Shown here: in pieces, positions 1 to 64,000 of the stretch
Layout: every line of letters starts with the position of its first letter
Position numbering within the stretch: position 1 is the stretch's first letter
Assembly: GCA_029225065.1 (NCBI GenBank)
Contig: JAQXVT010000045.1
Coordinates: 62,001 to 126,000 of the forward strand
Reading direction: 5' to 3'
DNA: 64,000 nucleotides
Source: Lachnospiraceae bacterium
Lineage (GTDB): Bacteria > Bacillota > Clostridia > Lachnospirales > Lachnospiraceae
Notes under the pieces: generated by a model
Databases searched by the model: none
Told to the model about the DNA's origin: nothing
What the model saw: only the letters and a program-made list of their open reading frames with translations
Program-made: the position numbers and the translations under genes

Positions 1-3000
1 AACCTGAAGGATCTGAAGATTCCGAATAAGCGGGTTGAGACGTATTCGGATGAGATGCGGATGCGCCTGATGAAAGCGTTTGGTTACAGCTATGAAGACT
101 ACCGGACTTCGATTCTGAATATGGCAGCAAACGGCGGCGAGGGTACAAGCGCGATGGGCGTGGATATTCCGCTGGCAGTGCTTTCAAAGCGTCATCAGCC
201 GCTGTTCAACTACTTCAAGCAGCTGTTTGCACAGGTAACGAATCCGCCAATCGATGCAATCCGTGAGGAAATTGTGACCTCAAAGACGATCTACGCCGGT
301 GTGGAGGGCAACCTGCTGGAGGAGAAGCCGGAGAACTGTCAGGTGCTCAAGATCGAAAATCCGATCCTGACGAACACCGACATGATGAAGATTAAAAATA
401 TGAAGGTAAAGGGCTTCAAGGTAGCCGAGATCCCGATCACCTTCTATAAAAATACCGGACTGGAAAAAGCAATCGACCATCTGTATCTTGAGGTGGACCG
501 TGCGAGCCGGGATGGAGCCAATATCCTGATCCTGACTGACCGCGGCGTCGATGAGATCCGGATGCCGATTCCGTCTCTGCTGGCTGTTTCAGCCGTACAT
601 CAGTATCTGGTGCGGACGAAGAGGAGAACATCTCTTGCACTGATTCTGGAGTCCGGCGAGCCGAGAGAGGTACATCACTTTGCAACATTGCTCGGCTACG
701 GCGCAAGTGCAGTCAATCCGTACCTGGCGCTGGATACGATCCATCAGCTGATCGATACCGGTATGCTGGAAAAGGATTACTATGCGGCAGTGAACGATTA
801 CAACAAGGCAATCATCGACGGTATCGTAAAGATCGCCTCCAAGATGGGAATTTCGACGATCCAGTCCTACCAGGGTTCTCAGATTTTTGAGGCGATTGGT
901 ATCAGCAAAGAGGTCATTGACAAATACTTTACGAATACTGTGAGTCGTGTCGGCGGCATTTCCTTAAAGGATATCGAGACAGATGTGGATGCGCGTCATA
1001 CGAAAGCGTTTGACCCGCTTGGACTGAAAGAGGATCTTACACTGGACAGTGAGGGCTGGCATAAGTCAAGAAGTGCCGGAGAACATCACCGCTACAATCC
1101 GCAGACGATTCACCTGCTGCAGCAGTCGACCTGGACCGGAAACTATGAGATGTTCAAACAGTATACGGAGCTGGTCAACCAGGAGGAGACCGGATATATC
1201 CGCAGCATTATGGACTTCAATTATCCGGAGCACGGTGTGCCTCTTGACGAGGTAGAGAGCGTGGATTCTATCGTGCGTCGTTTCAAGACCGGAGCAATGT
1301 CCTACGGTTCCATTTCACAGGAAGCGCATGAGACACTGGCGATCGCGATGAATATGCTGCACGGTAAGTCCAATACCGGTGAGGGAGGCGAGAGCCTCGA
1401 CCGTCTGGTGATTGGACCGGACGGAAAGAATCGCTGCTCTGCAATCAAACAGGTTGCGTCGGGCCGGTTTGGCGTTACTTCAAGATATCTTGTAAGTGCA
1501 AAGGAAATTCAGATTAAGATGGCACAGGGTGCAAAGCCGGGTGAAGGTGGTCATCTTCCGGGCAAGAAAGTATATCCGTGGATCGCGAAGACGAGACTTT
1601 CCACACCTGGTGTGAGCCTGATTTCTCCGCCGCCACACCATGATATCTACTCGATCGAGGATCTGGCACAGCTGATCTATGATCTGAAAAATGCAAACCG
1701 CCAGGCAGATATTTCTGTAAAACTGGTATCAGAAGCCGGTGTCGGAACGGTTGCAGCCGGTGTTGCAAAGGCAGGTGCACAGGTTATCCTGATCTCAGGC
1801 TACGACGGAGGTACCGGAGCAGCTCCGAAGAGCTCCATCCATAACGCAGGACTTCCGTGGGAACTTGGACTTGCAGAGACTCATCAGACGCTGATCATGA
1901 ACGGACTGCGCAACAAGGTGCGGATTGAGACAGACGGTAAGCTGATGAGCGGAAGAGACGTCGCAATCGCAGCACTGCTCGGTGCGGAGGAATTTGGCTT
2001 TGCGACAGGGCCACTGGTTACGATGGGATGCGTCATGATGCGTGTCTGCAACCTGGATACGTGCCCGGTCGGCGTTGCCACTCAGAATCCGGAACTGAGA
2101 AAACGGTTCCGCGGCAAGCCGGAATACGTCGTAAACTTTATGCGTTTCATCGCACAGAACCTGCGGGAGTACATGGCAAAGCTTGGATTCCGCACGGTAG
2201 ATGAGATGGTCGGAAGAAGCGATCTTCTGAAAAAGAAAGAGGTCTGCGAGAATGAGAAGGGCTACAGCCTGGATCTGAGCAATATTCTGAACAATCCGTA
2301 CGCAGGAAAGGGCGAAAAGGTAACGTTCGAGCCGGAAAAGGTCTACGATTTCGGACTGGAGAAGACTCCGGATATGAAGGTGCTTCTGGCAAAGCTTGGT
2401 CCGGCACTCGAGACCGGCGCAAAGCGCAGCATCGAGATCGATGTCAAGAATACAGACCGTGCATTCGGTACGATCTTTGGATCAGAGATCACGAGAAAGT
2501 ATCCGGAGGGACTGGAAGAAGATACGTACACGGTAAAATGCCACGGCGCAGGAGGTCAGAGCTTCGGTGCGTTTATCCCGAAGGGACTGACGCTGGAGCT
2601 GGTAGGCGACAGCAACGATTATTTTGGAAAGGGACTTTCCGGAGGAAAGCTGATCGTTTATCCGCCGCAGAGCGTAAAGTATGCGCATGATGAAAATATC
2701 ATCATCGGAAACGTGGCACTGTATGGTGCGACGAGCGGAAGCGCCTATATCAACGGTGTCGCAGGTGAGCGTTTCTGTGTCCGCAATTCCGGAGCAGTCG
2801 CAGTCGTTGAGGGCGTTGGCGATCACGGATGCGAGTATATGACCGGCGGCCGTGCCGTAATCCTGGGAAAAGTCGGCAAAAACTTTGCAGCAGGTATGAG
2901 CGGCGGTATCGTTTACGTGCTTGATGAGGATTCCGATCTTTATACAAAGGTCAACAAGAAGATGGTTGAGATTGAGAAAATGACATCCAAGTACGACGTG

Positions 3001-3228
3001 CTTGAACTCAAGGATATCATCAACGACCACGTAAAATATACAAATTCGGAAAAGGGCAAGGAGATTCTGGAGCATTTCAGTGATTACCTGCCAAAATTCA
3101 AGAAGATTATTCCGCATGAGTACAAGGAAATGCAGATGGCAATTGTGCAGATGGAAGAAAAGGGCCTGAGCAGTGAGCAGGCACAGATTGAAGCATTTTA
3201 TGCACACATGAACGAGAAGGCTGAGTAG
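1..3228 (+). CDS. gltB: Glutamate synthase large subunit (partial, 5' end outside window)
   Basis: Transfers the amide nitrogen of glutamine to 2-oxoglutarate to make glutamate, acting in the cytoplasm with the GltD subunit encoded next. The frame is open from base 1, so only about 1075 C-terminal codons are present and the N-terminal glutaminase domain lies upstream of the window. Visible are the central domain, the FMN-binding synthase domain, the 3Fe-4S cysteine signature C-x5-C-x4-C at nt 2029-2064, and the C-terminal GXGXG beta-helix domain (about nt 2400-3050). It ends in TAG and gltD begins 12 bases later behind an AGGAGG site, so the two form an operon. The family assignment is secure; the true start cannot be seen. 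Confidence 0.96.
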   Translation, partial: NLKDLKIPNKRVETYSDEMRMRLMKAFGYSYEDYRTSILNMAANGGEGTSAMGVDIPLAVLSKRHQPLFNYFKQLFAQVTNPPIDAIREEIVTSKTIYAGVEGNLLEEKPENCQVLKIENPILTNTDMMKIKNMKVKGFKVAEIPITFYKNTGLEKAIDHLYLEVDRASRDGANILILTDRGVDEIRMPIPSLLAVSAVHQYLVRTKRRTSLALILESGEPREVHHFATLLGYGASAVNPYLALDTIHQLIDTGMLEKDYYAAVNDYNKAIIDGIVKIASKMGISTIQSYQGSQIFEAIGISKEVIDKYFTNTVSRVGGISLKDIETDVDARHTKAFDPLGLKEDLTLDSEGWHKSRSAGEHHRYNPQTIHLLQQSTWTGNYEMFKQYTELVNQEETGYIRSIMDFNYPEHGVPLDEVESVDSIVRRFKTGAMSYGSISQEAHETLAIAMNMLHGKSNTGEGGESLDRLVIGPDGKNRCSAIKQVASGRFGVTSRYLVSAKEIQIKMAQGAKPGEGGHLPGKKVYPWIAKTRLSTPGVSLISPPPHHDIYSIEDLAQLIYDLKNANRQADISVKLVSEAGVGTVAAGVAKAGAQVILISGYDGGTGAAPKSSIHNAGLPWELGLAETHQTLIMNGLRNKVRIETDGKLMSGRDVAIAALLGAEEFGFATGPLVTMGCVMMRVCNLDTCPVGVATQNPELRKRFRGKPEYVVNFMRFIAQNLREYMAKLGFRTVDEMVGRSDLLKKKEVCENEKGYSLDLSNILNNPYAGKGEKVTFEPEKVYDFGLEKTPDMKVLLAKLGPALETGAKRSIEIDVKNTDRAFGTIFGSEITRKYPEGLEEDTYTVKCHGAGGQSFGAFIPKGLTLELVGDSNDYFGKGLSGGKLIVYPPQSVKYAHDENIIIGNVALYGATSGSAYINGVAGERFCVRNSGAVAVVEGVGDHGCEYMTGGRAVILGKVGKNFAAGMSGGIVYVLDEDSDLYTKVNKKMVEIEKMTSKYDVLELKDIINDHVKYTNSEKGKEILEHFSDYLPKFKKIIPHEYKEMQMAIVQMEEKGLSSEQAQIEAFYAHMNEKAE

Positions 3229-3240
3229 GAGGTGTGAAAA

Positions 3241-4725
3241 ATGGGAAAACCAACCGGATTTATGGAATATAAAAGAGAGAACGATCTGGAAATCGCACCG
3301 CTGGAACGAATTCGGAATTTTGAGGAATTTCATGTTCCGCTTTCTCTGGAAAAACAGCAGGTGCAGGGAGCGAGATGTATGGCGTGCGGCGTGCCGTTCT
3401 GCCAGGCGGGTATGATGATCGGAGGCATGGCCTCCGGCTGCCCGCTCAACAACCTGGTCCCGGAGTGCAACGATCTTGTTTATCATGGAAACTGGGAGGA
3501 AGCGTACCGGAGACTGACGAAGACGCACTGCTTCCCGGAATTTACCTCGCGTGTCTGCCCGGCGCTGTGCGAGGCGGCCTGTACCTGCAATCTGGATACG
3601 CAGCCGGTCGCGACAAAGGCGAACGAGAGGGCAATTATTGAGCATGCTTACGAGGTGGGGCTGGTAAAGCCGTGCCCGCCGGAGGTGCGTACCGGGAAAA
3701 AGGTGGCGGTCGTTGGAAGCGGCCCGTCCGGACTGGCTGCCGCAATGCAGCTGAACAAGCGCGGCCACAAAGTGACCGTGTATGAGCGCAATGACCGGAT
3801 CGGCGGTCTTCTGCGCTACGGAATCCCGAACATGAAGCTTGATAAAAAGGTCATCGACCGCCGTCTTGCGATCATGGAGGCGGAAGGCATCGAGTTTGTG
3901 ACAAATGCAAACATCGGTGAGAATGTGAAAGCGGAAGAACTGCTGAAGCAGTATGATGCGGTCGTGCTTGCCTGCGGAGCATCCAATCCGCGTGATATCA
4001 AGGCGCCGGGACGTGAGGCGAAGGGCATTTATTTTGCAGTGGATTTCCTGAAGGCGACGACGAAGAGTCTGCTCGATTCGAATTTCGCAGATAAGAAATT
4101 TATTTCGGCGAAAGGAAAGCATGTGATTGTCATTGGCGGCGGAGACACCGGAAATGACTGTGTCGGTACGTCGATTCGTCTTGGAGCGGCTTCGGTGACA
4201 CAGCTGGAAATGATGCCGAAGGCGCCGGATACGCGCACGGCCTCCAATCCGTGGCCGCAGTGGCCGAGAGTCTGCAAGACGGATTACGGCCAGCAGGAGG
4301 CGATTGCGGTATTCGGCCACGATCCGCGTCTGTATACAACGACAGTAAAAGAATTTGTCATGAATAAAAAAGGCGAGCTGTGCAAGGTAGTACTGCAGAA
4401 GCTGGAAGGAAAACGCGACGAGAAGACCGGAAGAATGATGATGGTGCCGATTGAGGGCAGCGAGCAGACCGTAAAAGCAGACATTGTGCTGATTGCGGCA
4501 GGATTTCTCGGCTCACAGAAATATGTGACCGATGCATTTAAGGTCGACCTGGACGGCAGAACGAATGTCCTGACGAAGCCGGGCGCATTTGCAACGAGCG
4601 TTCCGAAGGTATTTACAGCAGGCGATATGCACCGCGGACAGTCTCTTGTAGTATGGGCGATCCGTGAGGGCCGTGAGGCGGCAAAGGAAGTCGACAAATA
4701 TCTAATGGGCTATACGAATCTGTAA
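3241..4725 (+). CDS. gltD: Glutamate synthase small subunit (NADPH-dependent, FAD and 4Fe-4S)
   Basis: Supplies electrons from NAD(P)H through FAD and 4Fe-4S clusters to the large subunit. The 494-residue length is normal for the family. The N-terminal ferredoxin-like domain has CMAC (Cys46, Cys49) and further cysteines in GCPLNN and in the CPALCEAAC region. The FAD-binding GSGPSG is at residues 159-164 and the pyridine-nucleotide motif GGGDTG at 299-304. The start has an AGGAGGTG ribosome site 6 bases upstream. It follows gltB by 12 bases and is followed by a strong terminator, which closes the gltBD unit. Confidence 0.97.
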   Translation: MGKPTGFMEYKRENDLEIAPLERIRNFEEFHVPLSLEKQQVQGARCMACGVPFCQAGMMIGGMASGCPLNNLVPECNDLVYHGNWEEAYRRLTKTHCFPEFTSRVCPALCEAACTCNLDTQPVATKANERAIIEHAYEVGLVKPCPPEVRTGKKVAVVGSGPSGLAAAMQLNKRGHKVTVYERNDRIGGLLRYGIPNMKLDKKVIDRRLAIMEAEGIEFVTNANIGENVKAEELLKQYDAVVLACGASNPRDIKAPGREAKGIYFAVDFLKATTKSLLDSNFADKKFISAKGKHVIVIGGGDTGNDCVGTSIRLGAASVTQLEMMPKAPDTRTASNPWPQWPRVCKTDYGQQEAIAVFGHDPRLYTTTVKEFVMNKKGELCKVVLQKLEGKRDEKTGRMMMVPIEGSEQTVKADIVLIAAGFLGSQKYVTDAFKVDLDGRTNVLTKPGAFATSVPKVFTAGDMHRGQSLVVWAIREGREAAKEVDKYLMGYTNL

Positions 4726-4736
4726 AGTACAGGAAA

Positions 4737-4767
4737 GGATCCGGGGGATTTTTCTCCGGATCTTTTT
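4737..4767 (+). terminator. Rho-independent terminator after gltBD
   Basis: The stem GATCCGG at 4738-4744 pairs with CCGGATC at 4756-4762 across a short loop and is followed directly by five T. It lies 12 bases after the gltD stop codon. Confidence 0.88.
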
Positions 4768-4824
4768 GCGCAGAAAAACAGGCGGTACGAAACAGCTGTC
4801 TGGCAGGCGTAACAGGAACAAGAA

Positions 4825-4989
4825 CTAGTACATCATTATCGAAATAACCATACCACTCACTTGTATGCGAATCCGATTGCACAGATGAAAAAGCCTCGGC
4901 GTAGCCCACTACGCCTGCGTTTTTTCATCTGCACACTCGAATCTGCATCCAGCGCGATTAGTATAGTTATTTACGAAACGATGTACTAG
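4825..4989. repeat. Nested palindromic (MITE-like) intergenic element
   Basis: The outer 29-base arms at 4825-4853 and 4961-4989 match as inverted repeats at 23 of 29 positions and begin and end with CTAGTACATC and GATGTACTAG. Inside is a second pair, CAGATGAAAAA with TTTTTCATCTG, and in the centre a hairpin GGCGTAG/CTACGCC. The whole can fold into one long cruciform or RNA stem. It lies between a terminator and a promoter, contains no coding frame, and no second copy is in this window. It could be a non-autonomous transposon remnant or a structured RNA; nothing here decides between them. Confidence 0.6.
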
Positions 4990-4992
4990 GTG

Positions 4993-5027
4993 TTGCATAC
5001 GCAGGAAAAATTCCTTATAATAAGGAA
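4993..5027 (+). promoter_or_regulatory. Sigma-A promoter with palindromic operator candidate
   Basis: The -35 TTGCAT at 4993-4998 and the -10 TATAAT at 5016-5021 are separated by 17 bases. The -10 box lies inside a perfect 17-base palindrome at 5011-5027, TTCCTTAT-A-ATAAGGAA, whose position fits a repressor operator. It should drive the downstream class-I amidotransferase gene. Confidence 0.7.
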
Positions 5028-5058
5028 GCGGTTCGAGATACGCCACCCGGCGAAATGT

Positions 5059-5084
5059 GAAGCGGATTGCGAATGTGCGCTTTA
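5059..5084 (+). repeat. Family A intergenic hairpin repeat, copy 1
   Basis: This is a copy of a short repeat with the pattern AAGCGGAT, about seven bases including TGCGAAT, then ATCCGCTT. Here the right arm is degenerate (GTGCGCTT). It precedes the amidotransferase gene on the same strand. Confidence 0.6.
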
Positions 5085-5157
5085 CGGTTGGCTCTGAACA
5101 GTAATGAAAAAGTCAGAAGAAGACGAAGTGACTGCAAAAATGGAGGCAGAAAAAAAG

Positions 5158-5856
5158 ATGGAAATTAAATCAGAAACAAAATCAGAAGAAAATCAGTTGA
5201 AAATAGCCATTCCGGTACTGGATATGGTAACGACGAACTATGAAAATGCATTAAGAGAGCTTGGCGCACAGCCGGTTGTCATCAAAGAGGTCTGTGATCC
5301 GCAGGAATACGATGGATTACTGCTGCCGGGCGGCGATGATGTGGATCCGGCACGTTTCGGGCAGGAGATGAACGGAAGCCTTGGAATCAGTCTTGAACTG
5401 GATGCACTGCAGTTTGAGGTGCTTGACCGCTTTGTGAAGGCAGGAAAGCCGGTGCTTGGCATTTGCAGGGGCCATCAGGTCATCAATATTTACTTCGGTG
5501 GGGACCTGATTCAGGATCTCGGCGAAAAGAATGCGTGCCACAGACGGACCGGAGATCAGGATAAGGTCCACAGAAGCATCACGAAGCCGGGCACATGGCT
5601 GGAGGAGCTGTACGGCACGGAGTATCCGACGAACAGCGCGCACCATCAGGCGGTCGGAACTGTTGGAACGGGACTGAAAACGGTATCCCTGTCAGAAGAC
5701 GGTGTAGTGGAAGCGCTGGTACATACGTCGCTTCCGGTTTACTCCGTTCAGTGGCACCCGGAGCGGATGTGCTTTGCAAACCGCAGGGATGACACCGTGG
5801 ACGGAAGCCGTGTGATCCGGTTCTTCCTGGAGAAGTGTGCGAAAAAGGCCCGGTAA
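5158..5856 (+). CDS. Gamma-glutamyl-gamma-aminobutyrate hydrolase family (class I glutamine amidotransferase-like, peptidase C26)
   Basis: Members of this family hydrolyse gamma-glutamyl amide bonds, for example gamma-glutamyl-GABA in putrescine breakdown (PuuD). The nucleophile Cys103 sits in GICRGHQ and the catalytic His200 and Glu202 in QWHPE; the LLLPGGDD motif of the family is present. The start at 5158 is chosen because GGAGG lies 11 bases upstream; the in-frame ATG codons at 5104 and 5140 have no ribosome site, and the 5104 form would add 18 mostly charged residues. The gene has its own promoter and is followed by the murE promoter. Location beside gltBD suggests a role in glutamate or glutamine turnover, but the substrate is not shown. 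Confidence 0.87.
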   Translation: MEIKSETKSEENQLKIAIPVLDMVTTNYENALRELGAQPVVIKEVCDPQEYDGLLLPGGDDVDPARFGQEMNGSLGISLELDALQFEVLDRFVKAGKPVLGICRGHQVINIYFGGDLIQDLGEKNACHRRTGDQDKVHRSITKPGTWLEELYGTEYPTNSAHHQAVGTVGTGLKTVSLSEDGVVEALVHTSLPVYSVQWHPERMCFANRRDDTVDGSRVIRFFLEKCAKKAR

Positions 5857-5871
5857 ATATTTGATTTTTTC

Positions 5872-5900
5872 TTGTGGTGCGTCTGTATCCATGTTAGAAT
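5872..5900 (+). promoter_or_regulatory. murE promoter
   Basis: TTGTGG at 5872-5877 and TAGAAT at 5895-5900 are 17 bases apart. The expected start of transcription, near 5907, falls at the first base of the structured murE leader. Confidence 0.65.
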
Positions 5901-5907
5901 AGAAGGA

Positions 5908-6022
5908 ATCTCATAAGGAGGGACCCGCTTGCGGGAAGATACCTTATGAGCTTGCGTCAGGTATAAAAAAGATGTCAGGCTGAGAAGATCAGCGAATAAT
6001 CTCATAAGGAGGGATAATCCGA
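5908..6022 (+). promoter_or_regulatory. Structured murE leader with duplicated Shine-Dalgarno segment
   Basis: CTCATAAGG at 5910-5918 pairs perfectly with CCTTATGAG at 5942-5950, enclosing a CCCGC/GCGGG hairpin. The same CTCATAAGGAGGGA segment recurs at 6001-6014, where its AAGGAGG is the murE ribosome site. CCTTATGAG can therefore pair either with the upstream copy, leaving the ribosome site free, or with 6001-6009, which would mask it. A small hairpin GCTGA/TCAGC at 5979-5993 lies between. The pairing is visible in the sequence; a switch function is inferred. The first part is homologous to 62522-62561. Confidence 0.6.
5911..5952 (+). repeat. Family B palindromic repeat, copy 1
   Basis: This segment runs TAAGGAGGGA, then CCG, TTG, CGGGA, GAT and CCTTATGAGCT with short variable bases. 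It aligns without gaps to 62522-62561, differing at a handful of positions. Both copies fold as an outer stem with an inner CCCG/CGGG or ATCC/GGAT stem and both lie just upstream of a gene. Confidence 0.65.
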
Positions 6023-7507
6023 ATGAAACTGACAAAGTTATTGGAAAGACTGGAATACCGCTGCCTTCAGGGCGAGACGGATATCGAAGTCAGAGATATT
6101 AATAATGATTCAAGAAAAGCGGGGGAGGGTTCCCTTTTTTTCTGTATAAAAGGAGCCGTGACCGACGGCCATAAATATGCCTCTCAGGTGGTATCCGCAG
6201 GCGCAAAGGCGTTGGTTGTGGAGGATCCGGTGGAGGTGCCGGAGGATGTGACCGTGATTCAGGTGAAGGATTCTCGCTATGCGATGGCACTGATCTCAGC
6301 TGCATACTACGGTTATCCGGCGGAAGAGATGAAGATCATCGGCGTGACCGGCACAAAGGGAAAGACGACGACCACATACATGGTGAAATCGATTCTGGAG
6401 TCCGCAGGCTATAAGGTCGGACTGATCGGTACGATCGAGGCGATCATCGGGGACGAGGTGATTCCGGCAAACAACACGACGCCGGAGTCCATGATGATCC
6501 AGAAATATTTCCGTCAGATGGCAGATAATGGCTGCCAGATTGTTGTGATGGAGGTTTCCTCACAGGGACTGATGCTGAACCGCACCGCGGGCATACCGTT
6601 TGAACTTGGCATTTTTACAAATATCGAGCCGGATCACATCGGACCGGCCGAGCATGCAAGCTTTGAGGATTATATGGCGTGCAAAAGCCTTCTGTTCCGC
6701 CAGTGCAAGGTTGGCATTATGAATGCGGATGATCCGCATCTTGCGGATATTTTAAAGGGCCATACGTGCGAGGTTGAGACGTTCGGCCTCTCGGAAAAGG
6801 CGGATCTGCGTGCGGAAAATCTGGAGCTGGTCGGCCGTCCGGGCTACCTTGGCATCCGCTATACTGTGACCGGCAAGATGCATTTTGATGTTGAGGTGGA
6901 TATCCCGGGCAAATTCAGCGTGTACAATTCCCTGACTGCGATCGCGATCTGCCGTCATTTCAAAGTGGAGCCGGAGCTGATCGTAGAGGCGCTGAAAAAG
7001 GCAAAGGTCAAGGGACGCGTCGAGAAGGTGAAGGTTTCTGACGATTTTACCCTGATGATTGATTACGCGCACAACGCGATGGCGCTGGAAAGCCTGCTGA
7101 CCACCTTAAAGGAATACCATCCGAAGCGGCTGGTGTGCCTGTTTGGATGCGGTGGCAACCGCTCGAAGCTGCGCCGCTATGAGATGGGGGAAGTGTCCGG
7201 AAAACTGGCGGATTTCACGATTATCACATCAGACAATCCGCGCTATGAAAAGCCGGAGGAGATCATTGAGGATATCGTGACCGGCATCAAAAAGACCGAC
7301 GGAAAATATGTGACCATCACGAACCGAAAAGAGGCGATAGCCTATGCGATCCACCACGGTGAGCCGGGAGATATCATTATTCTGGCCGGAAAAGGTCATG
7401 AGGTTTATCAGGAGATCGAGGGCAAAAAATATCCGATGGATGAGCGCGTGCTGATTCAGGAGATTCTTGAGGAGGACCGGAAGAAGACAGAGGGCGCAGA
7501 CTGTTAG
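6023..7507 (+). CDS. murE: UDP-N-acetylmuramoyl-L-alanyl-D-glutamate--2,6-diaminopimelate ligase
   Basis: Adds the third peptide residue to UDP-MurNAc-L-Ala-D-Glu with ATP in cytoplasmic peptidoglycan synthesis. The protein has 494 residues, normal for MurE. It shows the Mur-ligase P-loop GTKGKTTT near residues 110-117, the middle-domain NIEPDH motif, and DNPR at 404-407, which in this family marks use of meso-diaminopimelate and not lysine. The start has AAGGAGG at 6006-6012, part of the duplicated leader segment. The gene sits away from the dcw cluster in this genome, before priA, and has its own promoter. Its leader suggests translational control. Confidence 0.95.
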   Translation: MKLTKLLERLEYRCLQGETDIEVRDINNDSRKAGEGSLFFCIKGAVTDGHKYASQVVSAGAKALVVEDPVEVPEDVTVIQVKDSRYAMALISAAYYGYPAEEMKIIGVTGTKGKTTTTYMVKSILESAGYKVGLIGTIEAIIGDEVIPANNTTPESMMIQKYFRQMADNGCQIVVMEVSSQGLMLNRTAGIPFELGIFTNIEPDHIGPAEHASFEDYMACKSLLFRQCKVGIMNADDPHLADILKGHTCEVETFGLSEKADLRAENLELVGRPGYLGIRYTVTGKMHFDVEVDIPGKFSVYNSLTAIAICRHFKVEPELIVEALKKAKVKGRVEKVKVSDDFTLMIDYAHNAMALESLLTTLKEYHPKRLVCLFGCGGNRSKLRRYEMGEVSGKLADFTIITSDNPRYEKPEEIIEDIVTGIKKTDGKYVTITNRKEAIAYAIHHGEPGDIIILAGKGHEVYQEIEGKKYPMDERVLIQEILEEDRKKTEGADC

Positions 7508-7637
7508 GAGATGTGTCGCAGAAAGGATTCGATCAGGCATGATCTGGCAATAAGTGGCAAAGCAATTGATTATGAGATTGCCTGTGAGTAGTTGCTTTGA
7601 GCGAAAAAATCAGAGAAAAAGGAGGAGCAGGGACGGG

Positions 7638-9884
7638 ATGTTATATGCGGATATCATCATCGATATCTCACACAGTCGTCTGGACCAGATGTTTCAGTAT
7701 AAAGTACCGGAAGAACTGGAAGGCATACTGGAACCCGGGAATGTAGTGGAAGTCCCGTTCGGGCGCGGCGACCATCCGAAAAAGGGATATGTGCTGCAGA
7801 TCACGGAGCATCCGGCCTGCCCGCCGGAAAAGCTCAAGAGCATCGGGCGCATCGAGACGAATCTTGCGGGTGCAGAATCGAAGCTGACGGCACTGGCACT
7901 CTGGATTCGCGATTATTACGGTTCCTCCACGGTGCAGGCGCTGCGCACGGTGCTTCCGTTCCGGGAAAAGGCGGCGCCGAAAAAGAAGAAGCGGATTGTG
8001 AGAGCAATTCCGGCGCAGCAGGCGGAAGCACTTCTGGAGGAATTCCGCAGAAAACATCAGAGCGCGCGGGCAAGGCTTCTGGAGGCACTGATTCAGCAGC
8101 AGGTGCTTCCGATGGAAATCGTGACCGGAAGTCTTCGAATCACACAGTCTGTGATCCGTCCGCTGGAAGAAGCCGGGATTATCACGTGTGAGACGGAGCA
8201 GATCTACCGGACACCGGCGGTACTGGAAGAGCTGAAAACGCGGGGCGGCGGAGTGGATGAAGCACTGCCGGATGGAAGCGCGGTGAAGTTGAATGAGCAG
8301 CAGCAGCATATCGTCGATGTGATCTGTGGCAGCTGGGAGCATCCGGATGGCTGGCTGATTCACGGCGTGACCGGAAGCGGGAAGACAGCGGTTTATATCG
8401 AATTGATTGCGCATGCGCTTGAGCGGGGGCAGCAGGCGATCCTGCTGATTCCGGAGATTTCGTTGACCTACCAGAATGTGCTGCGTTTTTACCGGCGGTT
8501 CAGTGACCGGATTTCCATCCTGCACTCCAGGCTTTCTCAGGCGGAGCGGTACGATCAGTTTGAGCGTGCCAGAAACGGGGAGATCGATGTGATGATCGGT
8601 CCGCGGTCCGCACTTTTTACCCCGTTTCCGAATCTCGGAATCATTATTATTGATGAGGAGCATGAGGATTCCTACCGCAGCGAAACCGTGCCGCGCTATC
8701 ACGCAAGAGAGACAGCGCGAAAGCGGGCGCAGCTCGAGGGCGCACAGTTGGTGCTCGGCAGTGCGACGCCTTCGATGGAAGCGTACTATGGAGCCAAAAA
8801 CGGATGGTATCATCTGTTAGAGCTTCCGAAGCGGGCCACAGGCGGATCGCTTCCGCAGGTGACGACAGTCGATTTGAGGCAGGAATTAAAAGAGGGAAAC
8901 CGCTCGATTTTAAGCCGCGTTCTCTATGAGAAGATGAGGCAGGCACTGGAAAAAAAACAGCAGATTCTGCTTTTTCTGAACCGGAGAGGGTATTCCGGCT
9001 TCGTGTCATGCCGGGCGTGCGGCCATGTGCTGAAATGTCCGCACTGTGATGTGTCGCTTTCTCTGCATCGCGGCGGCCGGATGGTCTGCCATTACTGCGG
9101 CTACACGCAGGAGGCGGTGAAGCTCTGCCCGAGCTGCGGCTCCCCGTTTATCGGAGGCTTCAAGGCAGGCACGCAGCAGATTGAGGAGATTGTAAAAAAA
9201 GCGTTTCCGCAGGTGCGAACGCTTCGCATGGATGCGGATACGACGCGTGGAAAGGACGGTCATGCAGAGATCCTGCGGGCCTTTGGAAATCATGAGGCGG
9301 ATATTCTGATCGGCACGCAGATGATTGTGAAAGGACATGATTTTCCGAATGTGACGCTGGTCGGGATCCTTGCGGCGGATCTGTCGCTGCATGTGAGCGA
9401 TTACCGCGCGGCGGAGCGGACGTTTCAGCTGCTTGTTCAGGCGGCCGGAAGAGCCGGACGCGGAAAAGAGCCGGGCGAGGTCGTGATTCAGACGTATGAT
9501 CCGGAGCATTACGCCATCGTGTGTGCGGCGGATCAGGCATATGAGCCGTTCTATGAGCAGGAGATGGTCTACCGCCGTCTTTCCCTTTATCCGCCGGCCG
9601 GAAGTATGATGGCGGTGCATGTATCAGGGGCAGATGAGGCGCTCCTTGTGGTAGCGGCTGACTACCTTGCAAAGTTTATCCGCAAGGCATCGAGCCGTGT
9701 GCAGGCAGCCGTGATCGGTCCAGCAGATGAGTCAATTGCGAAAATCAACGATATTTACCGCAAGGCGATTTACGTCAAGCATGAAAATACAAAGAAGCTG
9801 ATTGCGGTAAAAAATATCGTGGAACAATATATTGAAATGAATGAGGGATTCCGGGAGATCCGGGTTCAGTTTGAGATGAATTAA
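7638..9884 (+). CDS. priA: Primosomal replication restart helicase PriA
   Basis: A 3'-5' superfamily 2 DNA helicase that reloads the replisome at stalled forks. The 748-residue protein has the N-terminal 3'BD fold, Walker A GVTGSGKT at 243-250, the DEEH Walker B box at 339-342, and a zinc-binding insertion with paired cysteines starting CRAC (458-461) and running to about 505. The start at 7638 is chosen for GGAGG 12 bases upstream and because the protein then begins MLYADIIID as in relatives; the upstream in-frame GTG at 7554 has no ribosome site and encodes an atypical basic stretch. It is the first gene of a long co-directional translation and signalling operon and is 17 bases before def. 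Confidence 0.95.
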   Translation: MLYADIIIDISHSRLDQMFQYKVPEELEGILEPGNVVEVPFGRGDHPKKGYVLQITEHPACPPEKLKSIGRIETNLAGAESKLTALALWIRDYYGSSTVQALRTVLPFREKAAPKKKKRIVRAIPAQQAEALLEEFRRKHQSARARLLEALIQQQVLPMEIVTGSLRITQSVIRPLEEAGIITCETEQIYRTPAVLEELKTRGGGVDEALPDGSAVKLNEQQQHIVDVICGSWEHPDGWLIHGVTGSGKTAVYIELIAHALERGQQAILLIPEISLTYQNVLRFYRRFSDRISILHSRLSQAERYDQFERARNGEIDVMIGPRSALFTPFPNLGIIIIDEEHEDSYRSETVPRYHARETARKRAQLEGAQLVLGSATPSMEAYYGAKNGWYHLLELPKRATGGSLPQVTTVDLRQELKEGNRSILSRVLYEKMRQALEKKQQILLFLNRRGYSGFVSCRACGHVLKCPHCDVSLSLHRGGRMVCHYCGYTQEAVKLCPSCGSPFIGGFKAGTQQIEEIVKKAFPQVRTLRMDADTTRGKDGHAEILRAFGNHEADILIGTQMIVKGHDFPNVTLVGILAADLSLHVSDYRAAERTFQLLVQAAGRAGRGKEPGEVVIQTYDPEHYAIVCAADQAYEPFYEQEMVYRRLSLYPPAGSMMAVHVSGADEALLVVAADYLAKFIRKASSRVQAAVIGPADESIAKINDIYRKAIYVKHENTKKLIAVKNIVEQYIEMNEGFREIRVQFEMN

Positions 9885-9901
9885 AATCAGGAGGAAGTAA
9901 A

Positions 9902-10387
9902 ATGGCATTAAGACAGATCAGAATTATGGGAGACGAAAAACTGGAGAAGGTCTGCAGACCGCTGAAGCAGGTGACAGACCGTGACCGCGAGCTGATTCAG
10001 GATATGCTCGATACGATGTACGATGCAAACGGTGTCGGACTTGCAGCTCCGCAGGTCGGTGTGCTCAAGAGGATTGTGGTTATCGATATCGGAGAGGGAC
10101 CGATCGTTATGGTAAATCCGGAGATTCTGGAGACCTCCGGTTCCCAGACCGGACAGGAGGGCTGTTTGAGTCTTCCGGGACAGGCAGGCATTGTGACTCG
10201 TCCGAATTACGTGAAGGTGCGTGCGCTCGATGAAAACGGTGAGCCGTATGAGTTTGAGGGCACCGAGCTTCTGGCGCGTGCAGTCTGCCATGAGTGCGAC
10301 CATCTGGACGGTATTATGTACGTGCGCTACGTCGAGGGTGAGCTGATGGACGTTTCCGGTGAAGAGGCAGAAGAAATCGAGGAGTGA
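9902..10387 (+). CDS. def: Peptide deformylase
   Basis: Removes the formyl group from the initiator methionine of nascent proteins. The 161-residue protein has all three family motifs: GVGLAAPQVG from residue 44, EGCLSLPG with metal-binding Cys88, and HECDH at 130-134 supplying the two metal histidines and the catalytic glutamate. Start ATG follows AGGAGG by 7 bases. It is directly followed by fmt, which adds the formyl group this enzyme removes, a pairing conserved across bacteria. Confidence 0.97.
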   Translation: MALRQIRIMGDEKLEKVCRPLKQVTDRDRELIQDMLDTMYDANGVGLAAPQVGVLKRIVVIDIGEGPIVMVNPEILETSGSQTGQEGCLSLPGQAGIVTRPNYVKVRALDENGEPYEFEGTELLARAVCHECDHLDGIMYVRYVEGELMDVSGEEAEEIEE

Positions 10388-10392
10388 TCGGA

Positions 10393-11352
10393 ATGATAAA
10401 AAAAGTTGTATTTATGGGAACGCCGGACTTTGCAGTCGGCACGTTAAAGGCGCTGATCGATTCGAAATATGAGGTCGCAGCAGTCTTTTCTCAGCCGGAC
10501 AAGCCAAAGGGACGTGGAAAGGCGCTGCAGATGACACCGGTAAAGGAAGTAGCGGTGGAAGCTGGTATTCCGGTCTATCAGCCGGTAAAAATCCGGGAGG
10601 CACAGTGGCTTTCCGTACTGGAAGAGCTTGCGCCGGATGTGATCGTGGTGGTTGCCTTCGGTCAGATCATCCCGGAGAGCATTTTAAAGCTGCCGAAGTA
10701 CGGCTGTATCAACGTGCACGCTTCCCTGCTGCCGAAGTACCGCGGCGCGGCCCCGATTCAGTGGGCGGTCATCGACGGGGAGAAGGAATCCGGCGTGACG
10801 ACAATGCAGATGGATGCCGGGCTGGATACCGGCGATATGCTTTTAAAAGAGACGGTGGTTCTGGACGAAAAGGAAACCGGCGGAAGTCTGTTTGACCGGC
10901 TGAGCGATGTCGGCGCGCAGCTTCTGATCAAAACGCTGGAGGTACTGGAAAATGGTACAGTGACACCGGAAAAACAGCCGGCAGAAAGTCCGACGCCGTA
11001 CGCGGCCATGCTGACGAAAAAGCAGGGTGAGATCGACTGGAATCAGGATGCGAAAAAGATCGAGTGCCTGATTCGCGGCCTGAATCCGTGGCCGAGTGCC
11101 TATACCCATTATCGAGGAAAAACCTTAAAAATCTGGGATGCGCAGGTCGAAAAGGAAGCTTCGGAAGAAAAAGCACAGCCCGGCACGGCAGTCAGAGTGA
11201 CAAAGAACGAGCTTGTGATTCAAACCGGAAGCGGACTTCTCTCCTTAAAGGAAGTACAGCCGGAGGGAAAGAAACGGATGGCGGTCGATGCATTTCTGCG
11301 CGGTTATCCGGTGGAATGCGGCGAATGTTTCGGAGGCGGCCGGGAAGAATAA
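10393..11352 (+). CDS. fmt: Methionyl-tRNA formyltransferase
   Basis: Formylates initiator methionyl-tRNA using 10-formyltetrahydrofolate. The protein has 319 residues. The N-terminal domain starts VVFMGTPDFAV and carries the signature HASLLPKYRGAAP near residues 109-121; the C-terminal tRNA-binding barrel follows. ATG 10393 is preferred over GTG 10384 because GAGGAG at 10379-10384 is correctly spaced for it; that ribosome site overlaps the end of def, so the two genes are probably translationally coupled. Confidence 0.96.
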   Translation: MIKKVVFMGTPDFAVGTLKALIDSKYEVAAVFSQPDKPKGRGKALQMTPVKEVAVEAGIPVYQPVKIREAQWLSVLEELAPDVIVVVAFGQIIPESILKLPKYGCINVHASLLPKYRGAAPIQWAVIDGEKESGVTTMQMDAGLDTGDMLLKETVVLDEKETGGSLFDRLSDVGAQLLIKTLEVLENGTVTPEKQPAESPTPYAAMLTKKQGEIDWNQDAKKIECLIRGLNPWPSAYTHYRGKTLKIWDAQVEKEASEEKAQPGTAVRVTKNELVIQTGSGLLSLKEVQPEGKKRMAVDAFLRGYPVECGECFGGGREE

Positions 11353-11383
11353 CAGAAACAGCCGGGAAGAAAGGAGAGATTTT

Positions 11384-12124
11384 ATGAATCTGCTTGCATC
11401 AGGTGTAAATTCATTTTATGGCGGATACGGCTATGGCTATATGTTTGACTGGACGTATCTGATTGTTATCGCGGGACTGGTACTTTCCCTGATTGCTTCT
11501 TCCAATGTAAAGAGTACATTTAACCATTATGCAAGAATCCGCAGCATGTCAGGACTGACTGGCGCAGCAGCTGCCGAGCGGGTACTGCACAGCGCCGGAA
11601 TCTATGACGTATCGATTCAGCGGATCGGCGGACAGCTGACTGATCACTATGATCCGAGGACAAAGACGCTGCGTTTATCAGACAGTACGTACGGCTCTAA
11701 TTCCATCGCAGCAGTCTGCGTGGCGGCGCATGAATGCGGCCATGCGATTCAGGACAAGGAAAAGTACGGACCGCTTGTGCTGCGCAGCACACTGGTACCG
11801 GCAGCCAATTTTGGTTCCTCGCTGTCATGGCCGGTGTTTATCGCAGGACTGATCTTTTCGATCCGGCCGCTGGTCACAGCCGGAATTGTACTGTTTTCAC
11901 TTGCGGTGCTGTTTCAGCTCGTCACCCTGCCGGTAGAGTTCAACGCATCCTCACGTGCATTAAAGATTCTGGAATCGAGCCATATGCTGGGTGATACAGA
12001 GTTAGCCGGAGGAAGAAAGGTGTTAAAGGCAGCGGCACTTACGTATGTGGCAAGCCTTGCGGCATCGATTTTACAGCTGCTGCGGCTGATCATTCTGTCA
12101 GGAGGAAGAAGACGAGATGACTAA
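11384..12124 (+). CDS. Zinc metallopeptidase, YugP family membrane protein
   Basis: A membrane-embedded metalloprotease of unknown substrate that is found beside fmt and rsmB in many Firmicutes. The 246-residue protein has a Gly/Tyr-rich N-terminus, a membrane segment near residues 20-38, the zinc site HECGH at 116-120, and two or three further hydrophobic segments toward the C-terminus. ATG 11384 follows AAGGAGAG by 7 bases; the longer frame to 11288 overlaps fmt and is not used. Its end overlaps the start of rsmB by 8 bases, indicating coupled translation. Confidence 0.88.
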   Translation: MNLLASGVNSFYGGYGYGYMFDWTYLIVIAGLVLSLIASSNVKSTFNHYARIRSMSGLTGAAAAERVLHSAGIYDVSIQRIGGQLTDHYDPRTKTLRLSDSTYGSNSIAAVCVAAHECGHAIQDKEKYGPLVLRSTLVPAANFGSSLSWPVFIAGLIFSIRPLVTAGIVLFSLAVLFQLVTLPVEFNASSRALKILESSHMLGDTELAGGRKVLKAAALTYVASLAASILQLLRLIILSGGRRRDD

Positions 12125-13478
12125 ACCGGTAAATATCAGAGAGATTGCGCTTGGCATTCTGATGGAGATTACGGAGGAGGAAGCGTACAGCCATATCGTG
12201 CTGCGCGAGGTGCTGGAGAAATATCAGTATCTGGAAAAGCGGGACCGCGCATTTATTTCAAGAGTTGTGGAGGGAACGCTGGAGCATATGATCCAGCTGG
12301 ATTATATTATCGAACAGTTTTCTAATGTGCCGGTCTATAATATGAAGCCGCTGATCCGCAATCTTCTGCGGATGTCGGTCTATCAGCTGAAATACATGGA
12401 CAGCGTACCGGATTCCGCGGTGTGCAACGAGGCGGTAAAGCTTGCACAGCGAAGAGGTTTTTACAACCTGAAAGGGTTTGTCAACGGAGTGCTGCGCAAC
12501 ACGGCGCGCCGTCTAAGTCAGGTGAAATATCCGGACGAAAATCTTGATCCGCTGCATTACCTTTCTGTGCGCTACTCGTTCCCGATCTGGATGCTTGATA
12601 AATGGATGCAGCAGTTCGGATATGAGACAACGGAGAAGATCTGCCGCGATTCCCACATGGAAAAGGGCACGGTCGTGCGCTGCGATCTGCAGAAGGCATC
12701 AAAAGAGGAGATCATCGAGGAGCTGAAGAAGGATGGAACGACGGTGCGGGAGCATCCGTATCTCGATTATGCGCTGGTTCTTTCCGATTACAATTACATC
12801 GGAGCACTCTCAGCCTTTAAGAAGGGCTGGATCACCGTGCAGGACATCAGCTCCATGCTGGTGGCAGAGGTGGCTGCTCCGAACTGGGGCGACTACTGCA
12901 TCGATGTCTGTGCGGCGCCGGGCGGAAAGAGCCTTCACATCGCAGAGAAGCTGATGGGAAGCGGTTACGTGGAGGCACGCGACGTTTCCGAGCGGAAGGT
13001 GGCGCTGATGCAGGAGAACATCGAGCGCACGGAAGCGATCAATATCCGCGCAGCCCTCTGGGATGCGACGGTGCGTGATCCGGAGTCGGTAAAAAAGGCC
13101 GATATCGTGCTTGCAGATGTGCCGTGCTCCGGCCTTGGCGTGATCGGAAAGAAGCAGGACATCAAATACAAGATGTCGGAGAAGAGACAGCAGGATATCA
13201 TCCGTCTGCAGCGCAGAATTCTTTCGGTAGTGCAGGAATACGTGCGGCCGAACGGCGTGCTGATTTACAGCACATGTACGATCGGAGCAGATGAGAATCA
13301 GTACAATCTGAAATGGTTCCTGGAAAACTATCCGTTCCGTCTGGAAAGGATCGATCCGTATATCTGCGACGCGCTGAAAGGAAAGACGACGGCGGGAGGA
13401 TACATTCAGCTACTGCCGGGTGTCCATGAATCGGACGGATTCTTTATCGCAAGGCTGAGACGGCTGAAAGAGGACTAA
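12117..13478 (+). CDS. rsmB: 16S rRNA (cytosine(967)-C(5))-methyltransferase
   Basis: Methylates C967 of 16S rRNA with S-adenosylmethionine. It has an N-terminal NusB-like RNA-binding domain (about residues 1-140) and a C-terminal Rossmann methyltransferase with the AdoMet motif DVCAAPGGKSLH, Cys337 in PCSG and the catalytic Cys387 in YSTCT. The start overlaps the end of the metallopeptidase gene and has GGAGGA upstream. Length (453) is typical. It is part of the def-fmt-rsmB-rlmN run. Confidence 0.95.
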   Translation: MTKPVNIREIALGILMEITEEEAYSHIVLREVLEKYQYLEKRDRAFISRVVEGTLEHMIQLDYIIEQFSNVPVYNMKPLIRNLLRMSVYQLKYMDSVPDSAVCNEAVKLAQRRGFYNLKGFVNGVLRNTARRLSQVKYPDENLDPLHYLSVRYSFPIWMLDKWMQQFGYETTEKICRDSHMEKGTVVRCDLQKASKEEIIEELKKDGTTVREHPYLDYALVLSDYNYIGALSAFKKGWITVQDISSMLVAEVAAPNWGDYCIDVCAAPGGKSLHIAEKLMGSGYVEARDVSERKVALMQENIERTEAINIRAALWDATVRDPESVKKADIVLADVPCSGLGVIGKKQDIKYKMSEKRQQDIIRLQRRILSVVQEYVRPNGVLIYSTCTIGADENQYNLKWFLENYPFRLERIDPYICDALKGKTTAGGYIQLLPGVHESDGFFIARLRRLKED

Positions 13479-13502
13479 ACCGGCAAGCGTAATAAAACGG
13501 GA

Positions 13503-13527
13503 GCAGACGCTTTTACAATGCGTCTGC
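13503..13527 (+). promoter_or_regulatory. Perfect hairpin just before rlmN
   Basis: GCAGACGC at 13503-13510 and GCGTCTGC at 13520-13527 form an 8-bp stem with a 9-base loop. There is no T tract, so it is not an ordinary terminator. It lies between rsmB and the rlmN ribosome site and could be an mRNA processing or stability element. Confidence 0.4.
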
Positions 13528-13546
13528 AGATGATAAGGGGATTTTG

Positions 13547-14632
13547 ATGGAAGAAGCAAGAGTGCCGGAGCGCACACAGACAAAAAAAGACATCCGGTCG
13601 ATGGACTACGAACAGCTGCAGCAGGAGGTGGCGCTCCTTGGAGAAAAGCCGTTCCGCGCGAAGCAGCTGTATCAGTGGATGCATGAAAAACTGGCCGGAA
13701 GTTTTGACGAGATGACGAATCTCCCGAAAAACTTTCGGGAAAAACTGAAAGAGCAGTATGATTACACGGTGCTGACGCTGGAGGACCGGCTGATCTCCGG
13801 AATTGACGGGACAGAGAAGTACCTGTTCGGACTTGAGGACGGAAATGTGATTGAGAGTGTGCTGATGCGTTACCATCACGGCAACTCCGTGTGTATTTCA
13901 TCGCAGGTCGGCTGCCGGATGGGCTGCCGTTTCTGCGCTTCGACGCTCGGCGGCCTGACAAGACAGCTGCGCCCGTCTGAGATGCTCGAACAGATTTATG
14001 AGATTCAGAAGATCTCAGGAGAGCGCGTGTCCAACCTCGTGCTCATGGGCACAGGAGAGCCGCTTGACAATTACGACAATCTGCTGCAGTTTCTGAAGCT
14101 GCTCACCGATGAGCACGGGCTGCATATCAGCCAGCGAAACGTGACCGTCTCGACGTGCGGAATCGTGGAGAATATGAGAAGGCTCGCCGATGAGAAGCTT
14201 CAGATCACGCTGGCGCTGTCTCTGCACGCGTCCAGCCAGGAAAAACGAAAAGAGCTGATGCCGATCGCATTCAAATATGAGATCCATGATGTGCTGGATG
14301 CCTGCCGTTACTATTTTGCGCAGACCGGAAGACGAATCACGTTTGAGTACAGCCTGGTCGGCGGGGTAAACGACAGCGATAAGGATGCGCGGGATCTGGC
14401 TGCACTGATCGGGGATATCAACTGCCATGTGAATCTGATTCCGGTCAATCCGATCAAGGAGCGGAGCTTTGTGCAGCCGTACCGCGAGGTCATTGAGGCG
14501 TTCAAAAATAAACTTGAAAAAAATCATATTAATGTTACTATTAGAAGAGAGATGGGCCGCGATATCGGCGGAGCCTGCGGTCAGCTCAGGAAAAGCTACA
14601 TTGACGCGAAAGGAAGGGACGGTCAGGGATGA
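13547..14632 (+). CDS. rlmN: Dual-specificity 23S rRNA A2503 / tRNA A37 methyltransferase
   Basis: A radical-SAM enzyme that methylates C2 of adenosine 2503 in 23S rRNA and A37 in some tRNAs. The 361-residue protein has the C-x3-C-x2-C cluster motif at Cys123, Cys127 and Cys130 and the mechanistic cysteine Cys344 in GGACGQL. ATG 13547 has AAGGGG 6 bases upstream; the TTG just before it is the alternative. The last bases overlap the start of the phosphatase gene by 4 bases. Confidence 0.96.
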   Translation: MEEARVPERTQTKKDIRSMDYEQLQQEVALLGEKPFRAKQLYQWMHEKLAGSFDEMTNLPKNFREKLKEQYDYTVLTLEDRLISGIDGTEKYLFGLEDGNVIESVLMRYHHGNSVCISSQVGCRMGCRFCASTLGGLTRQLRPSEMLEQIYEIQKISGERVSNLVLMGTGEPLDNYDNLLQFLKLLTDEHGLHISQRNVTVSTCGIVENMRRLADEKLQITLALSLHASSQEKRKELMPIAFKYEIHDVLDACRYYFAQTGRRITFEYSLVGGVNDSDKDARDLAALIGDINCHVNLIPVNPIKERSFVQPYREVIEAFKNKLEKNHINVTIRREMGRDIGGACGQLRKSYIDAKGRDGQG

Positions 14633-15351
14633 AAGCGTACAGTATAACAGATATTGGAAAAAAGCGCTCCATGAACCAGGATTATGTCTATGCTTCGGAT
14701 CAGCCGGTGGGCAACCTGAAAAATCTGTTAATCGTTGCGGACGGAATGGGAGGACACAATGCCGGTGATCTTGCGTCACGCTACACAGTGCAGGAAATGC
14801 TTTCTTACATAAAAGAGTCGGAGGAAGAGAGGCCGGTGCCGCTTCTGAGTATGGCAATCCATCATGCAAACGAGCAGGTGCTGGAGAAAGCAGAGAGTGA
14901 AAAAGAACTGGAGGGCATGGGCACGACGCTGGTGGCTGCGACGGTACAGGAGGAGTACCTGTACGTGGCGAATGTCGGGGATAGCAGGCTGTACCTGATC
15001 GACGACGAGATCGAGCAGATCACGCATGACCATTCCCTTGTGGAAGAAATGATACGGATCGGAGAACTGCAGCGAAAAGATGCAAAAAATTATCCGGATC
15101 GAAATGTGATTACCCGCGCAATTGGTGTTAGGGTGCCGGTGCGCGTGGATTTTTTTGATGTAAAACTGGAGCATGGAGATATTATCCTGCTCTGTTCCGA
15201 CGGACTGACCAACATGGTAGAGGACGAAGAGATTCTGGAAATTGTCAAAAAGAGCAGCTCAATTGAGGAGGCGGCCGCTGCGCTTGTCGATACGGCAAAC
15301 AAAAACGGCGGCAAAGACAATATTTCCGTAGTGCTGGCTGAGTATGAATAG
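14629..15351 (+). CDS. prpC: PP2C-type serine/threonine phosphatase
   Basis: Dephosphorylates proteins phosphorylated by the kinase encoded next, using two Mn or Mg ions in the cytoplasm. The 240-residue protein shows the PP2C metal-binding motifs DGMGGH starting at Asp38, GDSR in the middle, and CSDGLTN and GGKDN toward the end. Its ATG overlaps the rlmN stop and the kinase begins 12 bases after it, an arrangement conserved in Firmicutes (prpC-prkC). Confidence 0.95.
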   Translation: MKAYSITDIGKKRSMNQDYVYASDQPVGNLKNLLIVADGMGGHNAGDLASRYTVQEMLSYIKESEEERPVPLLSMAIHHANEQVLEKAESEKELEGMGTTLVAATVQEEYLYVANVGDSRLYLIDDEIEQITHDHSLVEEMIRIGELQRKDAKNYPDRNVITRAIGVRVPVRVDFFDVKLEHGDIILLCSDGLTNMVEDEEILEIVKKSSSIEEAAAALVDTANKNGGKDNISVVLAEYE

Positions 15352-15363
15352 TGAGGATAAAAT

Positions 15364-17784
15364 ATGCTGAAAGTCGGAATGTTTATACAGAACAGATATG
15401 AAATAATATCCAAGATCGGCTCTGGCGGCATGGCGGATGTTTACAAGGCGAAGGACCACAAGCTGAACCGCTTTGTGGCGGTAAAGGTGATGAAGAAGGA
15501 ATTCCGGGATGACAAGCAGTTCATCTCCAAATTCCGGGTTGAGGCGCAGTCCGCAGCGGGCCTTGCGCACGCAAATATCGTAAACATCTATGATGTCGGG
15601 GAAGAGGCCGGGATTTACTATATTGTAATGGAGCTGGTCGAGGGGATCACGCTCAAGGAGTATATTAAAAACAAGGGGCGCCTGTCCGTACGGGAGGCGA
15701 CCAGCATTGCACTTCAGATTTCCGCGGGTCTGGAGGCGGCGCACAACAACGGAATTATCCACCGGGATATCAAGCCGCAGAACATCATCATATCGACGGA
15801 CGGAAAGGTGAAAGTGGCGGATTTCGGTATTGCGCGCGCTTCCTCGTCCAACACGATCAATTCCAGTGTGATGGGCTCAGTTCATTACAGCTCGCCGGAG
15901 CAGTCGCGCGGCGGCTACAGCGATGAGAAGAGCGATATTTATTCCCTCGGTATCACGATGTATGAGATGCTGACCGGCCATGTGCCGTTTGACGGGGATA
16001 CGGCGGTTGCGGTAGCAATCAAGCATCTGCAGGAGGAGCTGCACGGTCCGAAAGAGGAAGTGCCGGAGATTCCGCGCAGCACGAATGAGATTGTGCTGAA
16101 GTGTACGCAGAAGAGTCCGGACCGTCGGTATGCGAATATGACAGAGGTGATCCGGGATCTGCGGGAGTCGCTTGTCAATCCGGACGGTGATTTCGTGGAG
16201 CAGCAGGTGATGGACAATACCTCGCGGACGATCATCATGTCGAAAAATGATCTCGAGCAGATCAATGCAGAGCAGCGGGCGATGCCGGTCTACGACGAGA
16301 ATATGGAGCTCGGGGCGGCGGCAGGACTCCATGCGAAGGAGGATATGCAGAATCAGCGCAGCCGGGCCTATCAGCCGGGAAGCTATTATCACAAAAGCGG
16401 TTATCAGGAGATTCATCCGAACCATCCGGGAGATTATGACGGGAACAGATGGAGCCAGGATTACGACGAGACATACGAGGAGAATAACTACGATCCATAT
16501 TACGATGCGTACGACAATCCGCAGGACTATAAGATCGAGGACGAATCCTTCCATCTTCAGGATAAGGATCTGCTGAAAAATTTGCGGGAAAGAGACCGGG
16601 ACAGCGATGCCGGCCTGAATCCGAAACTGGAAAAGGCAGTCACGATCGGCGGAATCATTGTGGCGGTTGTGATTGGCTGTGTATTTCTGGCACTCCTTGC
16701 CAATGCGTTCGGTATTCTGAATTTCGGTCGGAAGTCATCGAAGACGAAGAAGACACAGACTCAGACGGAAGCTGTGGTGAGCAAAGAGACGGAAGTCAGT
16801 ACAGAAGTACAGACGGAAGCAGTGACTGAGACGGTGACAGAGGTAGTACAGCAGGTGACGGTACCGCAGATTACAGGACTTTCTGAGGCGGATGCGAAAC
16901 GAATGCTGGAAAGTTTCGGATTGCAGGGTGTCTCCTCGGGAACCGTTTCTTCCACTCAGTACAGTGCGGGTCAGGTATGCTCTCAGGATCCGGCTCAGGG
17001 CGAGCTTGTGGAGCGCGGGGCTACCGTGACATACCAGGTGGTTCAGGAGGATGAGAGCATCGTACTTGACGATCTGACAAATTATGAGAAGAGCATGGCG
17101 CAGGCATTCCTTCTGACGAAGGGACTGCAGTACAGTCTGGATGAGACGCAGTACAGTGATACGATTGATGCAGGTCATGTGATTTCGACCTCACCGGAAG
17201 CGGGTACGACGCTGCAGCCGGGGGATACGGTGACACTTTACATCAGTCAGGGCGTAGAGCCGTCTCAGGATCCGGCCGATTATGTGACCCTGTGGAGCGT
17301 GGTAGGCTACACGGAGGAGCAGGCGACGAAGGCACTCAAGATGCTGGATCTCGAGCCGGACTATCAGTATGAATACAGCGATACAGTGGCACAGGGCATG
17401 GTGATCAGCCAGAGTGTCGGTGCCGACGAACCGGTACAGCGTGGTACGACCGTGACACTGGTCATCAGCAACGGACCGGCTCCAGCTGATGCGCAGGATG
17501 ATACGATTTCCGTGACGAATGGTTCTGACGGAGTATGGAAATGTGATGCAAGCCTGGAGACGCCGGACGGCTATAACGGACAGCAGGTAAGAATCACGCT
17601 GGTGCAGGACGGAGTAGGAGAGGCGACGATTTTTGAGGGAACGACGACCTTCCCGTATCATCTGCAGGTACAGGGAGCGTCAGGCGTTTCGACCGGCACG
17701 GCATATGTCTATCTGCTCGATGACAATGGAAATGTGACGAATCAGATCGAGTACGCAGGGATCGAGTTCAGCCAGGTTCAGTAG
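15364..17784 (+). CDS. prkC: PASTA-domain eukaryotic-type serine/threonine kinase
   Basis: Membrane kinase that senses muropeptides or wall precursors outside and phosphorylates cytoplasmic proteins. Order of parts in 806 residues: kinase domain 10-275 with GSGGMADV, Lys41, HRDIKPQN (Asp135) and DFG at 153-155; an acidic Tyr/Asp-rich linker to about 420; one membrane segment about 426-453; a Thr/Glu-rich stalk; three PASTA repeats about 495-690; and a further beta-rich C-terminal domain of about 90 residues. The linker is unusually rich in Tyr, Asp and Asn. It lies directly after its phosphatase. Confidence 0.95.
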   Translation: MLKVGMFIQNRYEIISKIGSGGMADVYKAKDHKLNRFVAVKVMKKEFRDDKQFISKFRVEAQSAAGLAHANIVNIYDVGEEAGIYYIVMELVEGITLKEYIKNKGRLSVREATSIALQISAGLEAAHNNGIIHRDIKPQNIIISTDGKVKVADFGIARASSSNTINSSVMGSVHYSSPEQSRGGYSDEKSDIYSLGITMYEMLTGHVPFDGDTAVAVAIKHLQEELHGPKEEVPEIPRSTNEIVLKCTQKSPDRRYANMTEVIRDLRESLVNPDGDFVEQQVMDNTSRTIIMSKNDLEQINAEQRAMPVYDENMELGAAAGLHAKEDMQNQRSRAYQPGSYYHKSGYQEIHPNHPGDYDGNRWSQDYDETYEENNYDPYYDAYDNPQDYKIEDESFHLQDKDLLKNLRERDRDSDAGLNPKLEKAVTIGGIIVAVVIGCVFLALLANAFGILNFGRKSSKTKKTQTQTEAVVSKETEVSTEVQTEAVTETVTEVVQQVTVPQITGLSEADAKRMLESFGLQGVSSGTVSSTQYSAGQVCSQDPAQGELVERGATVTYQVVQEDESIVLDDLTNYEKSMAQAFLLTKGLQYSLDETQYSDTIDAGHVISTSPEAGTTLQPGDTVTLYISQGVEPSQDPADYVTLWSVVGYTEEQATKALKMLDLEPDYQYEYSDTVAQGMVISQSVGADEPVQRGTTVTLVISNGPAPADAQDDTISVTNGSDGVWKCDASLETPDGYNGQQVRITLVQDGVGEATIFEGTTTFPYHLQVQGASGVSTGTAYVYLLDDNGNVTNQIEYAGIEFSQVQ

Positions 17785-17822
17785 GCCAGGTGCAGAGGAT
17801 AAAAGCAGGCAGTGAAAGCTGT

Positions 17823-17865
17823 CTGGCTGAATCAAATAGGTGAAATCCAGTTCTGATTCAGCCGG
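17823..17865 (+). promoter_or_regulatory. Hairpin between prkC and rsgA
   Basis: GGCTGAATCA pairs with TGATTCAGCC across about 19 bases, extended by a C-G pair and a wobble. There is no T tract, so termination is unlikely. It may separate prkC and rsgA expression by RNA processing. Confidence 0.4.
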
Positions 17866-17917
17866 CGGCAGAGCAGGTGCTGCATAAATATTCAGAAGGA
17901 CAGAAAATGGGGGTTGC

Positions 17918-18799
17918 ATGAAAGGAAAAATCATAAGAGGAATCGGAGGTTTCTACTACGTGCAGGCGGAAGACGGCGAGGTGTATGAGTGCCGGGCAAA
18001 GGGGATTTTCCGGAAAGAGAAGATCAAGCCGCTTCCGGGCGATAATGTGGAGATGTCGGTGGTGCAGGACGAGGAAAAGCCAGCGGGCAACGTCGATGCG
18101 ATTCTGCCGCGTAAAAATGTGCTGATCCGGCCGGCAGTGGCCAATGTGGATCAGGCGCTCGTCATTTTTGCGGCGGCAAGTCCGAAGCCGAACCTGAATC
18201 TGCTGGACCGTTTTCTGATTTCGATGGAACAGCAGCACATTCCGGTAGTGATCTGCTTCAACAAAGCGGATCTTAGCACGGAGGAGGAGCTGGCAGTGCT
18301 GAAGGAGACGTACCGCGGAAGCGGATGTGAGGTACACATACTCTCGGTAGCCCAAAAAGACGGGATCGAGGAGATTCAGACGCTGTTAGATGGAAAGACG
18401 ACCGTTGTTGCCGGGCCTTCCGGTGTCGGAAAGTCGTCTCTGACCAACCTTCTGCAGCCGCATATTCAGATGGAAGTCGGGGAAGTGAGCCGGAAGATTG
18501 AGCGGGGGCGTCATACGACGCGACACACAGAGCTGATCTGTCTGCGGAAAAACACGTATTTTCTGGATACACCGGGATTTAGCTCGCTGTACCTTCAGGG
18601 TATCGTCTATGAGGATCTGTGGCGGTACTTTCCGGAGTTTGTTAAATATGAACCGTACTGCAGATTTCAGGGCTGCCTGCATTTGAGCGAGCCGGACTGT
18701 GCGGTAAAAGAGGCACTGGAAAAAGGTGAGATCAGTCGGTCGCGGTATGAGAACTATGCATTGCTCGCAGAAGAACTGCGGCATGCAAAGAAATACTGA
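17918..18799 (+). CDS. rsgA: Ribosome small subunit-dependent GTPase A
   Basis: A circularly permuted GTPase acting late in 30S ribosome assembly. The 293-residue protein has an N-terminal OB fold (about 1-65), then the permuted GTPase motifs: NKAD (G4) first, GPSGVGKS (G1) at 166-173, and DTPG (G3). A C-terminal zinc site uses Cys248, Cys253, His255 and Cys261. The start has GGGGGT upstream. The prkC-rsgA-rpe order is usual in Firmicutes. Confidence 0.96.
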   Translation: MKGKIIRGIGGFYYVQAEDGEVYECRAKGIFRKEKIKPLPGDNVEMSVVQDEEKPAGNVDAILPRKNVLIRPAVANVDQALVIFAAASPKPNLNLLDRFLISMEQQHIPVVICFNKADLSTEEELAVLKETYRGSGCEVHILSVAQKDGIEEIQTLLDGKTTVVAGPSGVGKSSLTNLLQPHIQMEVGEVSRKIERGRHTTRHTELICLRKNTYFLDTPGFSSLYLQGIVYEDLWRYFPEFVKYEPYCRFQGCLHLSEPDCAVKEALEKGEISRSRYENYALLAEELRHAKKY

Positions 18800-18875
18800 G
18801 TAAATGAGTGCCGTCTGCATGAGAACCGTTTGGTTATGAGAGTGGGGCATTAACTATAATGATGGGGGAGTTATT

Positions 18876-19610
18876 ATGAATACTACAGAGAAAGAAACAG
18901 CAGGCAGAATAGAGAATGAAAAGGAAGCAGGAGCGGCCCGGCAGCGGGAAAACATTCTTGCACCGTCGATTCTTGCAGCAGATTTTAACCAGCTTGGAGA
19001 GGAGATTGACGCGGTCACCTCAGCCGGAGCAAAATACCTGCATATCGATGTGATGGACGGCATGTTTGTGCCGAGCATCTCATTTGGCATGCCGGTGATT
19101 TCGTCGATCCGAAAAGGCCGCGACTGCTTTTTTGACGTTCATCTGATGATCGAGCGGCCGGAGCGCTACATTGACGAGTTCGCAGCATGCGGTGCGGATG
19201 GAATCACAGTCCATGCTGAGGCGACCCGTCATCTGCACCGGGCAGTGCAGACGATTAAGGCAAAGGGAATGAAAGCGGCGGTTGCTTTAAATCCGTCGAC
19301 ACCGCTTTCCGCCCTGGACTATGTGCTGGAGGATCTGGATATGGTACTTATTATGACAGTGAATCCGGGCTTTGGCGGGCAGAAATACATTCCTCAGATG
19401 ACGGAAAAGATCCGTGCGCTGCGAAAAAAAGTGCAGGAGATGGAACTTCCGCTGAAAATCGAGGTGGATGGCGGCATCAATGATGCGACGATCCACACGG
19501 TTCTGGAGGCAGGCGCAGATGTGATTGTGGCGGGTTCCGGTGTCTTTAAGGGTGACCGTGCAGAGAATGTGGCTCGTCTTTTAACTGTAATGAACGGCTA
19601 TACCTGGTAA
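18876..19610 (+). CDS. rpe: Ribulose-phosphate 3-epimerase
   Basis: Interconverts ribulose 5-phosphate and xylulose 5-phosphate in the pentose phosphate pathway. The TIM-barrel core begins ILAPSILAADF and includes HIDVMDG, VHLMI and VNPGFGGQ motifs with metal-binding His and Asp residues. The protein has 244 residues because about 27 charged residues (Glu, Lys, Thr rich) precede the core, which is unusual; the start at 18876 is supported by GGGGGAG 7 bases upstream. A perfect TATAAT at 18855-18860 lies just before it but lacks a good -35 box. Confidence 0.94.
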   Translation: MNTTEKETAGRIENEKEAGAARQRENILAPSILAADFNQLGEEIDAVTSAGAKYLHIDVMDGMFVPSISFGMPVISSIRKGRDCFFDVHLMIERPERYIDEFAACGADGITVHAEATRHLHRAVQTIKAKGMKAAVALNPSTPLSALDYVLEDLDMVLIMTVNPGFGGQKYIPQMTEKIRALRKKVQEMELPLKIEVDGGINDATIHTVLEAGADVIVAGSGVFKGDRAENVARLLTVMNGYTW

Positions 19611-19658
19611 ATCACCTCATGCCTGCGAAAACTGTCGACAGGTTTCTGACGGAAAGTA

Positions 19659-19687
19659 TTGTGAAATGTCGGTTTATGTGCTAAACT
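19659..19687 (+). promoter_or_regulatory. Candidate promoter for ychF
   Basis: TTGTGA at 19659-19664 and TAAACT at 19682-19687 are separated by 17 bases. Downstream, 19724-19763 holds three tandem copies of a unit like GTACAAAAGAAAA (13-14 bases), forming a purine-rich untranslated leader. Confidence 0.5.
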
Positions 19688-19808
19688 GTGACATGTTTGG
19701 AAAAAAGGTTGAAAAACCGTAGAGTACAAAAGAAAAGTACAAAAGAGAAATACAAAAGAAAAGTGCGGCAGCACGAGAGAATAGACGCAGAAATGGAGAG
19801 AAGCAAAC

Positions 19809-20906
19809 ATGAAACTTGGAATCGTAGGATTGCCGAATGTCGGAAAAAGTACCTTATTTAATTCTTTAACGAAAGCAGGCGCAGAGTCTGCCAACTACCC
19901 GTTCTGTACGATCGATCCGAACGTCGGAGTCGTTCCGGTACCGGACGAGAGGCTGAAGCTGCTTGGAGATCTGTACCATTCGGCAAAGATTACACCGGCA
20001 GTCATCGAATTTGTGGACATCGCAGGTCTGGTAAAGGGTGCGTCCAAGGGAGAAGGACTTGGAAACCAGTTCCTTGCAAACATCCGTGAGGTGGATGCGA
20101 TCGTTCATGTGGTTCGCTGTTTTGAGGATTCGAATGTCATTCATGTAGACGGCAGCGTAGATCCGATCCGTGATATCGAGACAATCAATCTGGAGCTGAT
20201 TTTCTCCGATCTGGAGATTCTGGAGCGCCGCATTGCAAAGACTGCGCGTGGAGCCAGAAATGACAAAAAGCTTGCAAAGGAGCTGGATCTTCTGCAGGCG
20301 CTGAAAGCACATCTTGAGGATGGAAAGCTTGCAATCACTTACAAAACAGAGGACGAGGAAGAACTGGCATGGCTGGCAGAGTACAACCTGCTGACAGCGA
20401 AGCCGGTTATTTTTGCGGCCAATGTCGGAGAGGATGACCTGGCGGATGACGGTGCCTCCAATGAGCACGTAGCCCGCGTGAGAGAGTACGCAAAAGAGAC
20501 AAACAGCGAGGTATTCGTAATCTGTGCACAGATTGAGGAGGAGATCTCCGAACTTGAGGACGATGAGAAGCAGATGTTCCTTGAGGATCTTGGATTAAAG
20601 GAGTCCGGTCTGGAAAAACTGATAAAGGCAAGCTATAGCCTGCTCGGACTTTTAAGCTACCTCACTGCTGGAGAAACCGAGACGCGTGCATGGACGATCC
20701 ACAGAGGAACGAAGGCACCGCAGGCAGCAGGAAAGATCCACTCTGATTTTGAACGTGGCTTTATCCGTGCCGAGGTAGTAAACTATCAGGATCTTCTGGA
20801 CTGCGGCGCTTATTCCGCAGCGAAGGAGAAAGGACTTGTCAGACTTGAGGGAAAGGATTACGTTGTGCAGGATGGTGATGTGATTCTGTTCCGTTTCAAT
20901 GTCTGA
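19809..20906 (+). CDS. ychF: Redox-regulated ATPase YchF (OLA1 family)
   Basis: A universally conserved Obg-family P-loop NTPase that binds ATP and associates with ribosomes. The 365-residue protein starts with the G1 loop GLPNVGKST at residues 7-15, has the switch DIAGLVKGAS, the divergent G4 region, and a C-terminal TGS domain (about 280-365). ATG 19809 follows GGAGAG by 8 bases. It lies between rpe and lgt with its own promoter candidate. Confidence 0.97.
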   Translation: MKLGIVGLPNVGKSTLFNSLTKAGAESANYPFCTIDPNVGVVPVPDERLKLLGDLYHSAKITPAVIEFVDIAGLVKGASKGEGLGNQFLANIREVDAIVHVVRCFEDSNVIHVDGSVDPIRDIETINLELIFSDLEILERRIAKTARGARNDKKLAKELDLLQALKAHLEDGKLAITYKTEDEEELAWLAEYNLLTAKPVIFAANVGEDDLADDGASNEHVARVREYAKETNSEVFVICAQIEEEISELEDDEKQMFLEDLGLKESGLEKLIKASYSLLGLLSYLTAGETETRAWTIHRGTKAPQAAGKIHSDFERGFIRAEVVNYQDLLDCGAYSAAKEKGLVRLEGKDYVVQDGDVILFRFNV

Positions 20907-20935
20907 AAATAAGTAAGGCGCCGGGAGAGTGATCT

Positions 20936-21832
20936 ATGGGACTGATTCACGTTGTGACAGCTGAAAACGGAACAATCCGCTTTCCACATCTTGGTATTGT
21001 GCTGGAACGGGTGACAAAAGCCTTTTCCGTTGGAGGTCTGGAGATCGCCTGTTACGGGATTGTGCTGGCGGCAGCGATGGTGACGGGCCTTCTGCTTGTG
21101 ATGAAGGTTGCGGACCACACCGGGCAGAGGGGCGACGATTATTTTGATCTTGGAATGATTGCGATTGTCGTTTCGGTGATCTGTGCCCGCATTTATTATG
21201 TGGTGTTTTCCTGGGATTATTACAGCAGCCATTTAGATGAGATCATCAATATCCGTGAGGGCGGACTTGCGATCTACGGAGGCGTGATTGGCGGCGCGGC
21301 TGCAACTGCGTTATTTTGCAAAGTACGAAAGATAAAGTTTTTAAAGACGGCAGATACCGCTGTGCTGGGGCTTGTCTGGGGACAGGCACTGGGACGGTGG
21401 GGAAATTTCTTTAACAGAGAGGCATTCGGCGGATACACAGACAATCCGCTCGCAATGCAGCTTCCGGTATCCGATGTGCGTTCCGGAGAGATTACGGCCG
21501 AGATGTGGGAGAATGTAAAAAACATCGGCGGTACAGAGTATATACAGGTGCATCCTACGTTTCTGTATGAGTCGATGTGGAATATCGGTGTTTTACTGAT
21601 CCTGCTTTTTCTGACATTTCGGGTGAAACGAAAGTATGACGGAATGGTATTTTTAAATTATCTGCTGCTGTATGGAATCGGGCGTTTCTGGATTGAAGGA
21701 CTCCGGACGGATCAGCTGCTTCTGCCGGGGACACAGATCCCGGTCTCACAGATGCTCTCCGGAGTGCTGGCAGTGCTGGCACTGCTTTTTCTTATTATTA
21801 ATGGGTGGAAGATGAAGCATCCGAAATCCTGA
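20936..21832 (+). CDS. lgt: Prolipoprotein diacylglyceryl transferase
   Basis: Integral membrane enzyme that transfers diacylglyceryl from phosphatidylglycerol to the lipobox cysteine of prelipoproteins. The 298-residue protein has about seven membrane segments and the signature GRWGNFFN-REAFGG at residues 153-166. An N-terminal stretch of about 35 residues precedes the usual first segment. Start ATG 20936 has GGGAGA upstream. It is 29 bases after ychF. Confidence 0.95.
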   Translation: MGLIHVVTAENGTIRFPHLGIVLERVTKAFSVGGLEIACYGIVLAAAMVTGLLLVMKVADHTGQRGDDYFDLGMIAIVVSVICARIYYVVFSWDYYSSHLDEIINIREGGLAIYGGVIGGAAATALFCKVRKIKFLKTADTAVLGLVWGQALGRWGNFFNREAFGGYTDNPLAMQLPVSDVRSGEITAEMWENVKNIGGTEYIQVHPTFLYESMWNIGVLLILLFLTFRVKRKYDGMVFLNYLLLYGIGRFWIEGLRTDQLLLPGTQIPVSQMLSGVLAVLALLFLIINGWKMKHPKS

Positions 21833-21834
21833 AT

Positions 21835-21859
21835 AAAGATTGCGAATATCCGCTTTGAC
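21835..21859 (+). repeat. Family A intergenic hairpin repeat, copy 2
   Basis: AAAGATTGCGAATATCCGCTT is the core, with the right arm intact. Its right edge runs into TTGACA (21855-21860), which with TAGAAA at 21877-21882 gives a possible promoter with a 16-base spacer for the small gene downstream. Confidence 0.55.
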
Positions 21860-21951
21860 AGGAGCGGTATGCAGGATAGAAAATAAGGGAACAGTGACAG
21901 GACAGCATACGGTTCGCAGCGTGGCAGATCAGAAGAGAGGGACGAAGGAAA

Positions 21952-22098
21952 ATGAGCCAGAAAGAACTTTTGAAATGCAGAATTGAAGAAGAACGCAAAA
22001 AACTCAACCTTCTGGTTGCACAGGGAAGAGACGCAAAGGCATATGCGCAGAGCCTGCTTCTGGACCGGTTGATTGAACAGTATATGGAACTGGCATAA
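21952..22098 (+). CDS. Spo0E-like small sporulation regulator (48 residues)
   Basis: Spo0E-family proteins are very short helical-hairpin phosphatases that remove phosphate from Spo0A and delay sporulation. The 48-residue product begins MSQKELLKCRIEEERKKLN and has SLLLDRLIEQYM, which matches the family's S-x-x-L-D-x-L-I-x-x-Y hallmark and the two-helix length. ATG 21952 is preceded by GAAGGAA, and the gene is followed by a strong terminator 5 bases after the stop. The family assignment rests on this short motif only; function is inferred. Confidence 0.65.
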   Translation: MSQKELLKCRIEEERKKLNLLVAQGRDAKAYAQSLLLDRLIEQYMELA

Positions 22099-22102
22099 AA
22101 AA

Positions 22103-22146
22103 AGTGCAGAAGAGGAAAAAACCTTTTCTGCATTTTCTTTTTTGGA
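22103..22146 (+). terminator. Terminator after the Spo0E-like gene
   Basis: TGCAGAAGAGG at 22105-22115 pairs with CCTTTTCTGCA (one wobble) around an A-rich loop and is followed by TTTTCTTTTTT. It separates the lgt region from the dcw cluster. Confidence 0.88.
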
Positions 22147-22186
22147 GCATGTCTGGAAAAAATTGAATACAATTCTGAAATAGGAC

Positions 22187-22215
22187 TTGTTTTTTTGAAT
22201 AAATTAAGCTATTAT
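22187..22215 (+). promoter_or_regulatory. dcw cluster promoter upstream of mraZ
   Basis: TTGTTT at 22187-22192 and TATTAT at 22210-22215 are separated by 17 bases. No terminator is seen from here to the end of ftsL, so it probably drives the first division genes. Confidence 0.7.
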
Positions 22216-22223
22216 TAATAAGC

Positions 22224-22250
22224 AAGTGGTAGAAAGTGGTGAGTTGTGGG
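22224..22250 (+). promoter_or_regulatory. MraZ operator (three direct repeats)
   Basis: AAGTGGT at 22224-22230 and 22234-22240 and TTGTGGG at 22244-22250 recur with an exact 10-base period. MraZ is known to bind GTGG-type tandem repeats with this spacing upstream of its own gene. The repeats start 8 bases after the -10 box, a position suited to autorepression. Confidence 0.65.
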
Positions 22251-22343
22251 GACGAATGGAAAGGACATGGAGGGAAAGTTCTTTTTCAGGTGCCGCACAG
22301 CGAGAGGGACACCAAGATAGCAGCCAGAAGAAGGTGCATCATG

Positions 22344-22775
22344 ATGTTTATGGGAGAGTACAATCATACGATCGATACCAAAGGCAGACTGATCATCCCG
22401 GCAAAGTTTCGCGAGCAGCTCGGAAATGAGTTTGTTGTGACCAAGGGATTGGATGGATGCCTGTTTGTGTTTCCTATGAATGAATGGGAACTCTTCGAAC
22501 AGAAGCTGCGTACTCTGCCGCTTACTCAGAAGAGCGCCAGAAAATTCACGCGTTTCTTTGTAGCAGGTGCCACGGAATGCGAGCTGGACAAGCAGGGGAG
22601 AATTCTTCTGCCGCAGACACTGAGAGAGTTTGCACAGCTTGAGAAAGATGTGGTGCTTTCAGGAAACCTGAATCGGGTCGAGATCTGGTCAAAAGCAAAT
22701 TGGACGGACAACAATGCTTATGATGATATGGATGATATCGCCGAACAAATGACGGATTTAGGTTTAGGCATATAA
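22344..22775 (+). CDS. mraZ: Transcriptional regulator / division cluster protein MraZ
   Basis: DNA-binding protein that forms a ring and represses the dcw operon. With the start at 22344 the protein has 143 residues and begins [11 protein letters not shown] as in relatives; an ATG immediately upstream (22341) is equally reachable from the AAGG at 22331. Two SpoVT/AbrB-like beta folds each carry the D-x-x-x-R motif: DTKGR near residue 11 and DKQGR in the second half. A longer frame to 22236 overlaps the operator and promoter leader and is rejected. Confidence 0.94.
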
Positions 22776-22790
22776 CCTGGGGAGGCTTGT

Positions 22791-23732
22791 ATGGAATTCA
22801 GACACAAATCTGTACTTTTGGAGGAAAGCATTGACGCTTTGCAGATAAAACCAGATGGAATTTATGTAGATGGGACACTCGGTGGAGGCGGTCATTCCTA
22901 TGAGATCTGCACTCACCTTTCAGATAAAGGAAGATTGATCGGAATCGATCAGGATGAAGCAGCAATCGAGGCAGCTACGAGGCGCTTGGAGAGATTCAAG
23001 GACCGGGTGACAATCGTACGCAGTAATTACTGCAATATGAAAAAAGAACTCGGCAGACTTGGAATCGCATCTGTTGATGGAGTCATTTTGGATCTGGGGG
23101 TCTCCTCCTATCAGCTTGACGAGGCAAGCCGCGGCTTTACTTACAGAGAAGATGCTCCGCTGGACATGCGAATGGATCAGCGGCAGACACTGTCAGCGAA
23201 AGAAGTTGTAAATGAATACAGCGAGATGGAGCTGTATCATATCATCCGTGATTACGGAGAAGAAAAATTTGCAAAAAATATCGCAAAGCATATTGTAAGT
23301 GCGAGAAATCAAAAAGCATTGGAAACGACTGGGGAGTTAATTCATGTTATAAAAGCGGCAATACCTGCAAAAGTGCGGGCAGTTGGAGGACACCCGGCCA
23401 AAAGGACGTTTCAGGCAATTCGAATAGAGGTAAACAGGGAACTGGAAGTATTGGAGAATTCACTGGGAGACATGATCGATCTTTTAAATGATGGCGGACG
23501 GATCTGCGTGATCACATTTCATTCGCTGGAGGACCGCATCGTAAAGAACAAATTCCGGGAATGTGAAAATCCATGTACCTGTCCGAAAGAATTTCCTGTA
23601 TGCGTATGTGGAAAGAAATCAAAAGGGAAAGTAATTACGCGCAAGCCTGTGATACCTTCGCAGGGAGAATTGGAAGAAAACAGCAGGGCAAAGAGTTCGA
23701 AACTTCGTGTATTCGAACGTGAAATACAGTAG
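22791..23732 (+). CDS. rsmH: 16S rRNA (cytosine(1402)-N(4))-methyltransferase
   Basis: AdoMet-dependent methyltransferase that modifies C1402 in the ribosomal decoding centre. The 313-residue protein starts [10 protein letters not shown], has the AdoMet loop [10 protein letters not shown], the [10 protein letters not shown] motif, and the C-terminal ITFHSLEDR with KP-P-P-E-NSRA pattern of the family. It is 15 bases after mraZ with GGGGAGG upstream. Confidence 0.97.
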
Positions 23733-23750
23733 GAAGCGGGAGAGCAGAAA

Positions 23751-24257
23751 ATGGCAGGAACGACAAAAAAGGGCGGTGCAATGCACGGCCAGTACAAAAA
23801 AGAAGAGTACGGAAAGGTACATGCGTACATAGACGGAACGGCAGTGCGCAGACTGGATCCTGTTCCGGAGAAAGTACAGAAGCGTCCTGCTCCGCAGGTC
23901 AGTGCAGAGACGAAGCAGAACAGAGAGCGTGCTCTGCAGATGAGTGTGGGTTATGTGCTGTTTCTGACAGCGGCAGCGGTAGTGACGGTACTTACCTGTG
24001 TCAATTATTTACAGCTGCAGGCAAAGGGAACAAGACTCCAGAAACAAGTGACTGCTCTTGAAACACAGCTGGATCAGGCAAAGCTTGAGAATGATTCTAA
24101 TTACAATCAGATTATGGCGGGTGTTGATATGGAGCATATCAAGGATATCGCGATGAACGAGTATGGAATGACTTACGCGGCCGGAAATCAGATTGTGGAA
24201 TATGAGCTGAAGGACAGCGACTATGTCAGACAGTATTCGGACGTGCCCGAAGAGTAG
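23751..24257 (+). CDS. ftsL: Cell division protein FtsL-like
   Basis: Bitopic membrane protein that with FtsB/DivIC and FtsQ/DivIB activates septal peptidoglycan synthesis. It has 168 residues: a basic, poorly conserved cytoplasmic part to about residue 62, one membrane segment 64-84, then a leucine-zipper-like coiled coil 85-125 and a short tail containing AMNEYGMTYA, as in FtsL/FtsB proteins. Sequence similarity alone would be weak; position between rsmH and the division transpeptidase supports the name. Confidence 0.8.
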   Translation: MAGTTKKGGAMHGQYKKEEYGKVHAYIDGTAVRRLDPVPEKVQKRPAPQVSAETKQNRERALQMSVGYVLFLTAAAVVTVLTCVNYLQLQAKGTRLQKQVTALETQLDQAKLENDSNYNQIMAGVDMEHIKDIAMNEYGMTYAAGNQIVEYELKDSDYVRQYSDVPEE

Positions 24258-24265
24258 GTGATTAG

Positions 24266-26542
24266 TTGGCAAATACAGTAAATAAAAAACGTACAAAAAA
24301 ACAACGGAAATTTACGAAAACAATGCAAATAAAGCTTCTGGCTATATTTGCATTTATCTTATTATTCCTGGTTATTTTGCTGCTGCGTATTGCATATATC
24401 AATGTAAAAAGCGGCAAAAAATATGCAAAACAGGTGCTGTCGCAGGAAAATTATGACAGCAGGACGCTGGTGAGCCGCAGAGGCGAGATTCAGGATACAA
24501 ATGGCCGGGTGATTGCGTACAGTGAGAAAAAGTACAATCTGGTATTGGACTGCAGCGCCGTCAATCAGGATGCAAAAAATTTCCTGGAGCCCACCGTCAA
24601 AGCGTTATATGAAGTGTTTGACCTCGACCGTGATGAGATACGGGATCGAATCACAGGAGAAAAGACAAAAGACAGCCAGTATCAGGTACTGCTGGAAAAT
24701 ATTACTCAGGATCAGAAGGATGCATACGAAGCGTATGTATCGGTGGACGAAGAACGTGACCTTACACAGGCAGAGCGAAAAGAGCTTCAGAATGTGCAGG
24801 GCATTTATTTTGAGGAGAAGTTTATACGGCAGTATCCGCTTGGCAGTGTCGCAAGTACGGTTGTCGGGTTTTCCAACGATGTCGGGGACGGTATCAGCGG
24901 AATTGAGTCCTATTATGACAGCCTGTTAAAGGGTACAAACGGAAGAGTCTTTGGATACCTCAATGAAAATCAGGAATACCAGAAGAAGACGATTGTGCCG
25001 CAGAACGGCTATACGATCAAGACGACGCTTGACCTGAACATTCAGGAGATCGTGGAAAAGTATATTCAGGAGTTTGACGACGAGTACGGCACCGATGAGG
25101 ACAACGGTACAGCCAAGCACGGTGCGAAGGACATCGGCGTGATTGCGATGGACCCGAACAGCGGAGCGATTCTTGCGATGGCGACGAACCACAGCTATGA
25201 TCTGAATGAACCGCAGAATCTGGACAACTGGTATACAAAGTCGGAGCAGAAAGCCATGACTGACGAGGAATATGTGGATGCACTGAACACGCTGTGGAAA
25301 AACTACTGTGTGACAGACGGTATCGAACCGGGTTCCACGTTCAAACCGATGACGATCGCCGCAGCGCTGGAGAGCGGTGCGATTACAGAGAACAGCAGTT
25401 TTTACTGTGATGGTGGAGAGCAGGTCACTGATACGTATATACGGTGCGATGTGTGGCCGGGAGCCCACGGGGAAGAATCACTTGGCGATGTGCTGATGAA
25501 CTCCTGCAACGACGGACTGATGCAGATCGGTGCGGCGATGGGCGTTTCGAAGTACATTGAGTATCAGTCGCTGTTCAACTTTGGGCAGCTGACCGGAATC
25601 GATCTGCCGAACGAGGCGGGCGGTTCCGTGTATACAAAAGAGCGAATGAACGAGGTAGAGCTTGCAACGTGTACGTTCGGTCAGGGCTTTACGTGCACGA
25701 TGATCCAGGAGATCGCAGCATTCTGCTCGGTTGTCAACGGCGGCAATTATTACCAGCCGCACGTGATGGAGCGCGTGCTTGACGAGAATGGAAAGGTGAT
25801 TCAGAGCAATTCCGGACTTCTGTTAAAGCAGACGATTTCATCCGGCGTTTCTGAGCTGCTGCGCAGCTATCTGGAGCTGACCGTAGAGGAAGGTACCGGT
25901 ACAAAGGCACAGGTGCCGGGTTACCGGATCGGAGGAAAGACCGGTACAGCCGAGAAGATCGACTATACGACTGGTACTCGTGCGGCCGGAAAGTATCTGG
26001 TTTCCTTTATCGGAGCAGTGCCGATCGATGACCCGCAGGTCGTCATTTACGTCGTTGTCGATGAGCCGAACGTATCCGATCAGGCACACAGTACGTATGC
26101 ACAGGAAGTATTCCGCAAGATTGCAACCGAGGTACTTCCGTATATGAAGATTTATCCGACCGAAGCAGTGACGGATGAACTTTTGGCTTCACTTGGTCTG
26201 ACAAGAGATGACCTTGGCGAAAATGCAGTGCAGACCTTTGATGCGATCGACGCAAACGGCAATTACCATACCGATGCCCGGATTCAGGAAGGAAAGATCG
26301 TCGACGGGGACGGCAATGTGATCGAGGGCGCTTACATCAACGAGGAAAACCACGTGATCGATGCGGTCGGAAACGATGTCTTTACGATTACAGATGCAGC
26401 TTATCTGATCGATAATGAGACGAAGGCGGACAATCCGGACATGGCGACACCGCCGACCACGACGGATGATGCGGCTGACAGTTCCACGGTATGGGATGGC
26501 ACCGCACTTGGGGATGACAGTTCTGCGGGGAATACACAATAA
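24266..26542 (+). CDS. Class B penicillin-binding protein, divisome transpeptidase (PBP2B/FtsI type) with C-terminal extension
   Basis: D,D-transpeptidase that crosslinks septal peptidoglycan outside the membrane. The TTG start at 24266 is supported by TAGGTGAT 6 bases upstream; no ATG lies nearby. The 758 residues comprise a basic cytoplasmic tail, membrane segment 22-44, PBP dimerisation domain about 60-260, and transpeptidase with STFK (Ser357, Lys360), SCN (413-415) and KTGT (558-561). It lacks PASTA repeats but has an extension of about 130 residues after the catalytic domain, including a 39-residue module (662-700) that resembles the tail of FtsQ in this cluster, then an Asp/Thr/Ser-rich end. 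It is the first of two tandem transpeptidases. Confidence 0.92.
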   Translation: MANTVNKKRTKKQRKFTKTMQIKLLAIFAFILLFLVILLLRIAYINVKSGKKYAKQVLSQENYDSRTLVSRRGEIQDTNGRVIAYSEKKYNLVLDCSAVNQDAKNFLEPTVKALYEVFDLDRDEIRDRITGEKTKDSQYQVLLENITQDQKDAYEAYVSVDEERDLTQAERKELQNVQGIYFEEKFIRQYPLGSVASTVVGFSNDVGDGISGIESYYDSLLKGTNGRVFGYLNENQEYQKKTIVPQNGYTIKTTLDLNIQEIVEKYIQEFDDEYGTDEDNGTAKHGAKDIGVIAMDPNSGAILAMATNHSYDLNEPQNLDNWYTKSEQKAMTDEEYVDALNTLWKNYCVTDGIEPGSTFKPMTIAAALESGAITENSSFYCDGGEQVTDTYIRCDVWPGAHGEESLGDVLMNSCNDGLMQIGAAMGVSKYIEYQSLFNFGQLTGIDLPNEAGGSVYTKERMNEVELATCTFGQGFTCTMIQEIAAFCSVVNGGNYYQPHVMERVLDENGKVIQSNSGLLLKQTISSGVSELLRSYLELTVEEGTGTKAQVPGYRIGGKTGTAEKIDYTTGTRAAGKYLVSFIGAVPIDDPQVVIYVVVDEPNVSDQAHSTYAQEVFRKIATEVLPYMKIYPTEAVTDELLASLGLTRDDLGENAVQTFDAIDANGNYHTDARIQEGKIVDGDGNVIEGAYINEENHVIDAVGNDVFTITDAAYLIDNETKADNPDMATPPTTTDDAADSSTVWDGTALGDDSSAGNTQ

Positions 26543-26625
26543 AAACAGCAGGTAAAGATAAAAATGGATAGCCGCAGGCTGTTTTGAAATTTATATTATC
26601 ACATGAAAAATAGCGAGGCAAAGAG

Positions 26626-26651
26626 CATCATGGACTTCCATGGTGTTTTTT
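26626..26651 (+). terminator. Terminator within the dcw cluster
   Basis: CATCATGG at 26626-26633 pairs with CCATGGTG (one wobble) across ACTT and is followed by six T. It would end or attenuate transcription after the first penicillin-binding protein. Confidence 0.75.
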
Positions 26652-26694
26652 GTTTGTCTGAACACAAATAAGTATTCTGCGGCTTCAGGTACAC

Positions 26695-26720
26695 GAAGCA
26701 GGCTGCGAATGTCTGCTTTA
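26695..26720 (+). repeat. Family A intergenic hairpin repeat, copy 3
   Basis: The stem here is AAGCAG with CTGCTT instead of AAGCGG with CCGCTT. Both arms changed together, keeping the pairing, while the loop TGCGAAT is retained. Confidence 0.6.
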
Positions 26721-26755
26721 TTCAGGACAAAACTTTCCGTAAAAAGGACAGCCTG

Positions 26756-26848
26756 ATGCCTAAAGAACAGAAGATAAACATATACTATAGCGAAAATCAA
26801 AATTTCAGAGAAGATATTACGCAGATAGTGAGAGAGTCAGTAATATAA
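26756..26848 (+). CDS. Possible 30-residue peptide, unknown
   Basis: ATG 26756 has AAGGA 8 bases upstream and opens 30 codons starting MPKEQKINIYYSEN and ending in TAA. The peptide has a beta-strand-like KINIYY segment followed by a predicted helix. I do not recognise it with confidence; it could be a remnant of a longer accessory gene or chance. Confidence 0.25.
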   Translation: MPKEQKINIYYSENQNFREDITQIVRESVI

Positions 26849-26894
26849 ATTAAGAAGAAAAAAGAGGAAAAGAATCTGAGAGAGGAGCACAGAA

Positions 26895-28667
26895 ATGGAG
26901 CGTGCAAAGTCTTTTCATCGCAGAAAAATTGTGATCGTTTTCCTTGGAATGATGCTGGCACTTGTATTGCTCGGAGTCCGCCTGACAAAGCTGATGATCG
27001 GGGATTCGGAATATTACGCCTCGCTTGCACAGGATCTGCATGAGCGGGAGCGCACGATCAAGGCCGAGAGGGGAAGAATTCTGGATCGAAACGGCGTCGT
27101 GCTGGCAGACAACCGTACCGTATGTACGATTTCCGTGATTCACAGCCAGATCAAAGATCCGGAGCAGGTGATTCAGGTGCTGACGAAAGAACTGAAGCTT
27201 GATGAGGCTGCGGTGCGAAAGCGGGTGGAGAAGGTAAGTTCGATCGAGCGGATCGCAAAGAATGTGGAAAAAGAGGTAGGTGATAAGATCCGGGAATATG
27301 ATCTGGCGGGAGTGAAGGTCGACGAGGATTATAGGCGATACTATCCGTTTGGAAGTATGGCATCCAAGGTGCTTGGCTTTACAGGCGGTGACAATCAGGG
27401 AATCATCGGGCTTGAGGTGGAGTACGACAAAGTGCTGGAGGGGACACCGGGCAAAATCCTCACCCTGACCGATGCGCGTGGCATTGAGTTGGAAAATACC
27501 GGGGAAAGCCGATTGGAGCCGGAAGAGGGAATGGATCTGAAAATCAGTATCGACAGCAATATTCAGAAGTTTGCGGAGCAGGCAGCTTATAAGGTGATGG
27601 ATCAGAAGCAGGCGGAGAGTGTCTCAATCCTTATCCTGAATCCGAAAAACGGTGAGATCTACGCGATGACAAACGTTCCGGAATTTGATTTGAACGATCC
27701 GTATGAACTGACCGATGTGCTGAAGGAAAAGACGGGCACCGGTGATGCCGATGCACTGCAGGATGCCCTGAACCGCATGTGGAGAAACGGCTGTCTGAAT
27801 GACACGTATGAGCCTGGCTCCACATTTAAGGTTGTTACGGCTGCTGCCGGTCTGGAATCGGGTGTTGTTACACTGCAGGATACGTTTTCGTGTCCCGGCT
27901 TCAAGATCGTGGAGGATCGGCGGATCCGCTGCCATAAGGTCGGCGGTCACGGAGCGGAGACGTTTGTGCAGGCAACGCAGAATTCGTGCAATCCGGTGTT
28001 TATCGAGGTGGGACTGCGGCTTGGCGTAGAGCGGTATTTCTCGTATTTCCGTCAGTTTGGCTTAAGTGAAAAGACCGGGGTTGATCTGCCAGGAGAGGCC
28101 GCGACGATCATGCACCGGGAGGAAAATGTCGGACAGGTAGAGCTGGCGACGATCTCGTTCGGCCAGTCGTTTCAGATTACGCCGCTGCAGCTGGCGGCGA
28201 CCGTCAGCTCCATCATAAACGGAGGGGTGAGGATTACACCGCATCTGGCACTTGAAGCATCAGAGCGGGACGGCACGCTGCGAGACGTTTATACGTATGA
28301 AAAGGGAAAGCAGATCCTGTCGGAGGAGACCTCGCAGACAATGCGGTATCTTCTGGAGCAGGTTGTGGACGGGGGCGGCGGAAAAAACGCTTATATCGAA
28401 GGCTATCGGATCGGCGGGAAGACGGCTACGTCCGAGACACTGCCGCGCAGTGCCAACCAGTATATCTCGTCGTTTATCGGATTTGCGCCGGCGGACGATC
28501 CGCAGGTGCTTGCGCTGTGCGTAATCAACAAACCGCAGGGGGTGTATTACGGCGGAACGATCGCGGCACCGGTTGTAAAGGAAATTTTTGAGAATATTCT
28601 GCCGTATCTGGGACTGGAAAAGGCGGCGGCGGAACCCGAAACAGGGACTTTTTTGGCAAATTCCTGA
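26895..28667 (+). CDS. Class B penicillin-binding protein, second (SpoVD/FtsI type)
   Basis: Second D,D-transpeptidase in tandem, comparable in position to the pbpB-spoVD pair of Bacillus, so it may serve spore cortex or division. The 590-residue protein has a membrane segment at 11-30, dimerisation domain to about 220, and transpeptidase with STFK (Ser309, Lys312) and SCN (364-366). The third motif reads KTAT at 509-512 instead of KTGT. There is no PASTA domain, which B. subtilis SpoVD has. ATG follows GAGGAG by 8 bases. Whether it is vegetative or sporulation-specific cannot be decided from sequence. Confidence 0.9.
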   Translation: MERAKSFHRRKIVIVFLGMMLALVLLGVRLTKLMIGDSEYYASLAQDLHERERTIKAERGRILDRNGVVLADNRTVCTISVIHSQIKDPEQVIQVLTKELKLDEAAVRKRVEKVSSIERIAKNVEKEVGDKIREYDLAGVKVDEDYRRYYPFGSMASKVLGFTGGDNQGIIGLEVEYDKVLEGTPGKILTLTDARGIELENTGESRLEPEEGMDLKISIDSNIQKFAEQAAYKVMDQKQAESVSILILNPKNGEIYAMTNVPEFDLNDPYELTDVLKEKTGTGDADALQDALNRMWRNGCLNDTYEPGSTFKVVTAAAGLESGVVTLQDTFSCPGFKIVEDRRIRCHKVGGHGAETFVQATQNSCNPVFIEVGLRLGVERYFSYFRQFGLSEKTGVDLPGEAATIMHREENVGQVELATISFGQSFQITPLQLAATVSSIINGGVRITPHLALEASERDGTLRDVYTYEKGKQILSEETSQTMRYLLEQVVDGGGGKNAYIEGYRIGGKTATSETLPRSANQYISSFIGFAPADDPQVLALCVINKPQGVYYGGTIAAPVVKEIFENILPYLGLEKAAAEPETGTFLANS

Positions 28668-28748
28668 TATTTTTGCTGTACATCCCTGCCAAAACGTTAT
28701 AGAATTAAGAAGATACAAAATAAGAAAAGAGATAAAGAGGTGTAAGAG

Positions 28749-29720
28749 ATGATTGATAAGAACGTGTTGATCCCGCTGTTTCTGGCATTTGCGATCAGCG
28801 TAGCACTCAGTCCGTTTGTGATTCCGTTTCTGCAGCGGCTGAAGGTTGGGCAGACAGAGCGTGAGGAGGGCGTAAAATCGCATCTGAAAAAAGCCGGGAC
28901 GCCGACGATGGGCGGATTGATTATTCTGATCAGTCTGACGGTGACGTCACTGTTTTTCATTGGCAGCTACCCGAAGATTGTTCCGGTGCTGTTTCTGATT
29001 CTTGGATTTGGCATCATCGGATTTCTGGATGATTATCTGAAGGTAGTGCTGCGGCGCTCAGACGGGCTTTATCCGAAGCAGAAGATGCTTGGGCAGATTA
29101 TTGTGACGGCTGTGTTTGTTGCATATCTGTGGATCATGGATCCGACAAGCCTTGAAATACTGATTCCGTTTTCCGGCGGAAAGGTATTAAGCGGACAGAC
29201 GATCAAGATTGCATCCGCAGTCATTGCATTTCCTGCGATCATCGGTACGGTAAACGGTGTGAATTTTACGGATGGATTGGATGGACTTGCGACTGGAGTC
29301 ACGACGATGGTTGCAGTATTCTTTACGGTGGCATCGATCACGTTAAAGAGCGGAATCGAACCGCTGACAGCAGCTGTGACAGGCGCACTGCTCGGATTTC
29401 TTCTGTTTAATGTATACCCGGCAAAGGTATTCATGGGAGATACCGGATCTCTGGCGCTCGGTGGATTTGTGGCCGGTGCGGCTTATGCGATGAAGATGCC
29501 GATGTTTATCCTGATTGTCGGTCTCATTTACTGGATTGAGATTCTCTCAGTCATGATTCAGGTGACTTATTTTAAAAAGACCGGCGGAAAGCGTTTTTTC
29601 AAGATGGCTCCGATCCATCATCACTTTGAGCTGTGCGGCTGGTCAGAGACGCGTGTTGTGACAGTGTTTACAGTTGTGACCGCATTTCTGTGTGTAATCG
29701 CACTTGTAGGGATTGCCTGA
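28749..29720 (+). CDS. mraY: Phospho-N-acetylmuramoyl-pentapeptide-transferase
   Basis: Integral membrane enzyme making lipid I from UDP-MurNAc-pentapeptide and undecaprenyl phosphate. The 323-residue protein has about ten membrane segments, the family motifs GTPTMGG, GFLDDYLK, the NFTDGLDGLA and FMGDTGSLALG active-site aspartates, and the HHHFE loop near the C-terminus. Start has GAGGTG 8 bases upstream. Confidence 0.97.
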   Translation: MIDKNVLIPLFLAFAISVALSPFVIPFLQRLKVGQTEREEGVKSHLKKAGTPTMGGLIILISLTVTSLFFIGSYPKIVPVLFLILGFGIIGFLDDYLKVVLRRSDGLYPKQKMLGQIIVTAVFVAYLWIMDPTSLEILIPFSGGKVLSGQTIKIASAVIAFPAIIGTVNGVNFTDGLDGLATGVTTMVAVFFTVASITLKSGIEPLTAAVTGALLGFLLFNVYPAKVFMGDTGSLALGGFVAGAAYAMKMPMFILIVGLIYWIEILSVMIQVTYFKKTGGKRFFKMAPIHHHFELCGWSETRVVTVFTVVTAFLCVIALVGIA

Positions 29721-29741
29721 GCAGGAAGCGAAAATAGAAGA

Positions 29742-29767
29742 GAAAGTGGACTGCGAATGTCCGCTTT
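29742..29767 (+). repeat. Family A intergenic hairpin repeat, copy 4
   Basis: AAAGTGGA pairs with TCCGCTTT (one G-T wobble) around CTGCGAATG. It lies between mraY and murD, 30 bases before the murD start, on the coding strand. Confidence 0.6.
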
Positions 29768-29797
29768 ACAATTACAGCATAGAAAAGAGGAGTTTTT

Positions 29798-31153
29798 ATG
29801 GAATTGAGCAAAAAAAAGGTTCTGGTATTTGGTACCGGAAAGAGCGGAATCGGAGCAGCAGGACTGCTTCTTCAAAAGGGAGCATCCGTTGTTCTGTATG
29901 ACGGAAATCAGGAAAAAGACGAAAAGGAACTCAGAGCACAGTTTGCGGATGATGCACCACTTGAGATTTTGCTTGGCGCGCTTCCGGAATCCGTGATGGA
30001 TACGTTGGATCTCGTTGTGATGAGCCCGGGTGTGCCGTGCGATCTGCCGGAGGTGCTTTTGATGAAGGAAAAAGGCATCCGGATCTGGGGTGAGGTCGAG
30101 TTGGCTTATGAGTGCGGAAAGGGCGATGTACTCGCAGTGACCGGCACGAACGGCAAGACGACGACTACAAGTCTGCTTGGTGCAATCATGCAGGCATGGA
30201 AAAAGGAAGCGTACATAGTCGGCAACATCGGAAATCCTTATACAGATGCGGCTCCGAAGATGACGGAGGACGCGGTGACGGTTGCGGAGATCAGCAGCTT
30301 CCAGCTTGAGACGATCGAGAAGTTTGCGCCGAAGGTGAGCACAATCTTAAATATCACACCGGATCATCTGAACCGCCATCATACGATGGAGGAGTATATC
30401 CGTGTCAAAGAGCTGATTACAGAAAATCAGACAGCGGATGATACGTGCGTACTGAACTACGAGGATGAGATTCTGCGGAAGTTCGGAGAGACGTTAAAAA
30501 CAAAGGTTATTTATTTCAGCAGCCTGCATAAACTGGAAAAGGGAATGTACCTGGACGGAAAGATGATCTGCTACAGCGACGGAGCAGAAGTGACCGAGAT
30601 CTGCCGGACCGATGAGCTGAACCTTCCGGGCCGTCACAATCATGAAAATGTGATGGCAGCTTCCGCGATGGCGCTCGCTTACGGTGTTCCGGTGGAGGTA
30701 ATCCGCAAGGTGGTAAAAGAGTTCAAGGCAGTAGAGCACCGTATTGAATACGTCACAGAGAAAAACGGTGTCGTTTATTACAATGATTCCAAGGGTACGA
30801 ATCCGGATGCGGCAATTAAGGGCATTCAGGCTATGGATCGGCCGACACTTCTGATCGGAGGCGGATATGACAAGGGCTCTTCCTATGAGGAGTGGATTCA
30901 GGCGTTTGACGGAAAGGTAAAATACCTGGTGCTGATCGGACAGACGCGGGAGAAGATTGCCGAAACCGCAAGATCGCTTGGCTTTACGGATATCGTATTT
31001 GCAGAGAGTCTGGAGGAGGCAGTACAGTTCTGTGCGGATCACGCGGTGAGCGGCGATGCAGTGCTTCTCTCACCGGCCTGCGCAAGCTGGGGCATGTTCC
31101 CGAATTACGAGGTGAGAGGACAGATCTTCAAGGAACTGGTCAGAAAGCTGTAA
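29798..31153 (+). CDS. murD: UDP-N-acetylmuramoyl-L-alanine--D-glutamate ligase
   Basis: Adds D-glutamate to UDP-MurNAc-L-Ala with ATP in the cytoplasm. The 451-residue protein has an N-terminal Rossmann domain (FGTGKSGIGAA), the P-loop GTNGKTTT at 116-123, the NITPDHLNRH motif, HNHEN and the YNDSKGTNPDA motif of Mur ligases. GAGGAG lies 5 bases before ATG. Confidence 0.97.
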   Translation: MELSKKKVLVFGTGKSGIGAAGLLLQKGASVVLYDGNQEKDEKELRAQFADDAPLEILLGALPESVMDTLDLVVMSPGVPCDLPEVLLMKEKGIRIWGEVELAYECGKGDVLAVTGTNGKTTTTSLLGAIMQAWKKEAYIVGNIGNPYTDAAPKMTEDAVTVAEISSFQLETIEKFAPKVSTILNITPDHLNRHHTMEEYIRVKELITENQTADDTCVLNYEDEILRKFGETLKTKVIYFSSLHKLEKGMYLDGKMICYSDGAEVTEICRTDELNLPGRHNHENVMAASAMALAYGVPVEVIRKVVKEFKAVEHRIEYVTEKNGVVYYNDSKGTNPDAAIKGIQAMDRPTLLIGGGYDKGSSYEEWIQAFDGKVKYLVLIGQTREKIAETARSLGFTDIVFAESLEEAVQFCADHAVSGDAVLLSPACASWGMFPNYEVRGQIFKELVRKL

Positions 31154-31187
31154 TAAAACTAAAATCTGTAATAGGAGTTGATCGCTT

Positions 31188-32273
31188 TTGCAGCAGAGAA
31201 CCGGCAGGATGGATGGAATGCTTCTTCTGATGATTCTGGTTCTGACAGGCCTTGGCCTGGTGGTTCTTTACAGTGCGAGTGCATATAATGGGCAGGTTCG
31301 TTTTCATGGCGACACTGCCTATTATTTTAAGAAACAGTTTTTTGCGATGGTGCTTGGTGTCATCGTGCTGTATGCGGTGAGCCGTGTCGATTACCACCGC
31401 CTGACACGGTTTGCGGTTCCGGGCTATCTTTTATCTCTGGCGCTTTCCGGCGCTGTGCTTCTGTTTGGTGATACGTACAACGGATCAAAGCGCTGGCTTT
31501 CGCTTGGTCCCCTGTCGTTTCAGCCGTCGGAGTTTGCAAAGCCGGCCGTCATTTTGCTGTTGGCGACCTTTGTCTGTCGGCTTCAGAAGAAAAAAAGCAG
31601 ATATCTTGGGGCAGTGGTCATTCTTCTGGTACTGCCGATCGTCGGACTTGTCGGGACGAACAATTTAAGCACGGCCGTCATCATCCTTGGAATCGCAGTG
31701 CTGCTGATTTTTGTGTCAAATCCAAGATATCTTCCGTTTATCTGGATCATCCTTGCGGGCAGCGGTTTCCTGGGCATCTTTTTAAGCATGGAGTCCTACC
31801 GCCTGGAACGCCTTGCGATCTGGCGTCACCCGGAGGAGTACGAAAAGGGATACCAGACGATGCAGGGGCTGTATGCGATTGGTTCCGGCGGCCTGTTCGG
31901 GCGTGGGCTTGGAAACGGACTTCAGAAGCTCGGTTTCGTTCCGGAGGCGCAGAACGATATGATTTTTTCTGTGATCTGCGAGGAGCTTGGGCTGATCGGT
32001 GCATGGATTGTGATGATATTGTTTGCGCTGCTGTTATGGCGGCTGATGGTGATTGCGACGCATGCAGCGGATCTGCTCGGCGCACTTATCGCGGCCGGAA
32101 TACTGGGACACATCGCGATTCAGGTGGTATTAAACATCGCGGTTGTGACGAACACGATTCCGAATACGGGAATCACGCTTCCGTTTATCAGCTACGGAGG
32201 AACCTCGGTGCTTTTTCTTCTGGCAGAGCTTGGGCTTGCACTCTCAGTAAGCCGGTACAGCGAAAAAGTATAG
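31188..32273 (+). CDS. ftsW: FtsW/RodA/SpoVE-type peptidoglycan glycosyltransferase
   Basis: SEDS-family membrane enzyme that polymerises lipid II and partners with a class B penicillin-binding protein. The 361-residue protein has about ten membrane segments and the motifs GSKRWLSLG-FQPSEFAKP and the late PNTGITLPFISYGGTS. TTG 31188 is chosen because AGGAG lies 10 bases upstream; the first ATG (31209) would lose seven residues and has no site. In most relatives murG follows; here murA does. Confidence 0.93.
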   Translation: MQQRTGRMDGMLLLMILVLTGLGLVVLYSASAYNGQVRFHGDTAYYFKKQFFAMVLGVIVLYAVSRVDYHRLTRFAVPGYLLSLALSGAVLLFGDTYNGSKRWLSLGPLSFQPSEFAKPAVILLLATFVCRLQKKKSRYLGAVVILLVLPIVGLVGTNNLSTAVIILGIAVLLIFVSNPRYLPFIWIILAGSGFLGIFLSMESYRLERLAIWRHPEEYEKGYQTMQGLYAIGSGGLFGRGLGNGLQKLGFVPEAQNDMIFSVICEELGLIGAWIVMILFALLLWRLMVIATHAADLLGALIAAGILGHIAIQVVLNIAVVTNTIPNTGITLPFISYGGTSVLFLLAELGLALSVSRYSEKV

Positions 32274-32393
32274 GGGAAAAAGATTTCGAGAGTACATCGG
32301 AATTTTTGAAACAAAACAGAGCAAACTGCATAAAATATCCCATAGGGTGAAGTTTTGAGGCGTTAGGTGGCCGAAAAACAATAAGGCCGGGGG

Positions 32394-33713
32394 ATGAACT
32401 TGAAAAGTCTGAAAATTAAGGGAGGCATACCGCTTAAGGGAGAAATCTGCATCCAGGGCTCGAAAAATGCTGTGCTGCCGATTCTGGCGGCGTCACTGCT
32501 TGGGGATGGCCCTGTTGTAATTGAAAACTGTCCGGTGATCGGAGATGTAAAAGATACACTGCGGATCATGAAAAAACTGGGCTGTGCCGTCTGGCAGGAA
32601 GGGAACGTCGTGCGCGTGGACGCTTCTGCGGCAGACGGTTTTATGATTGAAAAAGAGGAGGCGGCAAGAATCCGCTCTTCCGTCTTGTTTTTAGGCGCAC
32701 TTCTTGGTAAAATAAAAAAAGCTGTGCTTCCGCAGCCGGGCGGCTGTGCGATCGGTGCACGTCCGATCGATCTGCATCTGGAATCTCTGCGTCAGCTTGG
32801 TGCGGTGATCGAAGAGGAGGAAGATGGCTGGGAAGAGAAGCAAAATCAGAGTCAGGCAGATCCGCAGAGAAAAGCGCAAAGCGGGATGCTCACGGCAGAT
32901 GGAACGCATATGCATGGTGCGCGTATCCGCCTGCGGTTTCCGAGCGTCGGAGCGACGGAAAACAGTATTCTGGCGGCAGTCATGCTTCCGGGAGAAACGA
33001 TTGTGGAGCATGCAGCGCAGGAGCCGGAGATCGATCAACTGTGCGAGTTTTTAAACCAGCGCGGTGCAAAGATAAAAAGAGAAAAGAATGCAATTTTCAT
33101 CAGAGGAGGCGCGCCGCTTGGACCGGTGCGCTATCGAATGAAGGCGGATCGCATTGTGACAGGGACGTACCTTCTGGCGGCTGCCGCATCGCGGGGCACA
33201 GTCATGATCCGGAATTTTTCACAGGAGCTGGATGCGCTTTTGCTTCTGCTTGAGAAAATGGGAGGCAGTATAGAGGAGCAGGATGGGCGGTTGACTTTTA
33301 CAATGCCGCACCGTGCACGTTCAAGCGCATTTGTCGAGACTGCGCCGTATCCGGGCTTTCCGACGGATCTGCAGTCGCCGCTCATGGCAGTGCTTGCAGG
33401 CGCAGAAGGTGTGAGCATGATAAAAGAAACGCTTTTTGAAAACCGGTTTCGGACAGCGGGGCAGCTTGTAAGGATGGGCGCACAGATCGAGATAAGAGGA
33501 AGCTGCGCCAAAATAACAGGATGTGAAACGCTTGTGGGAAGTGTGGTGGAAGCGCCGGATCTGCGGGGCGGAGCAGCACTTGCGGTCGCGGCACTGCAGT
33601 CAGAGGGCATTTCCACGATCACAGGGATGGAGTATGTGGAGCGCGGGTATGAGGATATTGCGCGCGATCTGCGCATGCTTGGCGCAGATGTGTGGGAAGA
33701 AGAGCAGAAATAA
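32394..33713 (+). CDS. murA: UDP-N-acetylglucosamine 1-carboxyvinyltransferase
   Basis: First committed step of peptidoglycan synthesis: transfers enolpyruvate from PEP to UDP-GlcNAc. The 439-residue protein has Lys24-Asn25 in GSKNAVLP and the fosfomycin-reactive Cys118 in GGCAIGARPID. Compared with the usual 415-425 residues it has an insertion of about 25 residues near 140-167, rich in Glu, Lys and Gln, before MHGARIRLRFPSVGAT. Start ATG 32394 follows AAGG by 8 bases. Its presence inside the dcw cluster, at the usual murG place, is noteworthy; a second murA may exist elsewhere. Confidence 0.92.
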   Translation: MNLKSLKIKGGIPLKGEICIQGSKNAVLPILAASLLGDGPVVIENCPVIGDVKDTLRIMKKLGCAVWQEGNVVRVDASAADGFMIEKEEAARIRSSVLFLGALLGKIKKAVLPQPGGCAIGARPIDLHLESLRQLGAVIEEEEDGWEEKQNQSQADPQRKAQSGMLTADGTHMHGARIRLRFPSVGATENSILAAVMLPGETIVEHAAQEPEIDQLCEFLNQRGAKIKREKNAIFIRGGAPLGPVRYRMKADRIVTGTYLLAAAASRGTVMIRNFSQELDALLLLLEKMGGSIEEQDGRLTFTMPHRARSSAFVETAPYPGFPTDLQSPLMAVLAGAEGVSMIKETLFENRFRTAGQLVRMGAQIEIRGSCAKITGCETLVGSVVEAPDLRGGAALAVAALQSEGISTITGMEYVERGYEDIARDLRMLGADVWEEEQK

Positions 33714-33722
33714 AATAAAAAA

Positions 33723-33759
33723 GCCGGTATCTCTGCCGCTGGGCAGTGAAAATACCGGC
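33723..33759 (+). promoter_or_regulatory. Hairpin between murA and ftsQ
   Basis: GCCGGTAT at 33723-33730 pairs perfectly with ATACCGGC at 33752-33759, with an inner TGCC/GGCA stem. There is no T tract on the plus strand, but on the minus strand the stem would be followed by TTTTTTATTTT, so it could stop antisense transcription. Confidence 0.45.
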
Positions 33760-33795
33760 AGTCACGAGAAAGACAGCAAGAAACGGAGAACGTAG

Positions 33796-34896
33796 ATGAA
33801 CAGAAGAACGCGAAGGAAAAGGCGTCTGGTCAGGGGAGGCGTACTGCTGATACTGCTTCTGGCAGTTCTGGCAGTCGTATTCCTGTTTCAGGCGAAGACA
33901 GTCACGGTATACGGGAATACACGTCATACGGAAGAGGAAATCAAAGAAGGACTGATGAATAATATTCTGCATAAAAATACCCTGTATCTGCAGTGGGAAT
34001 ATAGAAACGGCAGGGTGCCGGATGCGCTGCCGTTTCTGAAATCTCTGAAGGTTTCGATGAAATCGCCGACGGAGATTGAGGTACAGGTGGTTGAAAAAGA
34101 ACCGGTCGGTTATCTGGACAAGGGAGAGTACGTCTATTTCGACGAGGATGGAGTTGTTCTGGAGCTTTCCGATAAGGAGGATTCGGATTATCCGGTCATC
34201 ACCGGCGTGGAGGTCGATGATCCAGTACTCTATCAGAAGCTTCCGATGCAGAGCAGCGCGCAGCTGCGCACGATTCTGAGCATCACGCAGCTTCTGAAGT
34301 ATCAGGAGCTGCAGGCAAAGGAAATCCGCTTTGGCGAGAACGGTGACATCACCGTATATGTCGGAGGAGTGGAGGCACTGCTCGGGCAGGACGAATATCT
34401 GGAGGAGAAGATCGCGAACCTGAGTGCAATTCTGAACAAAATGGGCGATGAGCACGGCACACTCCATCTGGAGAGCTTTACCGGAAAGAGCGATCTGACT
34501 ACCTTTACGCCGTCACAGGAGACCGAGACGGAAACGGAGCTGCAGACGGATGCGGGAGACGGCACCGGCGATGGAAGCGCTGACACCGGGGACGGAACAG
34601 GTACCGCAAGCGGCACCACAGGCGATACCGCAAGCGGCACCACAGGCGATGAAGCGGGAGACTCCGGAGACAGTGCGGGTGACAGTTCCCAGGCAGATGA
34701 GAGCAGTTCGTCCGTAGTGATTGCGATGGTATTTGATTCCTCGGGAAATCTTGTTTATAACGTACACGTAGAGAACGGAACCGTCGTGGATTCGAACGGA
34801 AATCCGGTATCCGGATGCTCAGTCAATGAAAACGGAGATGTGGTTGATGCCTACATGAACGTGTTTGACGGAAAGACGGGAGAGCTGTCAAATTAA
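33796..34896 (+). CDS. ftsQ: Cell division protein FtsQ/DivIB with Gly/Asp-rich linker and C-terminal module
   Basis: Bitopic division protein that links early and late divisome parts. The 366 residues comprise an Arg/Lys-rich cytoplasmic tail, membrane segment 14-33, POTRA domain about 35-103, the FtsQ beta domain to about 235, then a linker of Gly, Asp, Thr and Ser including an exact 24-bp tandem repeat (34603-34650), and a terminal 39-residue module (314-352) that resembles one in the first penicillin-binding protein of this cluster. The linker and tail are not part of standard DivIB. GGAG lies 8 bases before ATG. Confidence 0.88.
   Translation: MNRRTRRKRRLVRGGVLLILLLAVLAVVFLFQAKTVTVYGNTRHTEEEIKEGLMNNILHKNTLYLQWEYRNGRVPDALPFLKSLKVSMKSPTEIEVQVVEKEPVGYLDKGEYVYFDEDGVVLELSDKEDSDYPVITGVEVDDPVLYQKLPMQSSAQLRTILSITQLLKYQELQAKEIRFGENGDITVYVGGVEALLGQDEYLEEKIANLSAILNKMGDEHGTLHLESFTGKSDLTTFTPSQETETETELQTDAGDGTGDGSADTGDGTGTASGTTGDTASGTTGDEAGDSGDSAGDSSQADESSSSVVIAMVFDSSGNLVYNVHVENGTVVDSNGNPVSGCSVNENGDVVDAYMNVFDGKTGELSN
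34603..34650 (+). repeat. Exact 24-bp tandem duplication in ftsQ linker
   Basis: Two identical 24-base units at 34603-34626 and 34627-34650 encode the repeated octapeptide TASGTTGD. The unit keeps frame, so copy-number change would only lengthen or shorten the extracytoplasmic linker. Confidence 0.85.
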
Positions 34897-34941
34897 GGAA
34901 TTATGACCAGAAAGTTTTGTGATATTTTTTGAAAATGGTAC

Positions 34942-34970
34942 TTGATTAATTTTAAGAATAACTATATTAT
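34942..34970 (+). promoter_or_regulatory. ftsZ promoter
   Basis: TTGATT at 34942-34947 and TATTAT at 34965-34970 are 17 bases apart in an AT-rich spacer after ftsQ. The leader to ftsZ would be about 170 bases. Confidence 0.7.
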
Positions 34971-35147
34971 AAGAGTTAGTACGGTCATAGTGGGGAAAGT
35001 ATGTAATTATGCCGTAGAATTCTGCTCCAGACAGAGGTAAGACAGAGCCGGCAGGCCGTCTGATTATAAAGGAACTGGATGAAAAGAAAACAGTGCAGGG
35101 CATCTGGCGCAGAGGGAGAGGACCTGCTACAAAAAGGAGGAAACACA

Positions 35148-36326
35148 GTGTTAGAGATTATGTCAAACGAGACGGAATCTGCTGCAAAGATTATTGTCAT
35201 CGGAGTCGGCGGAGCCGGAAATAATGCTGTAAATCGAATGGTTGAAGATACAATTGCAGGGGTGGAGTTTATCGGAGTCAACACCGATAAGCAGGCACTT
35301 CTGATGTGCAAGGCACCGAACACGATCCAGATCGGTGAAAAAGTGACAAAGGGACTTGGCGCGGGCGCGAAGCCGGAGGTTGGCCAGCAGGCAGCTGAGG
35401 AGAGCGCAGAGGAGATTCGCCAGGCAATTCAGGGAGCAGACATGGTATTCGTTACCTGCGGTATGGGCGGCGGCACCGGTACCGGCGGTGCTCCGGTTGT
35501 AGCCGGAATTGCAAAAGAGATGGGTATCCTGACGGTCGGCGTTGTGACAAAGCCGTTCCGTTTTGAGGCACGTACGCGTATGAACAACGCACTTGCCGGA
35601 ATCGAGCGCCTCAAAGAGAACGTGGATACATTGATCGTGATTCCGAACGACAAGCTGCTTGAGATTGTAGACCGCCGGACTACAATGCCGGAGGCACTGA
35701 AGAAGGCTGACGAGGTACTGCAGCAGGCAGTTCAGGGCATTACAGACCTGATCAACCTGCCGGCACTGATCAACCTCGACTTTGCGGATGTTCAGACCGT
35801 TATGAAGGACAAGGGTATCGCACATATCGGTATCGGACAGGCCAAGGGTGACGACAAGGCGCTGGAGGCAGTAAAGCAGGCAGTTGCCAGCCCGCTGCTC
35901 GAGACGACGATCGAGGGTGCATCCCACGTCATCATCAATATTTCCGGAGATATCTCCCTTATGGATGCAAACGACGCGGCAAGCTACGTACAGGAGATGG
36001 CAGGTGACAATGCAAACATCATTTTTGGTGCGATGTATGATGATACATATGCAGATGAAGCAAGTATCACAGTTATTGCTACCGGCCTTGAGGATGTAAA
36101 CGCGAAGCAGGAGAGACCGAGAAGAAGTTCTTCCACACAGGAGTACAGCTTTATCAGAAAGGAAAAGCCGGCAGGCTCGTCCACCTTTCAGAGTGTACCG
36201 TCACGCAGCAGCGTTTCCGCACCGACCACACAGCGTGTGGCACCGCAGCTCAACACGACGCGGACACCGTCGAGCAAAGTCCAGGAGAAGGATATCCAGA
36301 TTCCGGATTTCTTAAGAAGAAGCTGA
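35148..36326 (+). CDS. ftsZ: Cell division protein FtsZ
   Basis: Tubulin-like GTPase that forms the cytokinetic ring. The 392-residue protein has the nucleotide loop [13 protein letters not shown] at the N-terminus, the tubulin signature GGGTGTG at 107-113, and the C-terminal conserved peptide [10 protein letters not shown] that binds partners such as SepF. GTG 35148 is preferred: AAGGAGG lies 7 bases upstream and the protein then begins MLEIMSNE; ATG 35160 is the alternative. It has its own promoter and terminator. ftsA, often just upstream, is absent. Confidence 0.98.
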
Positions 36327-36355
36327 TAAACAATCAAAACTAAAAAAGAAACAGG

Positions 36356-36416
36356 CGGAGCACATGTTCTGAATATTCCTGACAAAAAGGAATAAGAGAC
36401 ATGGTGCTCCGTTTTT
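36356..36416 (+). terminator. Terminator after ftsZ
   Basis: CGGAGCAC-ATGT pairs with ACAT-G-GTGCTCCG, with a nested ATTCC/GGAAT hairpin, followed by five T. The structure is long but thermodynamically clear. Confidence 0.8.
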
Positions 36417-36495
36417 ATGTCGTATTTTGGGATGCTGCTTTGATAAGAGTAACTACATATCTGACCTTTCTGGCCTGATCAATCTGACCTGCTCA

Positions 36496-36518
36496 AATAA
36501 TACCAAACTGGTACTATT
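36496..36518 (+). promoter_or_regulatory. Hairpin in leader of the ECF transporter gene
   Basis: AATAATACCA pairs with TGGTACTATT around AAC with one mismatch. The surrounding 36417-36573 region also has a 10-base palindrome GAGTATACTC near 36535. It does not match a riboswitch class I recognise, and no convincing promoter is seen. Confidence 0.3.
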
Positions 36519-36573
36519 AAAAGTGAACTCATCAGAGTATACTCAGTCAGGAATTAACAGAGGAGGAATGGTT

Positions 36574-37152
36574 ATGGAAAAGAAAAATATGCAAAAAGTA
36601 GTCATGACAGGTATGTTTGCGGCATTATCTTACGTCGTATTTACATTTCTGCAGATTAAGATTCCGCTTCCGGGAGGCGATGCGACTTCGATTCATCTTG
36701 GAAATGCAGTCTGTGTACTGGGCGCACTGATTCTTGGCGGTGTCTGGGGTGGTATTGGAGGAGCGGTCGGCATGACGATCGGCGATCTGCTGGACCCGGT
36801 TTATGTGCTGTATGCCCCAAAGACCTTTATCCTGAAATTCTGTATCGGACTGATTACCGGACTGGTAGCACATAAGATCGGAAAGATTGATGAGACGAAC
36901 GACACGAAAAGGGTGGCAAAATGGACTGTTATCGCATCCATCTGCGGACTTGGTTTCAATGTGATCTTTGACCCGCTGTTCGGATATTTCTATAAGCGAG
37001 TGATTCTTGGAAAGGCAGCAGCAGAGGTAACACTTGCATGGAACATCACAGCGACATCTATCAATGCAGTGATATCTGTGATTGTTGCGACAGCTGTTTA
37101 CCTTGCACTTCGACCGGCACTGAAAAAATCGAATCTGCTGCACAACGCCTGA
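36574..37152 (+). CDS. ECF transporter substrate-binding (S) component, unknown vitamin or precursor
   Basis: Membrane protein that binds a micronutrient and works with a shared energising module (EcfA, EcfA', EcfT) that is not in this window. The 192-residue protein has about six membrane segments and the AALSYVVFTFLQIKIPLPGG opening, SIHLGN and GDLLDP segments found in this S-component group. ATG 36574 has AGGAGG 7 bases upstream; ATG 36568 is too close to it. The gene stands between ftsZ and a GH27 gene, and a terminator follows it. The substrate cannot be told from sequence. Confidence 0.85.
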   Translation: MEKKNMQKVVMTGMFAALSYVVFTFLQIKIPLPGGDATSIHLGNAVCVLGALILGGVWGGIGGAVGMTIGDLLDPVYVLYAPKTFILKFCIGLITGLVAHKIGKIDETNDTKRVAKWTVIASICGLGFNVIFDPLFGYFYKRVILGKAAAEVTLAWNITATSINAVISVIVATAVYLALRPALKKSNLLHNA

Positions 37153-37221
37153 AGACAGCTAAAGAAGTGTGGCACAGAAAATTCTGTTATGACACAGCAG
37201 GTTTATAAAAATTAAAGGAGC

Positions 37222-37275
37222 GACCTCGTTTCCGACATCTGCTTTATAGGCAGGGCGGAGACGGGGTCTGTTTTT
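37222..37275 (+). terminator. Terminator after the ECF S-component gene
   Basis: GACCTCGTTTCCG pairs with CGGAGACGGGGTC over 13 positions including wobbles, with an inner CTGC/GGCAG stem, and is followed by TGTTTTTG. Confidence 0.85.
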
Positions 37276-37295
37276 GACTTTACGGATAAAAAGTT

Positions 37296-37324
37296 TTGCA
37301 ACCGGATGTCAAAGCAGATATAAT
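37296..37324 (+). promoter_or_regulatory. Promoter of the GH27 gene
   Basis: TTGCAA at 37296-37301 and a perfect TATAAT at 37319-37324 are separated by 17 bases. No obvious catabolite-repression site was noticed around it. Confidence 0.75.
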
Positions 37325-37433
37325 AGAAGTTAGGCTGAAGCGGGCTTTCATGGAAAGATGGACCGGAAAAAGCAGCTTCTGCGCTCAAGAATACAGAAAA
37401 TATAAAAAAGATAGCCAATGAAGGGAGCCAGAG

Positions 37434-38750
37434 ATGAGCACGAATAAAAACGCTTTTGCGCCGTATCCGCCGATGGGGTGGAACAGCTGGGACTGCTACG
37501 GGGCATCCGTGACGGAAAAAGAACTGATTCAGAACGCCGACTTTGTAGCGGCGCATTTAAAAGAGCATGGATGGGAATACATTGTCTGCGACATACAGTG
37601 GTATGAGCCGACGGCGGACAGCAGCCATTACCATCAGTTTGCAGACCTTTGCATGGATGAGTACGGTCGCCTGCTTCCGGCGGTGAACCGTTTTCCATCC
37701 GCGGCAGACGGAAAAGGTTTTGGGCCGATTGCAGACTATATGCACAGTAAAGGACTGAAATTTGGAATTCACATCATGCGGGGAATTCCGCGTCAGGCCG
37801 TTTCTCAGAATACACCGGTAAAGGGAACCGGTTACACAGCGCGTCAGGTGGCGCATCCGTCTTCCGTTTGCTGCTGGAATACCGATATGTACGGTGTGGA
37901 TGCGGCAAGACCGGGCGCGCAGGCCTACTATGATTCGATCATCGAGCTGTATGCGTCCTGGGGCGTTGATTTTATCAAGGTTGACGATATCTGTGTGAAA
38001 TACGTGCAGCCGGGCGACGAGTCGGCGATCTCCTACGGCGGTGATGAGATTGAAATGCTCCGAAACGCTATCGACAAAAGCGGAAGGGAGATCGTGCTGA
38101 GCCTTTCTCCGGGACCGGCGATGATCGACCAGGCAGAGCATCTGCGCAGAAATGCAAATATGTGGCGGATCACGAATGATCTCTGGGATTCCTGGGATAA
38201 TATCATGGAGATGTTTACGCGCTGCAATATGTGGAGTCCGTACGTATCAGAGGGCTGCTATCCGGACTGTGATATGATTCCGATCGGACATCTCTCAATC
38301 CGCGGCTGTGAGCACGGCCTCAGCGAGCGCCAGACGAGACTGACGAAGGAGGAGCAGCGCACTCTGTTTTCTCTGTGGTGCATGTTCCGTTCCCCGCTGA
38401 TGCTTGGCTGTGAGCTGACGGATGCCGATGAGTGGACGATGAGCCTTCTGACAAACGATGCGGTGCTCGGGCTGACAAAGCACAGCCACGGCGCGCATCA
38501 GGTACTGCGCACGGGAGATCTGATCGTATGGCAGTCGGAAGGAGAACAGGGCGAGCTGTATGTGGCCATGTTCAATATCGTCGGCTGGCCGGATGCATTT
38601 TCTGTCAGCTTTTCAAAGCTTGGTCTGGAAGGTACGTACGAGGTAACCGACCTTTGGAGCGGAGAAAAAGAAGGCACACAGAATCAGGCACTGACGGCGG
38701 ATATCCCGGTACACGGGGTGAAGCTGGTGCGGCTGGACAGAGTGCAGTGA
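37434..38750 (+). CDS. Glycoside hydrolase family 27 (alpha-galactosidase-like)
   Basis: Retaining glycosidase that would release alpha-galactose, or in some relatives beta-L-arabinopyranose. The 438-residue protein begins with the family opening PPMGWNSWDCYG, has the nucleophile region KVDDIC with Asp184, and the acid/base candidate Asp249 in WRITNDLW. A C-terminal beta domain ends VKLVRLD. No signal peptide is present, so it should act on imported oligosaccharides in the cytoplasm. ATG follows AGGGAG by 8 bases. It stands alone with its own promoter between ftsZ and spoIIGA. Confidence 0.88.
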   Translation: MSTNKNAFAPYPPMGWNSWDCYGASVTEKELIQNADFVAAHLKEHGWEYIVCDIQWYEPTADSSHYHQFADLCMDEYGRLLPAVNRFPSAADGKGFGPIADYMHSKGLKFGIHIMRGIPRQAVSQNTPVKGTGYTARQVAHPSSVCCWNTDMYGVDAARPGAQAYYDSIIELYASWGVDFIKVDDICVKYVQPGDESAISYGGDEIEMLRNAIDKSGREIVLSLSPGPAMIDQAEHLRRNANMWRITNDLWDSWDNIMEMFTRCNMWSPYVSEGCYPDCDMIPIGHLSIRGCEHGLSERQTRLTKEEQRTLFSLWCMFRSPLMLGCELTDADEWTMSLLTNDAVLGLTKHSHGAHQVLRTGDLIVWQSEGEQGELYVAMFNIVGWPDAFSVSFSKLGLEGTYEVTDLWSGEKEGTQNQALTADIPVHGVKLVRLDRVQ

Positions 38751-38754
38751 AAAT

Positions 38755-38812
38755 TTATCCCGGACGTTTGAAAGACAGACCATAGAAAAGATTCTTATCC
38801 CGGACGTTCCAA
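38755..38812 (+). repeat. Short direct repeat after the GH27 gene
   Basis: TTATCCCGGACGTT occurs at about 38755-38769 and again at about 38798-38812, 43 bases apart. No function is evident. Confidence 0.4.
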
Positions 38813-38912
38813 GCGCAGATTTAACCAAGTGGGATGAGCAGCGAAATGAACCTGGAAAAGTTCAGATGTAACAGTTTACATGAAAACGTATTAATCTTAC
38901 AACCATATATCT

Positions 38913-38929
38913 TGTCGCATTTTGCAGAA
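38913..38929 (+). promoter_or_regulatory. Candidate Spo0A boxes upstream of spoIIGA
   Basis: TGTCGCA at 38913-38919 matches the Spo0A box TGTCGAA at six of seven positions and TGCAGAA at 38923-38929 follows with exact 10-base spacing, as in tandem 0A boxes of B. subtilis spoIIG. A further partial box TGACAAA overlaps the -35 region. Binding is inferred. Confidence 0.45.
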
Positions 38930-38955
38930 CAAATCTTTGGATTTGCTTCCTGTTT

Positions 38956-38988
38956 TTGACAAAATGAGCACCCCTCGCGGAGTATACT
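38956..38988 (+). promoter_or_regulatory. spoIIG-type promoter with long spacer
   Basis: Perfect TTGACA at 38956-38961 and TATACT at 38983-38988 are separated by 21 bases. The B. subtilis spoIIG promoter also has consensus boxes with an overlong spacer (22 bases) and depends on Spo0A-P to position RNA polymerase. The same arrangement here supports Spo0A control. Confidence 0.65.
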
Positions 38989-39019
38989 AATGCCATGCTG
39001 CAGCCGCGGGGGGTGTTCT

Positions 39020-39799
39020 TTGTATTATGAATTCTACATAGATCAGTTTTTTCTGGAACAGGTAATTACGCAGGGGCTTTTGCTTCTGCTGGCATCAAAA
39101 TCAGTGGGGAAGCGTCTGTCTCTTCGCCGGTTAGGGGCAGGAAGCATGATCGGGGCCGGGACGATGACACTTTTTCTCTGCTTGGGAAGTCTGACACTGG
39201 CGTTCGTTAGTTCCCTGATGACGGGAAGCGCAGTGCTAGCGGGAAAAAATTGGCGGGAGATACCGCGCGATCTGGCGGTACTGCTGTTTATGACGTGTTG
39301 CTTCGGCGGTGTGCTGGAGGCAGCCGTGGAGCTGACGGGTGTTCCGGCTGCGGCGGGGGGCTGCGCTGCATTTCTTCTTCTGCGGGGCACATGGAAGAAG
39401 CTGATGGAGCGCAGGATTTGCCAGAGCCGGGAAGCGGAAGTAAAAATCACATGGGAAAAGAAAAATCTGACGGTAAAAGGGATCGTAGATACGGGAAACA
39501 GTCTGCAGGAACCGCTTGGCGGAAGTCCGGTCAGTATTCTGGATCAGGAGGCGGCCGGAGAGCTTCTGCCGGATGAGTGGGAGACGCGCAGAGGGTTTTA
39601 CCTGATTCCGTATCGCTCGATCGGGCGGAAAAAGGGATGGATGCGTGCATTTCGGGCGGATGAAATGCAGGTCGTGACCGCAGAGGGTACGGTCAGCATC
39701 CGGGGCCCGATCCTCGCGATCAGCGGGAATGAGCTGAGCGGGGACGGAAGATACCGGATCATTCTGCATCCGCAGCATGCCGGGGCAGAGCAGGGTTGA
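39020..39799 (+). CDS. spoIIGA: Sigma-E processing peptidase SpoIIGA
   Basis: Membrane aspartic protease that removes the pro-sequence of sigma-E in the mother cell after a forespore signal. The 259-residue protein has about five membrane segments in its first half and a cytoplasmic half with the protease motif VDTGNSL (Asp157). TTG 39020 is chosen: the protein then starts with YYEFYIDQFF, the usual N-terminus, and GGGGGTG lies 6 bases upstream. ATG 38990 is only 2 bases from the -10 box and so cannot be in the transcript. Confidence 0.9.
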   Translation: MYYEFYIDQFFLEQVITQGLLLLLASKSVGKRLSLRRLGAGSMIGAGTMTLFLCLGSLTLAFVSSLMTGSAVLAGKNWREIPRDLAVLLFMTCCFGGVLEAAVELTGVPAAAGGCAAFLLLRGTWKKLMERRICQSREAEVKITWEKKNLTVKGIVDTGNSLQEPLGGSPVSILDQEAAGELLPDEWETRRGFYLIPYRSIGRKKGWMRAFRADEMQVVTAEGTVSIRGPILAISGNELSGDGRYRIILHPQHAGAEQG

Positions 39800-39829
39800 A
39801 CAGAATCCGTACAGACAGGAGGGGATCGT

Positions 39830-40573
39830 ATGATAGTGAGAGTTGCAGTGCCGCAGCGTTTTCAGCTGAAGATGGCGGCGGGATTTGGAGATATGCTGTT
39901 TCATCGGACGAACGAGGTGCATTATATTGGCGGGACGGAGGTGCTCCCGCCGCCGCTGACCGCCGCGCAGGAGCAGGAGCTGCTTGCAATGCTCGGAAAA
40001 GAAGGGGATGCAAAAGCGAGAAGCCAGCTGATCGAGCGGAATCTGCGGCTGGTCGTGTACATAGCGAAAAAATTTGATAATACCGGAGTCGGAGTGGAGG
40101 ATCTGATTTCCATCGGAACAATAGGACTGATCAAAGCGATCAATACCTTTAATCCGGAGAAAAAAATCAAGCTCGCAACGTACGCATCGCGCTGTATCGA
40201 AAACGAGATCCTGATGTACCTGCGCCGAAACAGCAAGACGAAGCTGGAGGTATCGATCGACGAGCCGCTCAATGTGGACTGGGACGGAAACGAGCTGCTG
40301 CTCTCTGATATTCTCGGGACGGACGAGGACGTGATTTACCGCGATATGGAGACGGAGGCAGAGTATCAGGTGCTGCAGGGGGCAATCAAAAAGCTTTCGA
40401 GGCGGGAGCAGACGATCGTACAGCTGCGTTTTGGAATCAACACGAGGGACGGAGAAGAAAAAACGCAGAAAGAAGTGGCGGATCTTCTTGGAATTTCGCA
40501 GTCCTACATTTCCCGCCTGGAGAAACGGATCATAAGAAGGCTGCGCCGCGAGATGGAGCTGCGCGTGCAGTAG
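39830..40573 (+). CDS. sigE: RNA polymerase sporulation sigma factor sigma-E (pro-form)
   Basis: Early mother-cell sigma factor. The 247-residue protein matches the family from EVHYIGG-EVLPPPL onward, through region 2 ([29 protein letters not shown]) to the region 4 helix-turn-helix [10 protein letters not shown]. The first 30 or so residues are the amphipathic pro-sequence to be removed by SpoIIGA; it is shorter on hydrophobic residues than in Bacillus. AGGAGGGG lies 5 bases before ATG. It follows spoIIGA by 30 bases. Confidence 0.96.
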
Positions 40574-40615
40574 AGCTGTCAAGGCCGAAAACTTTCTGAA
40601 ATTTTTCCGGCAGGT

Positions 40616-40645
40616 GCATAGGCGGCCGTGAAAATGTGAATCATT
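40616..40645 (+). promoter_or_regulatory. Candidate sigma-F/sigma-G promoter of sigG
   Basis: GCATA at 40616-40620 and GTGAATCATT at 40636-40645 are separated by 15 bases and resemble the forespore consensus GYATA-N15-GGnnAnAnT, with one or two mismatches in the -10 part. In B. subtilis sigG is read by sigma-F and sigma-G. Confidence 0.4.
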
Positions 40646-40655
40646 TAACTGAACA

Positions 40656-40688
40656 GCGAAGCGGATAGACAATAAAATTCCGCTTTGC
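40656..40688 (+). repeat. Family A-like hairpin before sigG
   Basis: GCGAAGCGGA pairs with TCCGCTTTGC around a 13-base loop that lacks TGCGAAT. The arms match family A, so this may be a diverged copy. Confidence 0.4.
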
Positions 40689-40717
40689 CAAGACCAAATT
40701 CCAGGAGGATGATTCAC

Positions 40718-41497
40718 ATGGCGCTTAACAAAGTGGAAATATGCGGAGTCAACACTTCGAAGCTTCCGGTTCTGACGGCAGAGGAGAAGGACTTCCTGTT
40801 TGAACGGATTAAGGCAGGAGACGAAAAGGCGAGAGAACTGTATATAAAGGGAAACTTAAGGCTTGTGCTCAGCGTGATCAAGCGGTTTTCGAACAGCAGC
40901 GAAAACGCGGACGACCTGTTTCAGATCGGCTGTATCGGACTGATGAAGGCGGTGGATAACTTTGATACCGGGCTGCAGGTAAAATTTTCAACGTATGCAG
41001 TACCGATGATTATCGGAGAGATCAGGCGGTATCTGCGGGACAACAATTCGATTCGTGTCAGTCGCTCCCTGCGTGATACCGCATACAAGGCGATCTACGC
41101 GAAGGAAAATTATACGAGGACACATTTGAAGGAGCCGACGATCGAGGAGATCGCGACGGAGATCGGGATTCCAAAGGAAGAGATTACGTATGCTATGGAT
41201 GCGATCCAAAGCCCGGTGAGTCTGTATGATCCTGTCTATACTGAGGGCGGGGATACGTTGTACGTGATGGATCAGATCAGCGATCGGAAAAACCGGGAAG
41301 AAAACTGGGTGGAATCCATTTCCCTCGGGGAGGCGATGAAGCGGCTGGATGACCGGGAACGCCACATCATCGAGCTTCGGTTTTACGAGGGAAAGACACA
41401 GATGGAGGTGGCCTGTGAGATCGGAATTTCGCAGGCACAGGTGAGCCGTCTGGAAAAAAATGCTCTGAAAAGCATGAAAAATTATCTGCGGACGTGA
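40718..41497 (+). CDS. sigG: RNA polymerase sporulation sigma factor sigma-G
   Basis: Late forespore sigma factor. The 259-residue protein begins MALNKVEICGVNTSKLPVL, nearly the same as the Bacillus N-terminus, followed by region 2 (NLRLVLSVIKRF, DDLFQIGCIGLMKAVDNFD), region 3 and the region 4 helix ISQAQVSRLEK. ATG 40718 has AGGAGG 9 bases upstream; ATG 40709 overlaps that site. It follows sigE by 144 bases, a spacing that carries a forespore-type promoter. Confidence 0.97.
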   Translation: MALNKVEICGVNTSKLPVLTAEEKDFLFERIKAGDEKARELYIKGNLRLVLSVIKRFSNSSENADDLFQIGCIGLMKAVDNFDTGLQVKFSTYAVPMIIGEIRRYLRDNNSIRVSRSLRDTAYKAIYAKENYTRTHLKEPTIEEIATEIGIPKEEITYAMDAIQSPVSLYDPVYTEGGDTLYVMDQISDRKNREENWVESISLGEAMKRLDDRERHIIELRFYEGKTQMEVACEIGISQAQVSRLEKNALKSMKNYLRT

Positions 41498-41502
41498 AAG
41501 AA

Positions 41503-41547
41503 ATGTGGGTGAACCAGAAAAACCATGGTTCATCCGCATTTTTTTTT
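41503..41547 (+). terminator. Terminator after sigG
   Basis: ATGTGGGTGAACC pairs with GGTTCATCCGCAT over 13 positions (two wobbles) and is followed by nine T. The 3' arm overlaps the stop codon of the converging ymxH gene. Confidence 0.9.
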
Positions 41548-41844
41548 GCACTTTTCCTCCTCCACGTCGACCAGAATAATATCAGCGCCGATCTGCACAA
41601 CGCATCGCCATGGAATAAAAAATTCAAAATCCCGTCCGAGAAACCAGCACAGCCGTCCGGGACCCGGCACGACGAGCGCGAGGATACAGCCGGTGCAGCA
41701 GTCGATCTCGAGGTCACTGATGCAGCCCATGGAACGGCAGGTGCGCATGTTGATGACTTCCTTTTGCCGCAGAGCGCACAGCCGGACGGGATGCGGATTT
41801 AAATCCGGACAGCAGCCGGGACGGCAGCATTCCTTTTCGCCCAT
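41530..41844 (-). CDS. ymxH: YlmC/YmxH family sporulation protein (PRC-barrel)
   Basis: Small PRC-barrel-like protein found in spore formers next to sigG and nrdR; exact role unknown. The 104-residue product shows the family pattern RLCALRQKEVINM, then GCISDLEIDCCTGCILALVVPGP and DFEFFIPWRCVVQIGADIILVD. A cysteine-rich N-terminus (about 25 residues) precedes the core. ATG 41844 is supported by GGAGG 6 bases upstream on the minus strand. It converges with sigG. Confidence 0.85.
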   Translation of the reverse strand: MGEKECCRPGCCPDLNPHPVRLCALRQKEVINMRTCRSMGCISDLEIDCCTGCILALVVPGPGRLCWFLGRDFEFFIPWRCVVQIGADIILVDVEEEKCKKKCG

Positions 41845-41871
41845 AAGAACCTCCAGCGCATTCTTTCTATT

Positions 41872-41898
41872 TCTATATGATAATATATGAAGAAATAC
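41872..41898 (-). promoter_or_regulatory. Weak sigma-E-like promoter candidate for ymxH
   Basis: Read on the minus strand, GTATTT and CATATAGA are separated by 13 bases, loosely like the sigma-E pattern (GHATATT and CATACAMT). No sigma-A promoter is clear here. Confidence 0.25.
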
Positions 41899-41939
41899 AG
41901 GAGAAGATACGATCGCCGGAAGCGGGGGGCTTTTCCTGA

Positions 41940-41968
41940 TTGACAGTGTTTCGTGTTTTGGTTATACT
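41940..41968 (+). promoter_or_regulatory. nrdR operon promoter
   Basis: Perfect TTGACA at 41940-41945 and TATACT at 41963-41968 are separated by 17 bases. This strong promoter probably also serves the three unknown genes after nrdR, since no terminator intervenes. Confidence 0.85.
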
Positions 41969-41997
41969 CAGTGATAGAAGAAAGAGGAGGAAAACCG

Positions 41998-42447
41998 ATG
42001 AAATGTCCGTTTTGCAACCAGGATGATACAAGAGTGGTGGATTCCAGACCGGCTGATGACAACAGTTCCATCCGCAGACGCCGCCTGTGCGATGCGTGCG
42101 GCAGACGGTTTACTACCTATGAAAAGGTGGAGACGATTCCGCTTGTTGTGATAAAGAAAGACCAGACGAGAGAGCAGTATGACAGGAGAAAGATTGAGGA
42201 CGGAGTGATGCGCGCCTGCTACAAGCGGCCGACGCCAATCCAGAAGATCCGGGAGATGCTCGATGAGGTGGAGCGGGAAATTTATAACCGTGAGGAAAAG
42301 GAATTAGAGAGCAAGGTGATTGGCGAGATCGTGATGGAAAAATTAAAAGAGCTGGACGCTGTGGCATACGTTCGTTTTGCGTCGGTCTATCGCGAATTTA
42401 AGGACGTCAATACCTTTATGGATGAATTAAAAAAATTTTTAAATTAA
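41998..42447 (+). CDS. nrdR: Transcriptional repressor NrdR
   Basis: Zinc-ribbon and ATP-cone repressor of ribonucleotide reductase genes. The 149-residue protein begins MKCPFC with a second pair CDAC (four zinc cysteines), followed by the ATP-cone (about 49-139). ATG 41998 follows GAGGAGG by 7 bases; the longer frame to 41953 contains the promoter -10 region and is rejected. The next gene starts 13 bases after its stop. Confidence 0.97.
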
Positions 42448-42460
42448 TCAGGTGGTCAGA

Positions 42461-45400
42461 TTGAAAAAAAGAATCGAACAGTTATTGAACGGAAAATTTG
42501 AATATGAAGCGCCGAAGCTTTTGATGGCGCCGGAGGAGCTGGAGGTAAAAGTGGTCCCGGGAAAGGCAGTCAGGGGAACTTTTGCACTGGCCGGGCGTGA
42601 CGGAAGAAAAATCCGTGGATTTATCTATTCATCAAATCCACGGATGAGGTGCGAACCGATCGAATTTCAGGGAGTCCGTGCGGAGATCCATTATCAGGCA
42701 GACGGAAACGGATTCCCCGAAGGCGGAGAGGAACAGGGTTTTTTTACAATCTGCAGTGACATCGGAGAATACAAGCTGCCGTATATCCTGACGCTTCCAA
42801 AAGAGGATTCGGATGCGCCAAAAGAAGAAAAGACGCAAAAATCAGAAAAGGCGGCAGAGATGCTGACAGAGGGAAATGCAGGAGATGCCCTGGCAGCGCT
42901 CGCAAAAGAAGATTTTCAGCAGGCCTACCGCAGTTTTCTGCACCCGGAATTTGGAGAAGCACTGAAAAAAGAGCCGGAGAAATATGGCTGGTATGAGGCA
43001 CTTGGCATGAGCGGATTCAGCTACCAGACGCTGGAGGAATTTCTTTGCCGGTTTGGCTATAAGGAGACGGTGCAGCTGTCCCTTGACCGGACGGAGGTGG
43101 AGGTCACGGAGCTTACCGAGGCTTCGGCCGAGACGGTGCAGCTGACCAGAAGCGGCTGGGGCTTTCAGAAGATCACGATCGAATCCGATGCGCTGTTTGT
43201 AAGACCGGAGAAAAAGGTGCTTACGACGGATGAATTTATCGGAAGCACATTTGATCTGAAGCTTGTGATCGATCCGAAAAAAATGCACGGCGGTAAAAAT
43301 TATGCGCGTGTCGTATTCGAGACGCCGTATCAGAGACTGGCTGTTAGTGTGTGCGCGTCGAAGGAGGCGCTGCATCCGTATCAGAATCAGAGGCGTGTGT
43401 GCAATGGCCTGCAGAAAAAGCTGGAGGAGCTGTATATTCGATTCCGGCTGAAAAAAATCGATCTGGAGACGTGGACGGAGCGGTCCATCAATGTGATCGG
43501 CAGCTATCACAGAGCAGGCGGGGAGAATCCGTATGCGGATCTGTTTCTGGTGCAGCTTTACTTTGCATCCGGAAAACGTCAGCGTGCACTGCGGCTGCTT
43601 GAGGCACTGGAATCGCAGAAAGAGCGGCTCAGAACGCCCGACTGTTATGGATTTTACCGATATCTGACGACATTTTTCTATCAGGAAGCGTCGTATGTTG
43701 ACCAGGTTGAGGCGGAGATTCAGGCCCTCTTTTATAAGGACAAGACAAACTGGAAGCTGCAGTGGATTCTGTTTTATCTGCAGGAAAATCTGCTGCGGGA
43801 CGGAGCTGCAAGGTATGAGGCTGCCGCGGAGCAGTTTCGTTATGGCTGCCGGAGCAGAATCTTATATTATGAGGCATATCAGGCGCTGATGGAAAATCCG
43901 TTTCTGATGCGCCATATCAGTCTGTTTGAGCTGCAGGTGCTGCGCTTTGCGGCAAAGGAGGATGTGCTGACTGTGGAAATAGTCCGTCATCTTGCGGTGC
44001 TTGCTTCTCATTACGGAAAATATTCGCTGCAGCTTTTGCAGATTCTGGAGGCTGCGTTTGCAAAAGAGCCGTCTCCTGAGCTGACGAGGGCGATCTGCCT
44101 GCAGCTGATGAAGGGAGAGCGACGTGATGAGAAAGCATTTGCGTGGTACGAGCGCGGCGTGGCACAGGAGCTTCGCCTGACCGGATTGTACGAGTATTAT
44201 ATGGAATCGACACCGCAGCTGGATCTTGGCGAGATGCCGCAGATCATCCGCATGTATTTTGCGTATGATACGACACTTGATTACCGCAGAAGGGCAGCGA
44301 TTTACAGGCAGATTGTCAAAAAACAGGAGGAAGATCCACAGACGTACCGCACCTACCGTGCTGCGATGGAAAAATTCGCCGTCGATCAGCTGGAAATGGG
44401 GCGGATGACAGAGGATCTGGCTGTGCTTTACCGGAAATTCATCCGCAAAGAAAATATGACGCGCAATATGACTGAGCAGCTGTCCAGACTGCTGTTTACG
44501 TACTGCTTTACGGTCAGCTCTCCGAGACTGCGCAGTCTGACCGTGCATTCGGAGCGCCTGGCCGAGGAATATTCTGCCGTATTTTCAGATGGCACATGCA
44601 GCATTGCGATCTATGATCCGGACAGCATCGTAGTCGTGGAGGATGAGGATGGCGTGCGCTACCCGGCGGATGTGTTTTGCAGCAGAAAAAAGCTGTTTGA
44701 GAGCAAAGAGATGCTGGAGTGGTGCGTGTCTTCGGAACATGCCGGGATGAGCCTGTTTGTGTGTGCGCTCAGCCTGGAAGCCGGTCTGATCAACCAAAAG
44801 ACACTTCCGTTTCTGGTAAAGGGCTGTGCACAGCAGGAATTCTCAGAAGATTATCGAAGCAGACTGCGTGAGGCGGTACTGCATTATTATACCGAACATT
44901 TAAGAGACGAATCGCTGCCGGGCTTTCTGGAAAATATTGATTATCTGGATTATGTGAAGGTCGACAAGGCGGCACTGATTACGCTTCTGGCAGAAGAGGG
45001 AATGTGCAAGGATGCATTTTCTCTGCTGGATGTCTATGGATTTGAGGGCATTCCGCTGCTGCAGCTTGTGCGGATCTGCAGCCGGATGGTACTGGAACTG
45101 GAGTTTGCAGAAAATACGATGCTTCTGTACCTGTGTCATTTCTGCTTTGAGAGCGGAAAATACGATGATAAGCTGCTGCGTTATCTGCTGCTCTACTATG
45201 AGGGTTCTGTAGATGAGATGAAGCGTCTCTGGGAGGCAGCCGGAAGCTTTGAGCTGGATACCATGCTGCTTGAGGAGAAGATTATAATGATGATTCTCTT
45301 CACAGGAAGCGGTACACAGGGCTCAGAACCGGTCTTTGAATCTTATGCTAAAAAGATGGGCAGAAGAAAGATCTGCTGTGCCTATCTGAACCTGAAATCA

Positions 45401-46051
45401 TACGAATATTTTGTAAAAGGAATGGCTACGGCAGAATGCATTTTCCGATATCTGGAGAAGGATTACGGTTACTTAAAAGAGCATGATCGTCTGGCAGAGC
45501 AGGAGGAGGTCTGCCGCCTTGCGCTGCTGCAGTATTACTCGTCACAGATGGCACTCTCAAAGAAGCAGCGCGGCTATGCGGCACAGCTGCTGGAAGAATT
45601 CAGCACGAAGGGAATGCGGTTTGCGTTCTGGATGCGTTTTGATGAGGAACTGCTGCGGCCGTACCAGATGGAAGGCCATGTCTTTGTTGAGTATGTCTGC
45701 GATCCGTCACATACCGTGACGATCCATTTCCGCGAGGCGGGAAGCGAGGGACCGTACCGCAAAGAAGCGATGAAAAACTGTTTCGAGGGCGTTTTTGTCC
45801 GTGAATTTACGCTGTTTTATGGAGACGAGATCGAGTGTTATCTGGAAGAAGAGTGCCAGGGAGAGCGGAAGTGCACGGATCAGCGCATTCTGAAGCTTTC
45901 CGGTGCGAAGACAGATGGCAGAAGCGGGTATGAGCTGATCAACCGCATGATTCGTGCTCAAAAAGAACAGGATCTGCAGCAGATGGAGCAGGAGATGGAA
46001 AATTATCTGCAGATGGGTTATGTCACAAAAGAATTGTTTACCCTGCAGTAA
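42461..46051 (+). CDS. Very large protein of unknown function (DUF5717-like), beta domains flanking helical repeats
   Basis: I do not know its function; from memory it resembles a family listed as DUF5717 in Lachnospiraceae, unchecked. The 1196 residues fall into an N-terminal beta-rich part (about 1-320) with an acidic/Lys-rich linker near 115-135, a long alpha-helical part (about 330-1050) full of YRxA, LxxL and aromatic-rich 30-40-residue helix pairs like TPR or HAT repeats, a short beta insertion near 710-750, and a beta-rich C-terminal domain from about 1060. There is no signal peptide or membrane segment, so it should be a cytoplasmic scaffold. TTG 42461 is chosen because AGGTGG lies 5 bases upstream. 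It follows nrdR by 13 bases and precedes an Hsp70-like gene by 24. Confidence 0.75.
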   Translation: MKKRIEQLLNGKFEYEAPKLLMAPEELEVKVVPGKAVRGTFALAGRDGRKIRGFIYSSNPRMRCEPIEFQGVRAEIHYQADGNGFPEGGEEQGFFTICSDIGEYKLPYILTLPKEDSDAPKEEKTQKSEKAAEMLTEGNAGDALAALAKEDFQQAYRSFLHPEFGEALKKEPEKYGWYEALGMSGFSYQTLEEFLCRFGYKETVQLSLDRTEVEVTELTEASAETVQLTRSGWGFQKITIESDALFVRPEKKVLTTDEFIGSTFDLKLVIDPKKMHGGKNYARVVFETPYQRLAVSVCASKEALHPYQNQRRVCNGLQKKLEELYIRFRLKKIDLETWTERSINVIGSYHRAGGENPYADLFLVQLYFASGKRQRALRLLEALESQKERLRTPDCYGFYRYLTTFFYQEASYVDQVEAEIQALFYKDKTNWKLQWILFYLQENLLRDGAARYEAAAEQFRYGCRSRILYYEAYQALMENPFLMRHISLFELQVLRFAAKEDVLTVEIVRHLAVLASHYGKYSLQLLQILEAAFAKEPSPELTRAICLQLMKGERRDEKAFAWYERGVAQELRLTGLYEYYMESTPQLDLGEMPQIIRMYFAYDTTLDYRRRAAIYRQIVKKQEEDPQTYRTYRAAMEKFAVDQLEMGRMTEDLAVLYRKFIRKENMTRNMTEQLSRLLFTYCFTVSSPRLRSLTVHSERLAEEYSAVFSDGTCSIAIYDPDSIVVVEDEDGVRYPADVFCSRKKLFESKEMLEWCVSSEHAGMSLFVCALSLEAGLINQKTLPFLVKGCAQQEFSEDYRSRLREAVLHYYTEHLRDESLPGFLENIDYLDYVKVDKAALITLLAEEGMCKDAFSLLDVYGFEGIPLLQLVRICSRMVLELEFAENTMLLYLCHFCFESGKYDDKLLRYLLLYYEGSVDEMKRLWEAAGSFELDTMLLEEKIIMMILFTGSGTQGSEPVFESYAKKMGRRKICCAYLNLKSYEYFVKGMATAECIFRYLEKDYGYLKEHDRLAEQEEVCRLALLQYYSSQMALSKKQRGYAAQLLEEFSTKGMRFAFWMRFDEELLRPYQMEGHVFVEYVCDPSHTVTIHFREAGSEGPYRKEAMKNCFEGVFVREFTLFYGDEIECYLEEECQGERKCTDQRILKLSGAKTDGRSGYELINRMIRAQKEQDLQQMEQEMENYLQMGYVTKELFTLQ

Positions 46052-46075
46052 ATACAGCAGACTAGAAAAAACAGG

Positions 46076-47365
46076 ATGGTGTTTGAAAAGATGGTACAGG
46101 CATCAAATGAATTGTTCCTGGGGCTGGAGCTGAACCGGGACTACGCACAGATGACGTATTTCCATCAGTCGGTGAAGGAGCCGCTGACGGTGAGCCGTAC
46201 CGCGGGAGAGGATGATTACCTGCTTCCGATGGGGCTTCGCATGGATGCAGCGGGAGAATGGCATCTGTGGGATGCGGATGTGCAGACGGAGGAGGAAGCG
46301 ACGGATCGCTTTCGCATCTTTGGAATCTATGAAAAAATCGAGAATGGAACGGAATTAAGAGACAAAGAGACGGTCTATGAGCCGGAAGAGCTGCTTGCAA
46401 TCTATATCAGTACATGCATGAGCCTTCTAAAGCTTCTTGCGCAGAATGCGGAAGTCAAGGTGATGGTGACGGTTCGGGATCTGACGAAGCGCTGGAGTAC
46501 GGTGCTGACCGGTGCACTGCAAAAAGTCGGGATTGACCGGAAACAGATCTTTATGCAGGATTATCTCTCTTCCTTCTATTATTATACAGTCAACCAGAAA
46601 AAGGAACTGTGGTATCACGATGTGGCTTTGATAGAGTGTGTGGATGAGACGATTTTGGGGTATATTCTCCATATCGATCATTCGACGCGTCCGGCGGTAG
46701 CGCGGGCAGAGCTTATTGTCAGCCAGAAGGTGGACGCGTCCGTGCGCGGTGAGATGGATGACGAGGCGTGGAACGAGGAACGGGACCGGCTGTTTTTTGA
46801 ATTGCTCAAAAAGCTGTTTGAGCGCAGAGTAGTGTCGGTCAGCTATCTGATCGGTTCCTATTTCAATAAGAGCTGGGCGGTAAATTCGATAAAATTCCTG
46901 TGCTTTAAACGCCATGCATATCAGGGAAAAAATTTGTATTCCAAGGGAGCCTGCTATGCGGCGATGGAACGCTGCGGGCTGATTGCTGACCGGGGAATTT
47001 TATTTGGCGGGCGGGATATGATCCGTGTCAATCTGGCGATGGAGATGCGCATTCGCGGAAAAGAAGAATTTTATCCGCTGGTTAATGCCGGAATCAACTG
47101 GTATGAGGCGCACCACACCTGTGAGTTTATTCCGGACGGTGAGAATGAGATCCGTATGACCTCACGCCCGATCACGGGCGGAGAGCCGGTTTTGCATATT
47201 CTGCGTTTCAGCGGGCTTCCAAAGCGGCCAAATCGTGCTACACGCCTGCGGATGACCGTTTATTTTACAGCAGCGGACTGCTGCGTGGTGGAGATCGAGG
47301 ATCTTGGATTCGGCGAACTCTACCGGACCTCCGGACTGACCTGGAAAAGAGAAATCCATTTCTGA
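46076..47365 (+). CDS. Divergent Hsp70/actin-like fold protein, unknown function (DUF5716-like)
   Basis: I do not know its role. The 429-residue protein follows the order of an Hsp70 ATPase domain: FLGLELNRDYAQM in place of the phosphate-1 loop, KVMVTVRDLTKRWSTVLTGALQKVGI (split here as VMVTVRDL then LQKVGI) resembling the VITVPA-to-GL region, IALIECVD-like ALIECVD at the phosphate-2 place, and VSYLIGSYF with LYSKGACYAA like the adenosine motif. The nucleotide-contact residues are mostly changed (no GTT, no GGG), so ATP binding is doubtful. It may be a pseudo-chaperone or structural actin-fold protein working with its two neighbours. Start may be ATG 46076 or 46091; neither has a strong site. 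Cytoplasmic. Confidence 0.65.
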   Translation: MVFEKMVQASNELFLGLELNRDYAQMTYFHQSVKEPLTVSRTAGEDDYLLPMGLRMDAAGEWHLWDADVQTEEEATDRFRIFGIYEKIENGTELRDKETVYEPEELLAIYISTCMSLLKLLAQNAEVKVMVTVRDLTKRWSTVLTGALQKVGIDRKQIFMQDYLSSFYYYTVNQKKELWYHDVALIECVDETILGYILHIDHSTRPAVARAELIVSQKVDASVRGEMDDEAWNEERDRLFFELLKKLFERRVVSVSYLIGSYFNKSWAVNSIKFLCFKRHAYQGKNLYSKGACYAAMERCGLIADRGILFGGRDMIRVNLAMEMRIRGKEEFYPLVNAGINWYEAHHTCEFIPDGENEIRMTSRPITGGEPVLHILRFSGLPKRPNRATRLRMTVYFTAADCCVVEIEDLGFGELYRTSGLTWKREIHF

Positions 47366-47390
47366 CCCGGAGCAAACAGGAGGAAAAAAC

Positions 47391-48185
47391 ATGAGCTACG
47401 ATCTGTGTCTGCTTCCGCAGGCAAAGAAACCATACTATATCGAAAATATCCGTACAAATGTCTATTCGCTGGAAGAGCTCTGCTTTTATCTGTACAACAA
47501 CGCCTGCCTGATCGACGAGACGCTGATGAATGAGCGGCTTCTGGACTGGCTGAGGGATGAACTCGGACTGAAGAAACTTTACCGACAGCTGTACGAGCAG
47601 CTGGAAAAGAAAGACGGAGCCGGATTTTTTATCCTTCCGATTTTCCGGGAGGCCGGTTATTTAACGAATGCGCAGATGCGGGAATATCAGGAAGAGCTTG
47701 CGAAGCTGGAGGTGCAGTCAGCGGATATGAAGCAGAAGATGCGCGGGGATTATCTCACGAAAGAAAAGATGTATGCGCGCGCGGTCTGGGAATACCGTCA
47801 GATTTTAAAGCGGCGAAGTCCTGGCAAGCTCGGTGTACAGTTTTACGGTGCAATCTGGAACAATCTGGGCGTGGCGTATGCGGGACTGTTTCAGTTTGAG
47901 CAGGCGGCTGAGTGTTTTCTGGAGGCATACCGCCTTACAAAGACAAAGGAAACATTCCGAAAGTATATCAGTGCACTTCCGCTTTTCCTTTCCGGAGAGG
48001 AGTATCAGGAAAGGCTGAAAGCGCTGGATGCTGACCCGTATCTGGTGCAGAAGATTCAGGAGCACAATGCAAAGGTATGTATGCAGAAGGAATATCAGGA
48101 AGAAAAGGAGCGCATGCTGCAGCGACCGCGTGAGCAGGTACTTGAAGAATGGAAAGAACAGTACCGAAAATCGTCAAAAATCTGA
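47391..48185 (+). CDS. Helical-repeat (TPR-like) protein of unknown function
   Basis: I do not recognise a named family. The 264-residue protein has an N-terminal half with LEELCFYLYNN and a middle TPR-like pair, YGAIWNNLGVAYAGLFQFEQAAECFLEAYRL (the pattern is W/Y-x-x-L-G-x-x-Y-A followed by A-x-x-x-F), and a charged coiled tail of Glu, Lys and Arg. It is cytoplasmic by composition. AGGAGG lies 7 bases before ATG. It is the third gene of the nrdR-linked unknown set, which ends at the purF promoter. Confidence 0.7.
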   Translation: MSYDLCLLPQAKKPYYIENIRTNVYSLEELCFYLYNNACLIDETLMNERLLDWLRDELGLKKLYRQLYEQLEKKDGAGFFILPIFREAGYLTNAQMREYQEELAKLEVQSADMKQKMRGDYLTKEKMYARAVWEYRQILKRRSPGKLGVQFYGAIWNNLGVAYAGLFQFEQAAECFLEAYRLTKTKETFRKYISALPLFLSGEEYQERLKALDADPYLVQKIQEHNAKVCMQKEYQEEKERMLQRPREQVLEEWKEQYRKSSKI

Positions 48186-48187
48186 CC

Positions 48188-48216
48188 TTGCGCAATGATA
48201 TGGAATCATGTATACT
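48188..48216 (+). promoter_or_regulatory. purF promoter
   Basis: TTGCGC at 48188-48193 and TATACT at 48211-48216 are separated by 17 bases. The leader is short (about 25 bases), leaving no room for a purine riboswitch. Confidence 0.75.
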
Positions 48217-48247
48217 GGATTGCGTGTGAAAAAAAGGAAGGATGCGA

Positions 48248-49711
48248 ATGCGGATGAATAACGAAATTCATGAACAGAAAGACATCTTAGATGATCTGAG
48301 AGAGGAATGCGGAGTCTTTGGTATTTATGATTTTTCGGGGGAAAATGTAGCTTCTACAATCTATTATGGGCTGTTTGCACTGCAGCACCGCGGTCAGGAG
48401 AGCTGCGGTATCGCAGTCAGTGACACGAACGGACCGAAGGGCAGGGTACTGTCACACAAGGGAATGGGATTGGTCAACGAGGTTTTTGACGATAAGAATC
48501 TGTCAGAGCTTCAGGGGGATATTGGAGTTGGCCATGTGCGTTATTCCACAGCAGGAGGCAGTACGCGCGAAAATGCACAGCCGCTCGTACTCAACTACAT
48601 TAAGGGTACGCTCGGCCTTGCACACAACGGAAACCTGATCAACGCGCCGGAGCTGCGTGAGGAGCTTGCACATGACGGAGCGATCTTCCAGACGACGATC
48701 GATTCTGAGGTTATTGCATACCATATCGCAAGAGCGCGTGTGCGCACGGCAAACGTAGAGAGCGCTGTGGCAGAGGCGATGAAAAAGTTAAAGGGTGCCT
48801 ATTCACTCGTTGTCATGTCGCCGCGAAAACTGATTGGCGCGCGTGATCCGTTCGGCTTCAAGCCGCTTTGCATCGGAAAACGCGGGAATGCGTACATCAT
48901 TACATCTGAGACGTGTGCGCTTGATACGATCGGTGCGGAGTTTGTGCGTGACATCGATCCGGGTGAGATTGTGACGATCACACCGGATAAGGGCATTCAG
49001 TCCGATCGGAGCATGTGTCTGCCGCCGGATGGACCGGAAAAAAGTGCAAGATGTATTTTTGAGTACATTTATTTCGGAAGACCGGACAGCTATATGGACG
49101 GAGTCAGCGTCTATGAGTCACGAATCCGGGCGGGACGTTTTCTCGCGATTGATTCGCCGGTGGATGCCGATATCGTCGTCGGCGTGCCAGAGTCCGGAAA
49201 TGCCGCTGCGCTTGGTTATTCCCTGCAGTCCGGCATTCCGTACGGAACCGCCTTTGTGAAGAACGGCTACGTCGGCCGTACTTTCATCAAGCCGAAGCAG
49301 AGCAGCCGGGAGTCGAGTGTGCGCGTGAAGTTAAACGTGCTCAGAACAGCGGTTGCAGGAAAACGTGTCATCATGATTGATGACTCGATTGTCCGCGGTA
49401 CGACGAGCGACCGGATCGTACATATGCTGCGCGAGGCAGGTGCAAAAGAAGTCCATATGCGTGTAAGCTCGCCGCCATTCCTTCATCCGTGCTACTTTGG
49501 AACGGATGTGCCGGAACGGGAGCAGCTGATTGCGCACAACCGCACGATTGAGGAGATTCGTCAGATCATCGGAGCCGATTCTCTGGGTTATCTGCGGCTG
49601 GAACGGCTCTCGGAGCTGGTTGACGGCCTGCCGATCTGCCGTGGCTGTTTTACCGGAGAGTATCCGCTGGATCCGCCAAAGGAAGACATCCGCGGAGAAT
49701 ATGAGCATTGA
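48248..49711 (+). CDS. purF: Amidophosphoribosyltransferase
   Basis: Commits PRPP to purine synthesis by making phosphoribosylamine from glutamine. The 487-residue protein has a 20-residue propeptide ending before the catalytic Cys21 in EECGVFGIYD, so self-processing is expected; the PRPP loop VIMIDDSIVRGTTS is near 374-387. Among three ATG codons (48242, 48248, 48254) the middle one has the best spacing from AGGAAG. purB follows after 59 bases. Confidence 0.95.
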   Translation: MRMNNEIHEQKDILDDLREECGVFGIYDFSGENVASTIYYGLFALQHRGQESCGIAVSDTNGPKGRVLSHKGMGLVNEVFDDKNLSELQGDIGVGHVRYSTAGGSTRENAQPLVLNYIKGTLGLAHNGNLINAPELREELAHDGAIFQTTIDSEVIAYHIARARVRTANVESAVAEAMKKLKGAYSLVVMSPRKLIGARDPFGFKPLCIGKRGNAYIITSETCALDTIGAEFVRDIDPGEIVTITPDKGIQSDRSMCLPPDGPEKSARCIFEYIYFGRPDSYMDGVSVYESRIRAGRFLAIDSPVDADIVVGVPESGNAAALGYSLQSGIPYGTAFVKNGYVGRTFIKPKQSSRESSVRVKLNVLRTAVAGKRVIMIDDSIVRGTTSDRIVHMLREAGAKEVHMRVSSPPFLHPCYFGTDVPEREQLIAHNRTIEEIRQIIGADSLGYLRLERLSELVDGLPICRGCFTGEYPLDPPKEDIRGEYEH

Positions 49712-49770
49712 CTGTTAGAAGAGCAAAACGCTGAAACATTGCTGAGAAACGCTGAAAAGGAGAAAAGCAA

Positions 49771-51204
49771 ATGAGTACAGACAGATACGTAAGTCCGCTT
49801 TCAGAGCGGTACGCAAGCAAGGAGATGCAGTATGTTTTTTCACCGGATATGAAATTCAGGACCTGGAGAAGACTCTGGATCGCGCTTGCAGAGACGGAAA
49901 AAGAGCTGGGACTGGATATCACAGACGAGCAGATTGAGGAGCTGAAAGCGCATCAGGACGACATCAACTATGAGGTGGCGAAAGAGCGTGAGAAGGTAGT
50001 CCGTCATGACGTAATGTCACACGTTTATGCGTACGGTGTACAGTGTCCGAAGGCAAAGCCGATCATCCACCTCGGCGCGACCTCCTGCTACGTAGGAGAC
50101 AATACCGATATCATCGTTATGACAGAAGCGCTGAAGATTGTCCGCAAGAAGCTGGTCAATGTGATCGCACAGCTGTCCGCATTCGCAAAAAAATATGAGT
50201 CACAGCCGACACTTGCCTTTACTCATTTTCAGCCGGCGCAGCCGACGACTGTCGGAAAACGCGCAACGCTCTGGACACAGGAGTTTCTGATGGATCTGGA
50301 GGATCTGGAGTATGTGCTTGGCGGTATGAAGCTTCTTGGCTCCAAGGGAACGACCGGTACACAGGCAAGCTTTTTGGAGCTGTTTGACGGAGACCAGGAG
50401 ACGATCGATAAGATTGATCCGATGATTGCCGAGAAGATGGGCTTTACCGCATGCGTGGCAGTATCCGGCCAGACGTATTCGAGAAAGACCGATACCCGTG
50501 TGCTCAACGTGCTCGCAGGCATTGCTGCAAGTGCACACAAGATGTCAAACGACATCCGTCTGCTGCAGCATCTGAAGGAAGTAGAAGAGCCGTTTGAAAA
50601 AACACAGATCGGTTCTTCTGCGATGGCCTACAAGCGCAACCCGATGCGCAGTGAGCGAATCGCATCCCTTTCCCGTTACGTGATCTGTGACGCGTTAAAC
50701 CCGGCGATCACATCCGCATGTCAGTGGTTTGAGCGTACGCTGGATGATTCTGCAAACAAGCGTCTTTCGGTTCCGGAGGGCTTCCTTGCGATCGACGGAA
50801 TCCTGGATCTGTGTTTGAATGTAACCGACGGCCTGAAGGTTTATCCGAAGGTGATCGAGAAGCATATGATGGCAGAGCTTCCGTTTATGGCGACCGAGAA
50901 TATCATGATGGATGCCGTAAAAGCAGGAGGTGACCGTCAGGAGCTGCATGAGAAGATCCGTGAGCTTTCGATGGAGGCCGGACGTAATGTCAAGGAGGAA
51001 GGAAAGGACAACAATCTTCTGGAGTTGATCGCAGCTGACCCGGCGTTCAACCTTTCCCTTGAGGATCTGCAGAAGTCCATGCAGCCGATTCGCTATGTCG
51101 GAAGATCAAAGGAGCAGGTGGAGCGGTTCGTAGATACCGTGGTTGCCCCAGTTCTTGAGAAATACAAAGACCTGCTTGGCGTAAAAGCAGAAATCAATGT
51201 CTGA
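49771..51204 (+). CDS. purB: Adenylosuccinate lyase
   Basis: Cleaves SAICAR and adenylosuccinate, two steps of purine synthesis. The 477-residue protein belongs to the fumarase/aspartase fold and has the signature GSSAMAYKRNPMR at 281-293 and the HLGATSCYVGDN motif. AAGGAG lies 8 bases before ATG. A bidirectional terminator follows. Confidence 0.97.
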   Translation: MSTDRYVSPLSERYASKEMQYVFSPDMKFRTWRRLWIALAETEKELGLDITDEQIEELKAHQDDINYEVAKEREKVVRHDVMSHVYAYGVQCPKAKPIIHLGATSCYVGDNTDIIVMTEALKIVRKKLVNVIAQLSAFAKKYESQPTLAFTHFQPAQPTTVGKRATLWTQEFLMDLEDLEYVLGGMKLLGSKGTTGTQASFLELFDGDQETIDKIDPMIAEKMGFTACVAVSGQTYSRKTDTRVLNVLAGIAASAHKMSNDIRLLQHLKEVEEPFEKTQIGSSAMAYKRNPMRSERIASLSRYVICDALNPAITSACQWFERTLDDSANKRLSVPEGFLAIDGILDLCLNVTDGLKVYPKVIEKHMMAELPFMATENIMMDAVKAGGDRQELHEKIRELSMEAGRNVKEEGKDNNLLELIAADPAFNLSLEDLQKSMQPIRYVGRSKEQVERFVDTVVAPVLEKYKDLLGVKAEINV

Positions 51205-51302
51205 TCTGGCATGAATATTATCTGACTCTCCACGCGCGGGCAAAGTCGTCAAACGGAGCGGGCGCAGAGAGGATATTATCTACAGAGATGTAAAATAAGC
51301 TA

Positions 51303-51346
51303 TAAAAAAGGCGGGAAGAGAAAAACGCTTCCTGCCTTTTTGTTTT
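51303..51346. terminator. Bidirectional terminator between purB and a small membrane protein gene
   Basis: AGGCGGGAAG at 51309-51318 pairs with CTTCCTGCCT at 51328-51337 (one wobble), with A-rich bases to the left and T-rich bases to the right, so it can end transcription from both sides. Confidence 0.85.
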
Positions 51347-51584
51347 ACTTTTTCTTTTTAGTTTCGGACTGTTCATCCGGATTCTGCCGGTTATCCAGCA
51401 CGCGTGCGATCAGCATCATCGCGTAGAGCAGGACCGGAATCACAATGGTGCAGCCGATGGCTGCCATCAATACATTTTGCGTATTCGGATTCGCGGTCAG
51501 ACCGAGATAGAGGACTACGAGATACATACCGGCAAGTAAAATCGCCCCGATCAGGGCAAATACACGTACTATTTTCTTTTTCAT
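51345..51584 (-). CDS. Small two-helix membrane protein, unknown
   Basis: I do not recognise a family. The 79-residue product begins MKKKIVRVFALIGA, has two membrane segments (about 7-29 and 36-58) joined by a short polar turn with PNTQN, and ends in a charged tail of Asp, Glu and Lys. ATG 51584 is supported by TGGAG 7 bases upstream on the minus strand; the longer frame upstream overlaps the promoter and leader and is rejected. Confidence 0.7.
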   Translation of the reverse strand: MKKKIVRVFALIGAILLAGMYLVVLYLGLTANPNTQNVLMAAIGCTIVIPVLLYAMMLIARVLDNRQNPDEQSETKKKK

Positions 51585-51657
51585 ACAAAACTCCATTCTG
51601 CCGCAGTGGCGGCGTAAAAATAATCTCCACATGATAACAGAGATTGCGCATATCAGG

Positions 51658-51676
51658 AATCGTGCTTCGCACGATG
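51658..51676 (-). promoter_or_regulatory. Leader hairpin of the small membrane protein gene
   Basis: ATCGTGC and GCACGAT form a 7-bp stem around GAA in the leader between the promoter and the gene. No T tract follows. Confidence 0.4.
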
Positions 51677-51717
51677 ATGTGCAGCCAATCAATTTGTTCT
51701 GTAAATTAGTTACATAG

Positions 51718-51746
51718 TATATAACAGAGTTTCGTTTGGATGTCAA
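51718..51746 (-). promoter_or_regulatory. Promoter of the small membrane protein gene
   Basis: On the minus strand, perfect TTGACA (51741-51746) and TATATA (51718-51723) are separated by 17 bases, giving a leader of about 125 bases. Confidence 0.75.
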
Positions 51747-51753
51747 CAAATAC

Positions 51754-51782
51754 TTGAGCATAAGCGTCTGGTATGGTATTCT
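51754..51782 (+). promoter_or_regulatory. Divergent promoter for the 86-residue protein gene
   Basis: TTGAGC at 51754-51759 and TATTCT at 51777-51782 are 17 bases apart. Its -35 lies 8 bases from the -35 of the opposite promoter, so one regulator could control both. Confidence 0.6.
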
Positions 51783-51873
51783 AATACTAGCTAGAAAGTT
51801 ACCTGACTGACCGAACGGACTGCAAAGCGCTGCTTTGCCTGGTCAGCCGGGAAGATGAACAGGAGGCAAAGGC

Positions 51874-52134
51874 ATGGAGGAAATTTCCCTGAAGGGGATA
51901 TTTTCACTGGAACTGATTCGAAAAGAGCGTTTTGCAGGTTCGTGTGGAATGATGCGCTATATGCTGATGATGGATGACGGAAAAATGAAGGCAAGCGTAT
52001 ATCCGGAACCGTACTGCTGGGAGGCGACGCCGGAGGATCAGAAAGAATCTCAATTTTTTGAATATTCCGCGGAGGGAATCGAGGCAATGGTGAAGTGGCT
52101 CAATCAGAAATATCATGAAAAATTTTGCGGATGA
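51874..52134 (+). CDS. 86-residue protein, unknown
   Basis: I do not recognise it. The protein is cytoplasmic and begins MEEISLKGIFSLELIRKE; it looks like a small alpha/beta domain with a strand-rich middle (MRYMLMMDDGKMKASVYPEP) and a C-terminal helix (EGIEAMVKWLNQKY). AGGAGG lies 7 bases before ATG, so it is very likely translated. It precedes ptsH by 93 bases on the same strand with no terminator between, suggesting co-transcription with the PTS genes. Confidence 0.7.
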   Translation: MEEISLKGIFSLELIRKERFAGSCGMMRYMLMMDDGKMKASVYPEPYCWEATPEDQKESQFFEYSAEGIEAMVKWLNQKYHEKFCG

Positions 52135-52227
52135 GCTGTGTCACGCATAAAATTTCAAAATCCGCAGATGATAAAAGGGAAAAAGAGCAGCGAAAGAAAT
52201 GGGCTGCTGGAAAAAAGGAGTTAATGC

Positions 52228-52476
52228 ATGGCGGAGTTTCAATATGTGATTACGGACACTGCAGGTCTTCATGCACGTCCGGCAGCGCAGCTGGCACGAC
52301 TTGTGAAGGAGACAGACTGTGCAGTTACGGTTGAAAAAGAAGGTCAGACGGCGGATGCGGCAGGAGTGATGTCATTGATGCGTCTCGGTATAAAAAAAGG
52401 CGACGAGGTGACTGTGACCGCAGATGACCCGAAGGTACTGGAAGTACTGAGAGAATTTTTTTACAGAAATTTGTAA
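52228..52476 (+). CDS. ptsH: HPr-family phosphocarrier protein lacking Ser46
   Basis: Carries phosphate from Enzyme I to sugar-specific Enzyme II proteins. The 82-residue protein has the active histidine His15 in TAGLHARPAA. In HPr of Gram-positive bacteria position 46 is the serine phosphorylated by HPr kinase for CcpA signalling; here the aligned residue is Gly46 (AAGVMSLMRLGI), so this regulatory site seems lost. AAGGAG lies 7 bases before ATG. ptsI follows after 14 bases. Confidence 0.92.
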   Translation: MAEFQYVITDTAGLHARPAAQLARLVKETDCAVTVEKEGQTADAAGVMSLMRLGIKKGDEVTVTADDPKVLEVLREFFYRNL

Positions 52477-52490
52477 GAAGGAGTTCTGAC

Positions 52491-54107
52491 ATGGAGCGGT
52501 ACAGAGGAAAATCGGTTTCGCCGAATATTGCAATCGGCAGGATCTGGTTTTATGAAAAAGAAAAGTTCCAGATTGAAAAAAGAACGATCAGCGATTCGAC
52601 AGTGGAATGGAAACGGTATGAGGATGCCAGAAGTATAGCAAGGAATCAGCTGCAGGAGCTGATGCAGAAAGTCGAAGAGGAAGTCGGCGAGATGAATGCG
52701 GCGATCTTTGATGTGCATGCACTGCTCATGGAAGATGCGGATTACAATGCTTATATTCACCGGATGATTGAAGAGCAGATGGTAAATGCAGAATATGCGG
52801 TGCATGAGGCTGGTGTTCATTTTGCGGAGATATTCACGGCGATGGATGACGAATATTTTCGGGCGCGCGCTGCGGATATTCGCGATATTTCACAGCGTCT
52901 GGTTGGAATCCTGACTGATCAGAGAGCAGAAAAGGTGTTCTGGGAGGAGCCGATGATTATTGTTGCACCGGACCTGGTGCCGAGTGAGACGGTTCAGATG
53001 GACCGTTCAAAGGTGCTTGCGTTTGTGACGGAGAAAGGGTCAGTCAATTCTCATGCGGCAATTCTGGCACGGACAATGAATATTCCGGCGCTTACTTCCA
53101 TGCCCGTGAAACGGGAGTGGAACGGCAGACTTGGAATTGTGGACGGAGGCAGCGGAGTTCTGTATGTTGATCCGGATCTTCCAACGCTGGAGCGAATGCG
53201 CCGCTATGAAAAGAAAGTAAAAAAAGCTGCGCTGGAGCTTCAGAAATTAAAGGGCCTTGAGACAGTAACGAGATATGGTAAAAAAATTCGCCTTTATGCA
53301 AACATTGGAAATGTAGCAGATGCGGAGGAAGCACTGTATCAGGATGCGGAGGGTATTGGGCTGTTCCGCAGTGAGTTTCTGTATCTGGAGAAAAATTCCC
53401 TGCCAACTGAGGAAGAGCAGTTTGAGAGCTACCGGGCGGTGGCAGAGAAGATGAACGGCAAAAGGGTCATCATACGGACGATGGATATCGGTGCAGACAA
53501 GCAGGCAGATTATCTGGGACTGGAGAAAGAAGAAAATCCGGCAATGGGCTATCGCGCAATCCGAATCTGTCTGGATCATCAGGAAATTTTCCGGACACAG
53601 CTGCGCGCGATCTACCGCGCAAGCGTATATGGGACGATTGCAGTCATGTTTCCGATGATTATTTCCGTGGAGGAAGTACAGGAAATTAAAAAGCAGATTG
53701 AAGCGGTAAAAGAAGAACTTCGACAGGAGCAGATTCCGTTTAAAGAGATCGAGACCGGAATCATGATTGAGACGCCGGCTGCAGCATTAATCAGCGATGA
53801 ACTGGCCCGTGAGGTGAATTTTTTCAGCATCGGGACAAACGATCTGAGCCAGTATACCCTGGCGGTTGACCGCCAGAACCCGAAGCTGGAGCATTTTTTT
53901 GACCCGCATCATCCGGCTGTGCTGCGGCTGATTCGCATGACAGTGGAGAACGGGCATCGTGGCGGATGCTGGGTCGGCATCTGCGGAGAGCTGGCGGCTG
54001 ATCTGACACTGACTGCAGAGTTTGTCCGGATGGGCGTGGATGAGCTTTCGGTATCTCCGCCTATGGTGCTGCCGGTGCGGGAGACCGTGCGGAATATAAG
54101 CTTATGA
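52491..54107 (+). CDS. ptsI: Phosphoenolpyruvate-protein phosphotransferase (PTS Enzyme I)
   Basis: Takes phosphate from PEP and passes it to HPr. The 538-residue protein has the N-terminal HPr-binding helical domain, the phosphohistidine His188 in NSHAAILART, the PEP-binding barrel with GIGLFRSEFLY and the late cysteine motif GICGELAAD. It is about 30 residues shorter than the usual 570, mostly at the N- and C-terminal ends. AGGAG lies 7 bases before ATG; it forms a unit with ptsH. Confidence 0.95.
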   Translation: MERYRGKSVSPNIAIGRIWFYEKEKFQIEKRTISDSTVEWKRYEDARSIARNQLQELMQKVEEEVGEMNAAIFDVHALLMEDADYNAYIHRMIEEQMVNAEYAVHEAGVHFAEIFTAMDDEYFRARAADIRDISQRLVGILTDQRAEKVFWEEPMIIVAPDLVPSETVQMDRSKVLAFVTEKGSVNSHAAILARTMNIPALTSMPVKREWNGRLGIVDGGSGVLYVDPDLPTLERMRRYEKKVKKAALELQKLKGLETVTRYGKKIRLYANIGNVADAEEALYQDAEGIGLFRSEFLYLEKNSLPTEEEQFESYRAVAEKMNGKRVIIRTMDIGADKQADYLGLEKEENPAMGYRAIRICLDHQEIFRTQLRAIYRASVYGTIAVMFPMIISVEEVQEIKKQIEAVKEELRQEQIPFKEIETGIMIETPAAALISDELAREVNFFSIGTNDLSQYTLAVDRQNPKLEHFFDPHHPAVLRLIRMTVENGHRGGCWVGICGELAADLTLTAEFVRMGVDELSVSPPMVLPVRETVRNISL

Positions 54108-54158
54108 GCAAGATTACAGCTTAAAATAATGAGTGAAAATACAAAAATAAAATGACAT

Positions 54159-54190
54159 AAAAAGAGACGTGGCATGCCATGTCTCTTTTA
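54159..54190. terminator. Bidirectional terminator between ptsI and the carboxypeptidase gene
   Basis: AAAGAGAC-G-TGGCA and TGCCA-T-GTCTCTTT form a near-perfect palindrome with A-rich left and T-rich right flanks. It serves the two converging genes. Confidence 0.85.
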
Positions 54191-54196
54191 ACGTTC

Positions 54197-55699
54197 TCAG
54201 GACAAATGATAAACGTCCGTATATTTCTTTGTAAAATAATCAAGCAGCGGTTTTGCGCTCATCTCTTTGCCGCAGACGGCATGAATGACTTCTTTTGGCT
54301 CGCGCAGGGAACCGTACCAGTGGATTTTCTCGTTCAGCCATTTTGTGATCGTGTGGATCTGGCCGGAGGCAAGGATTTCATCGACGTTCCCAAGCTCCTG
54401 CTCCAGTGCTTGAAGGAACATACCGTCATAGATACTTCCGAGCAGATAGGATGGGAAGTATCCGAATGATCCGTCAGACCAGTGCATGTCCTGAAGGATG
54501 CCCTCTGCGTCGTTAGAAGGCGTGATCTGCAGATACTCCTGCATTTTCTGATTCCACAGAGCCGGAAGGTCATTTACCGGCACGTGATCGCGGAAGATAG
54601 CCTGCTCCATCTCATAGCGGAGGATGATATGCAGGCAGTAGGTGACCTCATCGGCCTCCGTGCGGATCATGCTGTTCTGCACGTGGTTGATCTCGCGGCA
54701 GAACTCATCGAGGGAGTGTTTTTTGAGCTCCGGAAGCAGCTCCTGGATCTGTGCGTAGATCGGAATCCAGAAATTTTTATTGCGCCCAAGTATGTTCTCG
54801 AAGAAACGGGACTGGCTTTCGTGCACGCCCATATAGCGGCAGTCGTCGGCTTCCGTGTTCTGGAGCGCCGGATCAACGTTCTGCTCGAAGATGCCATGGC
54901 CGCCCTCATGGATTGCGGAAAACATGGAAGAAATCACATTGTTTTCATAGTAGTGATTCGTGATGCGGACGTCGTTTCTGGAAAAACCGGTCGTAAACGG
55001 ATGCTCGCTGACGGCGGTTGTGCCTGCATCAAGAGAAAAGCCGATGTAGTTTAAAAGCAGATCCTGCACCTTCATCTGTGCCGGAATATCGTAAAATCCA
55101 TCGAAGGCGGCGCTGTCCGGCTGCGGAGCTGCAAGGATTTTTGCAAGCAGCGGAAGCAGTCCCTGCTTTAATTCCTCGAAGACACGGTCGATTGTGGCGG
55201 AATCCATTCCCTTTTCATACTGATCCAGGAGGACCTCATACGTGTCCTTTCCGGGATCGGTGTAAGCACATTTCTGCGTGATCATGGAAATCAGCTTTTC
55301 CAGATACGGTGCAAACAGAGAATAGTCGGATGCTCTTTTTGCTTCTGTCCATGCTTTCAGGGACTGATTCTGCAGGCTGACAAGCTCCTCAAAGAAAGCC
55401 TGCGGAATGCGGCGGCTCTTTTCAAGCTCCTCCTTTAACTTCTGTACCGTGTACTGCATGCCGACAGTAAGCTGCGAGAATTCCTCCGGTTCATTTAACG
55501 CTTTAACGAGTTCAAAAAACTCATCGGAATTGGAGAGCGCGAAGGCCTCGGACGATGCAAACGTCATCGTGTCGGACATGTCGTTATATCCGTGTTTCGG
55601 TGTGGCGGTGTAGAGATCCCAGCTTGCCAGCACGCCGATTTTCTGAAAACGGAGAATGCGGCGGTAGATAGCCTGGAATTTATCAAATGTTTTGCTCAT
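54197..55699 (-). CDS. Carboxypeptidase M32 (thermostable carboxypeptidase 1 family)
   Basis: Metallocarboxypeptidase that trims residues from peptide C-termini in the cytoplasm. The 500-residue all-helical protein has the zinc motif HEGGH (His264, Glu265, His268) followed by the third-ligand glutamate region MGVHESQSRFFENILGR (split motif HESQSR). AAAGGA lies 7 bases before ATG on the minus strand. A family A repeat sits just upstream. Confidence 0.93.
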   Translation of the reverse strand: MSKTFDKFQAIYRRILRFQKIGVLASWDLYTATPKHGYNDMSDTMTFASSEAFALSNSDEFFELVKALNEPEEFSQLTVGMQYTVQKLKEELEKSRRIPQAFFEELVSLQNQSLKAWTEAKRASDYSLFAPYLEKLISMITQKCAYTDPGKDTYEVLLDQYEKGMDSATIDRVFEELKQGLLPLLAKILAAPQPDSAAFDGFYDIPAQMKVQDLLLNYIGFSLDAGTTAVSEHPFTTGFSRNDVRITNHYYENNVISSMFSAIHEGGHGIFEQNVDPALQNTEADDCRYMGVHESQSRFFENILGRNKNFWIPIYAQIQELLPELKKHSLDEFCREINHVQNSMIRTEADEVTYCLHIILRYEMEQAIFRDHVPVNDLPALWNQKMQEYLQITPSNDAEGILQDMHWSDGSFGYFPSYLLGSIYDGMFLQALEQELGNVDEILASGQIHTITKWLNEKIHWYGSLREPKEVIHAVCGKEMSAKPLLDYFTKKYTDVYHLS

Positions 55700-55723
55700 G
55701 GCTGGTTCCTTTCGTCATTGGTC

Positions 55724-55751
55724 AAAACGGATATTCGAAATCCATTTTGCT
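55724..55751 (-). repeat. Family A intergenic hairpin repeat, copy 5 (minus strand)
   Basis: On the minus strand AAAATGGAT pairs with ATCCGTTTT (one wobble) around TTCGAAT. The arm bases differ from other copies in a matched way. It lies 25 bases before the carboxypeptidase start, in the direction of that gene. Confidence 0.6.
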
Positions 55752-55860
55752 GCTTGCTTAATTCAGGTTATATTTTGGAATGCAGACAGGTATTAACGCC
55801 TTCAGTGTGCAGCTGCGATACCGTCTGTGCTGCGCATGTCTGAAGGAAAGATTCCTTCGT

Positions 55861-56940
55861 TTAACGATCATAGATCAGCGCATTTGACAGATCGCCGACG
55901 ATCTCATGCTCCGCAAACAGTGCGGTCGCACCGCCGGTATGCCAGAATACGACGCAGCTTCCCTGCGGAATCTTTCCGCTCTTTACGTGCGCGATCAATG
56001 CGGCAAGTGCTTTTCCGGAGTAGACCGGATCGACAAAAAGTCCCTCGCGCTGTGCCAGATATTTGATCGCCTCGGTCGATTCTTTTCCCGGCATTTCGTA
56101 GCCTGGCTGATAAAATTCACCTTCGCGCTTTACATCCGCAGCCGGATCGACAGTTACATCGGTCACACCGAGATATTCAAGGGTCTGGTTTGCGAGATCG
56201 GCCGCTTTTTTCAGGTAGGAATCATCTTTTTTGCTGACGTTGACGGAAACGATTCTGGTGTCACTGCCGATCAGCTTGCGTCCTGCAGCAAGTCCTGCCA
56301 TCGTTCCGGCGGTTCCGGTCGCGTGATACAGAAAATCAGCCTTTTTTCCAAGCTCCTGCATCTGCTGTGTAAGCTCCAGATAGCCCTCGGCAAATCCAAG
56401 AGAACCGACACGGTTTGCACCACCCATTGGGACATCGTAACAGATGTGTCCCTCTTTTTCCAACTCCTGGCGACGGATGGCAGCCATCTGCAGTGCGCGC
56501 TCATCTGCTTCATCCTCCGTCTCGCCGTCCAGCATGCGAACGATGTGGATCTCTGCGCCGAGCACCTGGTCAAGGAAAAGGTTGGAGCGCACGTCAGTCT
56601 CATTGACCGGCACAACGGCGGTCAGATAAAGAATCGGCTTCAGTCCGGCCTTGCGGCAGGCAGTTGCCGTCTGCATTGCGTGGTTGGACTGGGTTGCACC
56701 GTAGGTGAAGACATATTCTGCGCCTTTGGCAAGGGCATCGCCGATCAGATATTCCAGCTTGCGGATCTTGTTTCCGCCGAAAAGACTGCGGCCCGTTAAG
56801 TCGTCGCGTTTCATATAAAGATCGATGCCGAGATCCTCTGAGAGGCGGTCAAGCCGGTGCAGAGGAGTCGGGAAGAAACCGAGTTCACAGCGCGGTTTTG
56901 AATGAAGAAGTGTTTTTGCTTCGTTGATAGTGTAAGACAT
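55861..56940 (-). CDS. D-cysteine desulfhydrase / ACC deaminase family PLP enzyme
   Basis: Fold-type II PLP enzymes of this family convert D-cysteine to pyruvate, ammonia and sulfide, or open ACC. The 359-residue protein has the PLP lysine Lys58 in GGNKIRKLE, the substrate loop GATQSNHAMQ, and the phosphate loop TGTAGTMAG. ATG 56940 is supported by AAAGGAG 5 bases upstream; the longer frame to 56970 would overlap it. D-cysteine use is more likely than ACC but this cannot be decided from sequence. Confidence 0.88.
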   Translation of the reverse strand: MSYTINEAKTLLHSKPRCELGFFPTPLHRLDRLSEDLGIDLYMKRDDLTGRSLFGGNKIRKLEYLIGDALAKGAEYVFTYGATQSNHAMQTATACRKAGLKPILYLTAVVPVNETDVRSNLFLDQVLGAEIHIVRMLDGETEDEADERALQMAAIRRQELEKEGHICYDVPMGGANRVGSLGFAEGYLELTQQMQELGKKADFLYHATGTAGTMAGLAAGRKLIGSDTRIVSVNVSKKDDSYLKKAADLANQTLEYLGVTDVTVDPAADVKREGEFYQPGYEMPGKESTEAIKYLAQREGLFVDPVYSGKALAALIAHVKSGKIPQGSCVVFWHTGGATALFAEHEIVGDLSNALIYDR

Positions 56941-56968
56941 AAAAACTCCTTTCTGAGCAGTCGGAATC

Positions 56969-56995
56969 AAAGGCGATTCACGTTCCGCTTTGCGG
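56969..56995 (-). repeat. Family A-like intergenic hairpin repeat, copy 6 (minus strand)
   Basis: On the minus strand GCAAAGCGGA, then ACGTGAAT, then CGCCTTT match the repeat pattern with a two-base shortening of the right arm. It is 29 bases upstream of the PLP enzyme start. Confidence 0.4.
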
Positions 56996-57040
56996 TCTGT
57001 TCATAGCCGAATTGCTGGCTTGCAGGGAGCCTGATTCGGT

Positions 57041-57074
57041 TAAATAAAATGGATGCCGGGAATCCCCGACATCC
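57041..57074 (-). terminator. Terminator after the GH51 gene (minus strand)
   Basis: On the minus strand GGATG-T-CGGGG pairs with CCCGG-CATCC around ATT, then ATTTTATTT follows. It lies about 120 bases after the GH51 stop codon. Confidence 0.65.
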
Positions 57075-57194
57075 ACCAGTATATCCGTTTCTGATTTGGA
57101 AAGCAAGAAAAACAAAACAGCCATTTTCAAACCTTATGATGCTGCGAGCAGCAAAGCGGCTTGTGACTTCCGGTTTTGGCTGACGAGAACATTT

Positions 57195-59228
57195 TTACTG
57201 GAGAACCAGTACACTTACCGAATATTTCGGCAGTACATAGCTGAAGTTATCGGATACATCGATCGATTCCTCCTGCGGAACGATGTGCTCCGGATCCTTG
57301 AAGGTGTTCAGCTCCTCCGGAGAATCGCTTTTCAGGACTGTCGCTGTTCCGGAAAAGACAGAAGCGTCAGAGAGGGTGATGGAGAGCGGAACGTCCGTTC
57401 CAGAGACATTGACCAGCTTCAGAATGATACTTCCATCCTCGCCAAGTGAGCTTACCTGATAAACGCCGTCAGTCTCACCGGAAAGCGTGCTGTCAAGCTT
57501 GTAAGCACCCTGATGATTCATGAAAAGCTTCTGGACATAGTAGTTTACTGTGCCGTAGACGGAATCATTGGAGAAGAAAATCATGTCCGGTGTCCACTGG
57601 TTTGACTTGTCGTTTCCAAACAGCGGTGCGTAGCAGGCAAGTGATACGATATCGCCGTTGCGCTCAAGGCCGGTCATATAGGCGGCTTCTGCAAGCGCAG
57701 CCTCCATATTGTTGGCCTTTGCGGCGTATTCGCCGAGGAAGACCGGAACGCTGTCACGGTCGTAGGAGTCGTAACGCTCAGTGTTTGCAAGGAACCACTC
57801 CGGCGTTTCATAGTAGTGCTCGTCGACGAGTCCTGCGTAATCACTTCCTTTGGCTGCGATCTGATCCCAGGCGAAGCGGTCAGAGGAGGCAGGGCCGTTT
57901 GCAACGATCAGTTCAATATCGCTGTAAAGCTCCGGGATTTCCTGTGCGGCGTTTTCAAATGCTTCCTTGAAGCGCTCATAGTGGCTGTAGTATTCCTCCT
58001 GCCACTGCTCATTGCCGATGCCGATGTACTGAAGCGGGAACGGATCCTCGTGTCCCATGGCGATGCGGACCGCGCCCCAGGTGGTAGTTTCATCGCCGCG
58101 GCAGAACTCCACAAGGTCAAGCGCATCCTGAATGCAGGCATTGAATTCGTCGCTGTCCTCAGAGAGATACGTGTAACCGTCACCGGACTGAATCGGGCAT
58201 ACCATACCGGCATTGACGACCGGGACCGGAAGACAGTCAAGATCCTCGCAGAGCAGGAAATATTCATAGAATCCCATACCGTACGTCATGTAGTATGGAT
58301 TTGTCGTGCTGTTGTTCCAGATATCGACGCCCAGTGGTCTTGCGGATACGTCCCCGACGACCTCTTCACCGTTGACTGTTGTCGTGATTCCGTTTCCGAT
58401 CGAATCCTTCCAGCAGTACTGGTTGCCGTCCATCGTTCCCTCAATAGCACATCCGCCCGGGAAACGCAGAAATTTCGGATGCAGCGCCTCGAGATATTCG
58501 CCGATATCGCGGCGGATGCCGTTTTTGCGGCCTTTGTAGGTGTCGGACGGGAAGAGCGAAATGCAGTCCGCAGCGGCGGAGCCATTTCCGATCTTTACGA
58601 AGAGCCGCAGTCCGTTGGAAGAAGATGCGGACGGCGTCAGGGTGCATTCATATTTTACCCATTCATTCGTGAGTGCCGGGATTTCTGCTGTGGCGAGTAC
58701 ATTGTCTTCCTTATCGACGATTGAGACCTGGACAGCTCCGGTATAGCCGTCCATTTCCTTTAAGAAAGCGGAGAAGCGATAGTCCTCGCCCTCATTTACC
58801 GCAAAGCCTTTCAGATAGCCCTTGTTTCCGATGCCTTCCATCGCATCGCCCGTGTTGGTGATGACAGCGTAGTGCGTGTTATTTTCGTTCAGGCACGAAC
58901 CATCCTCGCTTCCGTCAATCACATCAAAAGAGACCGACTCTTTGTCACTCAGAGAATAGTTATGCTTTCCGGAGTTTTTGGCAAGCATTCCGTACTCGAA
59001 GGAGCCGTTCTTGATCAGCTCGCCGTACATGCCGCCGTCCACGGCAAAATTGATGTCCTCAAGAAAGATGCCGTAGAGAAGCGGGCTGATCGCATCAGCG
59101 TCCGTGAGAGCAGATGCGTCTGCATTTACCGTAAGCTCGGCCTCTGCCTTTGCCGACAGATTTGAGAATCTGCCAAGTACCAGTGCTGCGGCAAAAAGCG
59201 CAGCGGCGTGGGTGATGTTCTTTTTCAT
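57195..59228 (-). CDS. Secreted alpha-L-arabinofuranosidase, glycoside hydrolase family 51
   Basis: Releases arabinofuranose from plant arabinan or arabinoxylan outside the cell. The 677-residue protein starts with a signal peptide (KKN, hydrophobic to about 24, cleavage near Ala-Lys-Ala at 25-30), continues with a carbohydrate-binding-like beta domain inserted near 95-235, then the catalytic barrel with RFPGG at 255-259, acid/base Glu407 in GIGNEQW and nucleophile Glu500 in FLGEY, and a C-terminal beta domain. AGGAGG lies 7 bases before ATG. There are no transport or regulator genes beside it. Confidence 0.92.
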   Translation of the reverse strand: MKKNITHAAALFAAALVLGRFSNLSAKAEAELTVNADASALTDADAISPLLYGIFLEDINFAVDGGMYGELIKNGSFEYGMLAKNSGKHNYSLSDKESVSFDVIDGSEDGSCLNENNTHYAVITNTGDAMEGIGNKGYLKGFAVNEGEDYRFSAFLKEMDGYTGAVQVSIVDKEDNVLATAEIPALTNEWVKYECTLTPSASSSNGLRLFVKIGNGSAAADCISLFPSDTYKGRKNGIRRDIGEYLEALHPKFLRFPGGCAIEGTMDGNQYCWKDSIGNGITTTVNGEEVVGDVSARPLGVDIWNNSTTNPYYMTYGMGFYEYFLLCEDLDCLPVPVVNAGMVCPIQSGDGYTYLSEDSDEFNACIQDALDLVEFCRGDETTTWGAVRIAMGHEDPFPLQYIGIGNEQWQEEYYSHYERFKEAFENAAQEIPELYSDIELIVANGPASSDRFAWDQIAAKGSDYAGLVDEHYYETPEWFLANTERYDSYDRDSVPVFLGEYAAKANNMEAALAEAAYMTGLERNGDIVSLACYAPLFGNDKSNQWTPDMIFFSNDSVYGTVNYYVQKLFMNHQGAYKLDSTLSGETDGVYQVSSLGEDGSIILKLVNVSGTDVPLSITLSDASVFSGTATVLKSDSPEELNTFKDPEHIVPQEESIDVSDNFSYVLPKYSVSVLVLQ

Positions 59229-59319
59229 ACATAATCCTCCTGCTGTTAGTGAATGTACGCTCGGGATCTTCTCGCAAAATCAGGCACAAAAAGATTCCGG
59301 GAGCACATAAGGTAGCTTT

Positions 59320-59347
59320 ATTGTAACAGTATATTTAGAAAAAACAA
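59320..59347 (-). promoter_or_regulatory. Promoter of the GH51 gene
   Basis: On the minus strand TTGTTT (59342-59347) and TACAAT (59320-59325) are separated by 16 bases, in an AT-rich region with repeated TTTAGAAAAA-like segments. Confidence 0.5.
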
Positions 59348-59510
59348 TAATATTTTAGAAAAATCTAAACTTAAAAGTATACGAAAATGTGAGGAGAAAT
59401 TTGTAGAAATTGTATAAGAGGGGAATTACAACACCCGGACCCGCATGAACGGCAGGCCCGGGCTATAAAGGGGAGGATAAGTATATTTTTCTCTTTTGTA
59501 TGCTTTTCTT

Positions 59511-59539
59511 CCGGCAGCCGAAGGGGGTTCGGCTGCCGG
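59511..59539. repeat. Perfect 12-bp inverted repeat
   Basis: CCGGCAGCCGAA and TTCGGCTGCCGG flank five G. There is no T tract on the plus strand and AAGAAAA on the minus strand, so it is not an ordinary terminator in either direction. Confidence 0.75.
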
Positions 59540-59687
59540 CGGTATCGAAATCTCATAAGAAAATGTTTTCCTGTGAGATTAATGATAGTATGTCCGGAAA
59601 AACGGGGATTATACAGCAGTGAAAAATAAATTTTATATTATTTTTGTGTTTGATTCAGTTCTGAGACATAACTGTATTTACAGTCGT

Positions 59688-60051
59688 TTAATTGGTCCTC
59701 AGGCAGATGGCACAGATGTCTTTGCCGGTATACAAGCTGTTCCACAAATTCATTGACGGGTTTTCCTTGAAGATATGGTCAATCCACAATTTCTGATCGA
59801 CTAATTTCTGCGCTTTTCCGTTCAGACGTATCATCTGATAGTCTTTGTTTATTCCCGTGATTGCAACATTTTCGTCTCGCATCAACTGTGCATAAAAATC
59901 TTTGCCCCTTGATGTGCAGAAGTATATTTTTTCGTCTTCGACAGGCATCACATTGATGATGTGGATTTGCGGGCATGCCGTTTTTATCAACCGCAGCGAA
60001 TGCGACATCTTTTATTTCCCCGAGTATTTGCAGACATTTTTTCGCCTTCAT
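59688..60051 (-). pseudogene. Frameshifted, truncated pyridoxamine 5'-phosphate oxidase-like FMN-binding protein
   Basis: The N-terminus is readable from ATG 60051 (MKAKKCLQILGEIKDVAFAAVD...GMPA) and the rest from about 59975 in another frame (HIINVMPVEDEKIYFCTSRGK, split here as HIINVMPVEDE and YFCTSRGKDFY, ending in CAICLRTN). Joined, they match the small FMN-binding split-barrel family; a single frameshift near 59965-59980 separates them. The end is also shorter than in intact relatives. It lies divergently from hxlR. Sequencing error cannot be excluded, but the short tail supports decay. Confidence 0.75.
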
Positions 60052-60168
60052 AATATTCCACCGTTTGATTTTTGGTAACTGAATGATTCTATTTTTACAG
60101 ACAATACCCGATTGCACAAGTACGCACAATTTTGTGGTGTAGTTACCAGGAGGAAACCTATGCGGTGA

Positions 60169-60197
60169 TTGACAGGCAGTGAGCAACAGAGTACAAT
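60169..60197 (+). promoter_or_regulatory. hxlR-MFS promoter
   Basis: Perfect TTGACA at 60169-60174 and TACAAT at 60192-60197 are 17 bases apart. AGTTACCA at 60141-60148 is an inverted copy of TGGTAACT at 60073-60080; these could be regulator half-sites. Confidence 0.75.
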
Positions 60198-60239
60198 TGG
60201 ACCATTAGGAACAAAAAGAAACTATTGTGGAGGCGATAA

Positions 60240-60596
60240 ATGATGAATGGAAAGATAAAAGAACTTCCGGCTTGTTCGGTGGAAACAACACTGACGCTGA
60301 TCGGGGATAAATGGAAGGTGCTTATCCTGCGGGACCTGATTCCCGGCACAAAACGATTCGGGGAACTGAAAAAATCGATCGGCACTGTGTCACAGAAGGT
60401 TCTGACGGCTCAGCTCCGGGATATGGAGGAAAACGGGCTGGTTCACCGTGAGGTTTACGCCGAGGTGCCTCCAAGAGTGGAGTGTTCTCTGACAGATCTG
60501 GGCAGAAGCCTTCAGCCGATTCTGAATTCCATGGTGGCCTGGGGCGAGGGATACAAAAAGCAGTACGAGGCATCAATAAACAGCACAGAAAAGTGA
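60240..60596 (+). CDS. HxlR-family winged helix transcriptional regulator
   Basis: Small dimeric regulator, often sensing electrophiles or redox state. The 118-residue protein has the family landmarks CSVETTLTLIGDKWKVLIL (Cys12 near the N-terminus, then GDKWK), RFGEL, VLTAQLRDMEENGLVHR, and VPPRVECSLTDLG. ATG 60240 or 60243 both fit the GTGGAGG site. It lies directly before an MFS transporter gene, so it probably controls that gene and itself. Confidence 0.92.
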   Translation: MMNGKIKELPACSVETTLTLIGDKWKVLILRDLIPGTKRFGELKKSIGTVSQKVLTAQLRDMEENGLVHREVYAEVPPRVECSLTDLGRSLQPILNSMVAWGEGYKKQYEASINSTEK

Positions 60597-60627
60597 ACGG
60601 CAGGATGAGCTGGATTTGGAGACCGAC

Positions 60628-61830
60628 ATGAAAAAAACAATGGAAAAAATAACCCTTCTGTCCCTGTCCCTGATGCTGACCTCTACGTTTGCCGTGTCGA
60701 CCGCGCTTCCGGCGATGCTGGGTTTCTATCAGGGTTACGGGCAGGAGCAGGTGGAAATGCTGATTTCTGTTCCTTCGCTGGCCATCACGGTGATGATTCT
60801 GATGAATACATGGTTTGCCAGGTATATAAAGGAAAGCGTAATGATTACAGCCGGGCTTGTCCTGCTGACGGTAAACGGAATTGTACCGGTATTTTTTCAG
60901 AACTATTCAGTGGTTCTGATTTCAAGAATTTTATTTGGATTTGGAATCGGACTGATCAATGCCAGGGCAATCACGATGATAAGTGAGCGTTATGAAGGAA
61001 ATGAAAAGAGTGTTCTTCTTGGGTACCGGGGATCTGCGGAGGTACTGGGCAATGCAGTTATGACGCTGGTGGTTGGCCGCCTGCTTCTGATTAAATGGAA
61101 TTATGCGTTCTGGGTCTATGCGTTTGGCCTTGTGATTCTTTTCCTGTACTGGATTTTTATACCGGAAAAAAATTTAAAATCCAGACAGGAGCATACCAGT
61201 CAGAAAAAGAGAAGCTTTACGAAAAAGGAGCGGATGATTACGGCATGGTATACGGTACTGGCCGGAATCGTAATCTGCATCAACGCGTCGAATTCGCTTC
61301 GCATTCCGATGGTGGTACTGGAACGAAAATTCGGGACAGAGACAGATGCCAGTGTTATTTTAAGCATTATGATGGTCGTCGGAATCTTCGCAGGTGTCTG
61401 CTTCGGAAAACTGGCCGTGAAATGCAGGGAGAGACTGATCACGTACGGACTGTTTCTTCTTGGAGCCGGACTTTTGATCATGAATTTTGCGGGAAATATC
61501 GTGGTGCTTGGCATCGGTGCTGTTGTTGCCGGATTTTTCTATGTGATTTCCCTGACCTGTATCTTTAACGGACTGTCGGATCAGCTGCCGCAGGAGCTTG
61601 GGAATACGGCTACCTCCGTTGTCCTGCTTGGATGCAATCTTGGAGCGGCGTGCTCTCCGATCGTGTTAAAAGCAATTTCCACGGTAAGTGACGGAGCGGG
61701 AGCGCATTTTGTTGTCTATGCGTGTGCGGCGGCTGCCGCAGGAGGGATCGCGGCCGGAATAGAAAAAAAGAATTCCGGGAATATTCAAAAGAAGAGTTCT
61801 GAAAAGCGGGAAGATTGTGACGGGTTATAA
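60628..61830 (+). CDS. MFS transporter (drug/efflux type)
   Basis: Twelve-helix major facilitator superfamily permease; likely proton-coupled efflux. The 400-residue protein has about 12 membrane segments, the loop 2-3 region NTWFARYIKE, and ARAITMISERYEGNEKS after helix 4-5. ATG 60628 follows TTTGGAG by 6 bases; the TTG at 60616 is not needed. It is 31 bases after hxlR. The substrate is not known. Confidence 0.87.
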   Translation: MKKTMEKITLLSLSLMLTSTFAVSTALPAMLGFYQGYGQEQVEMLISVPSLAITVMILMNTWFARYIKESVMITAGLVLLTVNGIVPVFFQNYSVVLISRILFGFGIGLINARAITMISERYEGNEKSVLLGYRGSAEVLGNAVMTLVVGRLLLIKWNYAFWVYAFGLVILFLYWIFIPEKNLKSRQEHTSQKKRSFTKKERMITAWYTVLAGIVICINASNSLRIPMVVLERKFGTETDASVILSIMMVVGIFAGVCFGKLAVKCRERLITYGLFLLGAGLLIMNFAGNIVVLGIGAVVAGFFYVISLTCIFNGLSDQLPQELGNTATSVVLLGCNLGAACSPIVLKAISTVSDGAGAHFVVYACAAAAAGGIAAGIEKKNSGNIQKKSSEKREDCDGL

Positions 61831-61849
61831 ATTTTCAGTCGTTATTTTC

Positions 61850-61878
61850 TTGCCACATCCGGCAAAGTGTTATATAAT
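61850..61878 (+). promoter_or_regulatory. Promoter of the SEC-C protein gene
   Basis: TTGCCA at 61850-61855 and perfect TATAAT at 61873-61878 are separated by 17 bases. Confidence 0.75.
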
Positions 61879-61935
61879 AGGAAAAGTGTTAAGCCAATAT
61901 GGAACGATAAACGAAACAAAGGATGGTATTGAATT

Positions 61936-62436
61936 ATGGCATTATTACAGGATTGGCGCGATGTAGCGTACTCTCAGGAGACAGATAAAAAGCAGCTTCA
62001 GAAATTCTGGTCAGATTATTTTCTTACCGAGAAGGGGATCTACGAGCAGCTGCTTGCAAATCCTGATGAGGCAGTAAGCGGTACAGTCAAAGAGCTGGCT
62101 GAAAAGTATGAGATTCCGCTTATGAAGATGGTAGGATTTCTGGACGGCATCAATGACAGCTTAAAGAAACCGAATCCGATCGAGGAGATGACCGAGGATA
62201 CCGTAGTCAGCCTTGATTTTGATAACGAGCTGCTCTACAAGAACATGGTAGATGCAAGAGCAGACTGGCTGTATGAGCTTCCGGCATGGAACAAGATCTT
62301 CGACGCAAAGAAGAAGAGAGAGCTGTATCTGGAAGCAAAGAAGATGAATACCGTTGTAAAGGGCAAAAAGGTCGGCAGAAACGATCCGTGTCCGTGCGGA
62401 AGCGGCAAGAAGTACAAATACTGCTGCGGAAGATAA
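61936..62436 (+). CDS. SEC-C metal-binding motif protein
   Basis: The 166-residue protein has a helical N-terminal domain (about 1-135; [20 protein letters not shown] region, split motif) and a C-terminal SEC-C zinc motif with [13 protein letters not shown] at the end. This motif, also at the SecA C-terminus, binds zinc and can contact SecB or the ribosome. The gene has its own promoter and terminator. Many Lachnospiraceae have a very similar protein; its role is unknown. Confidence 0.85.
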
Positions 62437-62470
62437 GCAAAAACAGAATATTGTGCGTGAAAGCACGGAA

Positions 62471-62511
62471 AAGAGCGGCTAGTAGGACGTGACCTGTGAG
62501 CCGCTCTTTTT
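62471..62511 (+). terminator. Terminator after the SEC-C gene
   Basis: AAGAGCGGCT at 62471-62480 pairs perfectly with AGCCGCTCTT at 62499-62508 and is followed by T residues. Confidence 0.88.
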
Positions 62512-62521
62512 AAACAATCTT

Positions 62522-62561
62522 GTAAGGAGGGATCCGTTTACGGGAGGATCCCTTATGAGCT
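62522..62561 (+). repeat. Family B palindromic repeat, copy 2
   Basis: GTAAGGAGGGATCC pairs with GGATCCC-TTA, enclosing GTTTACGGGA. It aligns base for base with the murE leader element at 5911-5952. A second TTCCTTATGA follows at 62567-62576, so here the right arm is duplicated, whereas at murE the left arm is. Confidence 0.65.
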
Positions 62562-62586
62562 GGGATTCCTTATGATTCTACAAGTA

Positions 62587-62614
62587 GCGAAGCGGATTGC
62601 GAATATTCACTTTA
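62587..62614 (+). repeat. Family A intergenic hairpin repeat, copy 7
   Basis: GCGAAGCGGATTGCGAAT is intact, the right arm reads ATTCACTT with one mismatch. It lies between the family B repeat and the start of the YdcF-like gene. Confidence 0.6.
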
Positions 62615-62629
62615 TTTAAAGGGGGAATT

Positions 62630-63388
62630 ATGGCAGGAAAACTGGAATTGGGCTGTGCCGTACTCGGCGCACTGTGCCTGATCTACTATGTTATCATTGT
62701 TTTATATGCAGGATTTGACGTGGATTTCGCCTGGTTTTGGGCGGCGGGAGGCATCGGTTTTCTTCTTTACGGACTGCTGATCCGTTATGGTGCGCTGCAT
62801 CCGAATGCCATCACGACCTGGGCGGTTCGGATCATTTTGGTTCTGCTTGTGACTGGCTTTGTAACAGCAGGGGCAGCTGCCACGCAGATTATCGGCGCGA
62901 TGACTGCAAAAGCACCGCAGAATCTGGATTATATGATTGTACTTGGTGCACATGTTCGGGGAACGGTGCCATCGCGTGCTCTGCGAAAACGACTTGACTG
63001 TGCCGCAGCGTATGCGAAGGCAAATCCGGACACTATTTTTTTCCTTTCCGGCGGTCAGGGGTCTGGTGAGGACATCACGGAAGCAGAAGCAATGTATCGG
63101 TATCTTACAGAGGCAGGAGTGGATGGAGATCGTCTGATTCAGGAAGACCGTTCCACGACGACAGAGGAAAATCTGAAGTTCTGCAGCCAGATCCGGGAGA
63201 TCAAAGACAAAAAGGTTGGAGTTCTTTCCAACAACTTTCATGTTTACCGGGCCGGGCTTATGGCGAAAAAGCTTGGCTATCAGCATGTGGCACGTATTCC
63301 GGCTCCGTCGGATGCTGTCATGCAGGTGCATTATGTGGTTCGGGAGATTTTCGCGCTGGCGAAGGCGAAGTTAAGAGGGAATATCTGA
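62630..63388 (+). CDS. YdcF/ElyC/SanA-family protein (DUF218) with membrane anchor
   Basis: DUF218 proteins are linked to envelope integrity and polysaccharide or lipid-carrier metabolism; the biochemical role is uncertain. The 252-residue protein has three membrane segments in its first 95 residues and then the alpha/beta DUF218 domain with YMIVLGAHVRG, FFLSGGQGSGE, EDRSTTTEENL and SNNFHVYRA motifs. ATG 62630 has AGGGGGAA 5 bases upstream. Its leader carries both repeat families. Confidence 0.9.
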   Translation: MAGKLELGCAVLGALCLIYYVIIVLYAGFDVDFAWFWAAGGIGFLLYGLLIRYGALHPNAITTWAVRIILVLLVTGFVTAGAAATQIIGAMTAKAPQNLDYMIVLGAHVRGTVPSRALRKRLDCAAAYAKANPDTIFFLSGGQGSGEDITEAEAMYRYLTEAGVDGDRLIQEDRSTTTEENLKFCSQIREIKDKKVGVLSNNFHVYRAGLMAKKLGYQHVARIPAPSDAVMQVHYVVREIFALAKAKLRGNI

Positions 63389-63424
63389 ACTAAGCCCACG
63401 GAAGCACGGAGTGTACGTTGTATT

Positions 63425-63451
63425 AAAGCGGATATTCGCAATCCGCTTCGC
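63425..63451 (-). repeat. Family A intergenic hairpin repeat, copy 8 (minus orientation)
   Basis: On the minus strand this is the best-matching copy: GCGAAGCGGAT, TGCGAAT, ATCCGCTTT with a perfect 9-bp stem. It lies between two plus-strand genes, the only copy not in the direction of the following gene. Confidence 0.65.
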
Positions 63452-63557
63452 AGCTTAACTCGGTTAAATTTGTGGGAGCCTGGCAGAAAATCGGCCGCAA
63501 AAGCAAGTGCGAGAAAGACTCGGAGAGTACATCAAAAAAAAGAAAAGAGGGAAAACA

Positions 63558-64000
63558 ATGAACTATCAGGATGTTATGAAGGAAGCAAAAACATGTATTG
63601 GAGCTTATTGTAAGGTATGTCCGGTGTGCAACGGAAGGGCATGCAAAAATCAGATGCCGGGACCGGGTGCAAAAGGCGTGGGAAGCACGGCAATCCGCAA
63701 TTATGAAAAATGGCAGGAGATCCTTGTCAATATGGATACGATCTGCGAAAACAAACCGGTGGATACCTCTCTGGAACTTTTTGGGAAAACATTCCGTTTC
63801 CCGTTTTTCGCATCTCCGGTCGGTGCGGTGCAGCTGCACTACGGAGACAAATACAATGATCTGACGTACAACGAGGTGCTGGTCAAAGCCTGCAGCGATG
63901 CCGGAATTGCAGCATTTACCGGAGATGGCGTCAATCCGGCCGTGATGGAGGGCGCTGCAAAGGCAATCGCAAAGGTTGGCGGCGTAGGAATTCCAACCGT
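63558..64000 (+). CDS. Alpha-hydroxy-acid oxidase-like FMN-dependent enzyme (partial, 3' end outside window)
   Basis: FMN barrel enzymes of this family oxidise alpha-hydroxy acids such as lactate. 147 codons are present. The N-terminus has a cysteine cluster, C-x5-C-x2-C-x2-C then a further Cys, typical of the clostridial branch and suggesting a bound metal or cluster; then FFASPVGAVQLHYGDKYN and the start of the barrel. ATG 63558 has GAGGGA 6 bases upstream. The active-site residues lie beyond the window, so the substrate is open. Confidence 0.8.
   Translation, partial: MNYQDVMKEAKTCIGAYCKVCPVCNGRACKNQMPGPGAKGVGSTAIRNYEKWQEILVNMDTICENKPVDTSLELFGKTFRFPFFASPVGAVQLHYGDKYNDLTYNEVLVKACSDAGIAAFTGDGVNPAVMEGAAKAIAKVGGVGIPT

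Follow-up and report, generated by a model that had tools for sequence, protein, structure and literature searches.

The window analysed here, a 64,000-nucleotide stretch of a Lachnospiraceae genome, carries three plus-strand genes, designated A, B and C, at positions 42461–48185 directly after nrdR. In the open reading frame list, gene A (42461–46051) encodes a DUF5717 protein of 1196 amino acids, gene B (46076–47365) a DUF5716 protein of 429 amino acids and gene C (47391–48185) a short TPR-type protein of 264 amino acids. The intergenic gaps are 24 bp between A and B and 25 bp between B and C, in agreement with an earlier reading of this DNA from its letters (the sequence-only reading), which described three co-directional genes with gaps of about 25 bases behind the nrdR promoter. 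The nrdR gene ends at 42447, and the distance to A is 4–13 bp depending on whether A starts at GTG 42452 or at TTG 42461; most near orthologues align to the TTG codon. B orthologues mostly start at Met-6 (46091). A sigma-70-like site upstream of nrdR (41940–41968, plus strand) is a candidate shared promoter by an 11/12 consensus match only, and it is weak on its own because promoter-like sites number 10 in the region scanned, where 6.3 would be expected.

Genes that we take by eye from their translations to be like spoIIGA, sigE and sigG lie with nrdR at 38990–42447, and the same order is seen in several near relatives; downstream of the operon are presumably purF, purB and genes like ptsH and ptsI, also named by eye. 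Of 17 near relatives, 12 have nrdR immediately before the operon in the same orientation, but of 20 diverse loci of the family only 1 does, indicating that this linkage is local and that the neighbourhood says little about function. Therefore, the linkage to nrdR and purF was dropped as a functional clue, and the earlier proposal that the three genes are expressed with NrdR agrees with the gene arrangement of the near relatives but not with that of the family at large. An Rfam scan of the whole window gives no family above its threshold, NCBIfam assigns no family to A, B or C, and PADLOC run on the three proteins returns only HamA (E 0.026) and AbiEii (E 0.14), and so no catalogued defence system.

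Profile searches of 200 Lachnospiraceae genomes detected A in 196 and B in 195; for the 165 high-quality ones the counts are 163 and 162, respectively. All but two of the 195 genomes carrying B (193) have just one match to it, and the genome of the window has one match each for A and B. The high-quality genomes G417 and G478 lack both genes and G485 has A with no B match; these may be natural deletions. The other misses (A in G410 and G582, B in G514 and G532) are in genomes that are 67–70% complete, and a piece of A was found in G582 on a later search. Among 391 genomes of the class, B scores above the cut-off in 16, all Lachnospiraceae. A weak class-level B match in G318 was rejected as chance, the protein being presumably, as read by eye, MarR plus GNAT. 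Weak class-level A matches in two f10 genomes were also rejected; they lie in proteins of 316–318 amino acids, and no neighbour within 20 kb matches the Hsp70 profiles.

The order A–B–C, with A upstream and C downstream of B, is found in all 44 best-scoring loci returned, which are not a random draw, and in all 20 diverse 20-kb regions, which were chosen by hand among the places listed on long contigs and come in part from the same genomes as the 44 loci. In the near-relative set, C is counted in 16 of 17, the contig of the remaining locus (L001) ending before C; the wide sets have 38, 38 and 37 rows for A, B and C. The dN/dS ratio over 13 gene pairs is 0.05–0.21 for A (five pairs), 0.04–0.15 for B (five pairs) and 0.06–0.16 for C (three pairs; L002–L003 gave no dS and window–L001 was left out), of which only the low side is safe, since dS exceeds 1 in the more distant pairs and several are saturated. 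The co-occurrence of the three genes across Lachnospiraceae is thus as the sequence-only reading required, and its near-universality in the family together with the low dN/dS shows, at the level of sequence comparison, that the operon is not a product of chance.

DUF5716/DUF5717 profile scores of 322.8, 777.6 and 294.1 bits, against cut-offs of 34.7, 25 and 25, place B and A in these families, with A matching DUF5717_N (1.8e-233) and DUF5717 (1.5e-87) and B matching DUF5716_C. The predicted model of A (mean pLDDT 82.7, pTM 0.46) suggests a helical solenoid bearing two PapD/MSP-type Ig domains. The first of these, of PapD/MSP/ASH type, spans residues 16–115 (42506–42805) and the second, of PapD/ASH type, residues 203–304 (43067–43372). 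They are followed by an alpha-solenoid at residues 306–1068 (43376–45664), with a beta insertion at residues 680–744, and by a C-terminal beta domain at residues 1073–1145 (45677–45895). A had been described as a helical-repeat protein with beta domains at both ends; the model agrees and adds the insertion in the middle of the protein. For the solenoid, Foldseek returns helical scaffolds of eukaryotes, such as the Ski complex, Ctr9 and Naa15, and since their TM-scores are about 0.1, they point to the kind of architecture, not to kinship. The A protein of one family locus (L203, genome G279) lacks the N-terminal Ig part, and a profile of that part matches no other open reading frame within the 20 kb of this locus.

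In C, one TPR repeat is detected at residues 155–184 (Pfam TPR_2, 5.2e-06, 26.6 bits, just below the cut-off of 27), and the relatives of C from two other families are clear TPR proteins. That both outer proteins consist of helical repeats is supported by the model for A, and for C by this one repeat and the TPR relatives. B and C are fused in one uninterrupted frame, of 684 and 713 amino acids, in at least two genomes (G431 and G454, of different genera), spotted from unusually long frames among the matches listed.

The predicted model of B is of moderate quality (mean pLDDT 70.4, with residues 259–314 below 50). In fold searches, its nucleotide-binding domain (NBD) matches Hsp70 loosely and its substrate-binding beta domain (SBD-beta) closely. 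The NBD aligns with 5obx at an rmsd of 10.7 Å over 234 residues and with the best-fitting entry, 5obw, at 3.6 Å over 160; full-length fold TM-scores are about 0.3. DnaK ranks above Hsp110, and rows for Hsp110, Sse1 and RAC are also present. The likeness to Hsp70 emerges from sequence as well, with a profile similarity to DnaK of 93.9%. A Pfam scan of the window's B at E 1 gives no PF00012 match, and a PDB sequence search with B gives only two chance-level rows (E 0.16 and 0.29). SBD-beta occupies residues 314–429 (47015–47362), and the model stops within this domain, the alpha-helical lid being absent. B is an Hsp70 homologue with an NBD of the actin/Hsp70 fold and a substrate-binding beta domain. 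This upholds the Hsp70 fold order read earlier from the sequence, a reading that would have failed had the model lacked the actin/Hsp70 fold. MreB, also put forward for comparison, was dropped because the likeness extends to a substrate-binding domain; no MreB is among the 50 rows listed.

The Hsp70 cycle requires ATP bound between the lobes of the NBD, and subdomain IIB takes part in it. In B, GLELNRDYA at residues 16–24 (46121–46147) is the counterpart of the Hsp70 phosphate-1 loop GIDLGTTNS, and IECVDETIL at residues 186–194 (46631–46657) that of the phosphate-2 loop YDLGGGTFD. All 20 aligned B rows depart from Hsp70 at the phosphate-1 threonines, at the phosphate-2 glycines and in the glutamate-proline segment, and so the ATP motifs of Hsp70, including the catalytic glutamate, are not intact. 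This agrees with the degraded nucleotide loops noted earlier, although the first-loop aspartate is retained in 16 of the 20 rows (it is glutamate in the window's B), and the Lachnospiraceae rows keep one glycine as a remnant of the adenosine motif. The IIB region has 53–68 residues in 16 of 16 Lachnospiraceae B rows, against 133 in DnaK, and hence B lacks subdomain IIB as well as the lid. Since the ATP motifs are changed and IIB is absent, ATP cycling by B is unlikely, but B may still bind nucleotide because of the first-loop aspartate kept in most rows.

A search for Hsp70s in relatives revealed several Hsp70 genes in a row in further families of this order, and these stretches were then read. 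Of the 11 genomes searched that belong to the order but not to Lachnospiraceae, 5 have A-type proteins (G597, G598, G599, G600 and G602), in each case as two genes together with a motif-intact Hsp70, designated Hsp70-1. Four of the five also hold a B-like protein, two further motif-intact Hsp70s (one with VWA), a GrpE-like protein and a C-like protein. The full set forms one run in G600 and G597. The G600 run consists of two A genes (427 and 907 amino acids), Hsp70-1, a GrpE-domain protein (Pfam 1.4e-14), a B-like Hsp70, Hsp70-3, Hsp70-4 with VWA, a C-like TPR protein, a coiled-coil protein and what we take by eye to be valS. One G600 protein matches both DUF5716_C (1.8e-25) and HSP70 (1.9e-16), thereby providing a direct bridge between the two families. 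The gene order in G597 is the same (GrpE 5.4e-12), but both Hsp70-4 and C are divided into two open reading frames; in this locus (L151, 6205–9384, minus strand) the split of Hsp70-4-VWA and C may be due to a frameshift or an assembly error. In G602 the first six genes run into a contig end, while Hsp70-4 and C lie on a separate contig. In G598 the set is dispersed over three places (two A genes with Hsp70-1; GrpE-like protein with B; Hsp70-3 with Hsp70-4 and C). In G599, which is 80% complete, a stretch with two A genes, Hsp70-1 and the GrpE-like protein breaks off at a contig end, and the genome as a whole gives no match to DUF5716. GrpE was recognized by Pfam in G600 and G597 only, and in G598, G599 and G602 by a two-sequence profile at 115–128 bits. 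The Hsp70-4 profile and rows were taken from L150, L152 and L158, the L151 copy being left out as it is in two open reading frames.

An Hsp70-1 query from G600 finds G600 itself and the other four genomes at 695–1015 bits, and the other 13 genomes given show only DnaK-like scores. In a whole-genome search of 80 Lachnospiraceae genomes, no Hsp70-1 match reached E 1e-80, and Hsp70-3, Hsp70-4 and the GrpE-like protein were not found beside the operon in 28 Lachnospiraceae loci. Whole genomes of the family were thus covered for Hsp70-1, and the window's own genome for Hsp70s in general; it has a canonical DnaK and a second Hsp70. The latter is DnaK-like, lies about 26 kb from dnaK (L120, C80:42081–43799) and clusters with DnaK in a phylogenetic analysis.

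In a tree of 38 Hsp70 rows, the B proteins of Lachnospiraceae form one clade (99/99) adjacent to the B of G597 (100/99), followed by the three other B proteins and then by Hsp70-3 on the DnaK side. In the A tree, the G597 protein lies near the Lachnospiraceae ones and is not separated from them (56/77). B of some genomes has lost the ATP motifs and kept subdomain IIB, and B of others has lost both. The Hsp70 tree supports an order of events in which an Hsp70-3-like chaperone would have decayed by losing its ATP motifs first and IIB later, and in which the line leading to Lachnospiraceae shed the partner genes. That the set was reduced in Lachnospiraceae, and not expanded elsewhere, would be the simplest account, and we infer it, as the branches of the Hsp70 tree are long, the composition of several B rows is skewed, the root was set by the choice of outgroup and the A tree does not set G597 apart from the family.

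A literature search by title and abstract start found no study of the A–B–C operon; the words 'Clostridi' and 'Lachnospir' are absent from PMC11019930, and a mention of DUF5716/DUF5717 comes from one paper that by its title concerns curcuma derivatives. The Pfam descriptions of the two families give no function and do not name a relation to Hsp70, which the fold and the G600 intermediate show. B shares with DnaK/Hsp70 (PF00012) the order of NBD and SBD-beta but differs in its altered ATP motifs and in the missing IIB and lid. The nearest published kind is the HSP70-GrpE theme of the GAP1-N2/DO-GTPase conflict systems of Firmicutes and actinobacteria, which combines Hsp70 with GrpE and with a beta-repeat protein that carries a TPR or DnaJ fusion, and which in some cases has a second Hsp70 (Kaur et al. 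2020, PMC7159879). The G600/G597 runs resemble this gene list in kind, having Hsp70, GrpE and beta-repeat/TPR proteins, but they contain three motif-intact Hsp70s and one degenerate one. The Hsp70-GrpE feature is seen in these runs and not in the window operon, where GrpE is missing. Furthermore, the A–B–C operon is near-universal in Lachnospiraceae, a core and not a patchy feature of the family. No DO-GTPase/GAP1 domain was detected in A, B, C or the 19 G600/G597 proteins scanned with a profile library that detects both in locus L155, of the same genus as the window. L155 (G588, 6017–19888), a locus of the conflict type, carries a DO-GTPase, a GAP1-M protein and a pair of Hsp70s, of which one has VWA; A and B are encoded at other places in the G588 genome. 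With the A profile, no homology of A to a 1046-amino-acid protein of L155 was detected at E 1. Further accessory Hsp70 genes are present in L160 and L161 of the same genus, with neighbours (L160_11 and L161_05) that we take by eye to be J-domain-like.

Yeast RAC offers another comparison. Ssz1 is a non-canonical Hsp70 paired with Zuo1, whose motif sits in Ssz1; it is likewise Hsp70-derived and has a rudimentary substrate-binding domain held on the partner (PMC7083937). RAC has a J-protein and sits on ribosomes, whereas no J domain is among the Pfam matches of A, B and C at E 1, and B additionally lacks subdomain IIB.

The reading that we moderately favour is that A, B and C form one soluble complex, a reduced descendant of a dedicated multi-Hsp70 chaperone machine; we infer the complex, the reduction and the mechanism alike. 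The ancestor would have cycled ATP and had a dedicated nucleotide exchange factor, and the active Hsp70s and this factor would have been lost in Lachnospiraceae. B would then do without an ATP cycle and serve on the A/C scaffold as a subunit that holds a peptide or is locked by a pseudosubstrate, in the way of Ssz1 in yeast RAC; the peptide in its retained SBD-beta could come from a client or from a partner, as the Zuo1 motif is held in Ssz1. A single standing complex would be in keeping with the long solenoid, its chaperone-type Ig domains and the TPR partner that is sometimes fused to B. The chaperone-like complex of the sequence-only reading thus gains support from descent and from the two B–C fusions, while the complex itself is predicted. 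The dispersed set of G598, the lack of DUF5716 in G599, A without B in G485 and the absence of both from G417 and G478 count against this reading. Its more specific form, an ATP-independent Hsp70-derived holdase core to Lachnospiraceae, in which the client-binding scaffold was kept and the motors and exchange factor were discarded, is plausible but falls somewhat short of probable.

TPR and solenoid proteins are frequent partners of Hsp70. Together with the DnaK and second Hsp70 kept by the window's genome and the Hsp110 and Sse1 rows in the fold searches, this would suit a co-chaperone platform on which A, B and C recruit housekeeping DnaK to a client or site and B is an Hsp110-like partner, not a client holder. 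Hsp110 requires ATP and an intact NBD face, yet B has no IIB; DnaK rows rank above those of Hsp110 and dnaK is outside this operon, and such a platform seems rather unlikely. The B–C fusions, which suggest a structural pair, are also consistent with a scaffold in which the Hsp70 fold is a relic and B holds a peptide of A or C, for envelope or cytoskeleton assembly. The coiled-coil protein may take part in this, since one with a hydrophobic stretch adjoins C in 5 of the 20 diverse family loci, in 2 of 8 further ones (L206 and L208) and in the G600 and G597 runs. However, it is absent beside C in the window and in the other 15 of the 20 loci, in which no envelope gene is consistently linked to the operon, making this scaffold an unlikely explanation. 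The remaining first-loop aspartate and adenosine-motif glycine leave some room for an unusual active Hsp70 that binds nucleotide in an altered pocket and cycles, but the changes in all 20 B rows and the missing IIB in 16 of 16 make this highly improbable.

Lachnospiraceae are among the commonest gut bacteria, and a near-universal three-gene block of this family now gains a proposed ancestry, while DUF5716 and DUF5717 gain a fold and a relation. Genomes with an Hsp70 relative that lacks the ATP motifs but keeps IIB stand beside others that lack both, and B is a possible bacterial counterpart to Ssz1. If the proposed reading is true, the operon would encode a machine shared across this bacterial family and built around an Hsp70 that gave up ATP.
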